From positions 1 through 36,441 of the forward strand of contig CALUTO010000020.1 in the NCBI GenBank assembly GCA_944323735.1: 36,441 bases of DNA, read 5' to 3'. Below the pieces are notes generated by a model. The model was given only the letters and a program-made list of their open reading frames with translations, did not search any database and had not been told where the DNA came from. This DNA comes from Candidatus Gastranaerophilales bacterium (GTDB lineage: Bacteria; Cyanobacteriota; Vampirovibrionia; Gastranaerophilales; Gastranaerophilaceae). Of the stretch, positions 1-36,441 are shown one piece after another. Numbering within the stretch: position 1 is the first letter of the stretch; the number at the start of each line of letters is the position of its first letter. Position numbers and translations under genes: made by a program.

Positions 1-366
1 AAAGACCCGGGATTCAGTCTCGACAGACATGGCAAACCCAAAATCAAAAAATTCGGAAGATTTGTTACGTTCTTTTCCGGAGACGGAAACGGAGACGGAG
101 ACGGATACGGGGTAACTTATTTATTTAGTGATTATAACTACTATTACAATCCTAACGGTGAACTTATTGAAATAGAAGTTGCTACTCCACTTGATTTTCC
201 CTATTTGACACAAAAATACGATATAAATGGAAATTTAGTTAATGTATTTTATAATGTCGGATATGATGAATCATATTCATACGATGCAAATAAACGCTAC
301 CTAGGACATTGGATTGGTTCTAAATTCTACGCACCTGACGGGAAAGTAACAAATTACAGATATTAA
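1..366 (+). CDS. Secreted cargo protein, 3' part (left paralogue)
   Basis: Open in frame 1 from the window edge to TAA at 364-366, giving the last 121 residues of a protein whose start is off the edge. It is a paralogue of the complete gene at 661-1215, with nearly the same residues throughout, so the duplication is tandem. The main difference is an in-frame stretch around residues 30-41, GDGNGDGDGYG, where the other copy has GDEAGYS. This Asp/Gly-rich run resembles a calcium-binding loop, which is inference only. The YNPNGEL and YDINGNL segments look like short YD-type beta repeats. The reading frame is intact, so it may still be expressed. Function unknown. Confidence 0.75.
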   Translation, partial: KDPGFSLDRHGKPKIKKFGRFVTFFSGDGNGDGDGYGVTYLFSDYNYYYNPNGELIEIEVATPLDFPYLTQKYDINGNLVNVFYNVGYDESYSYDANKRYLGHWIGSKFYAPDGKVTNYRY

Positions 367-401
367 AAATATATTTAAAAGTTAATAGTTTACTTAAAAA
401 C

Positions 402-432
402 AAAAGAGACACTGAAAAATGTGTCTCTTTTT
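402..432 (+). terminator. Intrinsic terminator after left cargo gene
   Basis: Perfect 11-bp stem (402-412 with 421-431, core GAGACAC/GTGTCTC), 8-nt loop and a T run. It is duplicated at 1252-1282 behind the second cargo gene, so cargo gene and terminator were copied together. Confidence 0.8.
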
Positions 433-445
433 AGAAAGGAAAAAA

Positions 446-559
446 ATGAAGAATTCCCCTCAAACACCTCCCTCCCGCATCAAAACACTCATGGACGATA
501 TCGAAAACGGCTATAACAAACAGCTGAAAGAATTCTTTTGTGTCATGCTGAAGCGGTAA
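446..559 (+). pseudogene. Truncated copy of the tape-measure gene 5' end
   Basis: ATG at 446 behind an AAAGGA ribosome site. The first roughly 30 codons match the start of the tape-measure gene at 1296 (shared SRIKTLM, then DIENGYNKQLKEF), after which similarity stops near 537. The frame runs into unrelated DNA and ends at TAA 557-559, giving 37 residues. This is the downstream edge of the tandem duplication. The break lies next to a GTCATGCTGAA repeat fragment. Confidence 0.75.
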
Positions 560-606
560 TCGTGGGATAGCAGAGGCGGGCAGGGATGTTCAGCATCTTG
601 CCAATG
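542..606. repeat. Fragment of the GTCATGCTGAA inverted-repeat element
   Basis: GTCATGCTGAA at 542-552 and TTCAGCATCTTGCCAAT at 589-605 can pair over 8 bp across an enlarged loop. The same half-element occurs compactly at 35941 (GTCATGCTGAA, then TTCAGCATCTTACCAAT). It lies at the breakpoint of the truncated tape-measure copy. I see no gene in the rest of 560-645. Confidence 0.6.
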
Positions 607-645
607 GTGAAATTCTATTCAATATGCTCGGGATTTGAATTTCTC

Positions 646-654
646 TGATATAAT
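646..654 (+). promoter_or_regulatory. Extended -10 promoter giving a leaderless start
   Basis: TG at 646-647, one base, then TATAAT at 649-654 forms a consensus extended -10. The ATG of the cargo gene begins 6 nt after it, about where transcription should start, so the mRNA is probably leaderless. No Shine-Dalgarno sequence lies upstream of 661. The same layout precedes the genes at 4356 (-) and 17462. Confidence 0.65.
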
Positions 655-660
655 TACATT

Positions 661-1215
661 ATGAAAAAGATTTTTGCTTTCAGCTTCAAAAACTGCTTTT
701 TTACTGTTCTTATCTGCTGTTTACTCTTGTCTGTTTTTTCTCAGACTGCTTTTTCCAAAGTGCTAAAAGGCGGTGTTCACTACACTGTTGAAAGTGCAAG
801 AGATGAGGCTTTTTCTAAGGTTCAGTACAAAATTTCCATGGAAGAGCATAAAAAATACCTCAAAGACCCGGGATTCAGTCTCGACAGGCATGGCAAGCCC
901 AAAATCAAAAAATTCGGAAGATTTGTTACGTTCTTTTCCGGAGACGAAGCCGGATACAGTGTAACTTATTTATTTAGTGATTATAACTACTATTACAATC
1001 CTAATGGTGAACTTATTGAAATAGAAGTTGAACTAGGATTTGAATTTCCCTATTTGACACAAAAATACGATATAAATGGGAATTTAGTTAATGTATTTTA
1101 TAATGTCGGATATGATGAATCATATTCATATGATGCAAATAAACGTTACCAGGGACACTGGATTGGTGCTAAATTCTACGCACCTGACGGGAAAGTAACA
1201 ATTTATAGATATTAA
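661..1215 (+). CDS. Secreted cargo protein with signal peptide
   Basis: 184 residues. Residues 1-32 are a signal peptide: a lysine start, a hydrophobic core rich in Phe, Leu and Cys, then a QTAFSK cleavage region. The mature part has GGVHYTVES near its start and later YYYNPNGELIEIE and YDINGNLVNVFYN, which look like short beta repeats. Similar elements (NGSVDYSVD, YYYNNGQVEYIGV) occur in the reversed cargo protein at 4042-4356, so the two may be distantly related. It has its own promoter and terminator, so it appears to be an independent unit (moron-like) set just before the tape-measure gene. Its location outside the membrane is predicted. Its function is not recognised. Confidence 0.85.
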   Translation: MKKIFAFSFKNCFFTVLICCLLLSVFSQTAFSKVLKGGVHYTVESARDEAFSKVQYKISMEEHKKYLKDPGFSLDRHGKPKIKKFGRFVTFFSGDEAGYSVTYLFSDYNYYYNPNGELIEIEVELGFEFPYLTQKYDINGNLVNVFYNVGYDESYSYDANKRYQGHWIGAKFYAPDGKVTIYRY

Positions 1216-1251
1216 AAATATATTTAAAAGTTAATAGTTTACTTAAAAAAC

Positions 1252-1282
1252 AAAAGAGACACTGAAAAATGTGTCTCTTTTT
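1252..1282 (+). terminator. Intrinsic terminator between cargo gene and tape measure
   Basis: An 11-bp stem with core GAGACAC/GTGTCTC, an 8-nt loop and T5. It separates the cargo unit from the tail gene that starts 13 nt later. Confidence 0.85.
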
Positions 1283-1295
1283 AGAAAGGGAAAAA

Positions 1296-2240
1296 ATGAA
1301 TATTCGCAAAAAAACATCCCCCTCCCGCATCAAAACGCTCATGGAAGATATCGAAAACGGCTATAACAAACAGCTGAAAGAATTCTACGACGATTTAAAA
1401 AAAATCGAAGCTCAAATGAAAAACAACTGGACTCTGCAGCAGCACTACGCCGAACTGTTCTTAAAAGTTCAGAGCACACCCACTGCTATTGAAAAATTCT
1501 TTGATACTGAAAACAGAGACGAAAAAAAACTCAGAAGCGTCATGCAGGAGCGCAGGGATATTGACGAGATTGAACAGATTTATGCGCGTGACTCTGAAAA
1601 AAGAGACGCTGCTATTATGTACAGAGAAGAACAGGGAAGAGAAGAAAGAGCTTCTATTGAGGACGGATGGGTTCTCGACTCCTTCGGGCATGTCAGCGAT
1701 GAGTTCACTAAAGGACTCGCTAAAAGTTTAACAGATTTTGGAAACTTCAAAGAAAACATTAAAGCTATGGCTGATGAAATGGCTGAATATCTTATACAAA
1801 GAGCTCTTGAAGCATTTATCAAAATCGCAATGGAATCAAAATACATGAAAGCCGCTCTCAGCACAGGTCAGTCTCTGCTCAAAACCGGTACCGGCTTCCT
1901 CGGCTCTGTCGGCAAAGCTGTCGTGAATTTCTTTAATCCCTCTAAACACCACAGCGGCGGTGTCATTTTACCGGGGGCCAACGAGCTTATCCCCCAACAA
2001 AATGAAACTCTTGCCATGCTCAGAGGCGGCGAAAGAGTTCTCAGCCCCTCTGAAGCCGCCAGCTACAATGATTCCGAAGGCGGCATGCCTTTTATCTTTA
2101 ATCACTATAATGTCAAAGCCTGGGATTCTAAAGATGTGCAAAAATATCTGCTCGAAAATGCCTCTCTTCTCAACTCAATCACCGCTCAGGGTATTCGGGA
2201 TAACAGGCACTACCTGCGCACCATGATTAGAAATGTATAA
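1296..2240 (+). CDS. Short tail tape-measure-like protein
   Basis: 314 residues. The ATG at 1296 is chosen because AAAGGG lies about 6 nt upstream. The N-terminal half (to about residue 170) is charged and predicted coiled coil. Residues from about 170 to 210 are an amphipathic to hydrophobic helical stretch. The C-terminal part carries the signature seen at the end of many tape-measure proteins: HHSGGVILPGANE, then MLRGGERVLSPSEA. Tape-measure length sets tail length in siphoviruses, and 314 residues is very short for the family. Either the tail is short, or this is only the 3' portion of a split gene whose N-terminal part is left of the window. A broken copy of its 5' end lies at 446-559. 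It precedes the tail chaperone, the reverse of the usual order. Confidence 0.8.
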   Translation: MNIRKKTSPSRIKTLMEDIENGYNKQLKEFYDDLKKIEAQMKNNWTLQQHYAELFLKVQSTPTAIEKFFDTENRDEKKLRSVMQERRDIDEIEQIYARDSEKRDAAIMYREEQGREERASIEDGWVLDSFGHVSDEFTKGLAKSLTDFGNFKENIKAMADEMAEYLIQRALEAFIKIAMESKYMKAALSTGQSLLKTGTGFLGSVGKAVVNFFNPSKHHSGGVILPGANELIPQQNETLAMLRGGERVLSPSEAASYNDSEGGMPFIFNHYNVKAWDSKDVQKYLLENASLLNSITAQGIRDNRHYLRTMIRNV

Positions 2241-2307
2241 AAGGCTGTTTTATTCCGGCAGGTAAATTACAGACCAAACATCAGATTACAGAAAAAAGGA
2301 GTATTTT

Positions 2308-2691
2308 ATGATTGAAGATTTAGTAAACACAGCTATTGCGCTAAACATCGGAGATGAAACATTCTACATGGAGTTTGACAACAAAGCCTATGCCGATGTT
2401 GAAAAATTTTTTGGAAAAAGTTTTATTTATGTATATGACATGCTCGTCTATGAAAAAGACCTGTCAACAAGCGAGATTATAAGTCTTGTTTGTTTTTCTT
2501 TAATGAAACACCACAACCGCAAAGAAATTGAATATGTAAAAAAAGAACTTACAAAAAATCCTGTTCTCGTTTCGAAAAACAGACTAAACATTTATGCTGC
2601 ATACTCAATTCCTATTTTGCCCGTTGAATCATTAAAACAACAAAAAGGAAAAAATACCGCAAAAAAGCCGTCCGCTCCGGTTCAAAAATAG
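2308..2691 (+). CDS. Tail assembly chaperone, short form (gpG-like)
   Basis: 127 residues, ATG behind AAAAAGGAG. It resembles the short form of siphovirus tail assembly chaperones: an acidic alpha/beta N-terminus (IEDLVNTAIALNIGDETFYMEFD) and a Lys/Pro/Ala-rich tail. In known phages such as lambda, the short form (gpG) is made in excess of a longer product from -1 frameshifting (gpGT). Together they coat the tape measure during tail assembly and leave the finished tail. The frameshift site is codons 118-120 here. In other phages this gene sits just before the tape measure; here it follows it. Confidence 0.8.
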   Translation: MIEDLVNTAIALNIGDETFYMEFDNKAYADVEKFFGKSFIYVYDMLVYEKDLSTSEIISLVCFSLMKHHNRKEIEYVKKELTKNPVLVSKNRLNIYAAYSIPILPVESLKQQKGKNTAKKPSAPVQK

Positions 2692-2708
2692 AAAAAGAAA
2701 AACCGGAG
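2661..2708 (+). promoter_or_regulatory. Programmed -1 ribosomal frameshift signal
   Basis: Slippery heptamer A AAA AAG at 2661-2667, phased correctly (codons GCA AAA AAG). A 7-nt spacer follows, then an 8-bp perfect stem, CTCCGGTT at 2675-2682 with AACCGGAG at 2701-2708, closing an 18-nt loop that contains the zero-frame stop codon. Heptamer, spacer and stem all match textbook -1 frameshift elements. Confidence 0.9.
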
Positions 2709-2903
2709 TTTGACTGGGAATGCTTTTATTTAACGGTAAGAAATGTATTGAAATGGAGTGATGAAGAGTTCTGGAAAGCTACCCCGAAAAAATGTTTTGC
2801 GCTATGCAAAAAAGCAAATGAATTAAAACAAAATATTTCAAAACCTCTGATAGGGGAAAAGGCAATAAAAACTCTCATGAATATAGCTTCACGCATAGAT
2901 TGA
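2661..2903 (+). CDS. Tail chaperone -1 frame extension (gpGT-like)
   Basis: The -1 frame stays open from the slippery site to TGA at 2901-2903, adding about 78 residues to about 120 from the upstream gene (product about 198 residues). The extension contains FDWECFYLTVRNVL, then WSDEEFWKATPKKCFAL, the type of sequence found in the T part of tail chaperones (a Trp-rich segment with a TPxK core). It has no ribosome site or good start of its own, so frameshifting is the only evident route to expression. The next gene begins 19 nt beyond the stop. Confidence 0.85.
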   Translation, partial: KKAVRSGSKIEKEKPEFDWECFYLTVRNVLKWSDEEFWKATPKKCFALCKKANELKQNISKPLIGEKAIKTLMNIASRID

Positions 2904-2921
2904 TTTTTGAAAGAGGTATAT

Positions 2922-3299
2922 ATGCTACTTGATGATTTTAAAAAATATCTGGATGACAGCGGCAGGGCAGAAGGAATGAATATATTTCTAAACTATGATT
3001 CTTCCCAAACAAAAGATGCTGCTGTCGTTCTTCAGCTGGCTGCAAGCTCTGTCTCTGACATTGGAGAAAAAGCTCTGCTGAGAGTGACTGTTAAATCTGA
3101 ATTAATGCGTCAGGCACAGCAAACAGCCGGCAATATTTACAATCTTTTTTATCCTGAAAAACAGTACCAGCAAATTATGAACATAAACGGTGTCAGAATG
3201 TATATTTCCGGTGCGGGAGTTCCGTATTACTTAAACAGAGACGCCTCCGGCAGACATTGCTTCGTTTTTGATTTAAACATTGTAAAAGGACGAAGCTGA
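2922..3299 (+). CDS. Tail terminator / minor capsid-like protein
   Basis: 125 residues. The ATG at 2922 has AAAGAGG about 6 nt upstream. The sequence follows the pattern of small tail-terminator and minor-capsid proteins at the neck of siphoviruses: an N-terminal helix (LLDDFKKYLDDS), a central strand-rich part (AVVLQLAASS, LRVTVKS), a helix (AQQTAGNIYNLFY) and C-terminal strands (GVPYYLNRDASGRHCFVFDLNIV). In such phages the protein caps the tail tube and joins it to the head. It is followed by the tail tube gene as usual. Assignment rests on pattern and position, not on catalytic residues. Confidence 0.6.
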   Translation: MLLDDFKKYLDDSGRAEGMNIFLNYDSSQTKDAAVVLQLAASSVSDIGEKALLRVTVKSELMRQAQQTAGNIYNLFYPEKQYQQIMNINGVRMYISGAGVPYYLNRDASGRHCFVFDLNIVKGRS

Positions 3300-3420
3300 T
3301 ATTCTGCAACAAATCTGCTTTTTTAACAATTCCCCGCTTTTCAGGTTCAATTTATTCATAAAACTGCCTGCTGCAGTTATTTTTTAGTTTATTTAGCCAA
3401 TTTTAGAAAGGATGTTGCTT

Positions 3421-4011
3421 ATGACAATTTCACACAAAACCGCACTGCTTGGAGTAGATGATTTGAAAATCTTTCCTATCACAAATGACTCCGAAGAAAG
3501 TTTCACTGTCGGAAACGGAATTGACGTTCCCGGTGTCAGACAAATTTCACTAACCTTTGAGATAGACCAGAAAGAACTAATCGGAGACGAAAAAACTCTT
3601 GCTGTCTCGTCCAAAATCAAATCAGTCACTTTTAACTCGGAATATGCCGAACTGAGTCTGGATGTATTATCCGCACTCTCCGGCGGCTCTGTACAAACCA
3701 GCGGAACAGGCGACACCGAATCCGCTGCATTCACTTTTTCTGACGGAGATATGCCTTCTTATTTTCAACTGCAGGCGAAAATAAACGGTACTGATAGTAT
3801 TGTGGGCGGAGACTGCCACATTATTATTTACAAATGCAAAGCCTCTGCTATTCCGATTAACGGTGTACAAAGCGACTTTGCAACTTATACATTCGACGGA
3901 AAAGGCGTATTTACCGAATATAAATTCGGAACTGAAAATGCAAAAGCAAAACTTATTGATATCCATTTCAATGCAAAAGCAAAAGAACTCTCTGCCATTA
4001 CTTCAGTATAA
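3421..4011 (+). CDS. Major tail tube protein
   Basis: 196 residues. Two ATGs are possible. 3421 is preferred because GAAAGG sits 9 nt upstream, whereas the ATG at 3412 abuts that site. The protein is strand-rich with an immunoglobulin-like or tube-fold character. The segment around KIKSVTFNSEYAELSLDVL, then SALSGGSV, is typical of Gram-positive-type tail tube proteins (phi13 family). It would polymerise around the tape measure to form the tail tube. A hairpin terminator follows at 4036, and the reversed cargo gene lies between it and the portal. Confidence 0.75.
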   Translation: MTISHKTALLGVDDLKIFPITNDSEESFTVGNGIDVPGVRQISLTFEIDQKELIGDEKTLAVSSKIKSVTFNSEYAELSLDVLSALSGGSVQTSGTGDTESAAFTFSDGDMPSYFQLQAKINGTDSIVGGDCHIIIYKCKASAIPINGVQSDFATYTFDGKGVFTEYKFGTENAKAKLIDIHFNAKAKELSAITSV

Positions 4012-4035
4012 ACTTATAAAACAGGTAAACTCTAC

Positions 4036-4058
4036 AGAAGATTAAATATCTTCTTTCT
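4036..4058. terminator. Terminator between convergent tail tube and cargo genes
   Basis: A 7-bp perfect stem, AGAAGAT (4036-4042) with ATCTTCT (4048-4054), and a 5-nt loop, followed by a T-rich end on the + strand. It overlaps the last codons of the reversed cargo gene. Confidence 0.55.
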
Positions 4059-4356
4059 TAACTTTAACACCTATATATTCGACCTGACCGTTATTGTAGT
4101 AGTATCCGGTAGTGTTCGGCCGGCGTTCAAGTATGTCGTTATCTACACGTTTTTTCGCATCGTGGAGGTTAATATACTGTTCACTACCGGAAAAATCTAC
4201 TGCATCTGCCGTCGTTTCACGAACTGGCTGTGCAGGTGCTTCGAATTCCATTTTCGGCTGCTCTATATCAACACTGTAATCAACACTCCCGTTCAGTGTC
4301 AGTGCAGATACCGGCAGTGCCGAAAATAATATAAAGATGGCGATATAGTGCTTCAT
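4042..4356 (-). CDS. Small secreted cargo protein, reversed within tail genes
   Basis: 104 residues. Residues 1-18 are a signal peptide (MKHYIAIFILFSALPVSA). The mature part starts LTLNGSVDYSVD, is rich in Glu, Pro and Val in the middle, and ends with RRPNTTGYYYNNGQVEYIGV. The start and the YYYNNGQ segment recall the larger cargo protein at 661-1215, suggesting a shared family, though the similarity is too short to be sure. It is the only - strand gene inside the morphogenesis block and has its own promoter, as expected of cargo expressed from the prophage. Function unknown. Confidence 0.75.
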   Translation of the reverse strand: MKHYIAIFILFSALPVSALTLNGSVDYSVDIEQPKMEFEAPAQPVRETTADAVDFSGSEQYINLHDAKKRVDNDILERRPNTTGYYYNNGQVEYIGVKVKKEDI

Positions 4357-4362
4357 ATTTAA

Positions 4363-4371
4363 ATTATATCA
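4363..4371 (-). promoter_or_regulatory. Extended -10 promoter for reversed cargo gene (leaderless)
   Basis: On the - strand the sequence reads TG-A-TATAAT, then 6 nt, then the ATG at 4356. Motif and spacing are the same as for the gene at 661, and no ribosome site lies between them. Confidence 0.65.
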
Positions 4372-4439
4372 CAGCCGTTAAAAAAAAACAGAATATATAA
4401 AAAATACTCTGTATTTTTCACTTATGAAAGGATTTATTG

Positions 4440-5813
4440 ATGATAACTACATTTGATATTGCATTGCCCGGGAAAAAATTGTTAATTGACCCGGACAGTG
4501 CAGAACGTATTTCTGAATACACAACATATAGAAATCTATACGAAAATGATTTTGCGTCTGCATTTCCATCGACTTTTTCAAAAATTATAAAAAAATATCC
4601 GTTTGAAAACACAACAGCCCAAACACTCATTGAACTGAACTTATTCTGGGCTGTTACAGATTTTTTTAAAACCCTGTTGACAAACGGCGGTCTGCATGTC
4701 AGCACAGACAATTCTCAGGAGGTATGGGATGAAATTCAGGAAAATAACAATTTTCTTGCCGTTTTAAAAGAAGTATTCATAGACAATTCCCGCTTCGGAA
4801 ACGGCATATTTAAAGTTGCCGCAGCGGAAAACGGCGTCAGAATTTTCAGCATTTGTCCCGACTGCTGGTTTCCGGTATTCAACAAAGGGAACCTGAACTG
4901 TATTGAAGGACATATTCTTGTCTACCCGATGTTTGACACAATTAACGGAAAACAACTTCAGCTTACACGAATTGAAAAACACCGCAGAGGTTACGTCGAA
5001 AACGAACTATGGCTGATGTCGGAGGACATGTTTAAAGAAAAGCTGGATATTGAAACAGAAATTTCTATACCGGAAGTCGATGACTTTTCAAATATATGGA
5101 ACGACTTTGTCATCTTTCCGGTCAAAAATTCAACTGAAAGTGACAAATATTTCGGAGACAGTGACTACAAACGCTGTAAATCCGTAGTCGAAGAGCTGAT
5201 GCTTACAGTCAGCCAGAATTCTAAAATAATAAACCGCCATGCAAACCCTAAAATGACCGGAAGCACCGACAGTCTGGAGTTTAATCCGGTGACAGGACGT
5301 GCTGAATTTCCTAACAAAGACTACATTCCTGTCGGAAGAGACGGAGTAAAAGCAGAGTATATTACTGTTGATTTACAGGCTGCTGCAATAAAACAGCACA
5401 TAGACACACTTTTACAGTTCTTCTATATCCTGACCAAAACCCCTCCGCAGGCATACGGAATAGATGTTGCAGGAAATCTGTCAGGGGAAAGCTTGAAAAA
5501 AATATTTATGTCTACTCTGGCAAAACTCGATGACATGAAACAGGTTAGCTTTGACAATTCTATAAAACAGGTTGTGAAATGCGCAATGGCATTTTCAAAC
5601 AAAACGGTAAATTCAGTAAATCTCAACTGGGGCGACCCGCTGCCCGAAGATTATGCACAGCTCGCACAGATTAATAATGAAAGAGTGACAGCAGGCACCC
5701 AGACAAGAGCCGGTGCCATCATGGAAATTGATAAGGTCGATGAAAATACAGCACTGCTTAAAGCAGAACAGATTGCTGCCGAAAAAGATGCAAAAGTCAC
5801 TGACCAAATATAG
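4440..5813 (+). CDS. Phage portal protein
   Basis: 457 residues, ATG at 4440 with GAAAGG 8 nt upstream. Length and layout fit the SPP1 gp6-like portal family. The N-terminal region contains NLFWAVTDFFKTLLTNGG and the conserved FIDNSRFGNGIFKV (around residues 110-130). A core follows with FPVKNSTESDKYFGDSDY, and the C-terminal half is helical with QHIDTLLQFFYILTKTPPQAYGIDV, GNLSGESLKK and a late NWGDPLPED. The portal dodecamer forms the DNA entry channel at one capsid vertex and docks the terminase. Portal, scaffold, capsid, connector and stopper follow in the usual order. Confidence 0.85.
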   Translation: MITTFDIALPGKKLLIDPDSAERISEYTTYRNLYENDFASAFPSTFSKIIKKYPFENTTAQTLIELNLFWAVTDFFKTLLTNGGLHVSTDNSQEVWDEIQENNNFLAVLKEVFIDNSRFGNGIFKVAAAENGVRIFSICPDCWFPVFNKGNLNCIEGHILVYPMFDTINGKQLQLTRIEKHRRGYVENELWLMSEDMFKEKLDIETEISIPEVDDFSNIWNDFVIFPVKNSTESDKYFGDSDYKRCKSVVEELMLTVSQNSKIINRHANPKMTGSTDSLEFNPVTGRAEFPNKDYIPVGRDGVKAEYITVDLQAAAIKQHIDTLLQFFYILTKTPPQAYGIDVAGNLSGESLKKIFMSTLAKLDDMKQVSFDNSIKQVVKCAMAFSNKTVNSVNLNWGDPLPEDYAQLAQINNERVTAGTQTRAGAIMEIDKVDENTALLKAEQIAAEKDAKVTDQI

Positions 5814-5852
5814 CGCAACAAGTTTATATTTCAAAAAAACAAGGAGGAAACA

Positions 5853-6038
5853 ATGAAATTGTATGATATTTTATTCAAATATTTAAGCCAGTCCAGCACA
5901 TACAAGGGGTTGTTTGCATTGCTTGCCGCATTCGGGGTTATTATAAGTCCGGAACTCTCCGATGCAATTATAGCCTGTGCTCTCGGGATAATCGGGCTCG
6001 TTGATGTAGTTATAGATGAGCATGCAAAAAATGTTTAG
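5853..6038 (+). CDS. Small holin-like membrane protein
   Basis: 61 residues, ATG preceded by AAGGAGG. After a short basic start (YLSQSSTYKG) there are two hydrophobic segments, about residues 19-34 and 38-54, separated by SPELSDA, then a charged end (IDEHAKN). Small phage proteins of this pattern (SSTYxGL, ISPE) are often labelled holin-like or hypothetical. It sits between portal and scaffold, not beside the amidase, so a holin role is uncertain. It overlaps the next gene. Confidence 0.65.
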   Translation: MKLYDILFKYLSQSSTYKGLFALLAAFGVIISPELSDAIIACALGIIGLVDVVIDEHAKNV

Positions 6039-6276
6039 TATTACATCAGTCCTGCAGGCTTTCTTTTCAGCTGCAGGGAAATTATTTGACTTACAAAATA
6101 CAGAAAAAGAGCACCGGTCAGAAACAGTAGTTATTGAAACAGCAGAGGATGCAAAAAAAGCCATAGATGCTGCCGAAAGGGCACTGCTAATTGCAGATTT
6201 ATATACTTCGTCAATGCGGCTGAAACACAGACTAAAATACAAACACTGGTGCTCTGTATTTCGAAAATATAACTAA
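6031..6276 (+). CDS. Hypothetical phage protein between portal and scaffold
   Basis: About 81 residues from ATG 6031, which overlaps the upstream stop by 8 nt. In-frame ATGs at 6016 and 6022 are also possible and none has a clear ribosome site. It begins with a short hydrophobic stretch (SITSVLQAFFSAAGKLF) followed by a charged helix (ETAEDAKKAIDAAERALLIADLY) and a basic end. The fold suggests a membrane-anchored helical protein, but I do not recognise a family. Confidence 0.55.
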   Translation: MFSITSVLQAFFSAAGKLFDLQNTEKEHRSETVVIETAEDAKKAIDAAERALLIADLYTSSMRLKHRLKYKHWCSVFRKYN

Positions 6277-6300
6277 AAACAAAGAAAGGAACGGTTTTTT

Positions 6301-6873
6301 ATGTCAGATACAAAAAATACCGGCGATGATGGACAGACAGGTGCTGTCCGGGAAATTGTGCAGAATAATTCTGCACAGGAGCAGGCTGGTTCTGCTCAAA
6401 CAGCAGGGCAGACAGGAGCTGCCCAAAAACTCAGTCCCGCACAAAAAATGGACAGAATTTTGCGCTCTAAACGTACTGAGTCAATGAAAAAAGAAATTGA
6501 AAAATTGCGGGAGGAAGCGTCAAAAAACAGGATTGCCGCCAAAGAAGCAATTGAGGCAAGAACTCTGCTGGAGCAGCAGGCAGCAGAAATTAAAAGTGAA
6601 CTGGAAACTCTCAAAAAAGCACACAGAGCTGAATTGCTGATGAGAAAACTCGATGCGGCAGGCTGCATCAAAAGCACTCTTGTTGTAAAAGACATTCCTG
6701 AAAACTGCGATGATATTGACACTTTTATTGAAAATTACAGAAGCGAAAACAGTTTTCTCTTCAATAAAAATAAAATATCCAGCAACGATTTTTTTAAACC
6801 GCAAAAATCACAGCTACTCTCCGCTTCACAGCAAATGGACAGAGTAATAAGAAAAGCTCTCGGGCGGGGATAA
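6301..6873 (+). CDS. Capsid scaffold protein
   Basis: 190 residues, ATG with AAAGGA upstream. The first 50 residues are low-complexity Gln/Ala/Gly. Residues about 58-122 are a heptad-rich coiled coil (KKEIEKLREEASKNR, then further Glu/Lys/Leu repeats), and the end is a short basic segment (DRVIRKALGRG). Together with a position directly before the major capsid gene, this is the pattern of siphovirus scaffolds, which guide capsid assembly and then leave. The basic C-terminus is the usual capsid-binding part. Confidence 0.75.
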   Translation: MSDTKNTGDDGQTGAVREIVQNNSAQEQAGSAQTAGQTGAAQKLSPAQKMDRILRSKRTESMKKEIEKLREEASKNRIAAKEAIEARTLLEQQAAEIKSELETLKKAHRAELLMRKLDAAGCIKSTLVVKDIPENCDDIDTFIENYRSENSFLFNKNKISSNDFFKPQKSQLLSASQQMDRVIRKALGRG

Positions 6874-6945
6874 CAACTTTTATCAATTCTGTCCGGAAAT
6901 TAATTAATGATTAAAAAAGTAAAAAAGTTAAAGAAAGGAAAAATC

Positions 6946-7899
6946 ATGACTTTAGATGCAAAAATTATTTCACGTTCTTCAGCCGAAGCACTCATTCCAA
7001 CAGAAATTTCCAGTGAAATCATCAAAGAAGTTCCAAAATCTTCTGCAGCACTCTCGCTTTTTAAACAACTGCCAAACATGAGTGCAAAACAAAAAACTCT
7101 TCCTGTGGCTTCGACGCTTCCCAGTGCATATTTCTTAAATGGAGACACCGATACAAAGAAAACAACCAATGCAGAATGGGATAAATTAACACTTACTGCT
7201 GAAGAAATCGCGGTAATAGTTCCTATACCGGAAGCTGTACTGGATGACTCATCATACAGCCTGTGGGATGAAATAAAACCCCAGATTGTTGAAGCATTCG
7301 GACTTGCCATAGACGAAGCTGTTTTCTTTGGAACAAACAAACCATCAACTTATCCTGATGCGATTGTTAGCACAGCAATAGCAAAAAATGCAACTGTAGA
7401 AGCAGGCACAAATGAAGATATAGCAGGTGATATCATCGGTGAAGGCGGAGTAATGGAACTTGTTGAAAAATCAGGTTTCAGAGTAACCGGATTTTATGCT
7501 GATAGAACACTCGAAGCAAAATTCAGAAACCTCAGAGACAAAAATAACCAGCTGCTCTATACTCCGGGACTGACCTCCGAAACTCCGGTAAGTCTTGTGG
7601 GCAGACCACTTGTTTACGATGAAATCGGCGGCGTTTTTGATACAAGCAAGGCACTGCTCATTGCAGGTGATTTCACAAAAGCTGTTTATTCAATACGTCA
7701 GGATTTGACATACAAAATACTTGATCAGGCAATTATTCAAAACACAGACGGCACAATAGCATACAACCTTGCGCAGCAAGATATGGTCGCATTACGCTGT
7801 GTAATGAGAATAGGTGTACAAATTGCAAATCCCGTTACAAGAACCGGCGGAACAAATCGCTATCCGTTTGCACTTCTTGTTCCTGCAGCCGACTCATAA
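6946..7899 (+). CDS. Major capsid protein, HK97 fold
   Basis: 317 residues. The ATG at 6946 has GAAAGGA 7 nt upstream; TTG or ATG codons further upstream lack a site. The sequence has the HK97 major-capsid pattern: an N-terminal arm, then VPKSSAALSLFKQLPNM, LPVASTLPSAYFL, the EEIAVIVPIPEAVLDDS segment (spine helix region), FGLAIDEAVFFG and a C-terminal AYNLAQQDMVALRCVMRIGVQ. There is no fused protease. It would build the icosahedral shell. A strong hairpin follows the gene, which may keep capsid message in excess of downstream message. Confidence 0.85.
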   Translation: MTLDAKIISRSSAEALIPTEISSEIIKEVPKSSAALSLFKQLPNMSAKQKTLPVASTLPSAYFLNGDTDTKKTTNAEWDKLTLTAEEIAVIVPIPEAVLDDSSYSLWDEIKPQIVEAFGLAIDEAVFFGTNKPSTYPDAIVSTAIAKNATVEAGTNEDIAGDIIGEGGVMELVEKSGFRVTGFYADRTLEAKFRNLRDKNNQLLYTPGLTSETPVSLVGRPLVYDEIGGVFDTSKALLIAGDFTKAVYSIRQDLTYKILDQAIIQNTDGTIAYNLAQQDMVALRCVMRIGVQIANPVTRTGGTNRYPFALLVPAADS

Positions 7900-7920
7900 C
7901 GAATATTTTTTATTTTATAC

Positions 7921-7975
7921 AACTGCGGACAATTAAACCATAATATTTTGGATTTTTAATCTGTCCGCAGTTTTT
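7921..7975 (+). terminator. Hairpin terminator after the capsid gene
   Basis: An 11-bp perfect stem, AACTGCGGACA (7921-7931) with TGTCCGCAGTT (7962-7972), a 30-nt AT-rich loop and T5. It lies between capsid and connector genes on the same strand, so it probably acts as a partial terminator or protects the capsid mRNA 3' end. Confidence 0.65.
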
Positions 7976-8009
7976 AAGCTGCAAAATTTTAATAATGACA
8001 GGAGTATTT

Positions 8010-8474
8010 ATGATTGAATTATTCAAAAATTCTTATGTAACAACAGACACAGCTGATTATTACTTCGACGAACGCCTAAATTCTGAAATCTGGGAAAAAA
8101 CCGCTGACAAAGACAAAGAACGTGCACTTATTACTGCCTCAAAAAAACTCGACAACTTAAACTATATAGGCGAAAAAGAATCGCAAAAACAACCAATGGC
8201 TTTTCCGAGAATATTTGCGTCTTTTAAGGGCATACCGGCTGATATAGAAGAAGCGGTCTGTGAAGAAGCAATAGCACTATTAGAATACGGAAACACTGTG
8301 CACTCAAAAAACAGAGAACTTGGAATTCAGTCTGTTTCTCTAGGTACAGGCTCTGTTTCTTATTCCGAAATGAAACAGGCAGGATTGCTCTCCTCTGATG
8401 CCTACAGGCTTGTCTCAAAATGGATTTGTAAAGGATTTGATATAAAAAATCCGGAATTTACGGAGGCAGACTAA
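8010..8474 (+). CDS. Head-tail connector protein
   Basis: 154 residues, ATG at 8010 with CAGGAG upstream. An earlier in-frame ATG at 7995 lies within the ribosome site region and is unlikely. The protein is helical, with YVTTDTADYYFDERLN, WEKTADKDKERALITASKKLDNLNY, FPRIFASFKGIPADIEEAVCEEAIALLEY and GIQSVSLGTGSVSYSE. This is the pattern of the gp6/gp15-like head-tail connectors that follow capsid genes (some are labelled DnaT-like). It would bind beneath the portal. It overlaps the next gene by one base (TAATG), so translation is probably coupled. Confidence 0.75.
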   Translation: MIELFKNSYVTTDTADYYFDERLNSEIWEKTADKDKERALITASKKLDNLNYIGEKESQKQPMAFPRIFASFKGIPADIEEAVCEEAIALLEYGNTVHSKNRELGIQSVSLGTGSVSYSEMKQAGLLSSDAYRLVSKWICKGFDIKNPEFTEAD

Positions 8475-8773
8475 TGTTTTCTCATCTTTTCACACAGTAT
8501 GCAGTTTTAAAAATCACAAACGGGACCGACTGCTGCGGAATACCCATCATTAAAGAAACACTAAAAATTAGCTGCCGTATTGAATTTAAAAACACAATGG
8601 TTATTGGTCAAACGGGCCGTGAAATTACTTCATCCGGAAGATTATTTACTGATACGGATGTAAAAACAGGCGATATTATTGTTATTGAAAATAAAGAATT
8701 CACTGTTGAACAGGCATTCCGTTCCGTTGATTTGAGCGGGGAATATTGTCTCAATGAAGTCTATTTTAAATAG
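8474..8773 (+). CDS. Head-tail stopper-like protein
   Basis: 99 residues, translationally coupled to the connector. It is nearly all beta strand (VLKITNGTDCCGIPII, LKISCRIEFKNT, GDIIVIENKEFTVEQAF), as in the small beta-barrel stoppers (SPP1 gp16 or HK97 gp10 type) that close the head after packaging and accept the tail. The assignment rests on size, strand pattern and position. Confidence 0.6.
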   Translation: MFSHLFTQYAVLKITNGTDCCGIPIIKETLKISCRIEFKNTMVIGQTGREITSSGRLFTDTDVKTGDIIVIENKEFTVEQAFRSVDLSGEYCLNEVYFK

Positions 8774-8821
8774 CATTTTTTTAATTAGCCGGAATAAGTT
8801 TGAATTAATTGGAGATATTTT

Positions 8822-10768
8822 ATGGAAAATAAAGACTACATCTGGACTGACAATCCTACAGTATCAGGTGTTTCAACCTGTGATACCGACATTTTAAACG
8901 AATGTCTTATGCATTTAAAATACAACAACAGCAACGGTTTACCGTTGTTTTTTATGCTGACAACCGACCGTGCACTGACGGGAGATGAAGGTCTGGGCTG
9001 GGCACTACAAGGCTCATACGTAACAATGACCTATCCTGATGCAGTAAACATGATTATTTCAGAATATAACAGCGGTGTTTCTGCAACATACAGAGGAATT
9101 TCTTGTAAACGCTCTGCAGGCGGCCGATATATTGCAGATATTTCAAAGAAAGAAGATGTTGATGAATTATACACAACATCAGGAATAGCTGATATTTATG
9201 TTGTAGACAGAACGAACAAAGCATTTTACCTTCCCAAAACAAAATGGTTTTACCAGTATACAAATGACTTAAATAATGTGAATAAATACAATGAACCCGG
9301 ACTTCCAAACCACCAGCATTCACCGATATACCTGACCGGCTCAAATGCAGATCTGGGTGATCCGGGAACTTGCTATATTACAAGTAATTCACAACAAAAT
9401 GGCGTACAAACATCCACAAATTCAAGAACCGGCGATGTCTCAAACAATAATCTGTACGGAAAATCCTCTACCGTACAACCGCCGTCATCAAACAAATTTA
9501 TCTATTACAAAGTCGGAGATGTGGTTGCAGGAGCAACAAGTGCATTAATTGATGCACAAGAATATTTTTCAGATGCAATGCAGAGTCTTGAAGAAAAAAC
9601 AGCTGACGGGCTTGCAGCACTGTCCGATGCATCCACTGCTCTTACCCGGGTTCAAATCACCAACTGCATACTTGAGGCACCGGAGAGTATTAAGTATACA
9701 CTCAATAACGGCGTGTTAACTCTTAAGGCTGGCTCTGTCATCACTATCCCCGATGGTTTTAACACAAACGGGTCAAAAAAATTCAGGTATGTTGAGATTG
9801 AAAATGACGTTACCGGCAGCACAGAAGCCAACGACGCAAAACGGTTAATCTATTATAACGAAACAACAGGCAGTATTATGTCTATGCAATATTCCGAAAG
9901 CGGAACTACAGATTATTCCGGCACAGGCAATTGTCTTTTGTACAGAACTGATTTGAATAAGACTGTTGTGTTTTATGGCGGTAACAAAAGCGAACATGTT
10001 GTGTCTTTATCACTTATGGAGATAAACGGCGATGTAGGTGCTGTTGTCAGCATCAATTCTGTTTTCAATACATGCGGTTATATCGGCAGCAGTTTATTTG
10101 TTAACAAGGGGGTAAAAGTCTTGTGCTCTAACGGAAGGAACCCTGACGGTACCTTAAATAATACCGAACTTGAGCTAACATCCGCTGATATAGTTACCAT
10201 AGATGCAGCAAAAACCAATGCAAAATTTGTCATTTTGGGAACAAAAGCTATTACCTGGGGGGGTTCTTATTCTTACAATCCCGACCTTAACTGTCTGGAA
10301 CATCCTAACGTAGGTAATCGTTCCGGCTGTTTTATCGCAAATTTTGACTCCGATGACTCCGGCAAAATCACCTCTTTCAAGCCCTACAATACCTTCCACG
10401 CAATTGATTACAATGAAGCGGGAAACAAAGCAAATCGTGATTTTTCAAACGTAACAAAACCGTACGTCACTCAATCATACATAAACGGTACTTCATGGTA
10501 CAGAGTGTGGTCTGACGGTTGGATTGAGCAGGGGGGCAGAGGGTATGCGCATGATTCTCAAACCCATACAGTTACTTTTCTTAAAACCTTCGCAAACGCA
10601 AACTATACCCTCGAAGTACAAATGCTGATGCTCGGCACAGCCGGAAATATTAGTGATAATACCATTATTACCGCAATGACCGCTAACTCTTATGCGGTGA
10701 CAGGTTCAAACGTTGGGCCGGCTGGTGGTTGGGAATGCACAACTTCATGGTATGCCTGCGGATTTTAA
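8822..10768 (+). CDS. Tail fibre / receptor-binding protein
   Basis: 648 residues. The N-terminal part (to about 240) has a fibre-neck pattern with NHQHSPIYLTGSN and SNNNLYGKSSTVQPPS, then FIYYKVGDVV, as in phage tail-collar proteins. A short helical linker (QEYFSDAMQSLEEKTADGLAALSDA) may trimerise. The middle (about 280-540) is strand-rich and of unknown fold. The C-terminus, from YINGTSWYRVWSDGWIEQGG to VTFLKTFANANYTLEVQ and the final WYACGF, matches the gp53-like fibre tip domain. Codon use is less AT-rich from about 9600 on, which suggests the tip region was exchanged separately. It probably decides host range. It is followed by a fibre-associated gene. Confidence 0.85.
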   Translation: MENKDYIWTDNPTVSGVSTCDTDILNECLMHLKYNNSNGLPLFFMLTTDRALTGDEGLGWALQGSYVTMTYPDAVNMIISEYNSGVSATYRGISCKRSAGGRYIADISKKEDVDELYTTSGIADIYVVDRTNKAFYLPKTKWFYQYTNDLNNVNKYNEPGLPNHQHSPIYLTGSNADLGDPGTCYITSNSQQNGVQTSTNSRTGDVSNNNLYGKSSTVQPPSSNKFIYYKVGDVVAGATSALIDAQEYFSDAMQSLEEKTADGLAALSDASTALTRVQITNCILEAPESIKYTLNNGVLTLKAGSVITIPDGFNTNGSKKFRYVEIENDVTGSTEANDAKRLIYYNETTGSIMSMQYSESGTTDYSGTGNCLLYRTDLNKTVVFYGGNKSEHVVSLSLMEINGDVGAVVSINSVFNTCGYIGSSLFVNKGVKVLCSNGRNPDGTLNNTELELTSADIVTIDAAKTNAKFVILGTKAITWGGSYSYNPDLNCLEHPNVGNRSGCFIANFDSDDSGKITSFKPYNTFHAIDYNEAGNKANRDFSNVTKPYVTQSYINGTSWYRVWSDGWIEQGGRGYAHDSQTHTVTFLKTFANANYTLEVQMLMLGTAGNISDNTIITAMTANSYAVTGSNVGPAGGWECTTSWYACGF

Positions 10769-10781
10769 TTAGGAGGAATAA

Positions 10782-11534
10782 ATGAGCTATTTTTTAAAAA
10801 AACCATACACAGACACTGAATATGCAGATTTTATTGTTCTGCATAACCACAACAACAGAAGAAGAATTGAAGAAACAGAAACAGCTCTCTATGCACTGGA
10901 GCCCTGGGAGATATTTATCAATGGCGAGGTTATAGACAACACAGAGGCGTACGAAGCTGAACAGTTTGCGCTAGCGAAAGAATCCAAATACAAAGAAGCA
11001 AACGAAGGTGCAAAAGAATATCTGGAGAGCGGTTCGGCTCTTTATGCACTGGAGCTGCCGTCTCTGCCGGATGAAAACCACACACCGGAGACTTACCACA
11101 TCGAAGCGACTGACGGAAACATCGGTAAGCTCGCAGCGTATGCGCTTGCCTTCATCTCAGGGCAGCTCGGGGCGGAAGACGTTGTGTACTGGAACACTAA
11201 AGAGGACGCTACTGTTGCGCTCAACAGTTCCCGGCTTACACAGGCACTCACAGGACTCGGAACAGTTCAGGCGCAGGTCTGGAATGTGAAGTTTCCGGCT
11301 TATCTTGCACTGATTGAGAGCTGCACTACAGCCGCACAGGTTAATTCAATCGTGATTGACTACTCTCAGGACACAATCCCCGACAGTGTGCCAGTGCCGG
11401 AAGAGACGGTTATAGATGAAGTTCCGGAAGAGACGGAAGAAAACACTGACACAACCGGTGACGATTTGCCGCCGGATGAAAACACTGACGCTGATGCGGA
11501 AACTACCCCATCGTCTTCGGGTACAGCAGATTGA
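10782..11534 (+). CDS. Fibre-associated protein (DUF4376-like)
   Basis: 250 residues, ATG behind AGGAGG. The N-terminal part (SYFLKKPYTDTEYADFIVLHNH) and a central helical part follow the pattern of DUF4376-type phage proteins: EATDGNIGKLAAYALAFISGQ, VVYWNTKEDATVALNSS and VQAQVWNVKFPAYLALIESC. The last 50 residues are an acidic Pro/Glu/Thr-rich tail. It is coupled to the fibre gene by 13 nt, so it may be a fibre chaperone or accessory tip protein. GC content rises here and stays high until about 12720, unlike the neighbours. Confidence 0.65.
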   Translation: MSYFLKKPYTDTEYADFIVLHNHNNRRRIEETETALYALEPWEIFINGEVIDNTEAYEAEQFALAKESKYKEANEGAKEYLESGSALYALELPSLPDENHTPETYHIEATDGNIGKLAAYALAFISGQLGAEDVVYWNTKEDATVALNSSRLTQALTGLGTVQAQVWNVKFPAYLALIESCTTAAQVNSIVIDYSQDTIPDSVPVPEETVIDEVPEETEENTDTTGDDLPPDENTDADAETTPSSSGTAD

Positions 11535-11541
11535 CAAAAAA

Positions 11542-11570
11542 TAGACACGCAAAGCAGGTTATAGTAATAT
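11542..11570 (+). promoter_or_regulatory. Promoter for the hydrophobic peptide mRNA
   Basis: TAGACA (11542-11547), 17-bp spacer, TAATAT (11565-11570), just after the stop of the fibre-associated gene. Predicted start near 11577. Confidence 0.6.
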
Positions 11571-11664
11571 AGTCCTGCAGGGTAAAAACAGCTCTTTTGA
11601 AAGGAAATCGACCACCAATTATATTTAGTCTTCGGGTTGGTTCCCGACTAGAAAGGGGGCTGAT

Positions 11665-11745
11665 ATGGAAAATATCAATTTAACTCTAATATTAGTGTCA
11701 TTGATTCTATTCATATTAAAAAACGGCTCTTACTCTAAAAAATAA
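11665..11745 (+). CDS. 26-residue hydrophobic peptide, type I toxin-like
   Basis: ATG at 11665 behind a very strong AAAGGGGG site. The peptide is a short polar start, one membrane-spanning stretch (LTLILVSLILFIL), then a polar basic end (KNGSYSKK). Size, single membrane segment and basic tail fit type I toxins and holin-like toxins (TxpA/BsrG, Fst, Hol-Tox). The 5' leader can form a bulged stem AGTC/GACT plus CGGG/CCCG (11627-11649). AACAGCTCT near the mRNA 5' end (11587-11595) is perfectly complementary to AGAGCTGTT downstream (11765-11773), so the mRNA can fold 5' to 3'. The last codons lie inside the antisense RNA terminator. Toxicity is inferred, not shown. Confidence 0.75.
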   Translation: MENINLTLILVSLILFILKNGSYSKK

Positions 11746-11800
11746 GAACCGTCTAGTCTTCTACAGAGCTGTTGGCTAGCTTGGCAAGCTGCCACCCTGT
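11717..11800 (-). ncRNA. Antisense RNA to the peptide mRNA (candidate antitoxin)
   Basis: A near-consensus - strand promoter at 11807-11835 predicts a start near 11800. The RNA (about 85 nt) would run towards the peptide gene. It carries a hairpin built on AGCTT/AAGCT (around 11780-11794). It ends at an intrinsic terminator: a 10-bp stem with one mismatch (11743-11752 with 11723-11732), then six T on the - strand. It is fully complementary to the 3' end of the peptide gene and the mRNA downstream of it. Convergent transcripts sharing a terminator are the layout of Fst/par-type and TxpA-type loci. Confidence 0.7.
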
Positions 11801-11806
11801 TCCTAC

Positions 11807-11835
11807 ATTATTTACTACAACCCCGGTTTTGTCAA
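11807..11835 (-). promoter_or_regulatory. Strong promoter of the antisense RNA
   Basis: On the - strand: TTGACA (11835-11830), exactly 17 bp, AATAAT (11812-11807). This is the best -35 box in the phage part of the window and no gene reads away from it other than the antisense RNA. Confidence 0.75.
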
Positions 11836-11869
11836 GTCTATGACATTCTAATTTTTTACGAGGTAACAA

Positions 11870-12247
11870 ATGAAACCTGAACAATCACAGGAATGCTACG
11901 AGCATCATATGATGTTAAAAGAAGCTATTGAAGAACTAAAAAAACGCTGTAGTGAAATGAACTGCTTCTTTTTCGGCGGGGTGAAGCAAAACGGCGAGCT
12001 GTCGTTCGTGGACAAAGTAAACACCATGTACAAGATGATGAACGAAAACAGAGCAGCGTTCAAAGGTTTTATCCTCTCATCGATTTTTGTTTTAATTTCA
12101 TGGATTGCAGCTCTCGGATACCAGTTTGCAGAGATAAAACAGGCGATAGCTGCTGTTAATGACTGCAGAAGCCAGATTGAGGAAATAAAGCAGAATGATG
12201 TTGAGATGAACAAGCGTTTAGTAATTCTGGAGACTAAAGTTAAATGA
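11870..12247 (+). CDS. Holin-associated membrane protein (XhlA-like)
   Basis: 125 residues, ATG with ACGAGG upstream. A helical N-terminus (LKEAIEELKKR) is followed by one membrane span (about residues 64-84, FKGFILSSIFVLISWIAALGY) and a C-terminal coiled coil (EIKQAIAAVNDCRSQIEEIK, then NKRLVILETKVK). It overlaps the amidase gene by 4 nt (ATGA), so the two are translated together. Haemolysin XhlA-type proteins have one span with coiled coils and sit beside amidases, so a role in host lysis is likely. Confidence 0.65.
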   Translation: MKPEQSQECYEHHMMLKEAIEELKKRCSEMNCFFFGGVKQNGELSFVDKVNTMYKMMNENRAAFKGFILSSIFVLISWIAALGYQFAEIKQAIAAVNDCRSQIEEIKQNDVEMNKRLVILETKVK

Positions 12248-12726
12248 ACAAAATTATCATCCACTGGACAGCAGGCGCACATACGCCAAATGCCGTTGAC
12301 AAAGAACACTATCACTACTTAATAGACAGCGAGGGCAGGACACACGAGGGCAAGTACAAGCCCGAGGACAACGAAAACTGCGCTGACGGCAGGTATGCAG
12401 CCCACACGGGCGGAGGAAACACCGGCGCAATAGGGGTGGCAATGTGCGGCATGTTCGGCTTCACCGGCTCTGAGAATGTCGGGGCGTATCCGATTACACC
12501 CGTACAGCTCGAGGCATGCTTCCATCTTTGCGCCGAACTCTGCAAGAAATACAAAATCCCCGTTGAAAACGTCTGGACACACTACGAGTTCGGGTTAAAC
12601 CATCCCGACACGACATCACACGGGAAGATAGACATTATTTACCTGCCGCCGTATCCGGATGTTAAACGCAACGAAGTCGGCGGGTTCATAAGAAATAAAA
12701 TCAGGTGGTATTTAGATAAAATATAG
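12244..12726 (+). CDS. N-acetylmuramoyl-L-alanine amidase (endolysin)
   Basis: 160 residues. An Amidase_2 / PGRP-type domain covers the whole chain: KIIIHWTAG at the start carries the first zinc histidine (His7), HYHYLID follows, AAHTGGGNTGAIGVAMCG is the central conserved block, and VWTHYEFG carries the second zinc histidine. The third ligand should lie in the TTSHGKIDIIYLPPYP segment. It would cut the amide bond between N-acetylmuramic acid and the peptide stem to release virions. There is no separate wall-binding domain and no signal peptide, so it depends on a holin. GC is much higher than the window average. Confidence 0.9.
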   Translation: MNKIIIHWTAGAHTPNAVDKEHYHYLIDSEGRTHEGKYKPEDNENCADGRYAAHTGGGNTGAIGVAMCGMFGFTGSENVGAYPITPVQLEACFHLCAELCKKYKIPVENVWTHYEFGLNHPDTTSHGKIDIIYLPPYPDVKRNEVGGFIRNKIRWYLDKI

Positions 12727-12886
12727 CATTCCTTTGCCCGCCCACTCTATTAGGGATTATCACTGCATTTGTGCCGCATGTAAAGATTTTTTAAGTTTAA
12801 CTTTGTTTATTCACATTTCTTAATGTTTTTATCCAAATGCATAAAATTTATCTCAAAAAACTTCATGATACAGAAAGGAAAAAACA

Positions 12887-14215
12887 ATGTACCCCACATT
12901 CGATATAAATTACAATTCTGCATACAGCACCAAAATCGAATTTAACACAACTATTAATGAAAAAATGAAAGGAAGAGAACAGAGATATCCTGTCTGGACA
13001 TATCCCAAACGGATTTTTACACTTTCCTTCAATAAATCGCCTCAAACACGGAAACAACTGGAGGAGTTTTTTGTAACAGTAATGGGTGCAGCCGGCAAGT
13101 TTTATTTCAAGTGGGAAAAAGAAAAGGGAGGAAACGACGAAACATATCTGTGCAATTTTGATGCAGACACACTTGAGCAAACCATATACGACTATGGATT
13201 CTCAGAAACAAAGCTTAATCTGGAATGTATAGACGAAAATCCGGTCAGTGAAGCAGGAGAATTGAACTTTTATCACAAAGCAGAAGCAACCTTTATAACA
13301 GAATTTTATACAGTAATAGACAGGGTTTTTACAGCACAAAATGAACGAAAATCATACTGGGATACACCTAAAAAAAGCTGGACATTAAAATTTGAAAAAA
13401 ATGATAAAAACAGAAAACTGCTTGAAAACTTTTTTATTGCAAAAAGAGGAAGGTTTCGCTCGTTTGACTGGGTTTGGGAAAAAGAAAGAGGCGGTGACGG
13501 AAAAACATATCATGTAAGATTTGATGAAGATACATTAAACACGGAAATATATGATTACGGTTTTGGAGAAATAAGCATAAGAATAAAAGAAGTTTTTAAA
13601 AATCAAAATCCATTTTACGAAATCGAAAAAGATGAAATAATTCCGAGAAAACTTCTGAAAATTGAGCTTGACGGAGGTTCCGTGTATATACTTGATAATG
13701 AAACACTGGATAGCCTTGTATATGACGGAGAAACATATCTGGGAGCACCGCTGACCCACGGAGAAATAGAAAAAGACGACAATTCCAGTGTATCCAAACT
13801 AAACATCGAATTGTCGAATGTCGGACTTTCCATTTCAGGAATTATAGGACAAAGAGGCGATGTAATTACAGGAGCTCCGGCAGTCTTAACACTGATTTTT
13901 CTTGATGTAAATACAAATACTATACTTCCCGACTACAAACAGGTGCTATATGCAGGAAGATGCAACAACCTCAAACTAGACTATGAAACAGCAGCAATAG
14001 ACATAGAAACATCGCTCGGCGGATACGAACTTCAGGCACCGGTTATGAAATACAGGACATCCTGTCAGGTCAGACGTTTTAAAGATTGCAGGTGTAAATA
14101 CAAAGGCAAAGAAACAACCTGCGACAGAACTTTTGCACGCTGTAAAGAACTGGGTAATCAAGAAAACTTTGCAGGATTTCCCCAGATGTATAACGAACTT
14201 GTTATCAAAGTTTAA
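12887..14215 (+). CDS. Fused distal tail and hub protein (two DUF2460-like repeats plus DUF2163/BR0599-like)
   Basis: 442 residues, ATG behind AGAAAGGA. Residues about 1-115 and 130-235 are two tandem versions of one domain: each has an Arg-x-x-Tyr/Trp then WTYPKRIFTLSF or WDTPKKSWTLKF, then FYFKWEKEKGG or FDWVWEKERGG, and ends IYDYGF. This is a DUF2460-like distal tail domain. Residues about 250-442 resemble DUF2163 / BR0599: YAGRCNNLKLDY, LGGYELQAPVMKYRTSCQ and NFAGFPQMYNELVIKV. Five cysteines lie within about 35 residues (TSC, KDC, RC, TTC, ARC). In lambda gpL, cysteines in the comparable position hold a 4Fe-4S cluster. These families are usually encoded by separate neighbouring genes. Confidence 0.75.
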   Translation: MYPTFDINYNSAYSTKIEFNTTINEKMKGREQRYPVWTYPKRIFTLSFNKSPQTRKQLEEFFVTVMGAAGKFYFKWEKEKGGNDETYLCNFDADTLEQTIYDYGFSETKLNLECIDENPVSEAGELNFYHKAEATFITEFYTVIDRVFTAQNERKSYWDTPKKSWTLKFEKNDKNRKLLENFFIAKRGRFRSFDWVWEKERGGDGKTYHVRFDEDTLNTEIYDYGFGEISIRIKEVFKNQNPFYEIEKDEIIPRKLLKIELDGGSVYILDNETLDSLVYDGETYLGAPLTHGEIEKDDNSSVSKLNIELSNVGLSISGIIGQRGDVITGAPAVLTLIFLDVNTNTILPDYKQVLYAGRCNNLKLDYETAAIDIETSLGGYELQAPVMKYRTSCQVRRFKDCRCKYKGKETTCDRTFARCKELGNQENFAGFPQMYNELVIKV

Positions 14216-14258
14216 AAGAAAAAAGACAGAGTAAAAAGTTATTAAAGTAAAAAATTAT

Positions 14259-14645
14259 ATGTCCAAAAACAAAACTACAAAAAAGAAATATAAAGAACTG
14301 GTAAATGCCTGCATAGAAGCAATTAACAATAACTGTATACTATTCATTCATGATATAAGTGCATATGTAGAATTAACCAGAACAGAATTTTACGAACTAG
14401 GCTTAGACAGAGAACAGGAAATTCTTGACGCAATCGAAAACAGCCGGTCGCATGCAAAAAGAAGATTAACCGAAAAATGGCTGAAAAGCGATAGCCCGAC
14501 ACTGAATATTGCGCTGTATAAACTCATAAGCACACCGGAAGAAAGACTGGCAATATCAGGAAAGAACACAGAAGAAGATGACAATACAGATACCAAAAAA
14601 GCTTATCTCGAAAGTCTGGAGATGATGAACGATGAGTCCGATTAA
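14259..14645 (+). CDS. Terminase small subunit-like protein
   Basis: 128 residues. The ATG at 14259 has no clear ribosome site. The N-terminus is basic (SKNKTTKKKYKELVNACIEA) and followed by a helix-turn-helix-like part (CILFIHDISAYVELTRTEFYELGLD), a linker helix and an acidic tail (TEEDDNTDTKKAYLE). Position directly upstream of, and 14 nt overlapping, the large terminase supports the small-subunit role of recognising the packaging site. Sequence evidence alone is modest. Confidence 0.7.
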   Translation: MSKNKTTKKKYKELVNACIEAINNNCILFIHDISAYVELTRTEFYELGLDREQEILDAIENSRSHAKRRLTEKWLKSDSPTLNIALYKLISTPEERLAISGKNTEEDDNTDTKKAYLESLEMMNDESD

Positions 14646-15918
14646 ATGGGAAAATTCTATATACAGCCCTAAATACAAAAAATTCCTTTCCCGAAAGCCC
14701 GCTAAATTTTTTACACTGTGTGACGGTGCAGTACGCTCAGGAAAAACACTTGCAATAATATATAAAATACCCCAGCTTTTTGATTACATAGGAAATGAAT
14801 ACTTAAAGGTATTTTCAGGTTATTCAAGAAATACAGTCAGAAACAATGTGCTAATCGAGCTCATTCCATATCTTGAAAATTACCATGGAGCAAAATGCCG
14901 GTATAACAGTGCAACAGGAGAGCTGGATATAAGATTGTGGAAAAAGGACTATGCCTGCCTTGTGACCGGCGGCGGAAAAGCAGACAGTGACGCAAAAATT
15001 CAGGGAAGCACATGGGATTTTTGGTATGCAAATGAACTTGCCAGACACAGCTACTCTTTTTACAACATGGCACTGAGCAGACTTACACCGGAAAAAGCCT
15101 GCGCTTATGCAGACTGCAATCCGGAAAGTCCTAATCACTGGCTGTACAAAGAACGAATAAAGCCTTATCTTGATGGTGATGAAAATGTAAAAAGCATATT
15201 TGATTACCACCATTTTACAATGGAAGATAATGCAAATCTCTCGCAAACCTTTATCGAAAATCAGAAAAGATTGTACAAAGGAGCATTCCTTTCCAGAAAA
15301 ATTTTAGGACTATGGGTAATCGCAGACGGACTTGTTTATGATACATTCAGCGAAGAAAAACATACAGTTTCACGCAGAGAAATTTTAGAAAAAATAAACA
15401 GTAACGAATTTTGTGAATATTTTCTGGGACTTGACTGGGGGTGGAATCATCCGCTCTGCTGCGGATTGTACGGACTTGCAAAAAACGGAATTTATTACAA
15501 GATAAACGAATTTTACGGACAAAAAAAGACTATTGATGAAGTATCCGGCTGGATACTTCAAAAACAGCGAGAATATGGAAGATATTTCAGGTTTATCAAT
15601 GCAGACAATGCCCGTCCCGAGCAAAATGACGCACTTGAGCGCAAACTTGGCACAATAAGAGTTTATGCACAAAAACCAAAAGTTGCAGACAGTATTGAGC
15701 TTGTCAGAAGTATTATAAACTACGACCGGCTCATAATAAACAGGGACGATTGCAAAGAAACATTAAGAGAACTTCAAAGTTACCGCTATCCTTGCACAGA
15801 AGAAACTCAGGACACGGATTTACCCTTGAAAGAGGATGATGATGCAATGGATGAAATGAGATATGCACTGTGTTTTTATGAAACAAACTTTATGAAAGAA
15901 TACAGGCCAAAAACATAA
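14632..15918 (+). CDS. Terminase large subunit
   Basis: 428 residues, ATG overlapping the previous gene. The ATPase half has a Walker A motif GAVRSGKT (residues 32-39) and a Walker B region DFWYANE (about 126-132) ending in the catalytic Glu. NPESPNHWLY and GAFLSRKILGLWVIADGLVYDTF are typical of the PBSX-like family. The nuclease half has GLDWGWNHP, then NADNARPEQND and the acidic DDDAMDEMRYAL, the three clusters that hold metal in RNase H-fold terminase nucleases. It drives DNA packaging through the portal. It is unusual that it is the last gene of the cluster, about 10 kb downstream of the portal. Confidence 0.92.
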   Translation: MSPIKWENSIYSPKYKKFLSRKPAKFFTLCDGAVRSGKTLAIIYKIPQLFDYIGNEYLKVFSGYSRNTVRNNVLIELIPYLENYHGAKCRYNSATGELDIRLWKKDYACLVTGGGKADSDAKIQGSTWDFWYANELARHSYSFYNMALSRLTPEKACAYADCNPESPNHWLYKERIKPYLDGDENVKSIFDYHHFTMEDNANLSQTFIENQKRLYKGAFLSRKILGLWVIADGLVYDTFSEEKHTVSRREILEKINSNEFCEYFLGLDWGWNHPLCCGLYGLAKNGIYYKINEFYGQKKTIDEVSGWILQKQREYGRYFRFINADNARPEQNDALERKLGTIRVYAQKPKVADSIELVRSIINYDRLIINRDDCKETLRELQSYRYPCTEETQDTDLPLKEDDDAMDEMRYALCFYETNFMKEYRPKT

Positions 15919-15922
15919 AAGA

Positions 15923-15956
15923 AACTCTGTCTGCATTAAACAGAACAGAGTTATAA
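15923..15956 (+). terminator. Hairpin after terminase
   Basis: An 8-bp perfect stem, AACTCTGT (15923-15930) with ACAGAGTT (15945-15952), and a 14-nt loop. There is no long T run. Confidence 0.5.
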
Positions 15957-15959
15957 ATA

Positions 15960-16011
15960 AACAGAGGCCCAAAAGCGTAAACGGGATTTCTGACACCTTT
16001 TAGCCCCTGTT
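15960..16011. other. Imperfect inverted repeat between convergent terminase and creD-like genes
   Basis: AACAGAGGCCCAAAAG at 15960-15975 faces CTTTTAGCCCCTGTT at 15997-16011. The arms pair over about 13 of 15 positions around a 21-nt loop. It may be a two-way terminator or the scar of a recombination site, since phage structural genes end here. Confidence 0.4.
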
Positions 16012-16036
16012 CAGAGCAGCTGCCACTAGAGAAGTG

Positions 16037-17263
16037 TTATATTGCTTCATTATCAGCAATTTGTTTTTCATCATCCGAAGAGCTGTCACCGTACGATTTG
16101 ACATTTCTTGTTGCATACATTGCTACAACAGCTATTATAATTGTACCGAGAGTTCCCGTGATGAGTGAAAAATCCTGAAGCCGTAACGTAACAAACAAGA
16201 ATAAATAAAGGAATGCCAGAATAAATGTCATTAGCGCAGAAAAGAAAACCTTTTCTTTCGCAATCACATTATACGTATAAACAGACAATATTGTTGTTAT
16301 AAGTATTGCGGCAATCAAATAGGAAACCCCGAACGGCATGAATTCCGCAATCGACAAAAGCAGTAAATAAAACATACACATCAAAAATCCGGTAAGCAGA
16401 TATTGCACAGGATGAATACGTACTTTTGCGGCGACTTCAAATATATACAGACACATAAACGCAAGGGAAATGAATAAAAATCCATGGTCTATTGCCTTTT
16501 GAGCAAGATTATGGCTGCCAAGCGATGTAAATAATTCAACACCAAATGAGGGCAAAGGAGTTGCACTATATGCCGACACAGGAACCGACCAAACTGCAGA
16601 GAAATCATTTTTTGTGATATTTTTTTCAACAGGCAAAAACTCTCCTATAAAAGACGGGTCTTTCCAATTGCCCGCAATTTTCAATTTCACTTTTTGTCCG
16701 GCAGGCTCTACAACAACAGATTCCATACCTCTGACTTTTGTTTTTATTACAAAGGGTGTTTGTTCCTTCACTAACTGGTCTGCATTTACAGACTCACCCA
16801 ATAGCTCTGTAAAATTTTTAGAATTAGATATATTTATTTGAGGATTTTCTATATATCCTCTTTTCTTGCCTGATTCATAAACAAAAGTCGGCTTAGAATC
16901 ATTAGTCAAATTTTTTACTTTAAAAGTTCCGCTTTGAACAACATCCGCAGTGAATACAGGAATTTTAAAAATACCTTTTTTTCTGATTTCTGTATTTAAT
17001 TTTATATCAACATTATAATCCTCAAGTTCTGCAGTTGTATCCTGATTCTTAAACTTAATTTCAGGAGCAGTTATTCTGAGTTTGTCAGCCCAGGCACGCT
17101 CTATTGCATCCTTGGCCTGTGCACGGTATGTATTCCTGTCAGAAATAATATCCTGAGCTGTAGAAAGAGGAATATACAACACAAGCAGACAAACAAATAC
17201 AATCCAGAATTTTTTAAATTTCTCATTTGCTTTCTTTTTGATTTTTTGTTCCTTAAACAACAT
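16037..17263 (-). CDS. creD: CreD-like inner membrane protein
   Basis: 408 residues from the ATG at 17263, chosen because CAGGT lies 5 nt upstream; an in-frame ATG at 17275 is also possible. There is one N-terminal membrane span (FWIVFVCLLVLYIPLSTAQ), then about 220 residues outside the membrane, then about six spans (FLFISLAFMCLYIF to the LGTIIIAVVAMYA span) and a short acidic tail. Soluble-domain landmarks of the CreD family are present: RNTYRAQAKDAI, PVFTADVVQSGTF, DFSAVWSVPVSAYS and SFGVELF. In E. coli creD belongs to the CreBC regulon and changes colicin tolerance, and elsewhere it responds to beta-lactams. No creBC genes are nearby. It sits between phage structural and regulatory genes, so it is either moron cargo or host DNA between two phage remnants. 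Confidence 0.8.
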   Translation of the reverse strand: MLFKEQKIKKKANEKFKKFWIVFVCLLVLYIPLSTAQDIISDRNTYRAQAKDAIERAWADKLRITAPEIKFKNQDTTAELEDYNVDIKLNTEIRKKGIFKIPVFTADVVQSGTFKVKNLTNDSKPTFVYESGKKRGYIENPQINISNSKNFTELLGESVNADQLVKEQTPFVIKTKVRGMESVVVEPAGQKVKLKIAGNWKDPSFIGEFLPVEKNITKNDFSAVWSVPVSAYSATPLPSFGVELFTSLGSHNLAQKAIDHGFLFISLAFMCLYIFEVAAKVRIHPVQYLLTGFLMCMFYLLLLSIAEFMPFGVSYLIAAILITTILSVYTYNVIAKEKVFFSALMTFILAFLYLFLFVTLRLQDFSLITGTLGTIIIAVVAMYATRNVKSYGDSSSDDEKQIADNEAI

Positions 17264-17446
17264 TTTTACCTGCATTCTTCTTATTTGATAACAAAAAATT
17301 TTTCCTGTTTCATGTCGGATGTTAAAATATTAGCATAGATTGTTTTAAAATTTTAATATGCATGTTCCGTTTTGAAAAAATTTTTTGAATGTTTTTATAA
17401 AAATAACCTAAAATTAAAAAATTGAATAGCAAAAAAAATTACTACA

Positions 17447-17455
17447 TGTTTTAAT
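17447..17455 (+). promoter_or_regulatory. Extended -10 promoter giving a leaderless start
   Basis: TG (17447-17448), one base, TTTAAT (17450-17455), then 6 nt and the ATG at 17462. The spacing is the same as for the cargo genes at 661 and 4356. No ribosome site is visible. Confidence 0.5.
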
Positions 17456-17461
17456 TAAAAT

Positions 17462-18823
17462 ATGCTAACCGTAACAGATAAAAAGTCATGTCCGTCTTTT
17501 GGCGGAATGACATCTATACTTTCAAAAAATTTTCACAAGACAGATGACATACTGGAAATCTATAAAAAAGAAAAAACCAGAACCTCCGGTATTGTAGGCA
17601 CCCTGCCTCCGGTTTGGATAAAAAAAATTCCGCTTTTAAATAACAGTAAAAAAGAAGGAATAAAAGAGATTTTTAAAGCATTCACACTCGCCGCTGTCTC
17701 AAAGCACCTGTATCCGGCATCTGCAGAGCTATCTACCGCATTTCTACCCGTAATAAACGCATTGAAAAAATGCAGAATTATAAACTCGGAAAAAGATTTT
17801 TCAGTAAAATATCTGGCAAGCGGTATAAACGGCGATGTATACAAAGTCTCTGTTAACAACGAAAATTTTGCATTCAAAAGTTTTTATTCCACACTTGAAA
17901 AAAGAGATTTTGGCGGCGATGGAAATTTTGCGGAACAGGCGGCTGCACTATTTATTAACAGAAATTTTCCAAACAAGAACTGGGCAAAATTTTATTTTGG
18001 CGACTTAACTTCAGGAACAATGTTTTCTGCTTTTTCATCGTATGAAAACCGTTTCACAGGCAAAGCAGCAAATCTGGAAGCAGCAGGAATAATTACTAAT
18101 GCTGACCATAGAGCACAATACAATGTAAAAGGCGGGAGATGCGTTGATTTCGGACAACTGGGTTATCTGGAAAGAGCAACAAAAAAAACTTACCGGTATA
18201 TATACAAAAAAGCTCTCCGGTCTGAAAAGTCAGTTCTTGAAATAGCAAAAGAGACACTTAAATGGAAAAAGTCACAATTTGCCGGAGACAGACTCCAAGG
18301 ATGTCTGATGTCGCTGGACAGGCTTGAGCCGGCTGCAAGAAAAAAAATACTAAATATAATAATGCCGGTTATGCAGACAGAAAACGCAATTTATCTCTCT
18401 AAAAATTTGTCTGTTGTTCCATCTTCAGTTCGATTAAAACTGTTCAGAACTTTATCCGGATTTAACAACCCGGAAATAGATTTAAATATTGCAGAAAATT
18501 TACTGCTTATACCAAAACCGCAAAAACCGTTTAAAGAACTTGCGGAAAAAGAAAATCCTGAAATAAACACAAAACTTGCTGAATATTTATATATACTCAC
18601 ACCAGCTGAACGTATAGAATATTTCAAAAAATTTATAAATATGAAAGATAAAAAATTGAACGAAGCTCTCGCCGGCTCGCTCGTAACACTTCCGGCAAAA
18701 GCTCAAACAGAATTTTTACATGACCTGCTTAAAGACAAAAGTATTATGAAAAAAATGTTCAAACACTCATCCTGCCTATCTGCAAAAGCAATAAATGAAC
18801 TAAATTCTAATTTTGAAACATAA
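17462..18823 (+). CDS. Protein-kinase-like protein with helical-repeat C-terminus
   Basis: 453 residues. The first 20 carry SCPSFGG, an N-terminal tag I associate with Gastranaerophilales proteins. Residues about 115-235 have kinase-fold landmarks: a glycine-rich loop ASGINGDVYKV (119-129), the beta-3 lysine in FAFKSF (Lys139), a candidate helix-C glutamate (Glu158), a catalytic-loop-like DHRAQYN (Asp215, Asn221) and VDFG (Asp229). The Asp-Asn spacing is one residue longer than in standard kinases and there is no HRD, so it is atypical; activity is uncertain. From about residue 285 on, repeated helical segments (SLDRLEPAARKKILNIIMPV and similar, with Leu/Pro spacing) suggest a HEAT-like binding domain. 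No signal peptide or membrane span. It could act on host regulators or be an exported effector. Confidence 0.65.
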   Translation: MLTVTDKKSCPSFGGMTSILSKNFHKTDDILEIYKKEKTRTSGIVGTLPPVWIKKIPLLNNSKKEGIKEIFKAFTLAAVSKHLYPASAELSTAFLPVINALKKCRIINSEKDFSVKYLASGINGDVYKVSVNNENFAFKSFYSTLEKRDFGGDGNFAEQAAALFINRNFPNKNWAKFYFGDLTSGTMFSAFSSYENRFTGKAANLEAAGIITNADHRAQYNVKGGRCVDFGQLGYLERATKKTYRYIYKKALRSEKSVLEIAKETLKWKKSQFAGDRLQGCLMSLDRLEPAARKKILNIIMPVMQTENAIYLSKNLSVVPSSVRLKLFRTLSGFNNPEIDLNIAENLLLIPKPQKPFKELAEKENPEINTKLAEYLYILTPAERIEYFKKFINMKDKKLNEALAGSLVTLPAKAQTEFLHDLLKDKSIMKKMFKHSSCLSAKAINELNSNFET

Positions 18824-18891
18824 CCTGAACAGTCATAAAAACATTAAACAGAAAAACACCTGCTCGCCGGCTAAGCAAATCAACCGGTGCG

Positions 18892-19521
18892 CTACAACCC
18901 TCTGCTCATATTTTTAATGACTCTGCCTATTACTTTTATTTCAACAAGCGTATCCGGTGTAAGAATTTCCTTCTTGTATTTTTTATTGTCCGAAATAATC
19001 TCAAGTGTGCCATCCAGCTTCAGGTTAAATCTTTTGGCTCTCCATTCATTATTAATACAAAATACATAAACACCGCTGTTACTAATATCGCAGCGTCCTG
19101 TGTCAACAAGAAGAACATCTCCGTCCTCAATTAGCGGAGACATACTGTCCCCGCAAGCAGTAAATGCCTTTACATTTTTCGGATTAGAACATCTGAGATA
19201 GTGCATTAATACATCATTACCCAGAAGTATAGGCCGCACAAGCGGCTCCTGTTCAACAAGCGTGCCCACTCCGCAGCTTGGTTTTATTCCTATGTGTTCG
19301 ATAGCTGTACACTCCTCTTTTTTACTGTTAATAAGCGAATTAAAGTCCACGCTGTAATACTCTTCTATCATTTTTAGCTTATTCGGAGCAAGCTGCGTGT
19401 TTTTCGCTGCTAATTTAGAGATATAACCTCTTGAAGTACCGGCAGCTTTAGCTATATCACTGAGTGTTATGTTTGATTTTTTGCTGTCTCTTAACAGATC
19501 CTGTATTTCTGTTATGTTCAT
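18892..19521 (-). CDS. CI/LexA-like phage repressor (S24 peptidase)
   Basis: 209 residues, ATG behind AAGGGG. Residues 1-60 are a helix-turn-helix (LSDIAKAAGTSRGYISKLAAK) for operator binding. Residues about 80-209 are a LexA/CI-type self-cleaving domain: a Cys83-Gly84 cleavage site in IKPSCGVGT, catalytic Ser126 in CGDSMSP and catalytic Lys163 in WRAKRF. Cleavage after RecA activation should lift repression during DNA damage. It faces away from the replication genes across a shared operator region, the usual lysogeny switch layout. All catalytic residues are present, so the switch looks intact. Confidence 0.92.
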   Translation of the reverse strand: MNITEIQDLLRDSKKSNITLSDIAKAAGTSRGYISKLAAKNTQLAPNKLKMIEEYYSVDFNSLINSKKEECTAIEHIGIKPSCGVGTLVEQEPLVRPILLGNDVLMHYLRCSNPKNVKAFTACGDSMSPLIEDGDVLLVDTGRCDISNSGVYVFCINNEWRAKRFNLKLDGTLEIISDNKKYKKEILTPDTLVEIKVIGRVIKNMSRGL

Positions 19522-19533
19522 ATATCCCCTTTG

Positions 19534-19562
19534 AATACATTTGCTTCCTAAATAGTTGACAA
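19534..19562 (-). promoter_or_regulatory. Repressor promoter
   Basis: On the - strand: TTGTCA (19562-19557), 17 bp, TGTATT (19539-19534). The -35 box lies inside the operator palindrome, so the repressor could control its own gene. Confidence 0.5.
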
Positions 19563-19584
19563 ATGTTTCCTATTTTGTTAACAT
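19555..19584 (+). promoter_or_regulatory. Early promoter with overlapping operator palindrome
   Basis: TTGACA (19556-19561), 17 bp, TAACAT (19579-19584) reads towards the replication genes. GTTGACAAA (19555-19563) and TTTGTTAAC (19574-19582) form a palindrome with one mismatch pair that covers both promoter boxes. A direct repeat of TTCCTA (19546 and 19567) lies in the same stretch. This is the likely main operator of the repressor. Confidence 0.65.
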
Positions 19585-19589
19585 ATGAA

Positions 19590-20032
19590 TACTATAGCAC
19601 AACAGCATGTGATACACAAGCTGAAACTGCTTACTACTATTCCCGTAAAAACAGCCTGAAGTTAAAATATCTCTTCTCTGATATTTTGAAAATATGTTAA
19701 ATAACAAAATAAGTCAATTGAGTTGAATAGTGGAGAGTATTGAATTTTACAAGCGGAAATTTTCGGGGAATATACTGGAGGAGAAAAATTTATTTAAATA
19801 GCTGTGCAGATGAGCTTTCGGACATATGTTTGCAGTCTTGCGTGCCGGTTTGCTTTGTTACATTTTTTTTACGTCAGGGCAAAACGGAAATTGTATATTG
19901 AAAATACTATATTTCTTTATGCATAAAATCTCTCTGTTATCTTATCAGACAGAAATTAATTAATAAAAAAACAGAAATGGATATGTGTTGGCTTGAAACA
20001 ATAAAACAGCCGAAATCAATCAGGAGGGTAAC
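19590..20032. other. Long leader between repressor operator and replication genes
   Basis: No gene is convincing in these 440 bp; open frames are under 25 codons and lack ribosome sites. A candidate second promoter is TTACAA, 18 bp, TATACT near 19749-19778. The segment around 19880-19960 is AT-rich and could hold a replication or secondary promoter site. The stretch may encode a regulatory RNA, but nothing shows that directly. Confidence 0.4.
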
Positions 20033-20254
20033 ATGTTAGCATTCTTAAAACAGTGTATAAATCGTAAACGGTTACAGGACGGGTGGATAGCAGCAAAAAA
20101 CCGCAAAAAAATCATAGATAAACTTGAACAGTACTATACAGACATAGCAATAAAGACAATAACTCTTTCACCAAGAAAAATGGCGTTGAGAGATTTTGAA
20201 CGGGCAAAGGCAGACGGCAGACTGGACAGATTAAACAGAATTGTAAAAAAGTAA
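20033..20254 (+). CDS. Small basic phage protein
   Basis: 73 residues, ATG behind a strong CAGGAGGG. Very basic and helical (INRKRLQDGWIAAKNRKK, then LSPRKMALRDFERAKADGRLDRLNRIVKK). It is the first gene of the early operon, so a role in replication or transcription control is possible. I do not recognise a family. Confidence 0.6.
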   Translation: MLAFLKQCINRKRLQDGWIAAKNRKKIIDKLEQYYTDIAIKTITLSPRKMALRDFERAKADGRLDRLNRIVKK

Positions 20255-20285
20255 TGACTGAAAACAAAATATTTTGCGGGGGAAC

Positions 20286-20681
20286 ATGGAATCAGAATTT
20301 ACCAGAACAAGCAGCAAAAATGTCTCTCTCGGTTATGTGAAGCTTTTCAGAAGTGTAACGACATGGGAATGGTACAAAAACCCGAATATAATGAGAGTTT
20401 TTCTCCACTGTCTGCTATGTGTAAGCTCAAAAAACTATATTAACAGGAATTTTGCAGTCACAAAAGGAAGTTTTTTCACAAGCCGCAGAAAGCTCTCAAA
20501 CGAGCTCGGGATGTCTGCTTACCTGATAGGTAAAGCACTATCGGCACTGCAAAACAGCGGAGAAATAAACTATTTAAAATTCAGAAAAGGATTAAAAATA
20601 ACGGTTTTGAACTGGGAATTTTATCAATGCCGTGCACTTACAAAACACAAAAAAGAGGAGACGGACGGGTGGCTGCTTTGA
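20286..20681 (+). CDS. Replication initiator-like winged-helix protein
   Basis: 131 residues. The ATG at 20286 follows GCGGGGGA. The N-terminus GYVKLFRSVTTWEWYKNPN, then MRVFLHCLLCVS is a signature of phage replisome-organiser proteins. A winged helix follows: VTKGSFFTSRRKLSNELGMS, then YLIGKALSALQNSGEINYL and KITVLNWEFYQ. Such proteins bind the phage origin and bring in the loader encoded next, with which it overlaps by 13 nt. The family is usually longer, with a DnaD-like C-terminal domain that is missing here. Confidence 0.7.
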   Translation: MESEFTRTSSKNVSLGYVKLFRSVTTWEWYKNPNIMRVFLHCLLCVSSKNYINRNFAVTKGSFFTSRRKLSNELGMSAYLIGKALSALQNSGEINYLKFRKGLKITVLNWEFYQCRALTKHKKEETDGWLL

Positions 20682-21436
20682 ATAAATGTCCTGTTTGCGG
20701 ATTAGAATACACGCTAAAAAAATATGATGTAAAGGGAGTTGTAAAAAGTATCTATATTCCCGAATGCAGCTGCATTGAAAAAAGGTTTCAAAAACGAATA
20801 AAAGCAAGAAAAACAAATATCAGGGACGAAGAAAAATACATATTGCCAATCAATTTTCTTCCTCCGGTGTTTTATCGCTACAATTTCGAAAATATACCTG
20901 AAACACGAACAGTAAAAGCCTGCAGGGAATTTGCAAACAATTTTCAAAAGGGGCAAAACGGAGGTTTTTCTTTCATCGGAACAAGCGGCTGCGGAAAATC
21001 AGTTTTGCTCGCCAGCATCTGTCAGGAAATAAGAAAAGCCGGATTCAGTTACCTGTTTATAAACACTGCAGAGCTGACGGACAAAATCATTTCAGGATAC
21101 GACTATTCAACCGGAGTAAAGCCGGAAAAGATTTTTGTACTTCTAAGAAATATTGATTTTGTAGTGCTGGATGATTTCGGAAGAGGCTGTCTGTCAGACA
21201 GATGCAGATATTTTTTACACAGAATAGTGGACGAACTGGACAAATACGAATGCTGCGTTTCTTTTAGCGCAGCACCGGAGATACTGGCAGCACTGAAGTC
21301 CTGCGCAAATACGGAGGGAATGCTGGACAGGCTCTTCAGGCTTTGTCCGCACAGATATATATTCAAAGGAAAGAGTTTCAGAAGATATGCTAAAAAAAAT
21401 TGTACTTACGCTATATCAGGTATTGAAGTATTTTGA
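20669..21436 (+). CDS. DnaC/IstB-like helicase loader ATPase
   Basis: 255 residues. The GTG at 20669 is chosen because GAGGAG lies 8 nt upstream; the ATG at 20627 has no ribosome site. The N-terminus has four cysteines (CPVC, then CSC and nearby) that may bind zinc. The ATPase core has Walker A GTSGCGKS (about residues 104-111), FINTAELTDKII, Walker B VVLDDFG and a sensor-like SFSAAPEIL, then DRLFRLCPHRYIFKGKSFR. In the known family it loads the replicative helicase at the phage origin. It follows the winged-helix initiator, as in many phages. Confidence 0.8.
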   Translation: MAALNKCPVCGLEYTLKKYDVKGVVKSIYIPECSCIEKRFQKRIKARKTNIRDEEKYILPINFLPPVFYRYNFENIPETRTVKACREFANNFQKGQNGGFSFIGTSGCGKSVLLASICQEIRKAGFSYLFINTAELTDKIISGYDYSTGVKPEKIFVLLRNIDFVVLDDFGRGCLSDRCRYFLHRIVDELDKYECCVSFSAAPEILAALKSCANTEGMLDRLFRLCPHRYIFKGKSFRRYAKKNCTYAISGIEVF

Positions 21437-21527
21437 GCCGTTGTTGACCGGAATAGCCGGTATTAGTGAAGAAGAACTTTACAGTGTAAGATTTCAAATC
21501 GAAAAACAGAAGAGAGGAATTTTATAA
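21387..21527 (+). CDS. Small phage protein
   Basis: 46 residues, ATG at 21387 overlapping the loader gene by 50 nt in another frame. Hydrophobic start (KKIVLTLYQVLKYFEPLLTGIAG), then a charged helix (EEELYSVRFQIEKQKRG). The ribosome site of the next gene (AGAGAGG) lies within its last codons and the next ATG follows its stop directly, which supports a real coupled gene. Function unknown. Confidence 0.45.
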   Translation: MLKKIVLTLYQVLKYFEPLLTGIAGISEEELYSVRFQIEKQKRGIL

Positions 21528-21707
21528 ATGGCTAAGAATCGTGTTATTGACACAAAAACAGCAGCCGACATGCTCGGACTAAAAGCAAATACACTTTATA
21601 AATGGGCAAAATATAAGAAAAATATTCCATACATTGATTACGGAATGTCTATCAGATTTTACGAAAAAGATATACTTGCATTTCGAGAAATGCACTACAA
21701 ACAATAA
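21528..21707 (+). CDS. HTH DNA-binding protein, excisionase-like
   Basis: 59 residues, ATG directly after the preceding stop, with AGAGAGG upstream. The whole chain is a MerR/excisionase-type winged helix: VIDTKTAADMLGLKANTLYKWAKYKKNIP, then YGMSIRFYEKDILAF, the pattern of helix_turn_helix_17 proteins. It is a candidate excisionase or early regulator. An excisionase would need an integrase, which is not in the window. Confidence 0.8.
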   Translation: MAKNRVIDTKTAADMLGLKANTLYKWAKYKKNIPYIDYGMSIRFYEKDILAFREMHYKQ

Positions 21708-21749
21708 TGCCGTATAAAAGCTAACAAAACCGGCAACAGAGAGGGAAAT

Positions 21750-22849
21750 ATGCAAAAGACAGAGCTTGAGCACATAAAAGAAAGACTAAAAAAAAATACA
21801 AAGAATCAACAGACCCTGTAGAACAGCACAGAAAAAGTATAAAAGACAGAAAAGAAATCGAACTTGAACTGGCTAAACTGTTTGGCGACGCAAACTCTAT
21901 TGAAGAAGACATTGACATGTATCTGACAATAATCAATGGGAGTGAAAAACAGATACAAGAATTTGAAGAAGAAGTAAATATTAATAAACTAAAACAGCCT
22001 GAAAGACAAAAAATCCTGCACACAAAAAATGAAATAAAATCAGCCAAATCCTGCACGTTAAAAGCAAAACTAAATATTTCCCATATAAAAAAAGAAATAA
22101 AAGAGTTCAGTAACCCTAAAAAATTATACTTAAAATACAGTGCTATAAAAGATAAATTAAAACAAATACAGGAAGATTTTATAGTTGACAAAGCAAAGAA
22201 GTGGAATACGTTACTTTACGGAAAAATTCATTCAACAGTGTTTAATATGCCTGAATCATACAATTTATTCAGCATTGGCATAGACAATGAAAATAAAAAT
22301 ATTGAATATATTAATAAAAACGGAAAATTATACAACAGTACCAAAAGTCTGGAGAATTCAGACCTATCCCAATCAATAACCAGAAGAATTACCGGAGAAT
22401 CGACCAGCTCAGACTGTGAAGTTGTGGTTTTTGGCACAGAAAGTGATATGGCAAAAAAAATTCAAAACAGTGCAGCTCTAAAAAAATTTTTATCCGAAAA
22501 TATGGAAACACTGAAAAAAAATAAATCTATACCTGATACAACTATTGAATTTACAGCACTGGATAAAGATTTATACAGTTCATTTCACGGTGCGGAAATT
22601 AAAAATATATTTGTAGATTCAGAAGAAAACCTTCATTTTAGGATTGAAGATTATTATAATTTCAATCCAAACAGAACCAGCCTGAAAGGAAGAATAGAAG
22701 AAAAATTACAAAACAACGGGTTTCTAAAGCCGTACTATATCATAACTGTATTGAAACTGCAAAAAAAATCTGGCAATCAGGGCATTAAATTTCTGTGTTT
22801 GAAAAAAGTAATAAAAAGCAGGAGCTTTTACATCATTAATTTTGAATAA
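21750..22849 (+). CDS. Unknown coiled-coil protein with a -1 frameshift in an A9 run
   Basis: ATG at 21750 behind AGAGAGGG opens a frame that stops after 23 codons. The -1 frame is open across the A9 run (21788-21796) and continues without a stop to 22849, so the intended product seems to be about 366 residues. It is joined either by slippage on the A run or after a one-base loss. Residues about 1-130 are charged coiled coil; the rest is mixed alpha/beta with FSIGIDNENKNIEYINKNG, DCEVVVFGTESDMAKK and ALDKDLYSSFHGAEIKNIFVD. An internal ATG at 21917 would give 310 residues but has no good ribosome site. Last gene before the host ssb operon. No family recognised. Confidence 0.55.
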
Positions 22850-22861
22850 CATAAAAATTTT

Positions 22862-22875
22862 ACATTACGTAATGT
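22862..22875. promoter_or_regulatory. 14-bp perfect palindrome before ssb
   Basis: ACATTACGTAATGT is a perfect palindrome between the last phage gene and the ssb promoter, followed by T-rich DNA. It may be a regulator site or a weak terminator. Confidence 0.4.
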
Positions 22876-22900
22876 TTTGTTTTTTAATATCCGCTCTGTA

Positions 22901-22929
22901 TTGGCAAACATTTTTTTTAATACTATAAT
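22901..22929 (+). promoter_or_regulatory. ssb operon promoter
   Basis: TTGGCA (22901-22906), 17 bp, TATAAT (22924-22929). The predicted start is near 22936, leaving a leader of about 37 nt with AAAGGGA before the ssb ATG. Confidence 0.8.
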
Positions 22930-22972
22930 TCAATTAGTATTTAATTATAGAAAATTTAAAAAAGGGAAATTT

Positions 22973-23302
22973 ATGATAAATTCTGTTGTGGTTGTCGGTC
23001 GTGTAGGTCAGGATCCGGATATGAAATACTTTGAATCCGGAAAAGTAAAAACGACTTTTTCAATGGCGGTAAACAGATGGGACACAAAGCAAAAAGCTGA
23101 AGTCACAGACTGGTTCAACATAGAGCTCTGGGACAAAAATGCCGAAATAGCCGGAGAATATGTAAAAAAAGGCAGATTGATTGCGATTGAAGGCAAACTT
23201 GCCACAAGCAAATGGAAAGACAACACAGGTGCAGATAGAGAAAGATTTTTCATCCGGGCTACAGGACTGCGGCTGTTATCAAAGATGTCTGAGTCAGCAT
23301 AG
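22973..23302 (+). CDS. ssb: Single-stranded DNA-binding protein
   Basis: 109 residues, ATG at 22973 with AAAGGGA upstream. One OB-fold: VVVVGRVGQDPDMKYFESGK, FSMAVNRWD, DWFNIELWDKNAEIAGEYVKKGRLIAIEGKL and FFIRATGLRLL. The order FESGK..FSMAVNR..DWFNIELW resembles cyanobacterial SSBs. Like many of those it ends soon after the OB-fold, without the acidic DDDIPF-type tail used by other bacteria to recruit repair proteins. With its own consensus promoter and a metabolic gene 9 nt downstream, it is judged a host gene, so it marks the right border of the phage DNA. Confidence 0.88.
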   Translation: MINSVVVVGRVGQDPDMKYFESGKVKTTFSMAVNRWDTKQKAEVTDWFNIELWDKNAEIAGEYVKKGRLIAIEGKLATSKWKDNTGADRERFFIRATGLRLLSKMSESA

Positions 23303-23311
23303 GGGTTTTTG

Positions 23312-24622
23312 ATGTTAACATCCAATAACATAGGAATAGTAGCAGATGACTTAACAGGTGCAAATGATACAGCCCTGCAGTTTCATATACGTGGCGCAAA
23401 TACGCAAATTCTTCTGAATCCCGAAATTTTACCGGAAAATAGATTAAGCACACAGGTCTGGGCAATGCCTACAGAAACCAGAAATCTTCCGCCTTCAGAA
23501 GCTTATGAGCGTGTAAAGTCCACAGTTGAACTGTTAAAAGACAAACTTGGCATAGAATTTTTCTACAAAAAAATAGACTCAACACTTCGTGGAAATATTG
23601 CAGCAGAAACCCTTGCGATGCTGGAAGTACTGGACTGGGACGCAGCAGTTCTTCTCCCTGCCTTTCCACAGGAGGGACGCATTACAGTAGGCGGATATCA
23701 TATGCTTAAAGGCGTTCTTATTGAACGAACAGAACATGCACGTGACCCGCAGTCTCCTATTTACGAATCACACATTCCGACGCTGCTGAAAAAGCAACTT
23801 CCTGAAGAGCATTCTGATTTGATAGGTCAAATTGAAATGACTACAGTGATAAAAGGAGCCGGTCCCGTATTGCAAAAGCTCAATTCACTGATAAGCGAAG
23901 GCAAAAAGCTTATTGTTGCAGATGCTATGACCACAACCGATATAGAGCAGATTGTTCTGGCAATGGAAAAAAGTTCTTACAAAATTTTACCCTGCGGCTC
24001 TGCCGGATGCGCACAGGTGCTCGGAAATATCTGGCTGCCTGAAATGTCAAACCAGCACGACTTTAAAACTATTCAGGCAATGCCTAAATTTATAGTCTCA
24101 GGAAGTGCAACAAAACTCACAGCACAACAGCTGCAAAAACTTGAAGATGATGAAGAATTTGAAAACACATATTTTATATCGCTGACTCTTGAAAATATAA
24201 TGCAGAAAATACCCGATGAACTTGTTGATAGAATTTGTGCAAATTTAATCAAAAAAAATGTTGTTGTGGTTCATACATCCAATATTGTCGCAGACGAACA
24301 GGAGCTGTGCTCTGTTTTATTTGAAAGGGAAATGTCCAAAACGGATCTCGCCGAAAAAATTTGCAACTACCTTGCTGAATTGACAAAACAGGTATTTGCA
24401 AGAAAAGAAGCTGTTCTTATTTCTATAGGTGGAGAAACTTCTTACAAATGCTGTAAAGCAATAGAAACGAACAGTCTTCAGGTTATAGATTCCGTTCAGC
24501 CCGCAATTCCTCTTTGTCTGGATACAAAAGCACAGTGGATTGTGACAAAATCCGGCAACCTTGGTTCTGTAAATGTTTTAATAGACATTTTGAAATACTT
24601 TGAACAACATGAACAAGAATAA
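23312..24622 (+). CDS. Four-carbon acid sugar kinase family protein (DUF1537)
   Basis: 436 residues, ATG at 23312 with AGGGG upstream, only 9 nt after ssb. The N-terminal domain starts IGIVADDLTGANDTALQF with the DDLTGA signature, and has FYKKIDSTLRGNIAAE and VLLPAFPQEGR. The C-terminal domain has FIVSGSATKLTAQQL, ISIGGETSYKCCKAI (nucleotide-binding GGET) and the end WIVTKSGNLGS. Characterised members phosphorylate D-erythronate, D-threonate and related four-carbon acids. The next gene is a PdxA-family dehydrogenase, the partner that oxidises such phosphates, so the two may form a short catabolic route or feed vitamin B6 synthesis. Confidence 0.88.
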   Translation: MLTSNNIGIVADDLTGANDTALQFHIRGANTQILLNPEILPENRLSTQVWAMPTETRNLPPSEAYERVKSTVELLKDKLGIEFFYKKIDSTLRGNIAAETLAMLEVLDWDAAVLLPAFPQEGRITVGGYHMLKGVLIERTEHARDPQSPIYESHIPTLLKKQLPEEHSDLIGQIEMTTVIKGAGPVLQKLNSLISEGKKLIVADAMTTTDIEQIVLAMEKSSYKILPCGSAGCAQVLGNIWLPEMSNQHDFKTIQAMPKFIVSGSATKLTAQQLQKLEDDEEFENTYFISLTLENIMQKIPDELVDRICANLIKKNVVVVHTSNIVADEQELCSVLFEREMSKTDLAEKICNYLAELTKQVFARKEAVLISIGGETSYKCCKAIETNSLQVIDSVQPAIPLCLDTKAQWIVTKSGNLGSVNVLIDILKYFEQHEQE

Positions 24623-25571
24623 AATAGTTATAACAACAGGCGACTATAACGGAATAGGCGTGGAAATAATCATAAAAGCCCTGCAAAATCTGCATGACAT
24701 ACACCCATTTATATCCGTCATCGGGAATAAAAAAATATTTGAAATATTTCAACAGAAACACGGACTTAAGCTACCTGATACTATAGAAGTTTTAGATATC
24801 CCGTTCGATGTAAACGACTACAGACCCGGAAAAGAATCTGCCGCAGCAGGAGAGTTTTCTTTCAGGTGTCTTGAACATGCCTGTAAACTTGCGAAAAAAT
24901 CAGAACTAAAAGCCATTGTCACAGCACCTGTCTCAAAAAATGCACTGCACCTTGCAGGGCATAATTTTTCAGGTCAAACAGAAGTACTGGAAAAATTTTT
25001 GGCTCACGACGGGCAGAAAGCAGAGATGCTTTTTTGTGCAAATAATTTCAGAGTTCTGCTTTTAACCAGACATGTACCGGTTTCTGAAGTAAAAATAGAT
25101 AAAGAACTCATTGTTAAAAAGGTGCTGCGTTTACAAGTAGCAATGAAAAATAACTTCAAGATAGAAGAGCCATCATTTGCAATTTGTGCACTCAATCCGC
25201 ATGCCGGAGAAAACGGAGTGATTGGAACAGAAGAAATCAGGGAATTTCAGCCTGCAATTAGAGAACTCAGAAGCTCTGGATTAAAAATAAATGGCCCGTT
25301 CCCTGCAGATACCCTTTTTGCCGGTGCAGCCTATGATTTCAAATCCGGAATACAAAGCTACGATTGTTATATAGCCTGCTACCACGATCAGGGGCTGATT
25401 CCCATAAAGACCCTCGCTATGGACGAATGCGTAAATACAACAATCGGACTAGATATACTAAGGACATCACCTGCTCACGGTACAGCTTACGACATAGCCG
25501 GATTTTGCTGCGCAAGGCCGGACAGCATGGAGGCGGCTATAACGGCAGCAATAAAACAAAACTATAGCTAG
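24609..25571 (+). CDS. pdxA: PdxA-family 4-phosphate dehydrogenase
   Basis: 320 residues. The ATG at 24609 overlaps the kinase gene by 14 nt; no ribosome site is clear, so translation is likely coupled. Family landmarks in order: TTGDYNGIGVEI, VTAPVSKNAL, LTRHVPVSEV, LNPHAGENG, PADTLF and CYHDQGLIPIKTL. The three histidines of the last motifs are the metal ligands. The substrate motif usually read as GHTE is SGQTE here. PdxA acts on 4-phosphohydroxy-L-threonine in pyridoxal phosphate synthesis, while PdxA2 acts on 4-phospho-D-threonate or erythronate. The adjacent DUF1537 kinase favours PdxA2, but this may be the only PdxA of the genome. Its stop overlaps the stop of the opposing gene (CTAG). 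Confidence 0.85.
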   Translation: MNKNKIVITTGDYNGIGVEIIIKALQNLHDIHPFISVIGNKKIFEIFQQKHGLKLPDTIEVLDIPFDVNDYRPGKESAAAGEFSFRCLEHACKLAKKSELKAIVTAPVSKNALHLAGHNFSGQTEVLEKFLAHDGQKAEMLFCANNFRVLLLTRHVPVSEVKIDKELIVKKVLRLQVAMKNNFKIEEPSFAICALNPHAGENGVIGTEEIREFQPAIRELRSSGLKINGPFPADTLFAGAAYDFKSGIQSYDCYIACYHDQGLIPIKTLAMDECVNTTIGLDILRTSPAHGTAYDIAGFCCARPDSMEAAITAAIKQNYS

Positions 25572-25750
25572 GCTATGTAATTATTGCCTATCCAGCCGGC
25601 ACCGAGGAAAAAACATTCCTCAAGCATTTTGTCCAGAGAGCGATATACTTTTCTTCTGGGTTTTTGCTGCGCTTTTTTTATAGCAGTGCTGGTCTCGCCG
25701 TACTGTGCAGCTATTGATAATGTATAATTTGCAAACGGGTTTGTTGACAT
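25568..25750 (-). CDS. Hypothetical 60-residue protein
   Basis: ATG at 25750 with GAG 8 nt upstream. Mostly polar, with TSTAIKKAQQKPRRKVYRSL and a hydrophobic end (CFFLGAGWIGNNYIA). It ends tail-to-tail with pdxA, sharing CTAG. It is in the same direction as the coiled-coil gene 70 nt upstream and probably co-transcribed with it. No family recognised. Confidence 0.5.
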   Translation of the reverse strand: MSTNPFANYTLSIAAQYGETSTAIKKAQQKPRRKVYRSLDKMLEECFFLGAGWIGNNYIA

Positions 25751-25820
25751 TGTATCACTCTTTTCTATTTAGTCTGTTGTTTTGCCTTTGATTAAACTTT
25801 AATTGTTCTTAATATGATTA

Positions 25821-26201
25821 TTAGTTAGCGTATTCAAATCCTTCTTTGATATTATTTTCTGTCAATTTTTCCCAGCCTTCGAGCTGTGTGGAAAGCATTT
25901 TTTGTTTTGTTTCAGCCTGCTGTTTTTCAACAGTCAAAGCCTGTTCTTTTACCTGTATATCAGCAAGCTGTGCTTTGTATTTTGTAAGAAAAGCTTCACT
26001 GTTAACGTACTCAATGGCAGCAACAGGATCATCGTCCTGATTTATATATCTTTGTGCTTCAACCTGCTGTTTGGTAACTATATCCTGACTTTTTCTGGAA
26101 AGGTTCATCAGCTCATTTGTCAATCTCATTATTCTGGATTCCAAATCTGCCATCTGAAGTTTACAAGTCATTGTGGTTGTTTGTGAAATAGCAAAGCCCA
26201 T
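25821..26201 (-). CDS. Hypothetical coiled-coil protein
   Basis: 126 residues, ATG with AGAGG 8 nt upstream. After a short Ser/Thr start (MGFAISQTTTMTC) it is almost all helix: two heptad-rich segments, about residues 13-50 and 75-115, split by QRYINQDDDPVAAIEYVNS. It has no signal peptide or membrane span. The pattern recalls small helical secretion or flagellar accessory proteins, but that is not established. Confidence 0.65.
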   Translation of the reverse strand: MGFAISQTTTMTCKLQMADLESRIMRLTNELMNLSRKSQDIVTKQQVEAQRYINQDDDPVAAIEYVNSEAFLTKYKAQLADIQVKEQALTVEKQQAETKQKMLSTQLEGWEKLTENNIKEGFEYAN

Positions 26202-26333
26202 CTCTTTATCCTCTTTTTCTTATTTACTCTCTTATATATCCTCGTATATATATAAAGTAAAATGATATATAAAAATTGCCTTTTTGATATATACTTTGCT
26301 TAACATTTTGTAATATATTGGCTTGATTGCACT

Positions 26334-26373
26334 AAAAAAGGGGCTCTGAGAACATTCTCAGAGCCCCTTTTTT
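26334..26373. terminator. Strong bidirectional terminator
   Basis: A 40-bp perfect inverted repeat with 19-bp arms (core GGGGCTCTGAGAA) and a 2-nt centre, flanked by A6 and T6. It ends the gcvH-like transcript on the - strand and blocks read-through the other way. Confidence 0.9.
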
Positions 26374-26384
26374 ATTATCAGTAT

Positions 26385-26768
26385 TTATAAATCCACATCA
26401 TCTTTGTAATCAATATAGTCCAGCAAATCCCCTGTCTCTGAATCCGCAGTATCAGAAACAATTTTAATCAGCCAGCCGTCCTCATAAGGACTTTCATTCA
26501 GCAGCTCCGGATTTTCAATAAGCTTTTCATTCGCTTCTATAACCTTACCCGAAACAGGCATATATAATTCTGTTGCAGCCCTTACAGACTCGATTGTCGC
26601 AAAGACCTCACCTTTCACAAATTCAGTATCCGGCTCCGGCAGCTCAACAAAAACAACATCTCCAAGTTTTTCCAGACCGTAATCAGTTATTCCTATTTTA
26701 AAGCAATCATTGTCTTCCAGCAGATATTCATGACTTTTTGCGCATAATATACCCTCAGGTACAATCAT
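26385..26768 (-). CDS. gcvH: GcvH-like protein with Arg at the lipoyl-lysine position
   Basis: 127 residues, ATG at 26768 with AAGGAG upstream. It aligns with glycine cleavage H protein throughout: ITDYGLEKLGDVVFVELPE, GEVFATIES, YMPVSGKVIEANEKL, NPELLNESPYEDGWLIKI. H protein carries lipoate on the lysine of the ESVKA motif and shuttles the aminomethyl group between P, T and L proteins. Here the motif is ESVRA: the codon is AGG (Arg), read directly from the sequence. Arginine cannot be lipoylated, so the protein is unlikely to work as a normal H protein. It keeps its own promoter and terminator and all other conserved stretches, so it does not look like decay. No gcvP or gcvT lies near. Confidence 0.85.
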   Translation of the reverse strand: MIVPEGILCAKSHEYLLEDNDCFKIGITDYGLEKLGDVVFVELPEPDTEFVKGEVFATIESVRAATELYMPVSGKVIEANEKLIENPELLNESPYEDGWLIKIVSDTADSETGDLLDYIDYKDDVDL

Positions 26769-26836
26769 TTCATTCTCCTTTATTAAATTTTGCCGGGGTG
26801 TAGTTATCGGCTTGCATACCCAAACCCTATACAATA

Positions 26837-26865
26837 TTTGTAAAATATTTTGAATACATTGTCAA
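26837..26865 (-). promoter_or_regulatory. Promoter of the gcvH-like gene
   Basis: On the - strand: TTGACA (26865-26860), 17 bp, TACAAA (26842-26837). The predicted leader of about 60 nt ends in AAGGAG. Confidence 0.5.
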
Positions 26866-26886
26866 GTTAGAGATTAAACAATAATC

Positions 26887-28671
26887 CTAAACAGGTTGAG
26901 GCTCTGATGAAGCGAACTGCATTTCATACAGAAGTTTGTATTTTCCATTTGGCATATTCATTAACTCGTCATGAGTTCCTGTTTCAATAAGCTCCCCTTC
27001 ATTTATTACAGCAATCCGGTCTGCATTTTTAATCGTAGAAAGCCTGTGAGCAATAACAAAAACTGTTTTGTCCTTGATTAGGTTGTCTAGAGCTTTTTGT
27101 ACAACAGCCTCTGACTTGTTGTCCAGAGCGGAAGTAGCTTCATCCAGAATTACAATCGGGGCATTTCTCAGCATTGCACGTGCAATTGCTACACGCTGTC
27201 TTTGTCCGCCGGAAAGAGTAGTTCCTCTTTCACCTATTTCAGTGTCCAGACCATCCGGCAGATCATGCAAAAATTCATCAAGATGCGCCATTTCGACAAC
27301 TCTTTTAATATCTTCTTCCGATGCACTAAAATTTCCCATGAGAAGATTTTCTCTTATTGTACCGGAGAAGAGAAAATTGTCCTGAAAAACAACAGATATA
27401 TGATTTCTTAAAGATTCAACAGTAATATCTCTTATATCCGAACCGTCGATTTTTATAGCACCCGAAGTAACATCGTAAAATCTCGGAAGAAGATTTGCGA
27501 GTGTTGTTTTCCCACCGCCTGAATTTCCGACTATTGCCAGCGTTTCGCCCACAGCAACATCAAGATTTATATTTTTCAAAACAGGAGTGCCCTCTATGTA
27601 TTCAAAACTAACGTTTTCGAATTTTATACCGTGCTCAACTTTTGTCATCTCTACAGCATCTTTCTTGTCCACCAGCTCCGGATATATATCAAAAAGTTCA
27701 AAAGTTCTGCCCATGGCAACAAAAATAGTCTGCAGATTCGTCATAGTGTTGCCCAGTGTTTTTACCGGCTTGTAAAGCAAAAGAAGCGAGGTCACAAAAG
27801 AAAGAAGACTACCTTCTGTCATTGCACCGGAGGTAACAAGATGCGTTCCGTATGCCATAACAAGCGCAATACCGACAGAAGCAATCAAATACATTATCGG
27901 CGACATCCAGCCCGCACGTTTCACCAGCGACATGTTAACATTAAACTGTGCATTTATCTGGTCTATAAACTTTTTCTCCTGATATTCGGAAAGATTGTAT
28001 GCCGCCATTATTTTGTTGCCTGCATATGTTTCATTAAAATTTGTTGTGATATTTCCGCCAATTTTCATATTTTTATTCGAGGCGGATTTTATTCGTTTTC
28101 TGATTAGAGCAACAGGCAAAAAAGCAATCATCAGAACAATAACACCGACAAGAGCAAGTTTCCAGGAGTTATATAACATAACTCCAATCAGAGCAACCGC
28201 TCCAAAACCGGCACTCATGAATGCTTTTAAATTATCCAGTATTCCTTTTGATGCTGTATCAGGGTCGGTAAGATAACGTGTCAGGATAATACCCGAAGAA
28301 TTTTCGTCAAAAAATTTCGGATCCATATGCACGAGCTTATCAAATAGAGCAATTTTAACGGAGTTTGTGACTTTTTGACCGGTCCAGTTTGTTAAATACT
28401 CATTCAAATACCTGAGAACACCCTGGAGACCGGCAAACAAAACAATTCCGAACGGTATTAAAGCCGCAAGCAGCATGTTTTTATTTATCAACACCTCATC
28501 CATATAAGGCTTCAATGCATAAGCAACCACACCGTCAAGCAACCCCACCGGTATTGCAACAATAATACTCAATATTACCCTGCCGAGTACAGGTCTGATA
28601 AATTTAAAAATCCTGCCTGTCAAATACGCATAATTAAAAGATGTAGCAGCAGTAGTGTCTTTGAGTTTCAT
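26887..28671 (-). CDS. ABC exporter, MsbA-like
   Basis: 594 residues from the ATG at 28671, preceded by AAGGGA; a TTG at 28698 is a less likely start. Residues about 20-330 are six membrane spans (such as RVILSIIVAIPVGLL and FGAVALIGVMLYN). Residues about 350-590 are the ATPase: Walker A GNSGGGKTT, Q-loop VVFQDN, signature LSGGQRQR, Walker B IVILDEATSALD and the H-loop AHRLSTI. It is a half transporter that works as a dimer. MsbA-type exporters move lipid A precursors or other lipids or peptides. The substrate cannot be told from sequence. It lies divergent from fliO. Confidence 0.88.
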   Translation of the reverse strand: MKLKDTTAATSFNYAYLTGRIFKFIRPVLGRVILSIIVAIPVGLLDGVVAYALKPYMDEVLINKNMLLAALIPFGIVLFAGLQGVLRYLNEYLTNWTGQKVTNSVKIALFDKLVHMDPKFFDENSSGIILTRYLTDPDTASKGILDNLKAFMSAGFGAVALIGVMLYNSWKLALVGVIVLMIAFLPVALIRKRIKSASNKNMKIGGNITTNFNETYAGNKIMAAYNLSEYQEKKFIDQINAQFNVNMSLVKRAGWMSPIMYLIASVGIALVMAYGTHLVTSGAMTEGSLLSFVTSLLLLYKPVKTLGNTMTNLQTIFVAMGRTFELFDIYPELVDKKDAVEMTKVEHGIKFENVSFEYIEGTPVLKNINLDVAVGETLAIVGNSGGGKTTLANLLPRFYDVTSGAIKIDGSDIRDITVESLRNHISVVFQDNFLFSGTIRENLLMGNFSASEEDIKRVVEMAHLDEFLHDLPDGLDTEIGERGTTLSGGQRQRVAIARAMLRNAPIVILDEATSALDNKSEAVVQKALDNLIKDKTVFVIAHRLSTIKNADRIAVINEGELIETGTHDELMNMPNGKYKLLYEMQFASSEPQPV

Positions 28672-28828
28672 CTTTCCCTTATCTCCCTGAATAGTCAACT
28701 TTTATATATTAACCTAAATATTTTTATCCGGTCAATGTAATCAAAAATATTTAATATTAGTTAACTTACCTATTGTTTATATTAATATTATGGTAAAATT
28801 TAAAACAAGCAGGCAGAGGGGGACGATT

Positions 28829-29377
28829 ATGAAATATATAAACAAATTTTTTATTTTTCCGTGTTTTATTGGACTTATTGGAAATGCAGCATTTGCAGAT
28901 GTTCTGCCCGAATCAATGAAACAGGCAATGCAAACAGACTATGCAGGCATGCCCAGTCTGCTGAACCTTGTTGTATCTATGGTTGTTGTTATTGCTCTTA
29001 TTTATGCTACAGGATGGGTATATTCAAGACTCAGCCGCTCGGATAAATTCAAACTGGGACTAAAATCAGCGGGAGAAATAGAGAAAAATAAGTTTAATAT
29101 TCTTTCCTCACTGCCGCTCGGTCAGAATAAAAATCTTTATGCAGTTGAAATAAATAACAAAGTTCTTATTCTCGGAGCAACTCCGCAGAACATTACTCTT
29201 TTAAAAGAATTTGACAAAGGAGTAGAGCACAAAATACAAGATGTTATTTATGAACAGAAACAGACGCAATCCCTTATAAAAAGCGAAGCACAAGAGCAAT
29301 CTCAAAAAATTGATTTTGAAGATTTAGACAAAAATCTCAATGATATCAGCTCAATATACAAAAAATACAGAAGCTGA
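28829..29377 (+). CDS. fliO: Flagellar export protein FliO
   Basis: 182 residues. The ATG at 28829 has AGAGGGGG 7 nt upstream; an in-frame ATG at 28790 lacks one. Residues 1-20 look like a signal sequence (FFIFPCFIGLIGNAAFA). A membrane span follows (about 47-67, LVVSMVVVIALIYATGWVYSRL). Then comes the FliO/MopB domain: ILSSLPLGQNKNLYAVEINNKVLILGATPQNITLLKEF. The C-terminus is charged and helical. FliO helps assemble the FliPQR gate of the flagellar export apparatus. It stands alone here. If the assignment holds, the organism is or was flagellated. Confidence 0.75.
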   Translation: MKYINKFFIFPCFIGLIGNAAFADVLPESMKQAMQTDYAGMPSLLNLVVSMVVVIALIYATGWVYSRLSRSDKFKLGLKSAGEIEKNKFNILSSLPLGQNKNLYAVEINNKVLILGATPQNITLLKEFDKGVEHKIQDVIYEQKQTQSLIKSEAQEQSQKIDFEDLDKNLNDISSIYKKYRS

Positions 29378-29426
29378 TTTTCGAACAAAACAACCAGTGT
29401 AATCATATACAGAAACAGAGGCATCC

Positions 29427-30308
29427 GTGAGAAAAGAAGTTAGGATAGGAAACAAAATTGTCGGCGACGGGCATCCGTGTTTTATAGTTGCAGAAATAGG
29501 GATAAATCATAACGGCTCGGTTGAGCTTGCAAAAAAAATGATTGATACGGCAGTAAACTGCGGCTGTGATGCGGTAAAATTTCAAAAACGGACTATTGAT
29601 GTTGTTTACTCAAAAGAAGAACTGTCAATGCAAAGAACCAGCGTTTTCGGAGAAACAAACGGAGATTTAAAAAGAGGACTGGAATTCGGGTTTGATGAAT
29701 ACTGCGAGATAGATGACTACTGCAGAAAGAAAAGAATAATGTGGTTTGCCTCCTCGTGGGACGTTGGCTCCGTTGACTTTATAGAACGATACAATCCGCC
29801 ATGCCACAAAATATCATCAGCTTGCCTGACAGATGATGTACTGCTGCGATATGTTCGGTCAAAAGGCAGACCGGTGCTTCTTTCCACCGGAATGAGCACA
29901 ATAGAAGAAATCAGACATGCAGTTGCCGTACTTGGAGAAGATGATTTGATAATTTATCACTGTACATCTACTTATCCGACAGAACTTGAAGAAATAAATC
30001 TTCTCGGCATACAAACCCTGAAAAATATGTTTTCATGTCCGGTAGGCTACAGCGGACATGAGAGAGGGATTTTTGCCTCATCTGTTGCACCAGTATTTGG
30101 AGCCTGTTCTGTAGAACGTCATATAACAACAGACAGAACACTCTGGGGCTCCGATCAAGCAGCAAGCCTTGAACCTGACGGGCTTCACAGAATGGTCAGA
30201 GATATAAGACACATTCCCAAAATTGCCGGTGACGGGAAAATTGTCGTCTATGACTCAGAAAAACCAATTATAAAAAAATTAAGAAAGGTCAAAACTCTTA
30301 ATGTATAA
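29427..30308 (+). CDS. Sialic acid synthase-like protein (NeuB family) without SAF domain
   Basis: 293 residues, GTG start at 29427 with AGAGG upstream. The TIM-barrel NeuB domain is clear: FIVAEIGINHNGSVELAKKM, AVKFQKR, FASSWDVGSVDF, HKISSACLTDD, LLSTGMSTIEEI, YHCTSTYPT, VGYSGHERG, ACSVERHITTDRTLWGSDQAASLEP. The family condenses phosphoenolpyruvate with a mannose-type sugar to make nine-carbon acids. Most bacterial NeuB proteins are about 340-350 residues, with a C-terminal antifreeze-like SAF domain; this one ends after the barrel. The next gene encodes a KdsC-like phosphatase and overlaps by 8 nt, which suggests that the product is a 9-phosphate (Neu5Ac-9-P or KDN-9-P type) that is then dephosphorylated. 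Confidence 0.85.
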   Translation: MRKEVRIGNKIVGDGHPCFIVAEIGINHNGSVELAKKMIDTAVNCGCDAVKFQKRTIDVVYSKEELSMQRTSVFGETNGDLKRGLEFGFDEYCEIDDYCRKKRIMWFASSWDVGSVDFIERYNPPCHKISSACLTDDVLLRYVRSKGRPVLLSTGMSTIEEIRHAVAVLGEDDLIIYHCTSTYPTELEEINLLGIQTLKNMFSCPVGYSGHERGIFASSVAPVFGACSVERHITTDRTLWGSDQAASLEPDGLHRMVRDIRHIPKIAGDGKIVVYDSEKPIIKKLRKVKTLNV

Positions 30309-30798
30309 AACTCTGAAGCTTTCCAAAGACATAAAAATTATAATTTCAGATTTTGACGGAATCTTTACGGACAACTCCATATTGATTTCAGACAGAGGAG
30401 AAACCTGTAAAAAATTAAGCTATAAAGATATTATGGGTGTGTCCGTGGCGAAAAAAAATGATATTATAGTTGCGATTGTTTCAGGTGATGTGAGCCCCTC
30501 AATAGACTTTTTAGCAAAAAGATTTTCACTAACTGACATTCATCAGGGAATAAGAGAAAAACTGCCTGTTGTCAAAAGTATTCTGGAGAAATATAATCTT
30601 AAACAGGACGAGGCGGTTTATCTGGGAGATGATATAAACGACATTGACAGCCTTAATTTTATTCAATATTCTATAATCCCGGATCATGCAAATTACAGGG
30701 TAAAAGCTGCAGAAGGTGTTCAAATTGCACAATCAAAAGCAGGTGACGGACTATTTAGAGAAGTTGTTGATAATCTGGTAGAATTAAAAAGAAATTAA
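30301..30798 (+). CDS. KdsC-like HAD phosphatase
   Basis: 165 residues, ATG inside the end of the upstream gene. It has HAD motifs: IIISDFDGIFTDN (nucleophile Asp with the DFDG pattern of the KdsC subgroup, followed by the second Asp in the FTDN segment), IVAIVSGD, a lysine in GIREKLPVVKSIL, and YLGDDINDIDSL. There is no large cap domain. Relatives release phosphate from KDO-8-P or sialic acid 9-phosphates. Coupled translation with the NeuB-like gene makes it the likely last step of the same nine-carbon sugar pathway. No cytidylyltransferase is in the window. Confidence 0.85.
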   Translation: MYKTLKLSKDIKIIISDFDGIFTDNSILISDRGETCKKLSYKDIMGVSVAKKNDIIVAIVSGDVSPSIDFLAKRFSLTDIHQGIREKLPVVKSILEKYNLKQDEAVYLGDDINDIDSLNFIQYSIIPDHANYRVKAAEGVQIAQSKAGDGLFREVVDNLVELKRN

Positions 30799-30849
30799 AA
30801 AATAAAAAAGAATCAAAACAGTAAATAGCTGATATTTATAAAAAAATAA

Positions 30850-32535
30850 ATGAACTTTACGGAAATCTGGAAAAAAATTAAAAGTGCTGATAAATTAGTG
30901 AACGATTACAAAAATCTGTCACATACTATTGAAATGCCATCCTCTGCTTATGTAAACTGGGGTGTTTATATGGCAAATAAGGGTGAGTTTGCACAGGCAG
31001 TCGAAAAGTTTAACACTGCAGCAATGATGGTTCAGCAAAATCCCAAAGCATACATCAACCTGGGAATCGTTTGCATGCAGCAAAAAAACTACCCTGAAGC
31101 TGTTAAAAATTTCAGAAAAGCAGTAAAATTAGACAGGTACAATTCAAAAGCCTATGCCCTATGGGGAACATGTCTTGCAGAAATCGGAGAAGAAAAAGAG
31201 TCTGCAGCAGTTTATGAACTTGCGAAAAAATATGATCCCAGAAATCCTGAAATTTATATAAACTGGGCAATTTCGCTTGCAAAATTCGAAAAGAAAGCAG
31301 AAGCCGAAGAAAAATTCAAAACCGCATCACTTCTTGATCCCGCAAATCCTGTCATCCCGCTATTATGGGGCGTACTGCTAATGGAGCAGAAAAAATATCA
31401 GGAAGCGATTGAAAAATTCACCCACAGTGCGTTATTTAGCAGTGACAAATATGATACTGCATACTACACGGCTCTTTGCTGCCTGAAGATGAAAAAATTT
31501 GAAAAAGCTGTTAAATTTTCAAGAATAGCCGCAGAATTGAGACCCGAATCATCAGAGCCATATCTCATTCTGGGCGAAGCATATATGCATCTGGGCAACA
31601 GCGGTCTGTCCTTTAATGCATACAAAAATGCAGCAAAAAATACTAAAAACAATCCGGCCGCATACACAGGCTGGGGTATAGCCCTGCAAAAATTTCAAAA
31701 GTTCGATGAAGCCGGTGAAAAATTTTTCACTGCTCTTGAAATGAGTCCTAACGATGAACTCCTGCTAACAAGCCTTTCTGTAAACTTCATCATGCAAAAA
31801 GAATACACTGAAGCAGAAAAATACCTGCACAAAGTTCTGGATATAAATCCAAAAAATGCACAGGCATACTACAATCTTGCACTTATAAATTCCGAAAACA
31901 GAAACTATGAAGGTGCACTAAGATTTTATCAGCATGCCTTTGCACTTTCTCCAAAGAATTATTCATTATATTTTAATATTGCAGACTGTTATTATCATCT
32001 TGGCAATTTTGAAGAAGCAAAAAAATTTTACAACAAATGTATAGAATATGTACCGGGGCACATGCAGTCGTATATCTGCCTGACAAATATGCTGCTTGAA
32101 ACAAATGACACCAAAGAGGCATTGCGAAAAATAAGAACTCTTTACACTCTGAATAAAACCTCCTGTGCGGCAAACTTTGCGTACGCTGCGGCACTAATGA
32201 AAGCAGAAATGTACGAAGACGCACTGAACAAATTTCGGGCAGCAATTGAAATAAATGAAAATTACACTCCGGCATATCTCGGTGCTGCAGAATGCAGTTT
32301 TTATTGCGGAAAATACAATGACTCACTCAAACTTCTGGATAGAATTATGGATGTATCCGGAGCAGAGGAGGATTTTCTGGTTATACAGGAGCGGGTTCTG
32401 GAAAAAATTGTATCAGATGATACGTATTGTGAAGTAGATTTCGCAATAAAATATTGTAATAAATTTTTAGAGCGATATAATAACAGTAAAGTATCTGAAA
32501 TTAGGGATACACTGGTCGGAAAAAATACCAAATAA
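30850..32535 (+). CDS. Tetratricopeptide repeat protein
   Basis: 561 residues, almost entirely TPR units: roughly fourteen repeats with the W/A-G-Y-A-P spacing, for example YINLGIVCMQQKNYPEAVKN, then AYALWGTCLAEIGEEKESAA and AYYNLALINSENRNYEGALR. No signal peptide or membrane span, so a cytoplasmic scaffold for protein partners. No ribosome site is clear at the ATG. It is followed 10 nt later by aspartate kinase. The partner is unknown. Confidence 0.85.
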   Translation: MNFTEIWKKIKSADKLVNDYKNLSHTIEMPSSAYVNWGVYMANKGEFAQAVEKFNTAAMMVQQNPKAYINLGIVCMQQKNYPEAVKNFRKAVKLDRYNSKAYALWGTCLAEIGEEKESAAVYELAKKYDPRNPEIYINWAISLAKFEKKAEAEEKFKTASLLDPANPVIPLLWGVLLMEQKKYQEAIEKFTHSALFSSDKYDTAYYTALCCLKMKKFEKAVKFSRIAAELRPESSEPYLILGEAYMHLGNSGLSFNAYKNAAKNTKNNPAAYTGWGIALQKFQKFDEAGEKFFTALEMSPNDELLLTSLSVNFIMQKEYTEAEKYLHKVLDINPKNAQAYYNLALINSENRNYEGALRFYQHAFALSPKNYSLYFNIADCYYHLGNFEEAKKFYNKCIEYVPGHMQSYICLTNMLLETNDTKEALRKIRTLYTLNKTSCAANFAYAAALMKAEMYEDALNKFRAAIEINENYTPAYLGAAECSFYCGKYNDSLKLLDRIMDVSGAEEDFLVIQERVLEKIVSDDTYCEVDFAIKYCNKFLERYNNSKVSEIRDTLVGKNTK

Positions 32536-32544
32536 GAGGCAATC

Positions 32545-33804
32545 GTGGGAATAATTGTTCAAAAATTTGGCGGAACATCGGTAGCAGATGTAGAAAAAAT
32601 AAAAAATGTAGCCAAAGCTGTAATCAGAGAAAAAAATAACGGTAATCAGGTTATAGTCGTTGTTTCTGCAATGGGACACACAACAGATTATCTTGTAAAA
32701 ATGGCTAATGAAATTTCTGACAATCCGAACCCGAGAGAAATGGACATGCTCCTGACCACAGGAGAACAGGTTTCTATTGCTCTTCTCACCATGGCCATTC
32801 AGGCACAGGGTCACGCTGCTGTAAGCATGAATGCTATGCAGGTCGGAATTATAACAGAATGCAATCATACAAAAGCAAGAATTGTTGACATAAAAACAGA
32901 AAAACTATACTCTCATCTTAACAAAGGAGAAATTATTGTTGTTGCCGGTTTTCAGGGAGTAACTCCCGATGGAGAAATAACAACTCTCGGCAGAGGCGGT
33001 TCTGACACATCAGCCGTCGCTATTGCAGGCGCATTGAATGCGGACAGATGCGATATTTATACGGATGTTGAAGGGGTTTACACAACTGACCCGAGAATAG
33101 TTCCTAACGCAACAAAACTGTCAGAAATTTCTTATGAAGAAATGCTGGAGCTTGCGCATGTCGGAGCAAATGTTCTTCATCCCCGTTCTGTAGAAACAGC
33201 AAAACAGTACAATGTACCTCTCAGAGTCAGAAGTACTTTTAAACTCGATGATTTAGGCACTTATATAACAGGAGTTGACAATATGGAAATATACAAACCC
33301 GTGGCAGGTGTTGCTGCTGATTTGTCTCAAATCAGGGTAGTTATTTGCGATGTTCCGGACGAACCGGGCAGTGCGGCAAAGATTTTTGATGCCCTGTCAA
33401 AGTCCGATGTAAGCGTGGATATGATTATCCAATCATACGGACGCAATGACGGTACAAATGACGTCGCATTTACCGTTTCTAAATCCGACTATGAAAAAAC
33501 AATGGAAATTGTTAAAAATGTCATAAAAGAAATCCATGCGGCATCAGTGCTTGTCGATGAAGATATAGCAAAAGTCTCTATTGTCGGAGCGGGCATGGTT
33601 GACAGACCTGGTATTGCAGCTTCTATGTTCAAAGCACTCGCTGAAGAAGGAATAAATATAAAAATGATTTCAACAAGCGAAATAAAAATAAGCTGCCTTG
33701 TTGAAAAGAATGATGCGCATAAAGCAATTCAGGCACTGCACAGTGCGTTTAATCTGGACGCAAAAGAAGTTGCGGTTGTGATGGGTGATTTGCCCGATGT
33801 ATAA
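32545..33804 (+). CDS. lysC: Aspartate kinase
   Basis: 419 residues, GTG start with AAGAGGC upstream. The kinase domain begins VQKFGGTSVADVEKI with the KFGGTS signature, then VVVSAMGHTTDYLV, LLTTGEQVSIALL, ITTLGRGGSDTSAVA, YTDVEGVYTTDPR and ANVLHPRSVE. The C-terminus has two ACT domains (about residues 265-410: ICDVPDEPGSAAKIFDAL and VSIVGAGMVDRPGIAASMFKAL). It makes aspartyl-phosphate, the first step to lysine, threonine and methionine. The ACT pair implies feedback control by lysine, threonine or both. Last gene of the neuB-TPR-lysC run; a terminator follows. Confidence 0.93.
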   Translation: MGIIVQKFGGTSVADVEKIKNVAKAVIREKNNGNQVIVVVSAMGHTTDYLVKMANEISDNPNPREMDMLLTTGEQVSIALLTMAIQAQGHAAVSMNAMQVGIITECNHTKARIVDIKTEKLYSHLNKGEIIVVAGFQGVTPDGEITTLGRGGSDTSAVAIAGALNADRCDIYTDVEGVYTTDPRIVPNATKLSEISYEEMLELAHVGANVLHPRSVETAKQYNVPLRVRSTFKLDDLGTYITGVDNMEIYKPVAGVAADLSQIRVVICDVPDEPGSAAKIFDALSKSDVSVDMIIQSYGRNDGTNDVAFTVSKSDYEKTMEIVKNVIKEIHAASVLVDEDIAKVSIVGAGMVDRPGIAASMFKALAEEGINIKMISTSEIKISCLVEKNDAHKAIQALHSAFNLDAKEVAVVMGDLPDV

Positions 33805-33810
33805 AAATCT

Positions 33811-33861
33811 AAAAATTGTTACTTTTTGTTCACGTTAGAAAATTAAGTAGCAATTTTTTTT
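33811..33861 (+). terminator. Intrinsic terminator after lysC
   Basis: A 14-bp stem with one G-T pair (33811-33824 with 33845-33858), a 20-nt loop and T8. Confidence 0.8.
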
Positions 33862-33883
33862 ATTGACCGGTATTGAGTAGGGT

Positions 33884-34741
33884 ATGCAAGTATTGATAGA
33901 AAAAGAACAGAATTGTACAGATAAAATAATAAAACCTGATTTTTCAACAAAAACTGGCAGAGAGTTTCTGGCATTTTATTTGCAGACAAAATTTAAACAG
34001 GTGCTCGCTCATGACAGAAAATCGGAAAATCCGATATTTCTTGAAGTAAATCCAGCATTTATAAGCAAATTTTCACGCAGAATTATAGAAAACCCCACAA
34101 AAAGGATTTTAATCGGGATTACCGGTGAATCAGCAAGCGGAAAAACGACAATTTGCAAGACAATAAAAGATACAAGCATAAAGCTCAATTTCCCGCTTGA
34201 ATACCTCAGTATAGACAACTATTTTAACGACATTTCAGAGCTTATTAAAAAATACGGAACATTCGACAACCTGAGAGACAACGGCTATGACGTAGATTCA
34301 CCGCAAAGCTTTCAGCTTGAACTGTTAAAAGAACATTTAACAAAACTTGCATCCGGCGAAGATATCATGGCACCGCAATATCTTATTAACGGGACAGGTA
34401 TAAGCGTTCCAAACTCCATACCTATCAAAGCGGAAAAGATGATAGTCGTTGAAGGAATGGCTGCAATGTACGGTGACATAAAAGACCTGTTTGATATTAA
34501 GGTATACGTAGATATTGACAGAAAAATACAGAAGAAATGGTTCATGGCTCGTGCAGCTAAACGTAATCAGGATGAAGAAAATGCACTCAAGCACTGGGGA
34601 TATGTAAAAGTTGCCGCTGAAAAATATATCATACCCTCAAAATCAGACGCTGATATAGTCATTAACGGTGCTGCCTCTCTTGAATACTTTTCACAAATTA
34701 TAGAATTTATGCATGCCTCAACAAATTGCTTTGTTTCTTAA
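33884..34741 (+). CDS. Uridine kinase / phosphoribulokinase-family protein
   Basis: 285 residues. The ATG at 33884 is close behind GTAGGGT. An N-terminal extension of about 65 residues precedes the P-loop kinase domain: Walker A GITGESASGKTT, then EYLSIDNYFND with the family Asp, DNGYDVDSPQSFQLELL, APQYLI, EKMIVVEGMAAMYG (Walker B-like) and FDIKVYVDID, then IQKKWFMARAAKRNQ as the lid. Relatives phosphorylate uridine, phosphoribulose or pantothenate-type substrates. The domain is closest in layout to uridine kinases, but the extension and ending are not standard, so the substrate is open. Single gene before a repeat zone. Confidence 0.75.
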   Translation: MQVLIEKEQNCTDKIIKPDFSTKTGREFLAFYLQTKFKQVLAHDRKSENPIFLEVNPAFISKFSRRIIENPTKRILIGITGESASGKTTICKTIKDTSIKLNFPLEYLSIDNYFNDISELIKKYGTFDNLRDNGYDVDSPQSFQLELLKEHLTKLASGEDIMAPQYLINGTGISVPNSIPIKAEKMIVVEGMAAMYGDIKDLFDIKVYVDIDRKIQKKWFMARAAKRNQDEENALKHWGYVKVAAEKYIIPSKSDADIVINGAASLEYFSQIIEFMHASTNCFVS

Positions 34742-34861
34742 TCTTTTTTACTGAACGAAACGCAGCTAATACACAAAGAACAATAGCACAGGTCATAACT
34801 CCTGCACACATTTTTATCTACCATCAGAGGTATTAACAAGCAATATACCTGAGTGAATATT

Positions 34862-34883
34862 TTCATGAGCATTTCATGAGCAT
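34862..34883. repeat. 11-bp tandem duplication
   Basis: TTCATGAGCAT occurs twice in direct succession (34862-34872, 34873-34883). The stretch 34742-34905 holds no convincing gene. Confidence 0.8.
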
Positions 34884-34905
34884 GAAAGAAAGCAGACACA
34901 AAAAA

Positions 34906-34923
34906 AGAGGGCGGAAACCCTCT
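34906..34923 (-). terminator. Terminator at the left edge of the structured-RNA array
   Basis: A 6-bp stem AGAGGG/CCCTCT and a 6-nt loop. Read on the - strand it is followed by seven T. The + side has no T run, so it points to - strand transcription of the unit at 34932-35027. Confidence 0.65.
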
Positions 34924-34931
34924 GTTTGCAA

Positions 34932-35027
34932 TGGTGGGCGTTGAGAAGAGCTCTTGTTTAAAAACTGACTAAATGTCCGTTTTTAAATGAGAAGAGAACT
35001 CCCATCGGGAGTAAGACGCCTCTCAAC
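34932..35027 (-). ncRNA. Structured RNA-like unit, copy 1 (3' end CCCACCA)
   Basis: A 96-nt unit, nearly identical to the units at 36106 and 36234. On the - strand a 7-bp closing stem (GTTGAGA/TCTCAAC) encloses a 6-bp hairpin (ACTCCC/GGGAGT) and a long arm (13 bp built on TTTAAAAACTGAC in the other copies, with an outer CTCTT/AAGAG). It then ends CGCCCACCA. A terminator follows at 34906. This copy has one change that weakens the long arm (T opposite C) and one in the hairpin loop. The unit could be a small RNA or tRNA-like element. Expression is not shown. Confidence 0.55.
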
Positions 35028-35053
35028 AAAAAAAGACTACCGAAGTAGTCATT
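35028..35053. terminator. Hairpin between array units
   Basis: GACTAC, CGAA loop, GTAGTC, preceded by A7 (T7 on the - strand). It follows the tRNA-like end at 35059 when read on the - strand. Confidence 0.65.
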
Positions 35054-35058
35054 TAAAA

Positions 35059-35101
35059 TGGTGGGGGTAAAGCGGCGAAGTTTGAACTTTTTGAGATACA
35101 T
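35059..35101 (-). other. tRNA-like 3' remnant ending in CCCCCACCA
   Basis: On the - strand the segment reads a T-loop-like GTTCAAAC, then CGCTTTACCCCCACCA, then a terminator. It resembles the 3' half of a tRNA (T loop, acceptor, CCA), but the T stem does not pair well and no anticodon arm is visible. Related in sequence to 36362-36441. An open frame of 55 codons crosses it on the + strand but probably has no meaning. Confidence 0.4.
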
Positions 35102-35205
35102 AAAAGAATTGATTGAAGAACTCAAAAAGTCAGATACAGTCTTACTTTTAGAATATTATAGACTTTTTAAACAAACATATATTACATCAGAAAATAACAT
35201 AAACT

Positions 35206-35325
35206 GTCATGCTGAACTTGTTTGACAAAGCGAACCAAAATTTTTGTCACCCTGAACTTGTTTGACAAAGCGAACCAAAATTTTTGTCATCCTGAACTTG
35301 TTTGACAAAGCGAACCAAAATTTTT
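35206..35325. repeat. 40-bp direct repeat, three tandem copies
   Basis: Copies start at 35206, 35246 and 35286, each beginning GTCAtgCTGAA or a variant and containing TTTGACAAAGCGAACC. They differ at only two or three positions. There are no spacers, so this is not a CRISPR. The first 20 bases match the left end of the adjacent inverted-repeat element, so the array probably grew from that element. Confidence 0.9.
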
Positions 35326-35451
35326 GTCATCCTGAACTTGTTTCAGGATCTTAAAAATTTTGTGTGAGCCTGTCCTTACGAAGTGCAGGATCTTACCAAC
35401 TTGAAGTTTCTATTTCCAATCGGTAAGATCCCGAAATAAATTCGGGATGAC
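35326..35451. repeat. Inverted-repeat element, long form
   Basis: 126 bp. The left end GTCATCCTGAACTTGTTTCA and the right end, the complement of GTCATCCCGAATTTATTTCG, are imperfect terminal inverted repeats, and each half is itself a small hairpin (CCTGAA/TTCAGG). An internal insert of about 40 bp relative to the 84-bp elements carries another half-site. It belongs to the REP/MITE-like palindrome class. Confidence 0.8.
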
Positions 35452-35458
35452 AGTTATT

Positions 35459-35542
35459 GTCACCCTGAACTTGTTTCAGGGTCTTATCAAATGGATGTTA
35501 TAACTATAAACTGGTAAGATTCTGAAATAAATTCAGAATGAC
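35459..35542. repeat. Inverted-repeat element, 84 bp
   Basis: Ends GTCACCCTGAACTTG and its partner in ATTCAGAATGAC. Each end forms its own hairpin and both ends can pair. It stops 6 bp before the GIY-YIG gene. Confidence 0.8.
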
Positions 35543-35547
35543 AATAT

Positions 35548-35838
35548 TTATTCCCAATCCATTGATAAATCTTTAAATTGAGGATTCATCTCTTTAATCA
35601 AATTTATTTTCCAATCTCTATGCCACCGTTTTAATTGTTTTTCACGATTTAAGGCAGTTTCTACAGAATCAGTTAATTCATAATATACTAATCTATCAAT
35701 ATTATATCTTTTAGTAAAACCTTCAACGAATTTATTTTTATGCTCCCAAACTCTTTTTTGCAAATTTCCTGTTACTCCGATATAAAAAGAAGTTTGTGAA
35801 TAATTAGTCATTATATAAACAGCATAAGTTTTGTTCAT
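35548..35838 (-). CDS. GIY-YIG nuclease domain protein
   Basis: 96 residues, all one GIY-YIG domain: YAVYIMTN (GIY strand), FYIGVTGNLQKRVWEHKN (YIG strand with the catalytic Arg region), RLVYYELTD and AALNREKQLK-like TALNREKQLKRWHRDWKINLI with the metal-binding Glu. It is of the short stand-alone type (UvrC-N/YhbQ-like). Members cut or nick DNA; several are selfish. The gene lies between 84-bp inverted-repeat elements (nearest end 6 bp from its stop, the other about 100 bp from its start), which hints that nuclease and repeats move or persist together. That link is inference. Confidence 0.88.
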   Translation of the reverse strand: MNKTYAVYIMTNYSQTSFYIGVTGNLQKRVWEHKNKFVEGFTKRYNIDRLVYYELTDSVETALNREKQLKRWHRDWKINLIKEMNPQFKDLSMDWE

Positions 35839-35940
35839 AGGCTAATTATAACACACCACACCGGTAAGCTCCCGAAAGGGGTAAAGTATGTTGCTGTCAC
35901 ACTGGATTTATTTCCACTATTGTCTTGAATAAATTATTTT

Positions 35941-36024
35941 GTCATGCTGAATTTATTTCAGCATCTTACCAATTTGTAGTTATACTTACTTTCTGGTAAG
36001 ATCCCGAAACAAGTTCGGGATGAC
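35941..36024. repeat. Inverted-repeat element, 84 bp, second copy
   Basis: Begins GTCATGCTGAATTTATTTCAG and ends TTCGGGATGAC, with the same layout and length as 35459-35542. Its left half matches the fragment inside the phage duplication at 542-606. Between the nuclease gene and this copy (35867-35885) a short GGTAAGCTCCCGAAA scrap of the same family remains. Confidence 0.8.
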
Positions 36025-36073
36025 AGCACGCTTATAGTTAACACGCAAATTTAAAAGGAGGCGAAAAGTCACT

Positions 36074-36105
36074 AAAAAAAGAGCCTTTGAAGGCTCTTTT
36101 TAAAA
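36074..36105. terminator. Hairpin after structured unit copy 2
   Basis: AAAAAGAGCCT, 4-nt loop, AGGCTCTTTTT. Strong in both directions; on the - strand it directly follows the CCCACCA end of the unit at 36106-36201. Confidence 0.8.
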
Positions 36106-36201
36106 TGGTGGGCGTTGAGAAGTGCTCTTGTTTAAAAACTGACTAAATGTCAGTTTTTAAATGAGAAGAGAACTCCCGTCGGGAGTAAGACGCCTCTCAA
36201 C
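36106..36201 (-). ncRNA. Structured RNA-like unit, copy 2 (3' end CCCACCA)
   Basis: A 96-nt unit with all stems perfect: a 7-bp closing stem GTTGAGA/TCTCAAC, a 6-bp hairpin ACTCCC/GGGAGT, a 13-bp arm TTTAAAAACTGAC/GTCAGTTTTTAAA and an outer CTCTT/AAGAG, ending CGCCCACCA on the - strand and followed by the terminator at 36074. It forms a 128-bp tandem repeat with copy 3 together with the separating hairpin. Confidence 0.55.
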
Positions 36202-36230
36202 AAAAAAAGACTACCGAAGTAGTCTTTTAA
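36202..36230. terminator. Hairpin between units 2 and 3
   Basis: AAAAAAAGACTAC, CGAA, GTAGTCTTTT. A bidirectional intrinsic terminator shape, identical to the one at 36330. Confidence 0.75.
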
Positions 36231-36233
36231 AAA

Positions 36234-36329
36234 TAGTGGGCGTTGAGAAGTGCTCTTGTTTAAAAACTGACTAAATGTCAGTTTTTAAATGAGAAGAGAA
36301 CTCCCGTCGGGAGTAAGACGCCTCTCAAC
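36234..36329 (-). ncRNA. Structured RNA-like unit, copy 3 (3' end CCCACTA)
   Basis: Identical to copy 2 in all stems, but the 3' end reads CCCACTA because of one base change at 36235. If the CCA end matters, this copy should be defective. Confidence 0.5.
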
Positions 36330-36358
36330 AAAAAAAGACTACCGAAGTAGTCTTTTAA
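36330..36358. terminator. Hairpin following the tRNA-like remnant at the right edge
   Basis: AAAAAAAGACTAC, CGAA, GTAGTCTTTT. Read on the - strand it comes right after the CCCCCACCA end at 36362. Confidence 0.75.
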
Positions 36359-36361
36359 AAA

Positions 36362-36441
36362 TGGTGGGGGTTAAGAGGCAAAACTCGAACTTTTTAAAAT
36401 GGGTCAAAACCCTTATTGTTACGCTACAAAATAGGGAAAAT
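36362..36441 (-). other. Decayed tRNA-like sequence, Gln(TTG)-like
   Basis: On the - strand the order is GTAGCGTAAC (D-arm-like), GGGTTTTGACCC (an anticodon-like arm that would place TTG, glutamine), GTTCGAGTTTTGCC (T arm with a consensus loop) and a CCCCCACCA end, followed by a terminator. These resemble tRNA-Gln blocks. The D arm is too short, the T stem pairs poorly and no 5' acceptor strand matches, so it is not a working tRNA. It runs to the window edge. Confidence 0.45.

Follow-up and report, generated by a model that had tools for sequence, protein, structure and literature searches.

Among described type I toxin-antitoxin systems, those closest to the module analyzed here are BsrG/SR4 and TxpA/RatA in plan, AapA/IsoA in the folding of the mRNA, and MsoT1/MsoA1 in phylum (PMC12390103). 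The module lies in a window of 36,441 nt, which is the whole stretch of DNA examined (contig C20, CALUTO010000020.1), from a genome of 2.06 Mb. The BsrG/SR4 and TxpA/RatA group is carried by Bacillus prophages, and the module of the window is also prophage-borne. Conserved loci with one toxin in the place of another have been reported in the Bacillus group, and SR4 alters the structure at the ribosome-binding site of bsrG (PMC6562991), an effect that the switch predicted here resembles. The RNAs of the Bacillus systems are complementary over 100–140 bp (PMC6562991), whereas those of the module are complementary over about 87 nt. The module also differs from BsrG and TxpA in that its peptide has 26 residues and that a covarying helix between the 5′ and 3′ parts of the mRNA competes with the masking of the Shine-Dalgarno sequence. 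No match above background was obtained to models of TxpA/BsrG or Hol-Tox; short peptides limit the sensitivity of such searches, and the presence of a model for each family was not checked.

AapA/IsoA of Helicobacter is, like the module, a multi-copy family with a long-distance interaction between the 5′ and 3′ parts of the toxin mRNA and hairpins that sequester the Shine-Dalgarno sequence (PMC6733600). The covarying long-distance interaction is shared by the module. However, in AapA3 this interaction itself masks the Shine-Dalgarno sequence, whereas the partner of the 3′ arm in the module is the anti-Shine-Dalgarno strand.

The Fst/par system of Enterococcus resembles the module in having a toxin mRNA and an antisense RNA, a small membrane peptide, and an intramolecular stem that masks the Shine-Dalgarno sequence. 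Fst loci have the repeats DRa and DRb and an APxxxGxxx motif (PMC8309996). The P-xxx-G motif of Fst and Ldr is not found in the module, since the membrane span lacks proline in both the window copy and the consensus, and there is no Pfam or NCBIfam match. The arms of the module are inverted repeats instead of the direct repeats of Fst/par, and the 5′ region of the antisense RNA resembles, rather than complements, the 5′ arm of the mRNA. Because both the motif and the direct-repeat layout are missing, the module is not a member of the Fst family. An earlier note, made from the sequence alone, had suggested a link to Hol-Tox, TxpA, or Fst. The suggestion failed: 22 family members lack a match in Pfam or NCBIfam, and the proline/glycine motif of the Fst type is absent.

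Microcystis, which carries MsoT1/MsoA1, belongs to the same GTDB phylum as the source of the window. A paper of July 2025 stated that type I systems had until then been known from Proteobacteria, Firmicutes, and Tenericutes only, and reported the first candidate from Cyanobacteria (PMC12390103). The MsoA1 antisense RNA of 56/83 nt covers the 3′ end of the coding sequence and the 3′ UTR and forms two hairpins (PMC12390103), and the antisense RNA of the window is similar. MsoT1 has two predicted membrane helices and relatives in true Cyanobacteria, whereas the peptide described here has 26 residues and one span, and the listed matches of the module in a sample of the phylum all fall in one order.

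It is likely that the module represents a previously unnamed family, with a layout and probable effect already known from type I modules; its toxicity and antisense transcription are inferred. Literature searches for type I systems in Melainabacteria or Gastranaerophilales yielded no relevant report, and an entry in T1TAdb is not excluded. If the interpretation is correct, the family would represent a type I system that is widespread and multi-copy in the Melainabacteria of the gut. It offers more than 100 natural variants, the covariation of which already yields RNA structure, and it makes the silencing of a distant ribosome-binding site by 3′-overlapping antisense RNAs directly testable. It would also allow cassette exchange and solo antitoxins to be studied as a natural experiment among prophages.

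Organization of the locus

The left part of the contig is a prophage, with genes for a portal, major head protein, terminase large subunit, and endolysin identified by PHROGs, and with an S24/HTH repressor. The right part (16037–34741) holds mostly chromosomal genes (CreD-like, PdxA, NeuB, aspartokinase-like), which places the prophage at the left end of the contig. The module occupies about 0.3 kb (11542–11836) between the tail and lysis genes of the prophage. Its neighbor on one side is a 250-residue gene related to tail-fiber-assembly proteins, which clusters with L117:4023-4871, itself a match to phrog_105 (E 2.6e-13). On the other side are a gene for a 125-residue membrane protein and then an amidase endolysin. 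The elements of the module are as follows.

11542–11570, plus strand: promoter of the toxin mRNA, TAGACA-17-TAATAT; weak (9/12) and loosely conserved
11578–11583, plus strand: 5′ end of the mRNA, CAGGGT, forming the outer long-distance helix with ACCCTG at 11794–11799; 93.6% of cells paired, 8 two-sided changes
11587–11595, plus strand: 5′ arm of the long-distance helix, AACAGCTCT; covariation with the 3′ arm across the 72 copies, z = 16.5 relative to shuffled partners
11592–11598, plus strand: CU-rich anti-Shine-Dalgarno segment, alternative partner of 11651–11658; overlaps the 5′ arm
11652–11659, plus strand: Shine-Dalgarno sequence AAAGGGGG, from sequence and alignment of copies
11665–11745, plus strand: gene of the 26-residue peptide MENINLTLILVSLILFILKNGSYSKK, with one membrane span and a basic tail (putative toxin); open in 71 of 72 copies
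11721–11754, minus strand: intrinsic terminator hairpin of the antisense RNA, within the last toxin codons; 98.3% of cells paired, two-sided changes in 8 of 12 pairs
11765–11773, plus strand: 3′ arm of the long-distance helix, AGAGCTGTT; covaries with the 5′ arm
11774–11793, either strand: hairpin of the mRNA 3′ UTR and of the antisense RNA 5′ region, from fold and aligned copies
11715–11801, minus strand: predicted antisense RNA (putative antitoxin) of about 87 nt, complementary to the 3′ codons and 3′ UTR of the toxin; from fold, alignment, and covariance model
11835–11807, minus strand: promoter of the antisense RNA, TTGACA-17-AATAAT; 11/12 at this locus

The calculated folding energy of the predicted antisense RNA is −34 kcal/mol (z = −4.9), and the fold of the toxin mRNA has z = −3.5. 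The earlier note had read the locus as a type I module with two convergent promoters, a structured leader, a membrane peptide, complementary mRNA ends, and a terminator inside the peptide gene, and all of these elements are present. Their arrangement is far above chance, because 72 non-redundant copies have a common layout. The 9-nt complementarity between 11587–11595 and 11765–11773 is exact and covaries in the family. One correction concerns the plus-strand promoter, which is weak and is the least conserved element. The note would have taken it as a refutation if the peptide frame and the stems were not kept in homologous loci; both are strongly conserved. The type I interpretation is therefore supported by sequence and conservation, while an effect on growth and the antisense transcript remain untested.

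Distribution of the family

The 335-bp stretch containing the module has matches in 22 of 99 genomes of relatives, with up to seven copies in each, and the source genome carries a single copy. The exact leader pattern occurs in 86 stretches of GTDB genomes, most of them labeled Gastranaerophilales or Melainabacteria; we attribute the uninformative or other labels to MAG names that are early or mixed. A profile search over the collected loci yielded 126 unique copies, 107 of them near full length and 78 of these below 92% identity. The family alignment contains 72 copies with less than 92% identity. The conserved block extends from the presumed 5′ end of the mRNA (CAGGGTAA, 11577) to the −35 element of the antisense promoter (11836), and the flanking sequences are unrelated.

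The covariance-model search that the earlier note had proposed found the antisense RNA throughout one family of Gastranaerophilales. Matches are present in 111 of 382 genomes of the class (about 30%) and in 27 of 97 genera, and 110 of the 111 genomes belong to that family. The only other one, G070, is from the same order and has a complete module with its own peptide. A sample of 386 genomes of the phylum, overlapping with that of the class, gave no listed match beyond these groups, and the listed matches are all in one order. No match was found in IMG/VR by the protein of the neighboring gene, the leader/Shine-Dalgarno pattern, or the 3′ pattern; the patterns were exact, so this absence covers those variants only. 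Distant blastn against INPHARED phages and PLSDB plasmids found nothing, and no Rfam covariance model matches the RNA of the module.

The module is one copy of a dispersed and often tandem family. Arrays comprise four modules in L086, five in G229, and, in L056, five modules of the window family together with one with a different peptide. Sixteen copies adjoin a tail-fiber-assembly-like gene, all on the strand of that gene, and others are located near HTH regulators, pilin-like genes, and response-regulator genes. The earlier attribution to Melainabacteria phages is thus right for the window copy, and many copies lie outside the tail/lysis site. At L069:6661-7044 and at 14 further loci, copies outside that site have a Cro/C1-type HTH gene nearby, frequently together with a pilin-like gene.

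Selection on the peptide

An open reading frame of 25–29 residues, with its start codon fixed by the alignment, is intact in all but one of the 72 copies, and the start codon is invariant across aligned copies. A typical peptide of the family is MDKFNISLLLIFLILYILKNGSYLNR. Pairwise dN/dS is 0.31 (codon bootstrap 0.21–0.45, 72 copies), and the second codon position is the least variable (0.06 compared with 0.20 and 0.23). The hydrophobic 14-mer has a mean of 2.79, and the type I criterion of a small hydrophobic peptide under selection is fulfilled. The peptide family has no match in NCBIfam, Pfam, PHROGs, or PADLOC beyond a few hits of single members at background E-values. The peptide is under purifying selection and so matters to its carriers; toxicity does not follow from that and is inferred.

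Promoters and antisense RNA

The −10 element of the toxin promoter is TAnnAT in about half of the copies and a GAACATTG-type sequence in the others, and the promoter scores are barely above those of shuffled sequences (8.65 compared with 7.77). The antisense promoter scores 10–11 of 12 in 101 of 104 copies, and only 2% of shuffles reach 10. In 97 copies it is at a fixed distance, exactly 8 nt before the 5′ motif of the antisense RNA.

The antisense RNA forms three helices in 48 aligned copies, in which 94.4% of cells are paired and two-sided changes number 99; 500 shuffles reached neither value, and slid registers of the helices are only 32–52% paired. The non-Watson-Crick cells of the terminator hairpin, read on the antisense strand, are 103 G-U, one A-C, and nine others. 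These wobbles are mismatches on the mRNA strand, and therefore selection acts on the antisense RNA. The strand-specific wobble is evidence that the antisense RNA is produced, although its transcription is inferred from sequence alone. The upper hairpin (helix 2) has no such bias (8 G-U against 17 A-C) and might serve both strands. On sequence and conservation only, the antisense RNA thus has the defining features of a type I antitoxin: a promoter and a terminator of its own, and complementarity to the toxin mRNA.

Long-distance helix and alternative pairings of the leader

The best duplex of each 5′ arm with its own 3′ arm scores 7.98 across the 72 copies, whereas arms with swapped partners score 5.18 (sd 0.17, maximum 5.70 in 1000 shuffles; z = 16.5). 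The arm sequences vary among about ten types (GATGCTCTT, GGAACTCTT, GATATCCT, GATACCTT, and that of the window, as well as GATAGCTCT, GAACTCTCTT, GATAAGCCTT, GAAGCTCT, and AGCCTGTAT), and every type occurs with its complement. The relatedness of the copies inflates z; however, the number of different compensated arm types is independent of it. The 9-nt complementarity is thus kept as a structure and not as a sequence. The outer CAGGG/CCCTG helix alone has only modest covariation.

When the leader is folded alone, the CU-rich segment pairs with the Shine-Dalgarno sequence in all sampled copies (12 shown). The covariation of this pairing is weak (z = 2.4), although the pairing is very common, because both strands are conserved. 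A separate inner stem of the leader covaries with z = 4.9. The two pairings of the 5′ arm, with the 3′ arm or with the Shine-Dalgarno sequence, are mutually exclusive.

The long-distance helix dominates ensemble folds of the full-length mRNA, with four or more base pairs in 58 of 72 copies. If the stretch complementary to the antisense RNA is made unavailable in silico, the pairing of the Shine-Dalgarno sequence with its anti-Shine-Dalgarno segment increases from 3.2 to 6.8 bp, and removal of the 3′ arm restores the masking (6.67 bp; four or more in 59 of 72 copies). The 5′ part of the antisense RNA resembles the 5′ arm of the mRNA, which makes the two competitors for the 3′ arm. It is possible that the antisense RNA works as a conformational switch, since the 5′ arm can alternatively mask the ribosome-binding site. 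The unpaired fraction of the Shine-Dalgarno sequence in thermodynamic folds is 0.21 in the full-length, 0.17 in the bound, and 0.14 in the trimmed form; the full form leaves the sequence more accessible in 30 copies and less so in 20. Because it is mostly paired in every state and the copies are split, these folds do not establish in which direction the switch works. The start codon is almost fully paired in the full-length mRNA (unpaired 0.02).

Proposed mechanism and alternative explanations

The locus probably constitutes a full type I toxin-antitoxin module, belongs to a new family, and serves as a prophage stability cassette. What the sequence shows is that the peptide frame is constrained, that the antisense strand has a promoter and a terminator, that the long-distance helix exists, and that the leader has two exclusive pairings; transcription, toxicity, direction of the switch, involvement of RNase III, and the post-segregational role are inferred. 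In this model, the plus strand would give rise to an mRNA for a short membrane-inserting peptide, kept silent by its own folding, in which the Shine-Dalgarno sequence and start codon are paired. From a strong promoter on the minus strand, a short antisense RNA would be made, and it would pair with the 3′ UTR of the mRNA and the end of its coding sequence. This pairing would break the helix between the mRNA ends, so that the CU-rich 5′ arm becomes available to cover the Shine-Dalgarno sequence, and the resulting duplex would be open to RNase III. After loss of the prophage, the labile antisense RNA would disappear first, and the remaining mRNA would be translated and the cell membrane damaged. 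The tandem arrays, the prophage setting, and the copies beside tail-fiber-assembly-like genes support this explanation; the poor conservation of the toxin promoter and the failure of the folds to resolve the switch direction count against it. Type I modules have been shown experimentally to stabilize a Clostridioides difficile prophage (PMC7699646), and the same role of the window module is inferred.

A rival that contests only the direction of the switch, and not the module itself, follows the logic of hok and AapA: the full-length mRNA with its long-distance helix would be inert, 3′ trimming would activate it, and the CU-rich/Shine-Dalgarno hairpin would be only a transient hold during transcription. 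AapA mRNAs use both a long-distance interaction and transient Shine-Dalgarno hairpins (PMC6733600), and the almost complete pairing of the start codon in the full-length form agrees with this logic. However, the long-distance helix occupies the anti-Shine-Dalgarno strand and not the Shine-Dalgarno sequence, and loss of the 3′ arm restores masking, so that trimming alone would not open the site; we regard this rival as slightly less likely than not. A mobile non-coding repeat with an incidental reading frame and promoters would account for the dispersed and repeated copies, but it can be practically ruled out by the dN/dS, the invariant start codon, the low variability of the second codon position, the strand-specific wobble, and the covariation of the long-distance helix.

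A holin-like or antiholin lysis protein, its timing set by the antisense RNA, would suit the position of the window copy directly before a small membrane-protein gene and the endolysin, and the 16 copies that adjoin tail-fiber-assembly-like genes. This is improbable, because most copies are located elsewhere, some by HTH regulator, pilin-like, or response-regulator genes; moreover, tandem arrays reach five or six modules, and it is the antisense strand that has the strongest promoter. The peptide may instead be a small membrane regulator that is not toxic and is controlled by the antisense RNA, given that purifying selection is silent on toxicity and toxicity data are absent. Against this, which makes it a doubtful alternative, the multi-copy, dispersed, and often prophage-borne occurrence, and the replacement by another peptide cassette at one site, near a solo antitoxin gene, are habits of addiction modules.

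A bolder reading of the toxin-antitoxin module, possible but less likely than not, inverts the logic. The long-distance helix would be the translatable state, and the 5′ end of the antisense RNA, a copy of the mRNA 5′ arm, would displace that arm onto the Shine-Dalgarno sequence and so silence it at a distance. The promoter pair would be a fixed frame for the exchange of unrelated peptide/antisense cassettes between prophages, and solo antitoxins would be anti-addiction elements.

Cassette exchange and solo antisense genes

The congeneric genome G001 carries a prophage of the same type, in which the flanks around the two promoters are 89–93% identical to those of the window, while most of the backbone is about 70–74% identical. 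Its cassette between the promoters encodes a different peptide, MVDKIIMLLLAFSIAVIALKLNQL, and an antisense RNA of the same plan. This second family, located at L016:1305-1530 (G001:C8) and with relatives L137–L147, has peptides of 21–26 residues, for example MVDKIIMLLLAFSIAVIALKLN, and its antisense terminator is again inside the reading frame. It occurs in several relatives and has no good match in Pfam or NCBIfam.

Just downstream of the G001 cassette, the first family is represented by a complete antisense gene that lacks a toxin (L016:1589-1671, minus strand; covariance-model match of 45 bits, E 6e-10). Other toxin-less antisense copies are found in L040, L046, and L104:1246-1374; the promoter and terminator are intact in most solo genes, and the −35/−10 spacing in L046 looks broken. 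A third type of peptide, MDLLIYLFLDYLIQKYKKKVPDLELLELFIKS, is inserted in the first-family tandem array of L056 (L056:3635-4015) and is accompanied by the promoter and terminator of a convergent antisense RNA.

Follow-up and report, generated by a model that had tools for sequence, protein, structure and literature searches.

The GcvH-like protein encoded in the window (here, the whole analysed stretch of 36,441 nucleotides) is probably a former H protein of the glycine cleavage system (GCS) that now works without lipoate. The same course, in which the GCS is lost, the H protein is kept and its lipoyl lysine in some cases disappears afterwards, is seen again in further genera of the family, and the retention of an often lysine-less GcvH after the loss of both the GCS and lipoate suggests that the protein does a second job for which no cofactor is needed.

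The window corresponds to contig C20 of genome G000 (2.06 Mb, 99.7% complete). The gcvH-like gene occupies positions 26385 to 26768 of the minus strand, with the start ATG at 26768 and the end of the stop codon at 26385, and encodes 127 amino acids. The first-pass annotation of this DNA had described this open reading frame, its strand and an ESVRA motif with an AGG codon, and a reading of the sequence confirmed all three: codon 63 (26580 to 26582, minus strand), where the ESVKA motif has its lipoyl lysine, is AGG (Arg) in the context GAG-TCT-GTA-AGG-GCT, or E-S-V-R-A. A search of the genome with profile PF01597 gave this gene as its single match, so that a second gcvH carrying the lysine, which the annotation had suggested looking for, is ruled out and the window gene is the genome's sole gcvH. 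Within the window, no copy of TATATAGGGTTTGGG besides gcvH was found with up to 3 mismatches allowed. The protein scored above the cut-offs of TIGR00527 (GcvH; 128.5 bits against an equivalog cut-off of 115.85) and NF002270 (136.5 against 117). The AlphaFold2 model, for which 25 sequences were used, had a mean pLDDT of 93.4 and superposed on the E. coli H protein 3ab9 with Z 22.8 and an rmsd of 1.3 Å over 125 residues, and on the apo form 3a7l with Z 22.4; as modelled, the H-protein fold is present in the Arg63 protein.

GcvH was searched for in 99 relatives and matched in 81. It was found that all four genomes of the genus (G000 to G003) have Arg at the lipoyl-lysine site, encoded by AGG, CGC, CGT and CGT, respectively. 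Because the codons differ among the four species, the Arg is very unlikely to stem from a sequencing error or to be a private mutation, and it has persisted through codon changes; sequencing error and codon reassignment at codon 63 were rejected on the basis of the CGC, CGT and CGT codons of the congeners. The alignment of orthologues that had been proposed for this site thus places Arg in 4/4 congeners, and not in this genome alone together with signs of decay, of which there are none.

The searches for the rest of the GCS and for the lipoate machinery gave no match at E <= 0.001 to GDC-P (PF02347), GCV_T (PF01571) or the 2-oxoacid dehydrogenase E2 domain (2-oxoacid_dh) in G000 to G003, and the LipA profile gave weak matches below the cut-off and none above it. 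The LplA/LipB catalytic profile gave one partial match per genome of the genus, which begins near position 72 of 200, as it does in most relatives. In G000 the gene in question (L187, 768 to 1478) scored 77.4 bits with PF03099 and 33.7 bits with PF21948, and we read it as a putative biotin ligase, as most relatives also have. Assembly gaps were rejected as the cause of the missing enzymes, since these are missing from 4/4 genomes that are 98 to 99.7% complete. By the profiles searched, GcvP, GcvT, LipA, E2 and a convincing lipoate/octanoate transferase are absent genus-wide. The loss of the GCS, which the first-pass annotation had offered as one possibility, was therefore borne out, and the check for gcvP, gcvT and lipoate ligase elsewhere in the genome yielded no P or T match and a ligase-like gene that reads as a biotin ligase. 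As a separate observation, the GCS-bearing genomes G005, G044, G026 and G015 gave a strong LplA match (open frame of about 326 to 351 amino acids) and LipA was not above the cut-off, which suggests lipoate scavenging and not synthesis in these genomes.

Among 383 genomes of the family, GcvH was found in 349 and GcvT in 319, and comparison of the row lists by eye gave 31 genomes with GcvH and without GcvT. Five of them (G280, G365, G394, G402 and G408) were rejected as orphans because they have GcvP and LipA, which indicates assembly gaps, and they were moved to the GCS-bearing set. Orphan here means that GcvH is kept, GcvT is absent and matches to GDC-P and LipA are not above the cut-off; with the five gap cases taken out, the orphan statistics refer to 26 genomes in 11 genera (g1, g4, g6, g19, g20, g22, g25, g27, g29, g37 and g41). 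In the 289 high-quality genomes of the family, GcvH was present in 273 and GcvT in 252, and by rows 21 genomes had GcvH only, 16 had neither and none had GcvT only. Because 16 of the 37 high-quality genomes without GcvT also lack GcvH, a second job of the protein is not essential everywhere. In one GCS-bearing genome (G279) gcvH is split over two overlapping frames (L184/L185) by an apparent frameshift.

The gcvH locus was compared across 29 genomes, of which 21 are orphans. In g41 the gene order is F21-gcvT-gcvH-gcvPA-F3-F22 in G051, which bears the GCS, and F21-gcvH-F3-F22 in the orphans G180 and G379. In g22 it is F4-F5-F6-gcvT-gcvH-gcvPA-F67-F9 in the GCS-bearing G059 and F4-F5-F6-gcvH-F67-F9 in the orphan G323; F67 is lacking from the locus in the orphans G024 and G290. 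The order in G039 (g37; compared with G029 of g27) is F4-F5-F6-gcvH-F10, and G369 (g25) retains the downstream flank F68-F69. In g22, g25, g37 and g41, gcvT and gcvPA were thus deleted on either side of gcvH at the ancestral locus; in the other orphans, including that of the window, gcvH is no longer at this locus. That the genes on both sides were lost repeatedly while gcvH between them stayed is difficult to account for unless gcvH is under selection. The comparison of the 29 genomes revealed no conserved neighbour or operon partner of gcvH, which counts against a second function. A PMT_2-like protein encoded beside gcvH in g19 and g41 orphans was rejected as a partner, because its gene is also located after gcvPA in a g41 genome that has the GCS and so represents inherited context.

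The window gene has a promoter (26837 to 26865, minus strand) that consists of TTGACA (26860 to 26865), a 17-nt spacer and TACAAA (26837 to 26842), a layout common to 4/4 species of the genus: TTGACA-N17-TA[A/C]AAA is found 5′ of gcvH in each, and between it and the gene lie a conserved stretch and a ribosome-binding site. This promoter is conserved across the genus despite differing genomic neighbours, which are an ABC transporter gene in the window, presumably mutL-like and RqcH-like genes in G001 and presumably ExbD/ExbB-like genes in G002 and G003 (names read from the sequences). A terminator hairpin lies directly 3′ of the stop codon (26333 to 26374, minus strand), with a 19-bp stem of -32.7 kcal/mol (z = -9.6); G003 also has a hairpin and U-tract downstream of gcvH, and no terminator-like hairpin was seen after gcvH in G001 and G002. 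The strong terminator that the first-pass annotation had noted is therefore upheld by its stem and z value, and the gene's own promoter by conservation in the genus, a generic promoter scan of the window gene having given matches at chance level (4 found, 3.7 expected). Upstream regions were read for 25 of the 26 orphans, G122 being excluded by a contig end, and TTGACA was found within 150 bp upstream of gcvH in 12 of the 25, where about 1 was expected; the orphan genes may use the former operon promoter or new ones. An Rfam search of 7 sources for a glycine riboswitch returned tRNAs only. Elsewhere in the window, a 126-amino-acid open reading frame downstream of gcvH (25821 to 26201, minus strand) has no Pfam match at E <= 0.001 and a make-up that looks coiled-coil, and Pfam identified an SBD_N/NBD_C two-domain protein and PdxA-family, FliO and NeuB-family proteins at 23309 to 25571 and 28790 to 30308; related SBD_N/NBD_C and PdxA-like genes also occur near the orphan gcvH of G168.

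At the lipoyl site, Lys is found in 63/63 GCS-bearing sequences from the order, whereas the 26 orphans have K in 14, R in 5, G in 3, N in 2, E in 1 and M in 1, so that the lysine is replaced in 12 (Fisher p = 4e-8, a value that ignores relatedness). On a GcvH tree built with the motif left out and without four class-level rows (G088, G089, G094 and G098), the orphan state required 9 changes and lysine loss 6, although this tree is poorly resolved and its strongly supported branches alone force only 3 lysine losses. Too few supported independent pairs were available for a sign test of whether lysine loss follows GCS loss to be informative. Lysine-keeping orphans are sister to lysine-less ones (G057 and G122 beside the window genus, and G324 beside G312), which indicates that GCS loss probably came first; as read from this pattern, the lysine was probably lost later than the GCS. 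Outside the order, two genomes of the same class and another family (G088 and G098) encode GcvH-like proteins (L079 and L080) with Asn at the lipoyl site (DTVNGG), and have no GDC-P but do have a 2-oxoacid dehydrogenase E2.

The remainder of the protein divides into sites that are relaxed and sites that are kept. Invariant or nearly so in GCS-bearing sequences and variable in orphans are A31, E33, Q34, D37, V39, V62, K63, A64, S66, P87 and E88. Invariant in 26/26 orphans are, among others, Cys9, Gly26, Pro44, Phe56, Pro71, Gly74, Asn80, Trp99, Tyr118 and Tyr121, and 24/26 retain the ExxK Glu. Cys9 (codon 9 at 26742 to 26744, minus strand, as computed from the open reading frame) is present in 62/62 order-level GCS-bearing rows with this column, in 26/26 orphans and in 0/13 class-level outgroups; an invariant C-terminal Cys was not seen in the order. 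Both Cys9 and Tyr118 are order-specific, the outgroups having mostly an aromatic residue at position 9 and a small or polar one at 118. The two residues may be the mark of a second function or a paired structural swap, and the latter would count against a second function.

The distribution of Cys9 is also consistent with a carrier without lipoate that has its group attached elsewhere, for example in an acyl or persulfide relay on the Cys9 thiol, and LbpA of the sHdr system is described as having conserved N-terminal and C-terminal cysteines absent from GcvH (PMC6067878, in the part available). However, LbpA by the same account also keeps its lipoyl lysine, Cys9 is distant in sequence from the lipoyl hairpin and could have a structural role, and no sulfur-pathway gene was found among the neighbours profiled (with Pfam for 8 proteins). 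We consider such a relay unlikely.

Selection on gcvH bears on a further alternative, that the gene is a relic drifting without function since the loss of the GCS, with the lysine change as a first sign of decay. The pN/pS of gcvH in the genus was 0.10 to 0.23 (six pairs, at high synonymous divergence), compared with 0.12 to 0.26 in ten GCS-bearing within-genus pairs, and the unsaturated pair G002-G003 had a dN/dS of 0.057. The open reading frame is intact in 4/4 genomes of the genus, and in a simple, one-copy simulation of neutral drift the probability of an open, indel-free frame at comparable divergence was 0.005 or less. The genus gcvH is therefore under purifying selection as strong as that on a working GcvH, and this selection after the loss of the GCS and of lipoate synthesis supports the lipoate-independent role that the first-pass annotation had entertained. 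A relic would be consistent with the relaxation, in orphans only, of the lysine and of other sites of contact with the GCS, with the 16 high-quality genomes that lack both GcvT and GcvH, and with the higher evolutionary rate of certain orphans (pN/pS reaching 0.45 in g22 and 0.37 in g41; long branches for G006, G031, G024, g19 and g41), which counts against a second function. Against it, in addition to the selection and the intact frames, stand the conserved promoter and the repeated retention of gcvH where both neighbours were deleted, and we regard it as improbable. That the protein is a pseudo-substrate or decoy, a lysine-free biotinyl/lipoyl-like fold that binds and tunes the remaining biotin ligase or a carboxylase, is the least credible alternative, for although the modelled H-protein fold is kept, the ExxK Glu is mostly retained and one biotin/lipoate-ligase-family gene is left in G000 (L187), the lysine is still present in 14/26 orphans, its neighbours V62, A64 and S66 are unconserved in orphans and gcvH is not linked to the ligase gene.

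For a former H protein that works without lipoate, the following mechanism can be put forward. The GcvH of the order would already have had a second job, independent of lipoate and of the P, T and L proteins, and once glycine cleavage is gone this job would be what selection preserves. Apo-GcvH, as a stable barrel-sandwich protein, would then have a binding or regulatory role and would dock on a different enzyme by means of the conserved fold and an N-/C-terminal face comprising Cys9, His13-Glu14, Tyr118 and Tyr121. Positions 31-39, 62-66 and 87-88, which form the lipoyl hairpin and cavity, would now be dispensable. Docking by this face is the likeliest mechanism, although we hold it tentatively, well short of an even chance. 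A broader reading, that GcvH throughout the Gastranaerophilales is a two-job protein, serving as aminomethyl shuttle and as a lipoate- and lysine-free adaptor or regulator marked by Cys9 and Tyr118, is a serious possibility that falls somewhat short of even; the GCS could then be dropped repeatedly, the adaptor job would keep the gene and the lysine would erode in parallel lineages.

In comparison with GcvH as represented by TIGR00527, NF002270 and PF01597, the window protein has full-length homology and the same predicted fold, but it lacks the lipoyl lysine, and its genome lacks P, T, LipA and a convincing lipoate transferase. Although homologous to GcvH, it does not pass the functional tests of an H protein, and the annotation 'glycine cleavage system protein GcvH' is misleading here; because family models still give such proteins this name, false metabolic predictions would result for gut Gastranaerophilales. 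With TIGR03077 ('not_gcvH') the window protein scored 61.1 bits, below the cut-off of 144.05. We take this model to represent the chlamydial GcvH-like protein, an orphan without the rest of the system. The chlamydial protein is paired with a lipoate ligase. In the open-licence PMC literature, as judged by titles and the beginnings of abstracts, no report was found of a lysine-less orphan GcvH or of glycine cleavage in Gastranaerophilales.

Other relatives of GcvH have roles outside the GCS. Mouse GCSH has functions beyond the GCS, which the authors of the study suggest to be the lipoylation of other proteins (PMC7868403, in part). The GcvH of Mycoplasma bovis is described as an inhibitor of host apoptosis (PMC11156438, in part); like the protein proposed here it has a second, non-GCS role, but that role acts in the host cell. 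LbpA of sHdr sulfur oxidation is GcvH-like, with a non-GCS function and a conserved N-terminal Cys (PMC6067878, in the part available), but it retains the lysine and carries a further conserved Cys at the C-terminal end, whereas the window protein is lysine-less. GcvH-L, encoded in the SirTM operon of S. aureus and S. pyogenes together with SirTM and macrodomain genes, is a GCS-independent GcvH homologue, S. pyogenes having no GCS; its Lys56 is lipoylated by LplA2, and its ADP-ribosylation requires this lipoylation (PMC4518038, as far as the accessible text goes). No LplA2/SirTM/macrodomain operon was found among the window neighbours scanned with Pfam. GcvH is usually treated as a pure lipoate carrier, and GcvH-L and LbpA, which have other roles, still bear the lysine and lipoate according to these partial accounts. 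Like GcvH-L of S. pyogenes, the window protein is a GcvH relative kept without the GCS, but unlike GcvH-L it has no lipoyl lysine, and a GcvH that is selected for after the loss of cofactor, enzymes and lysine presents a lipoate-free function by itself, where it can be tested.
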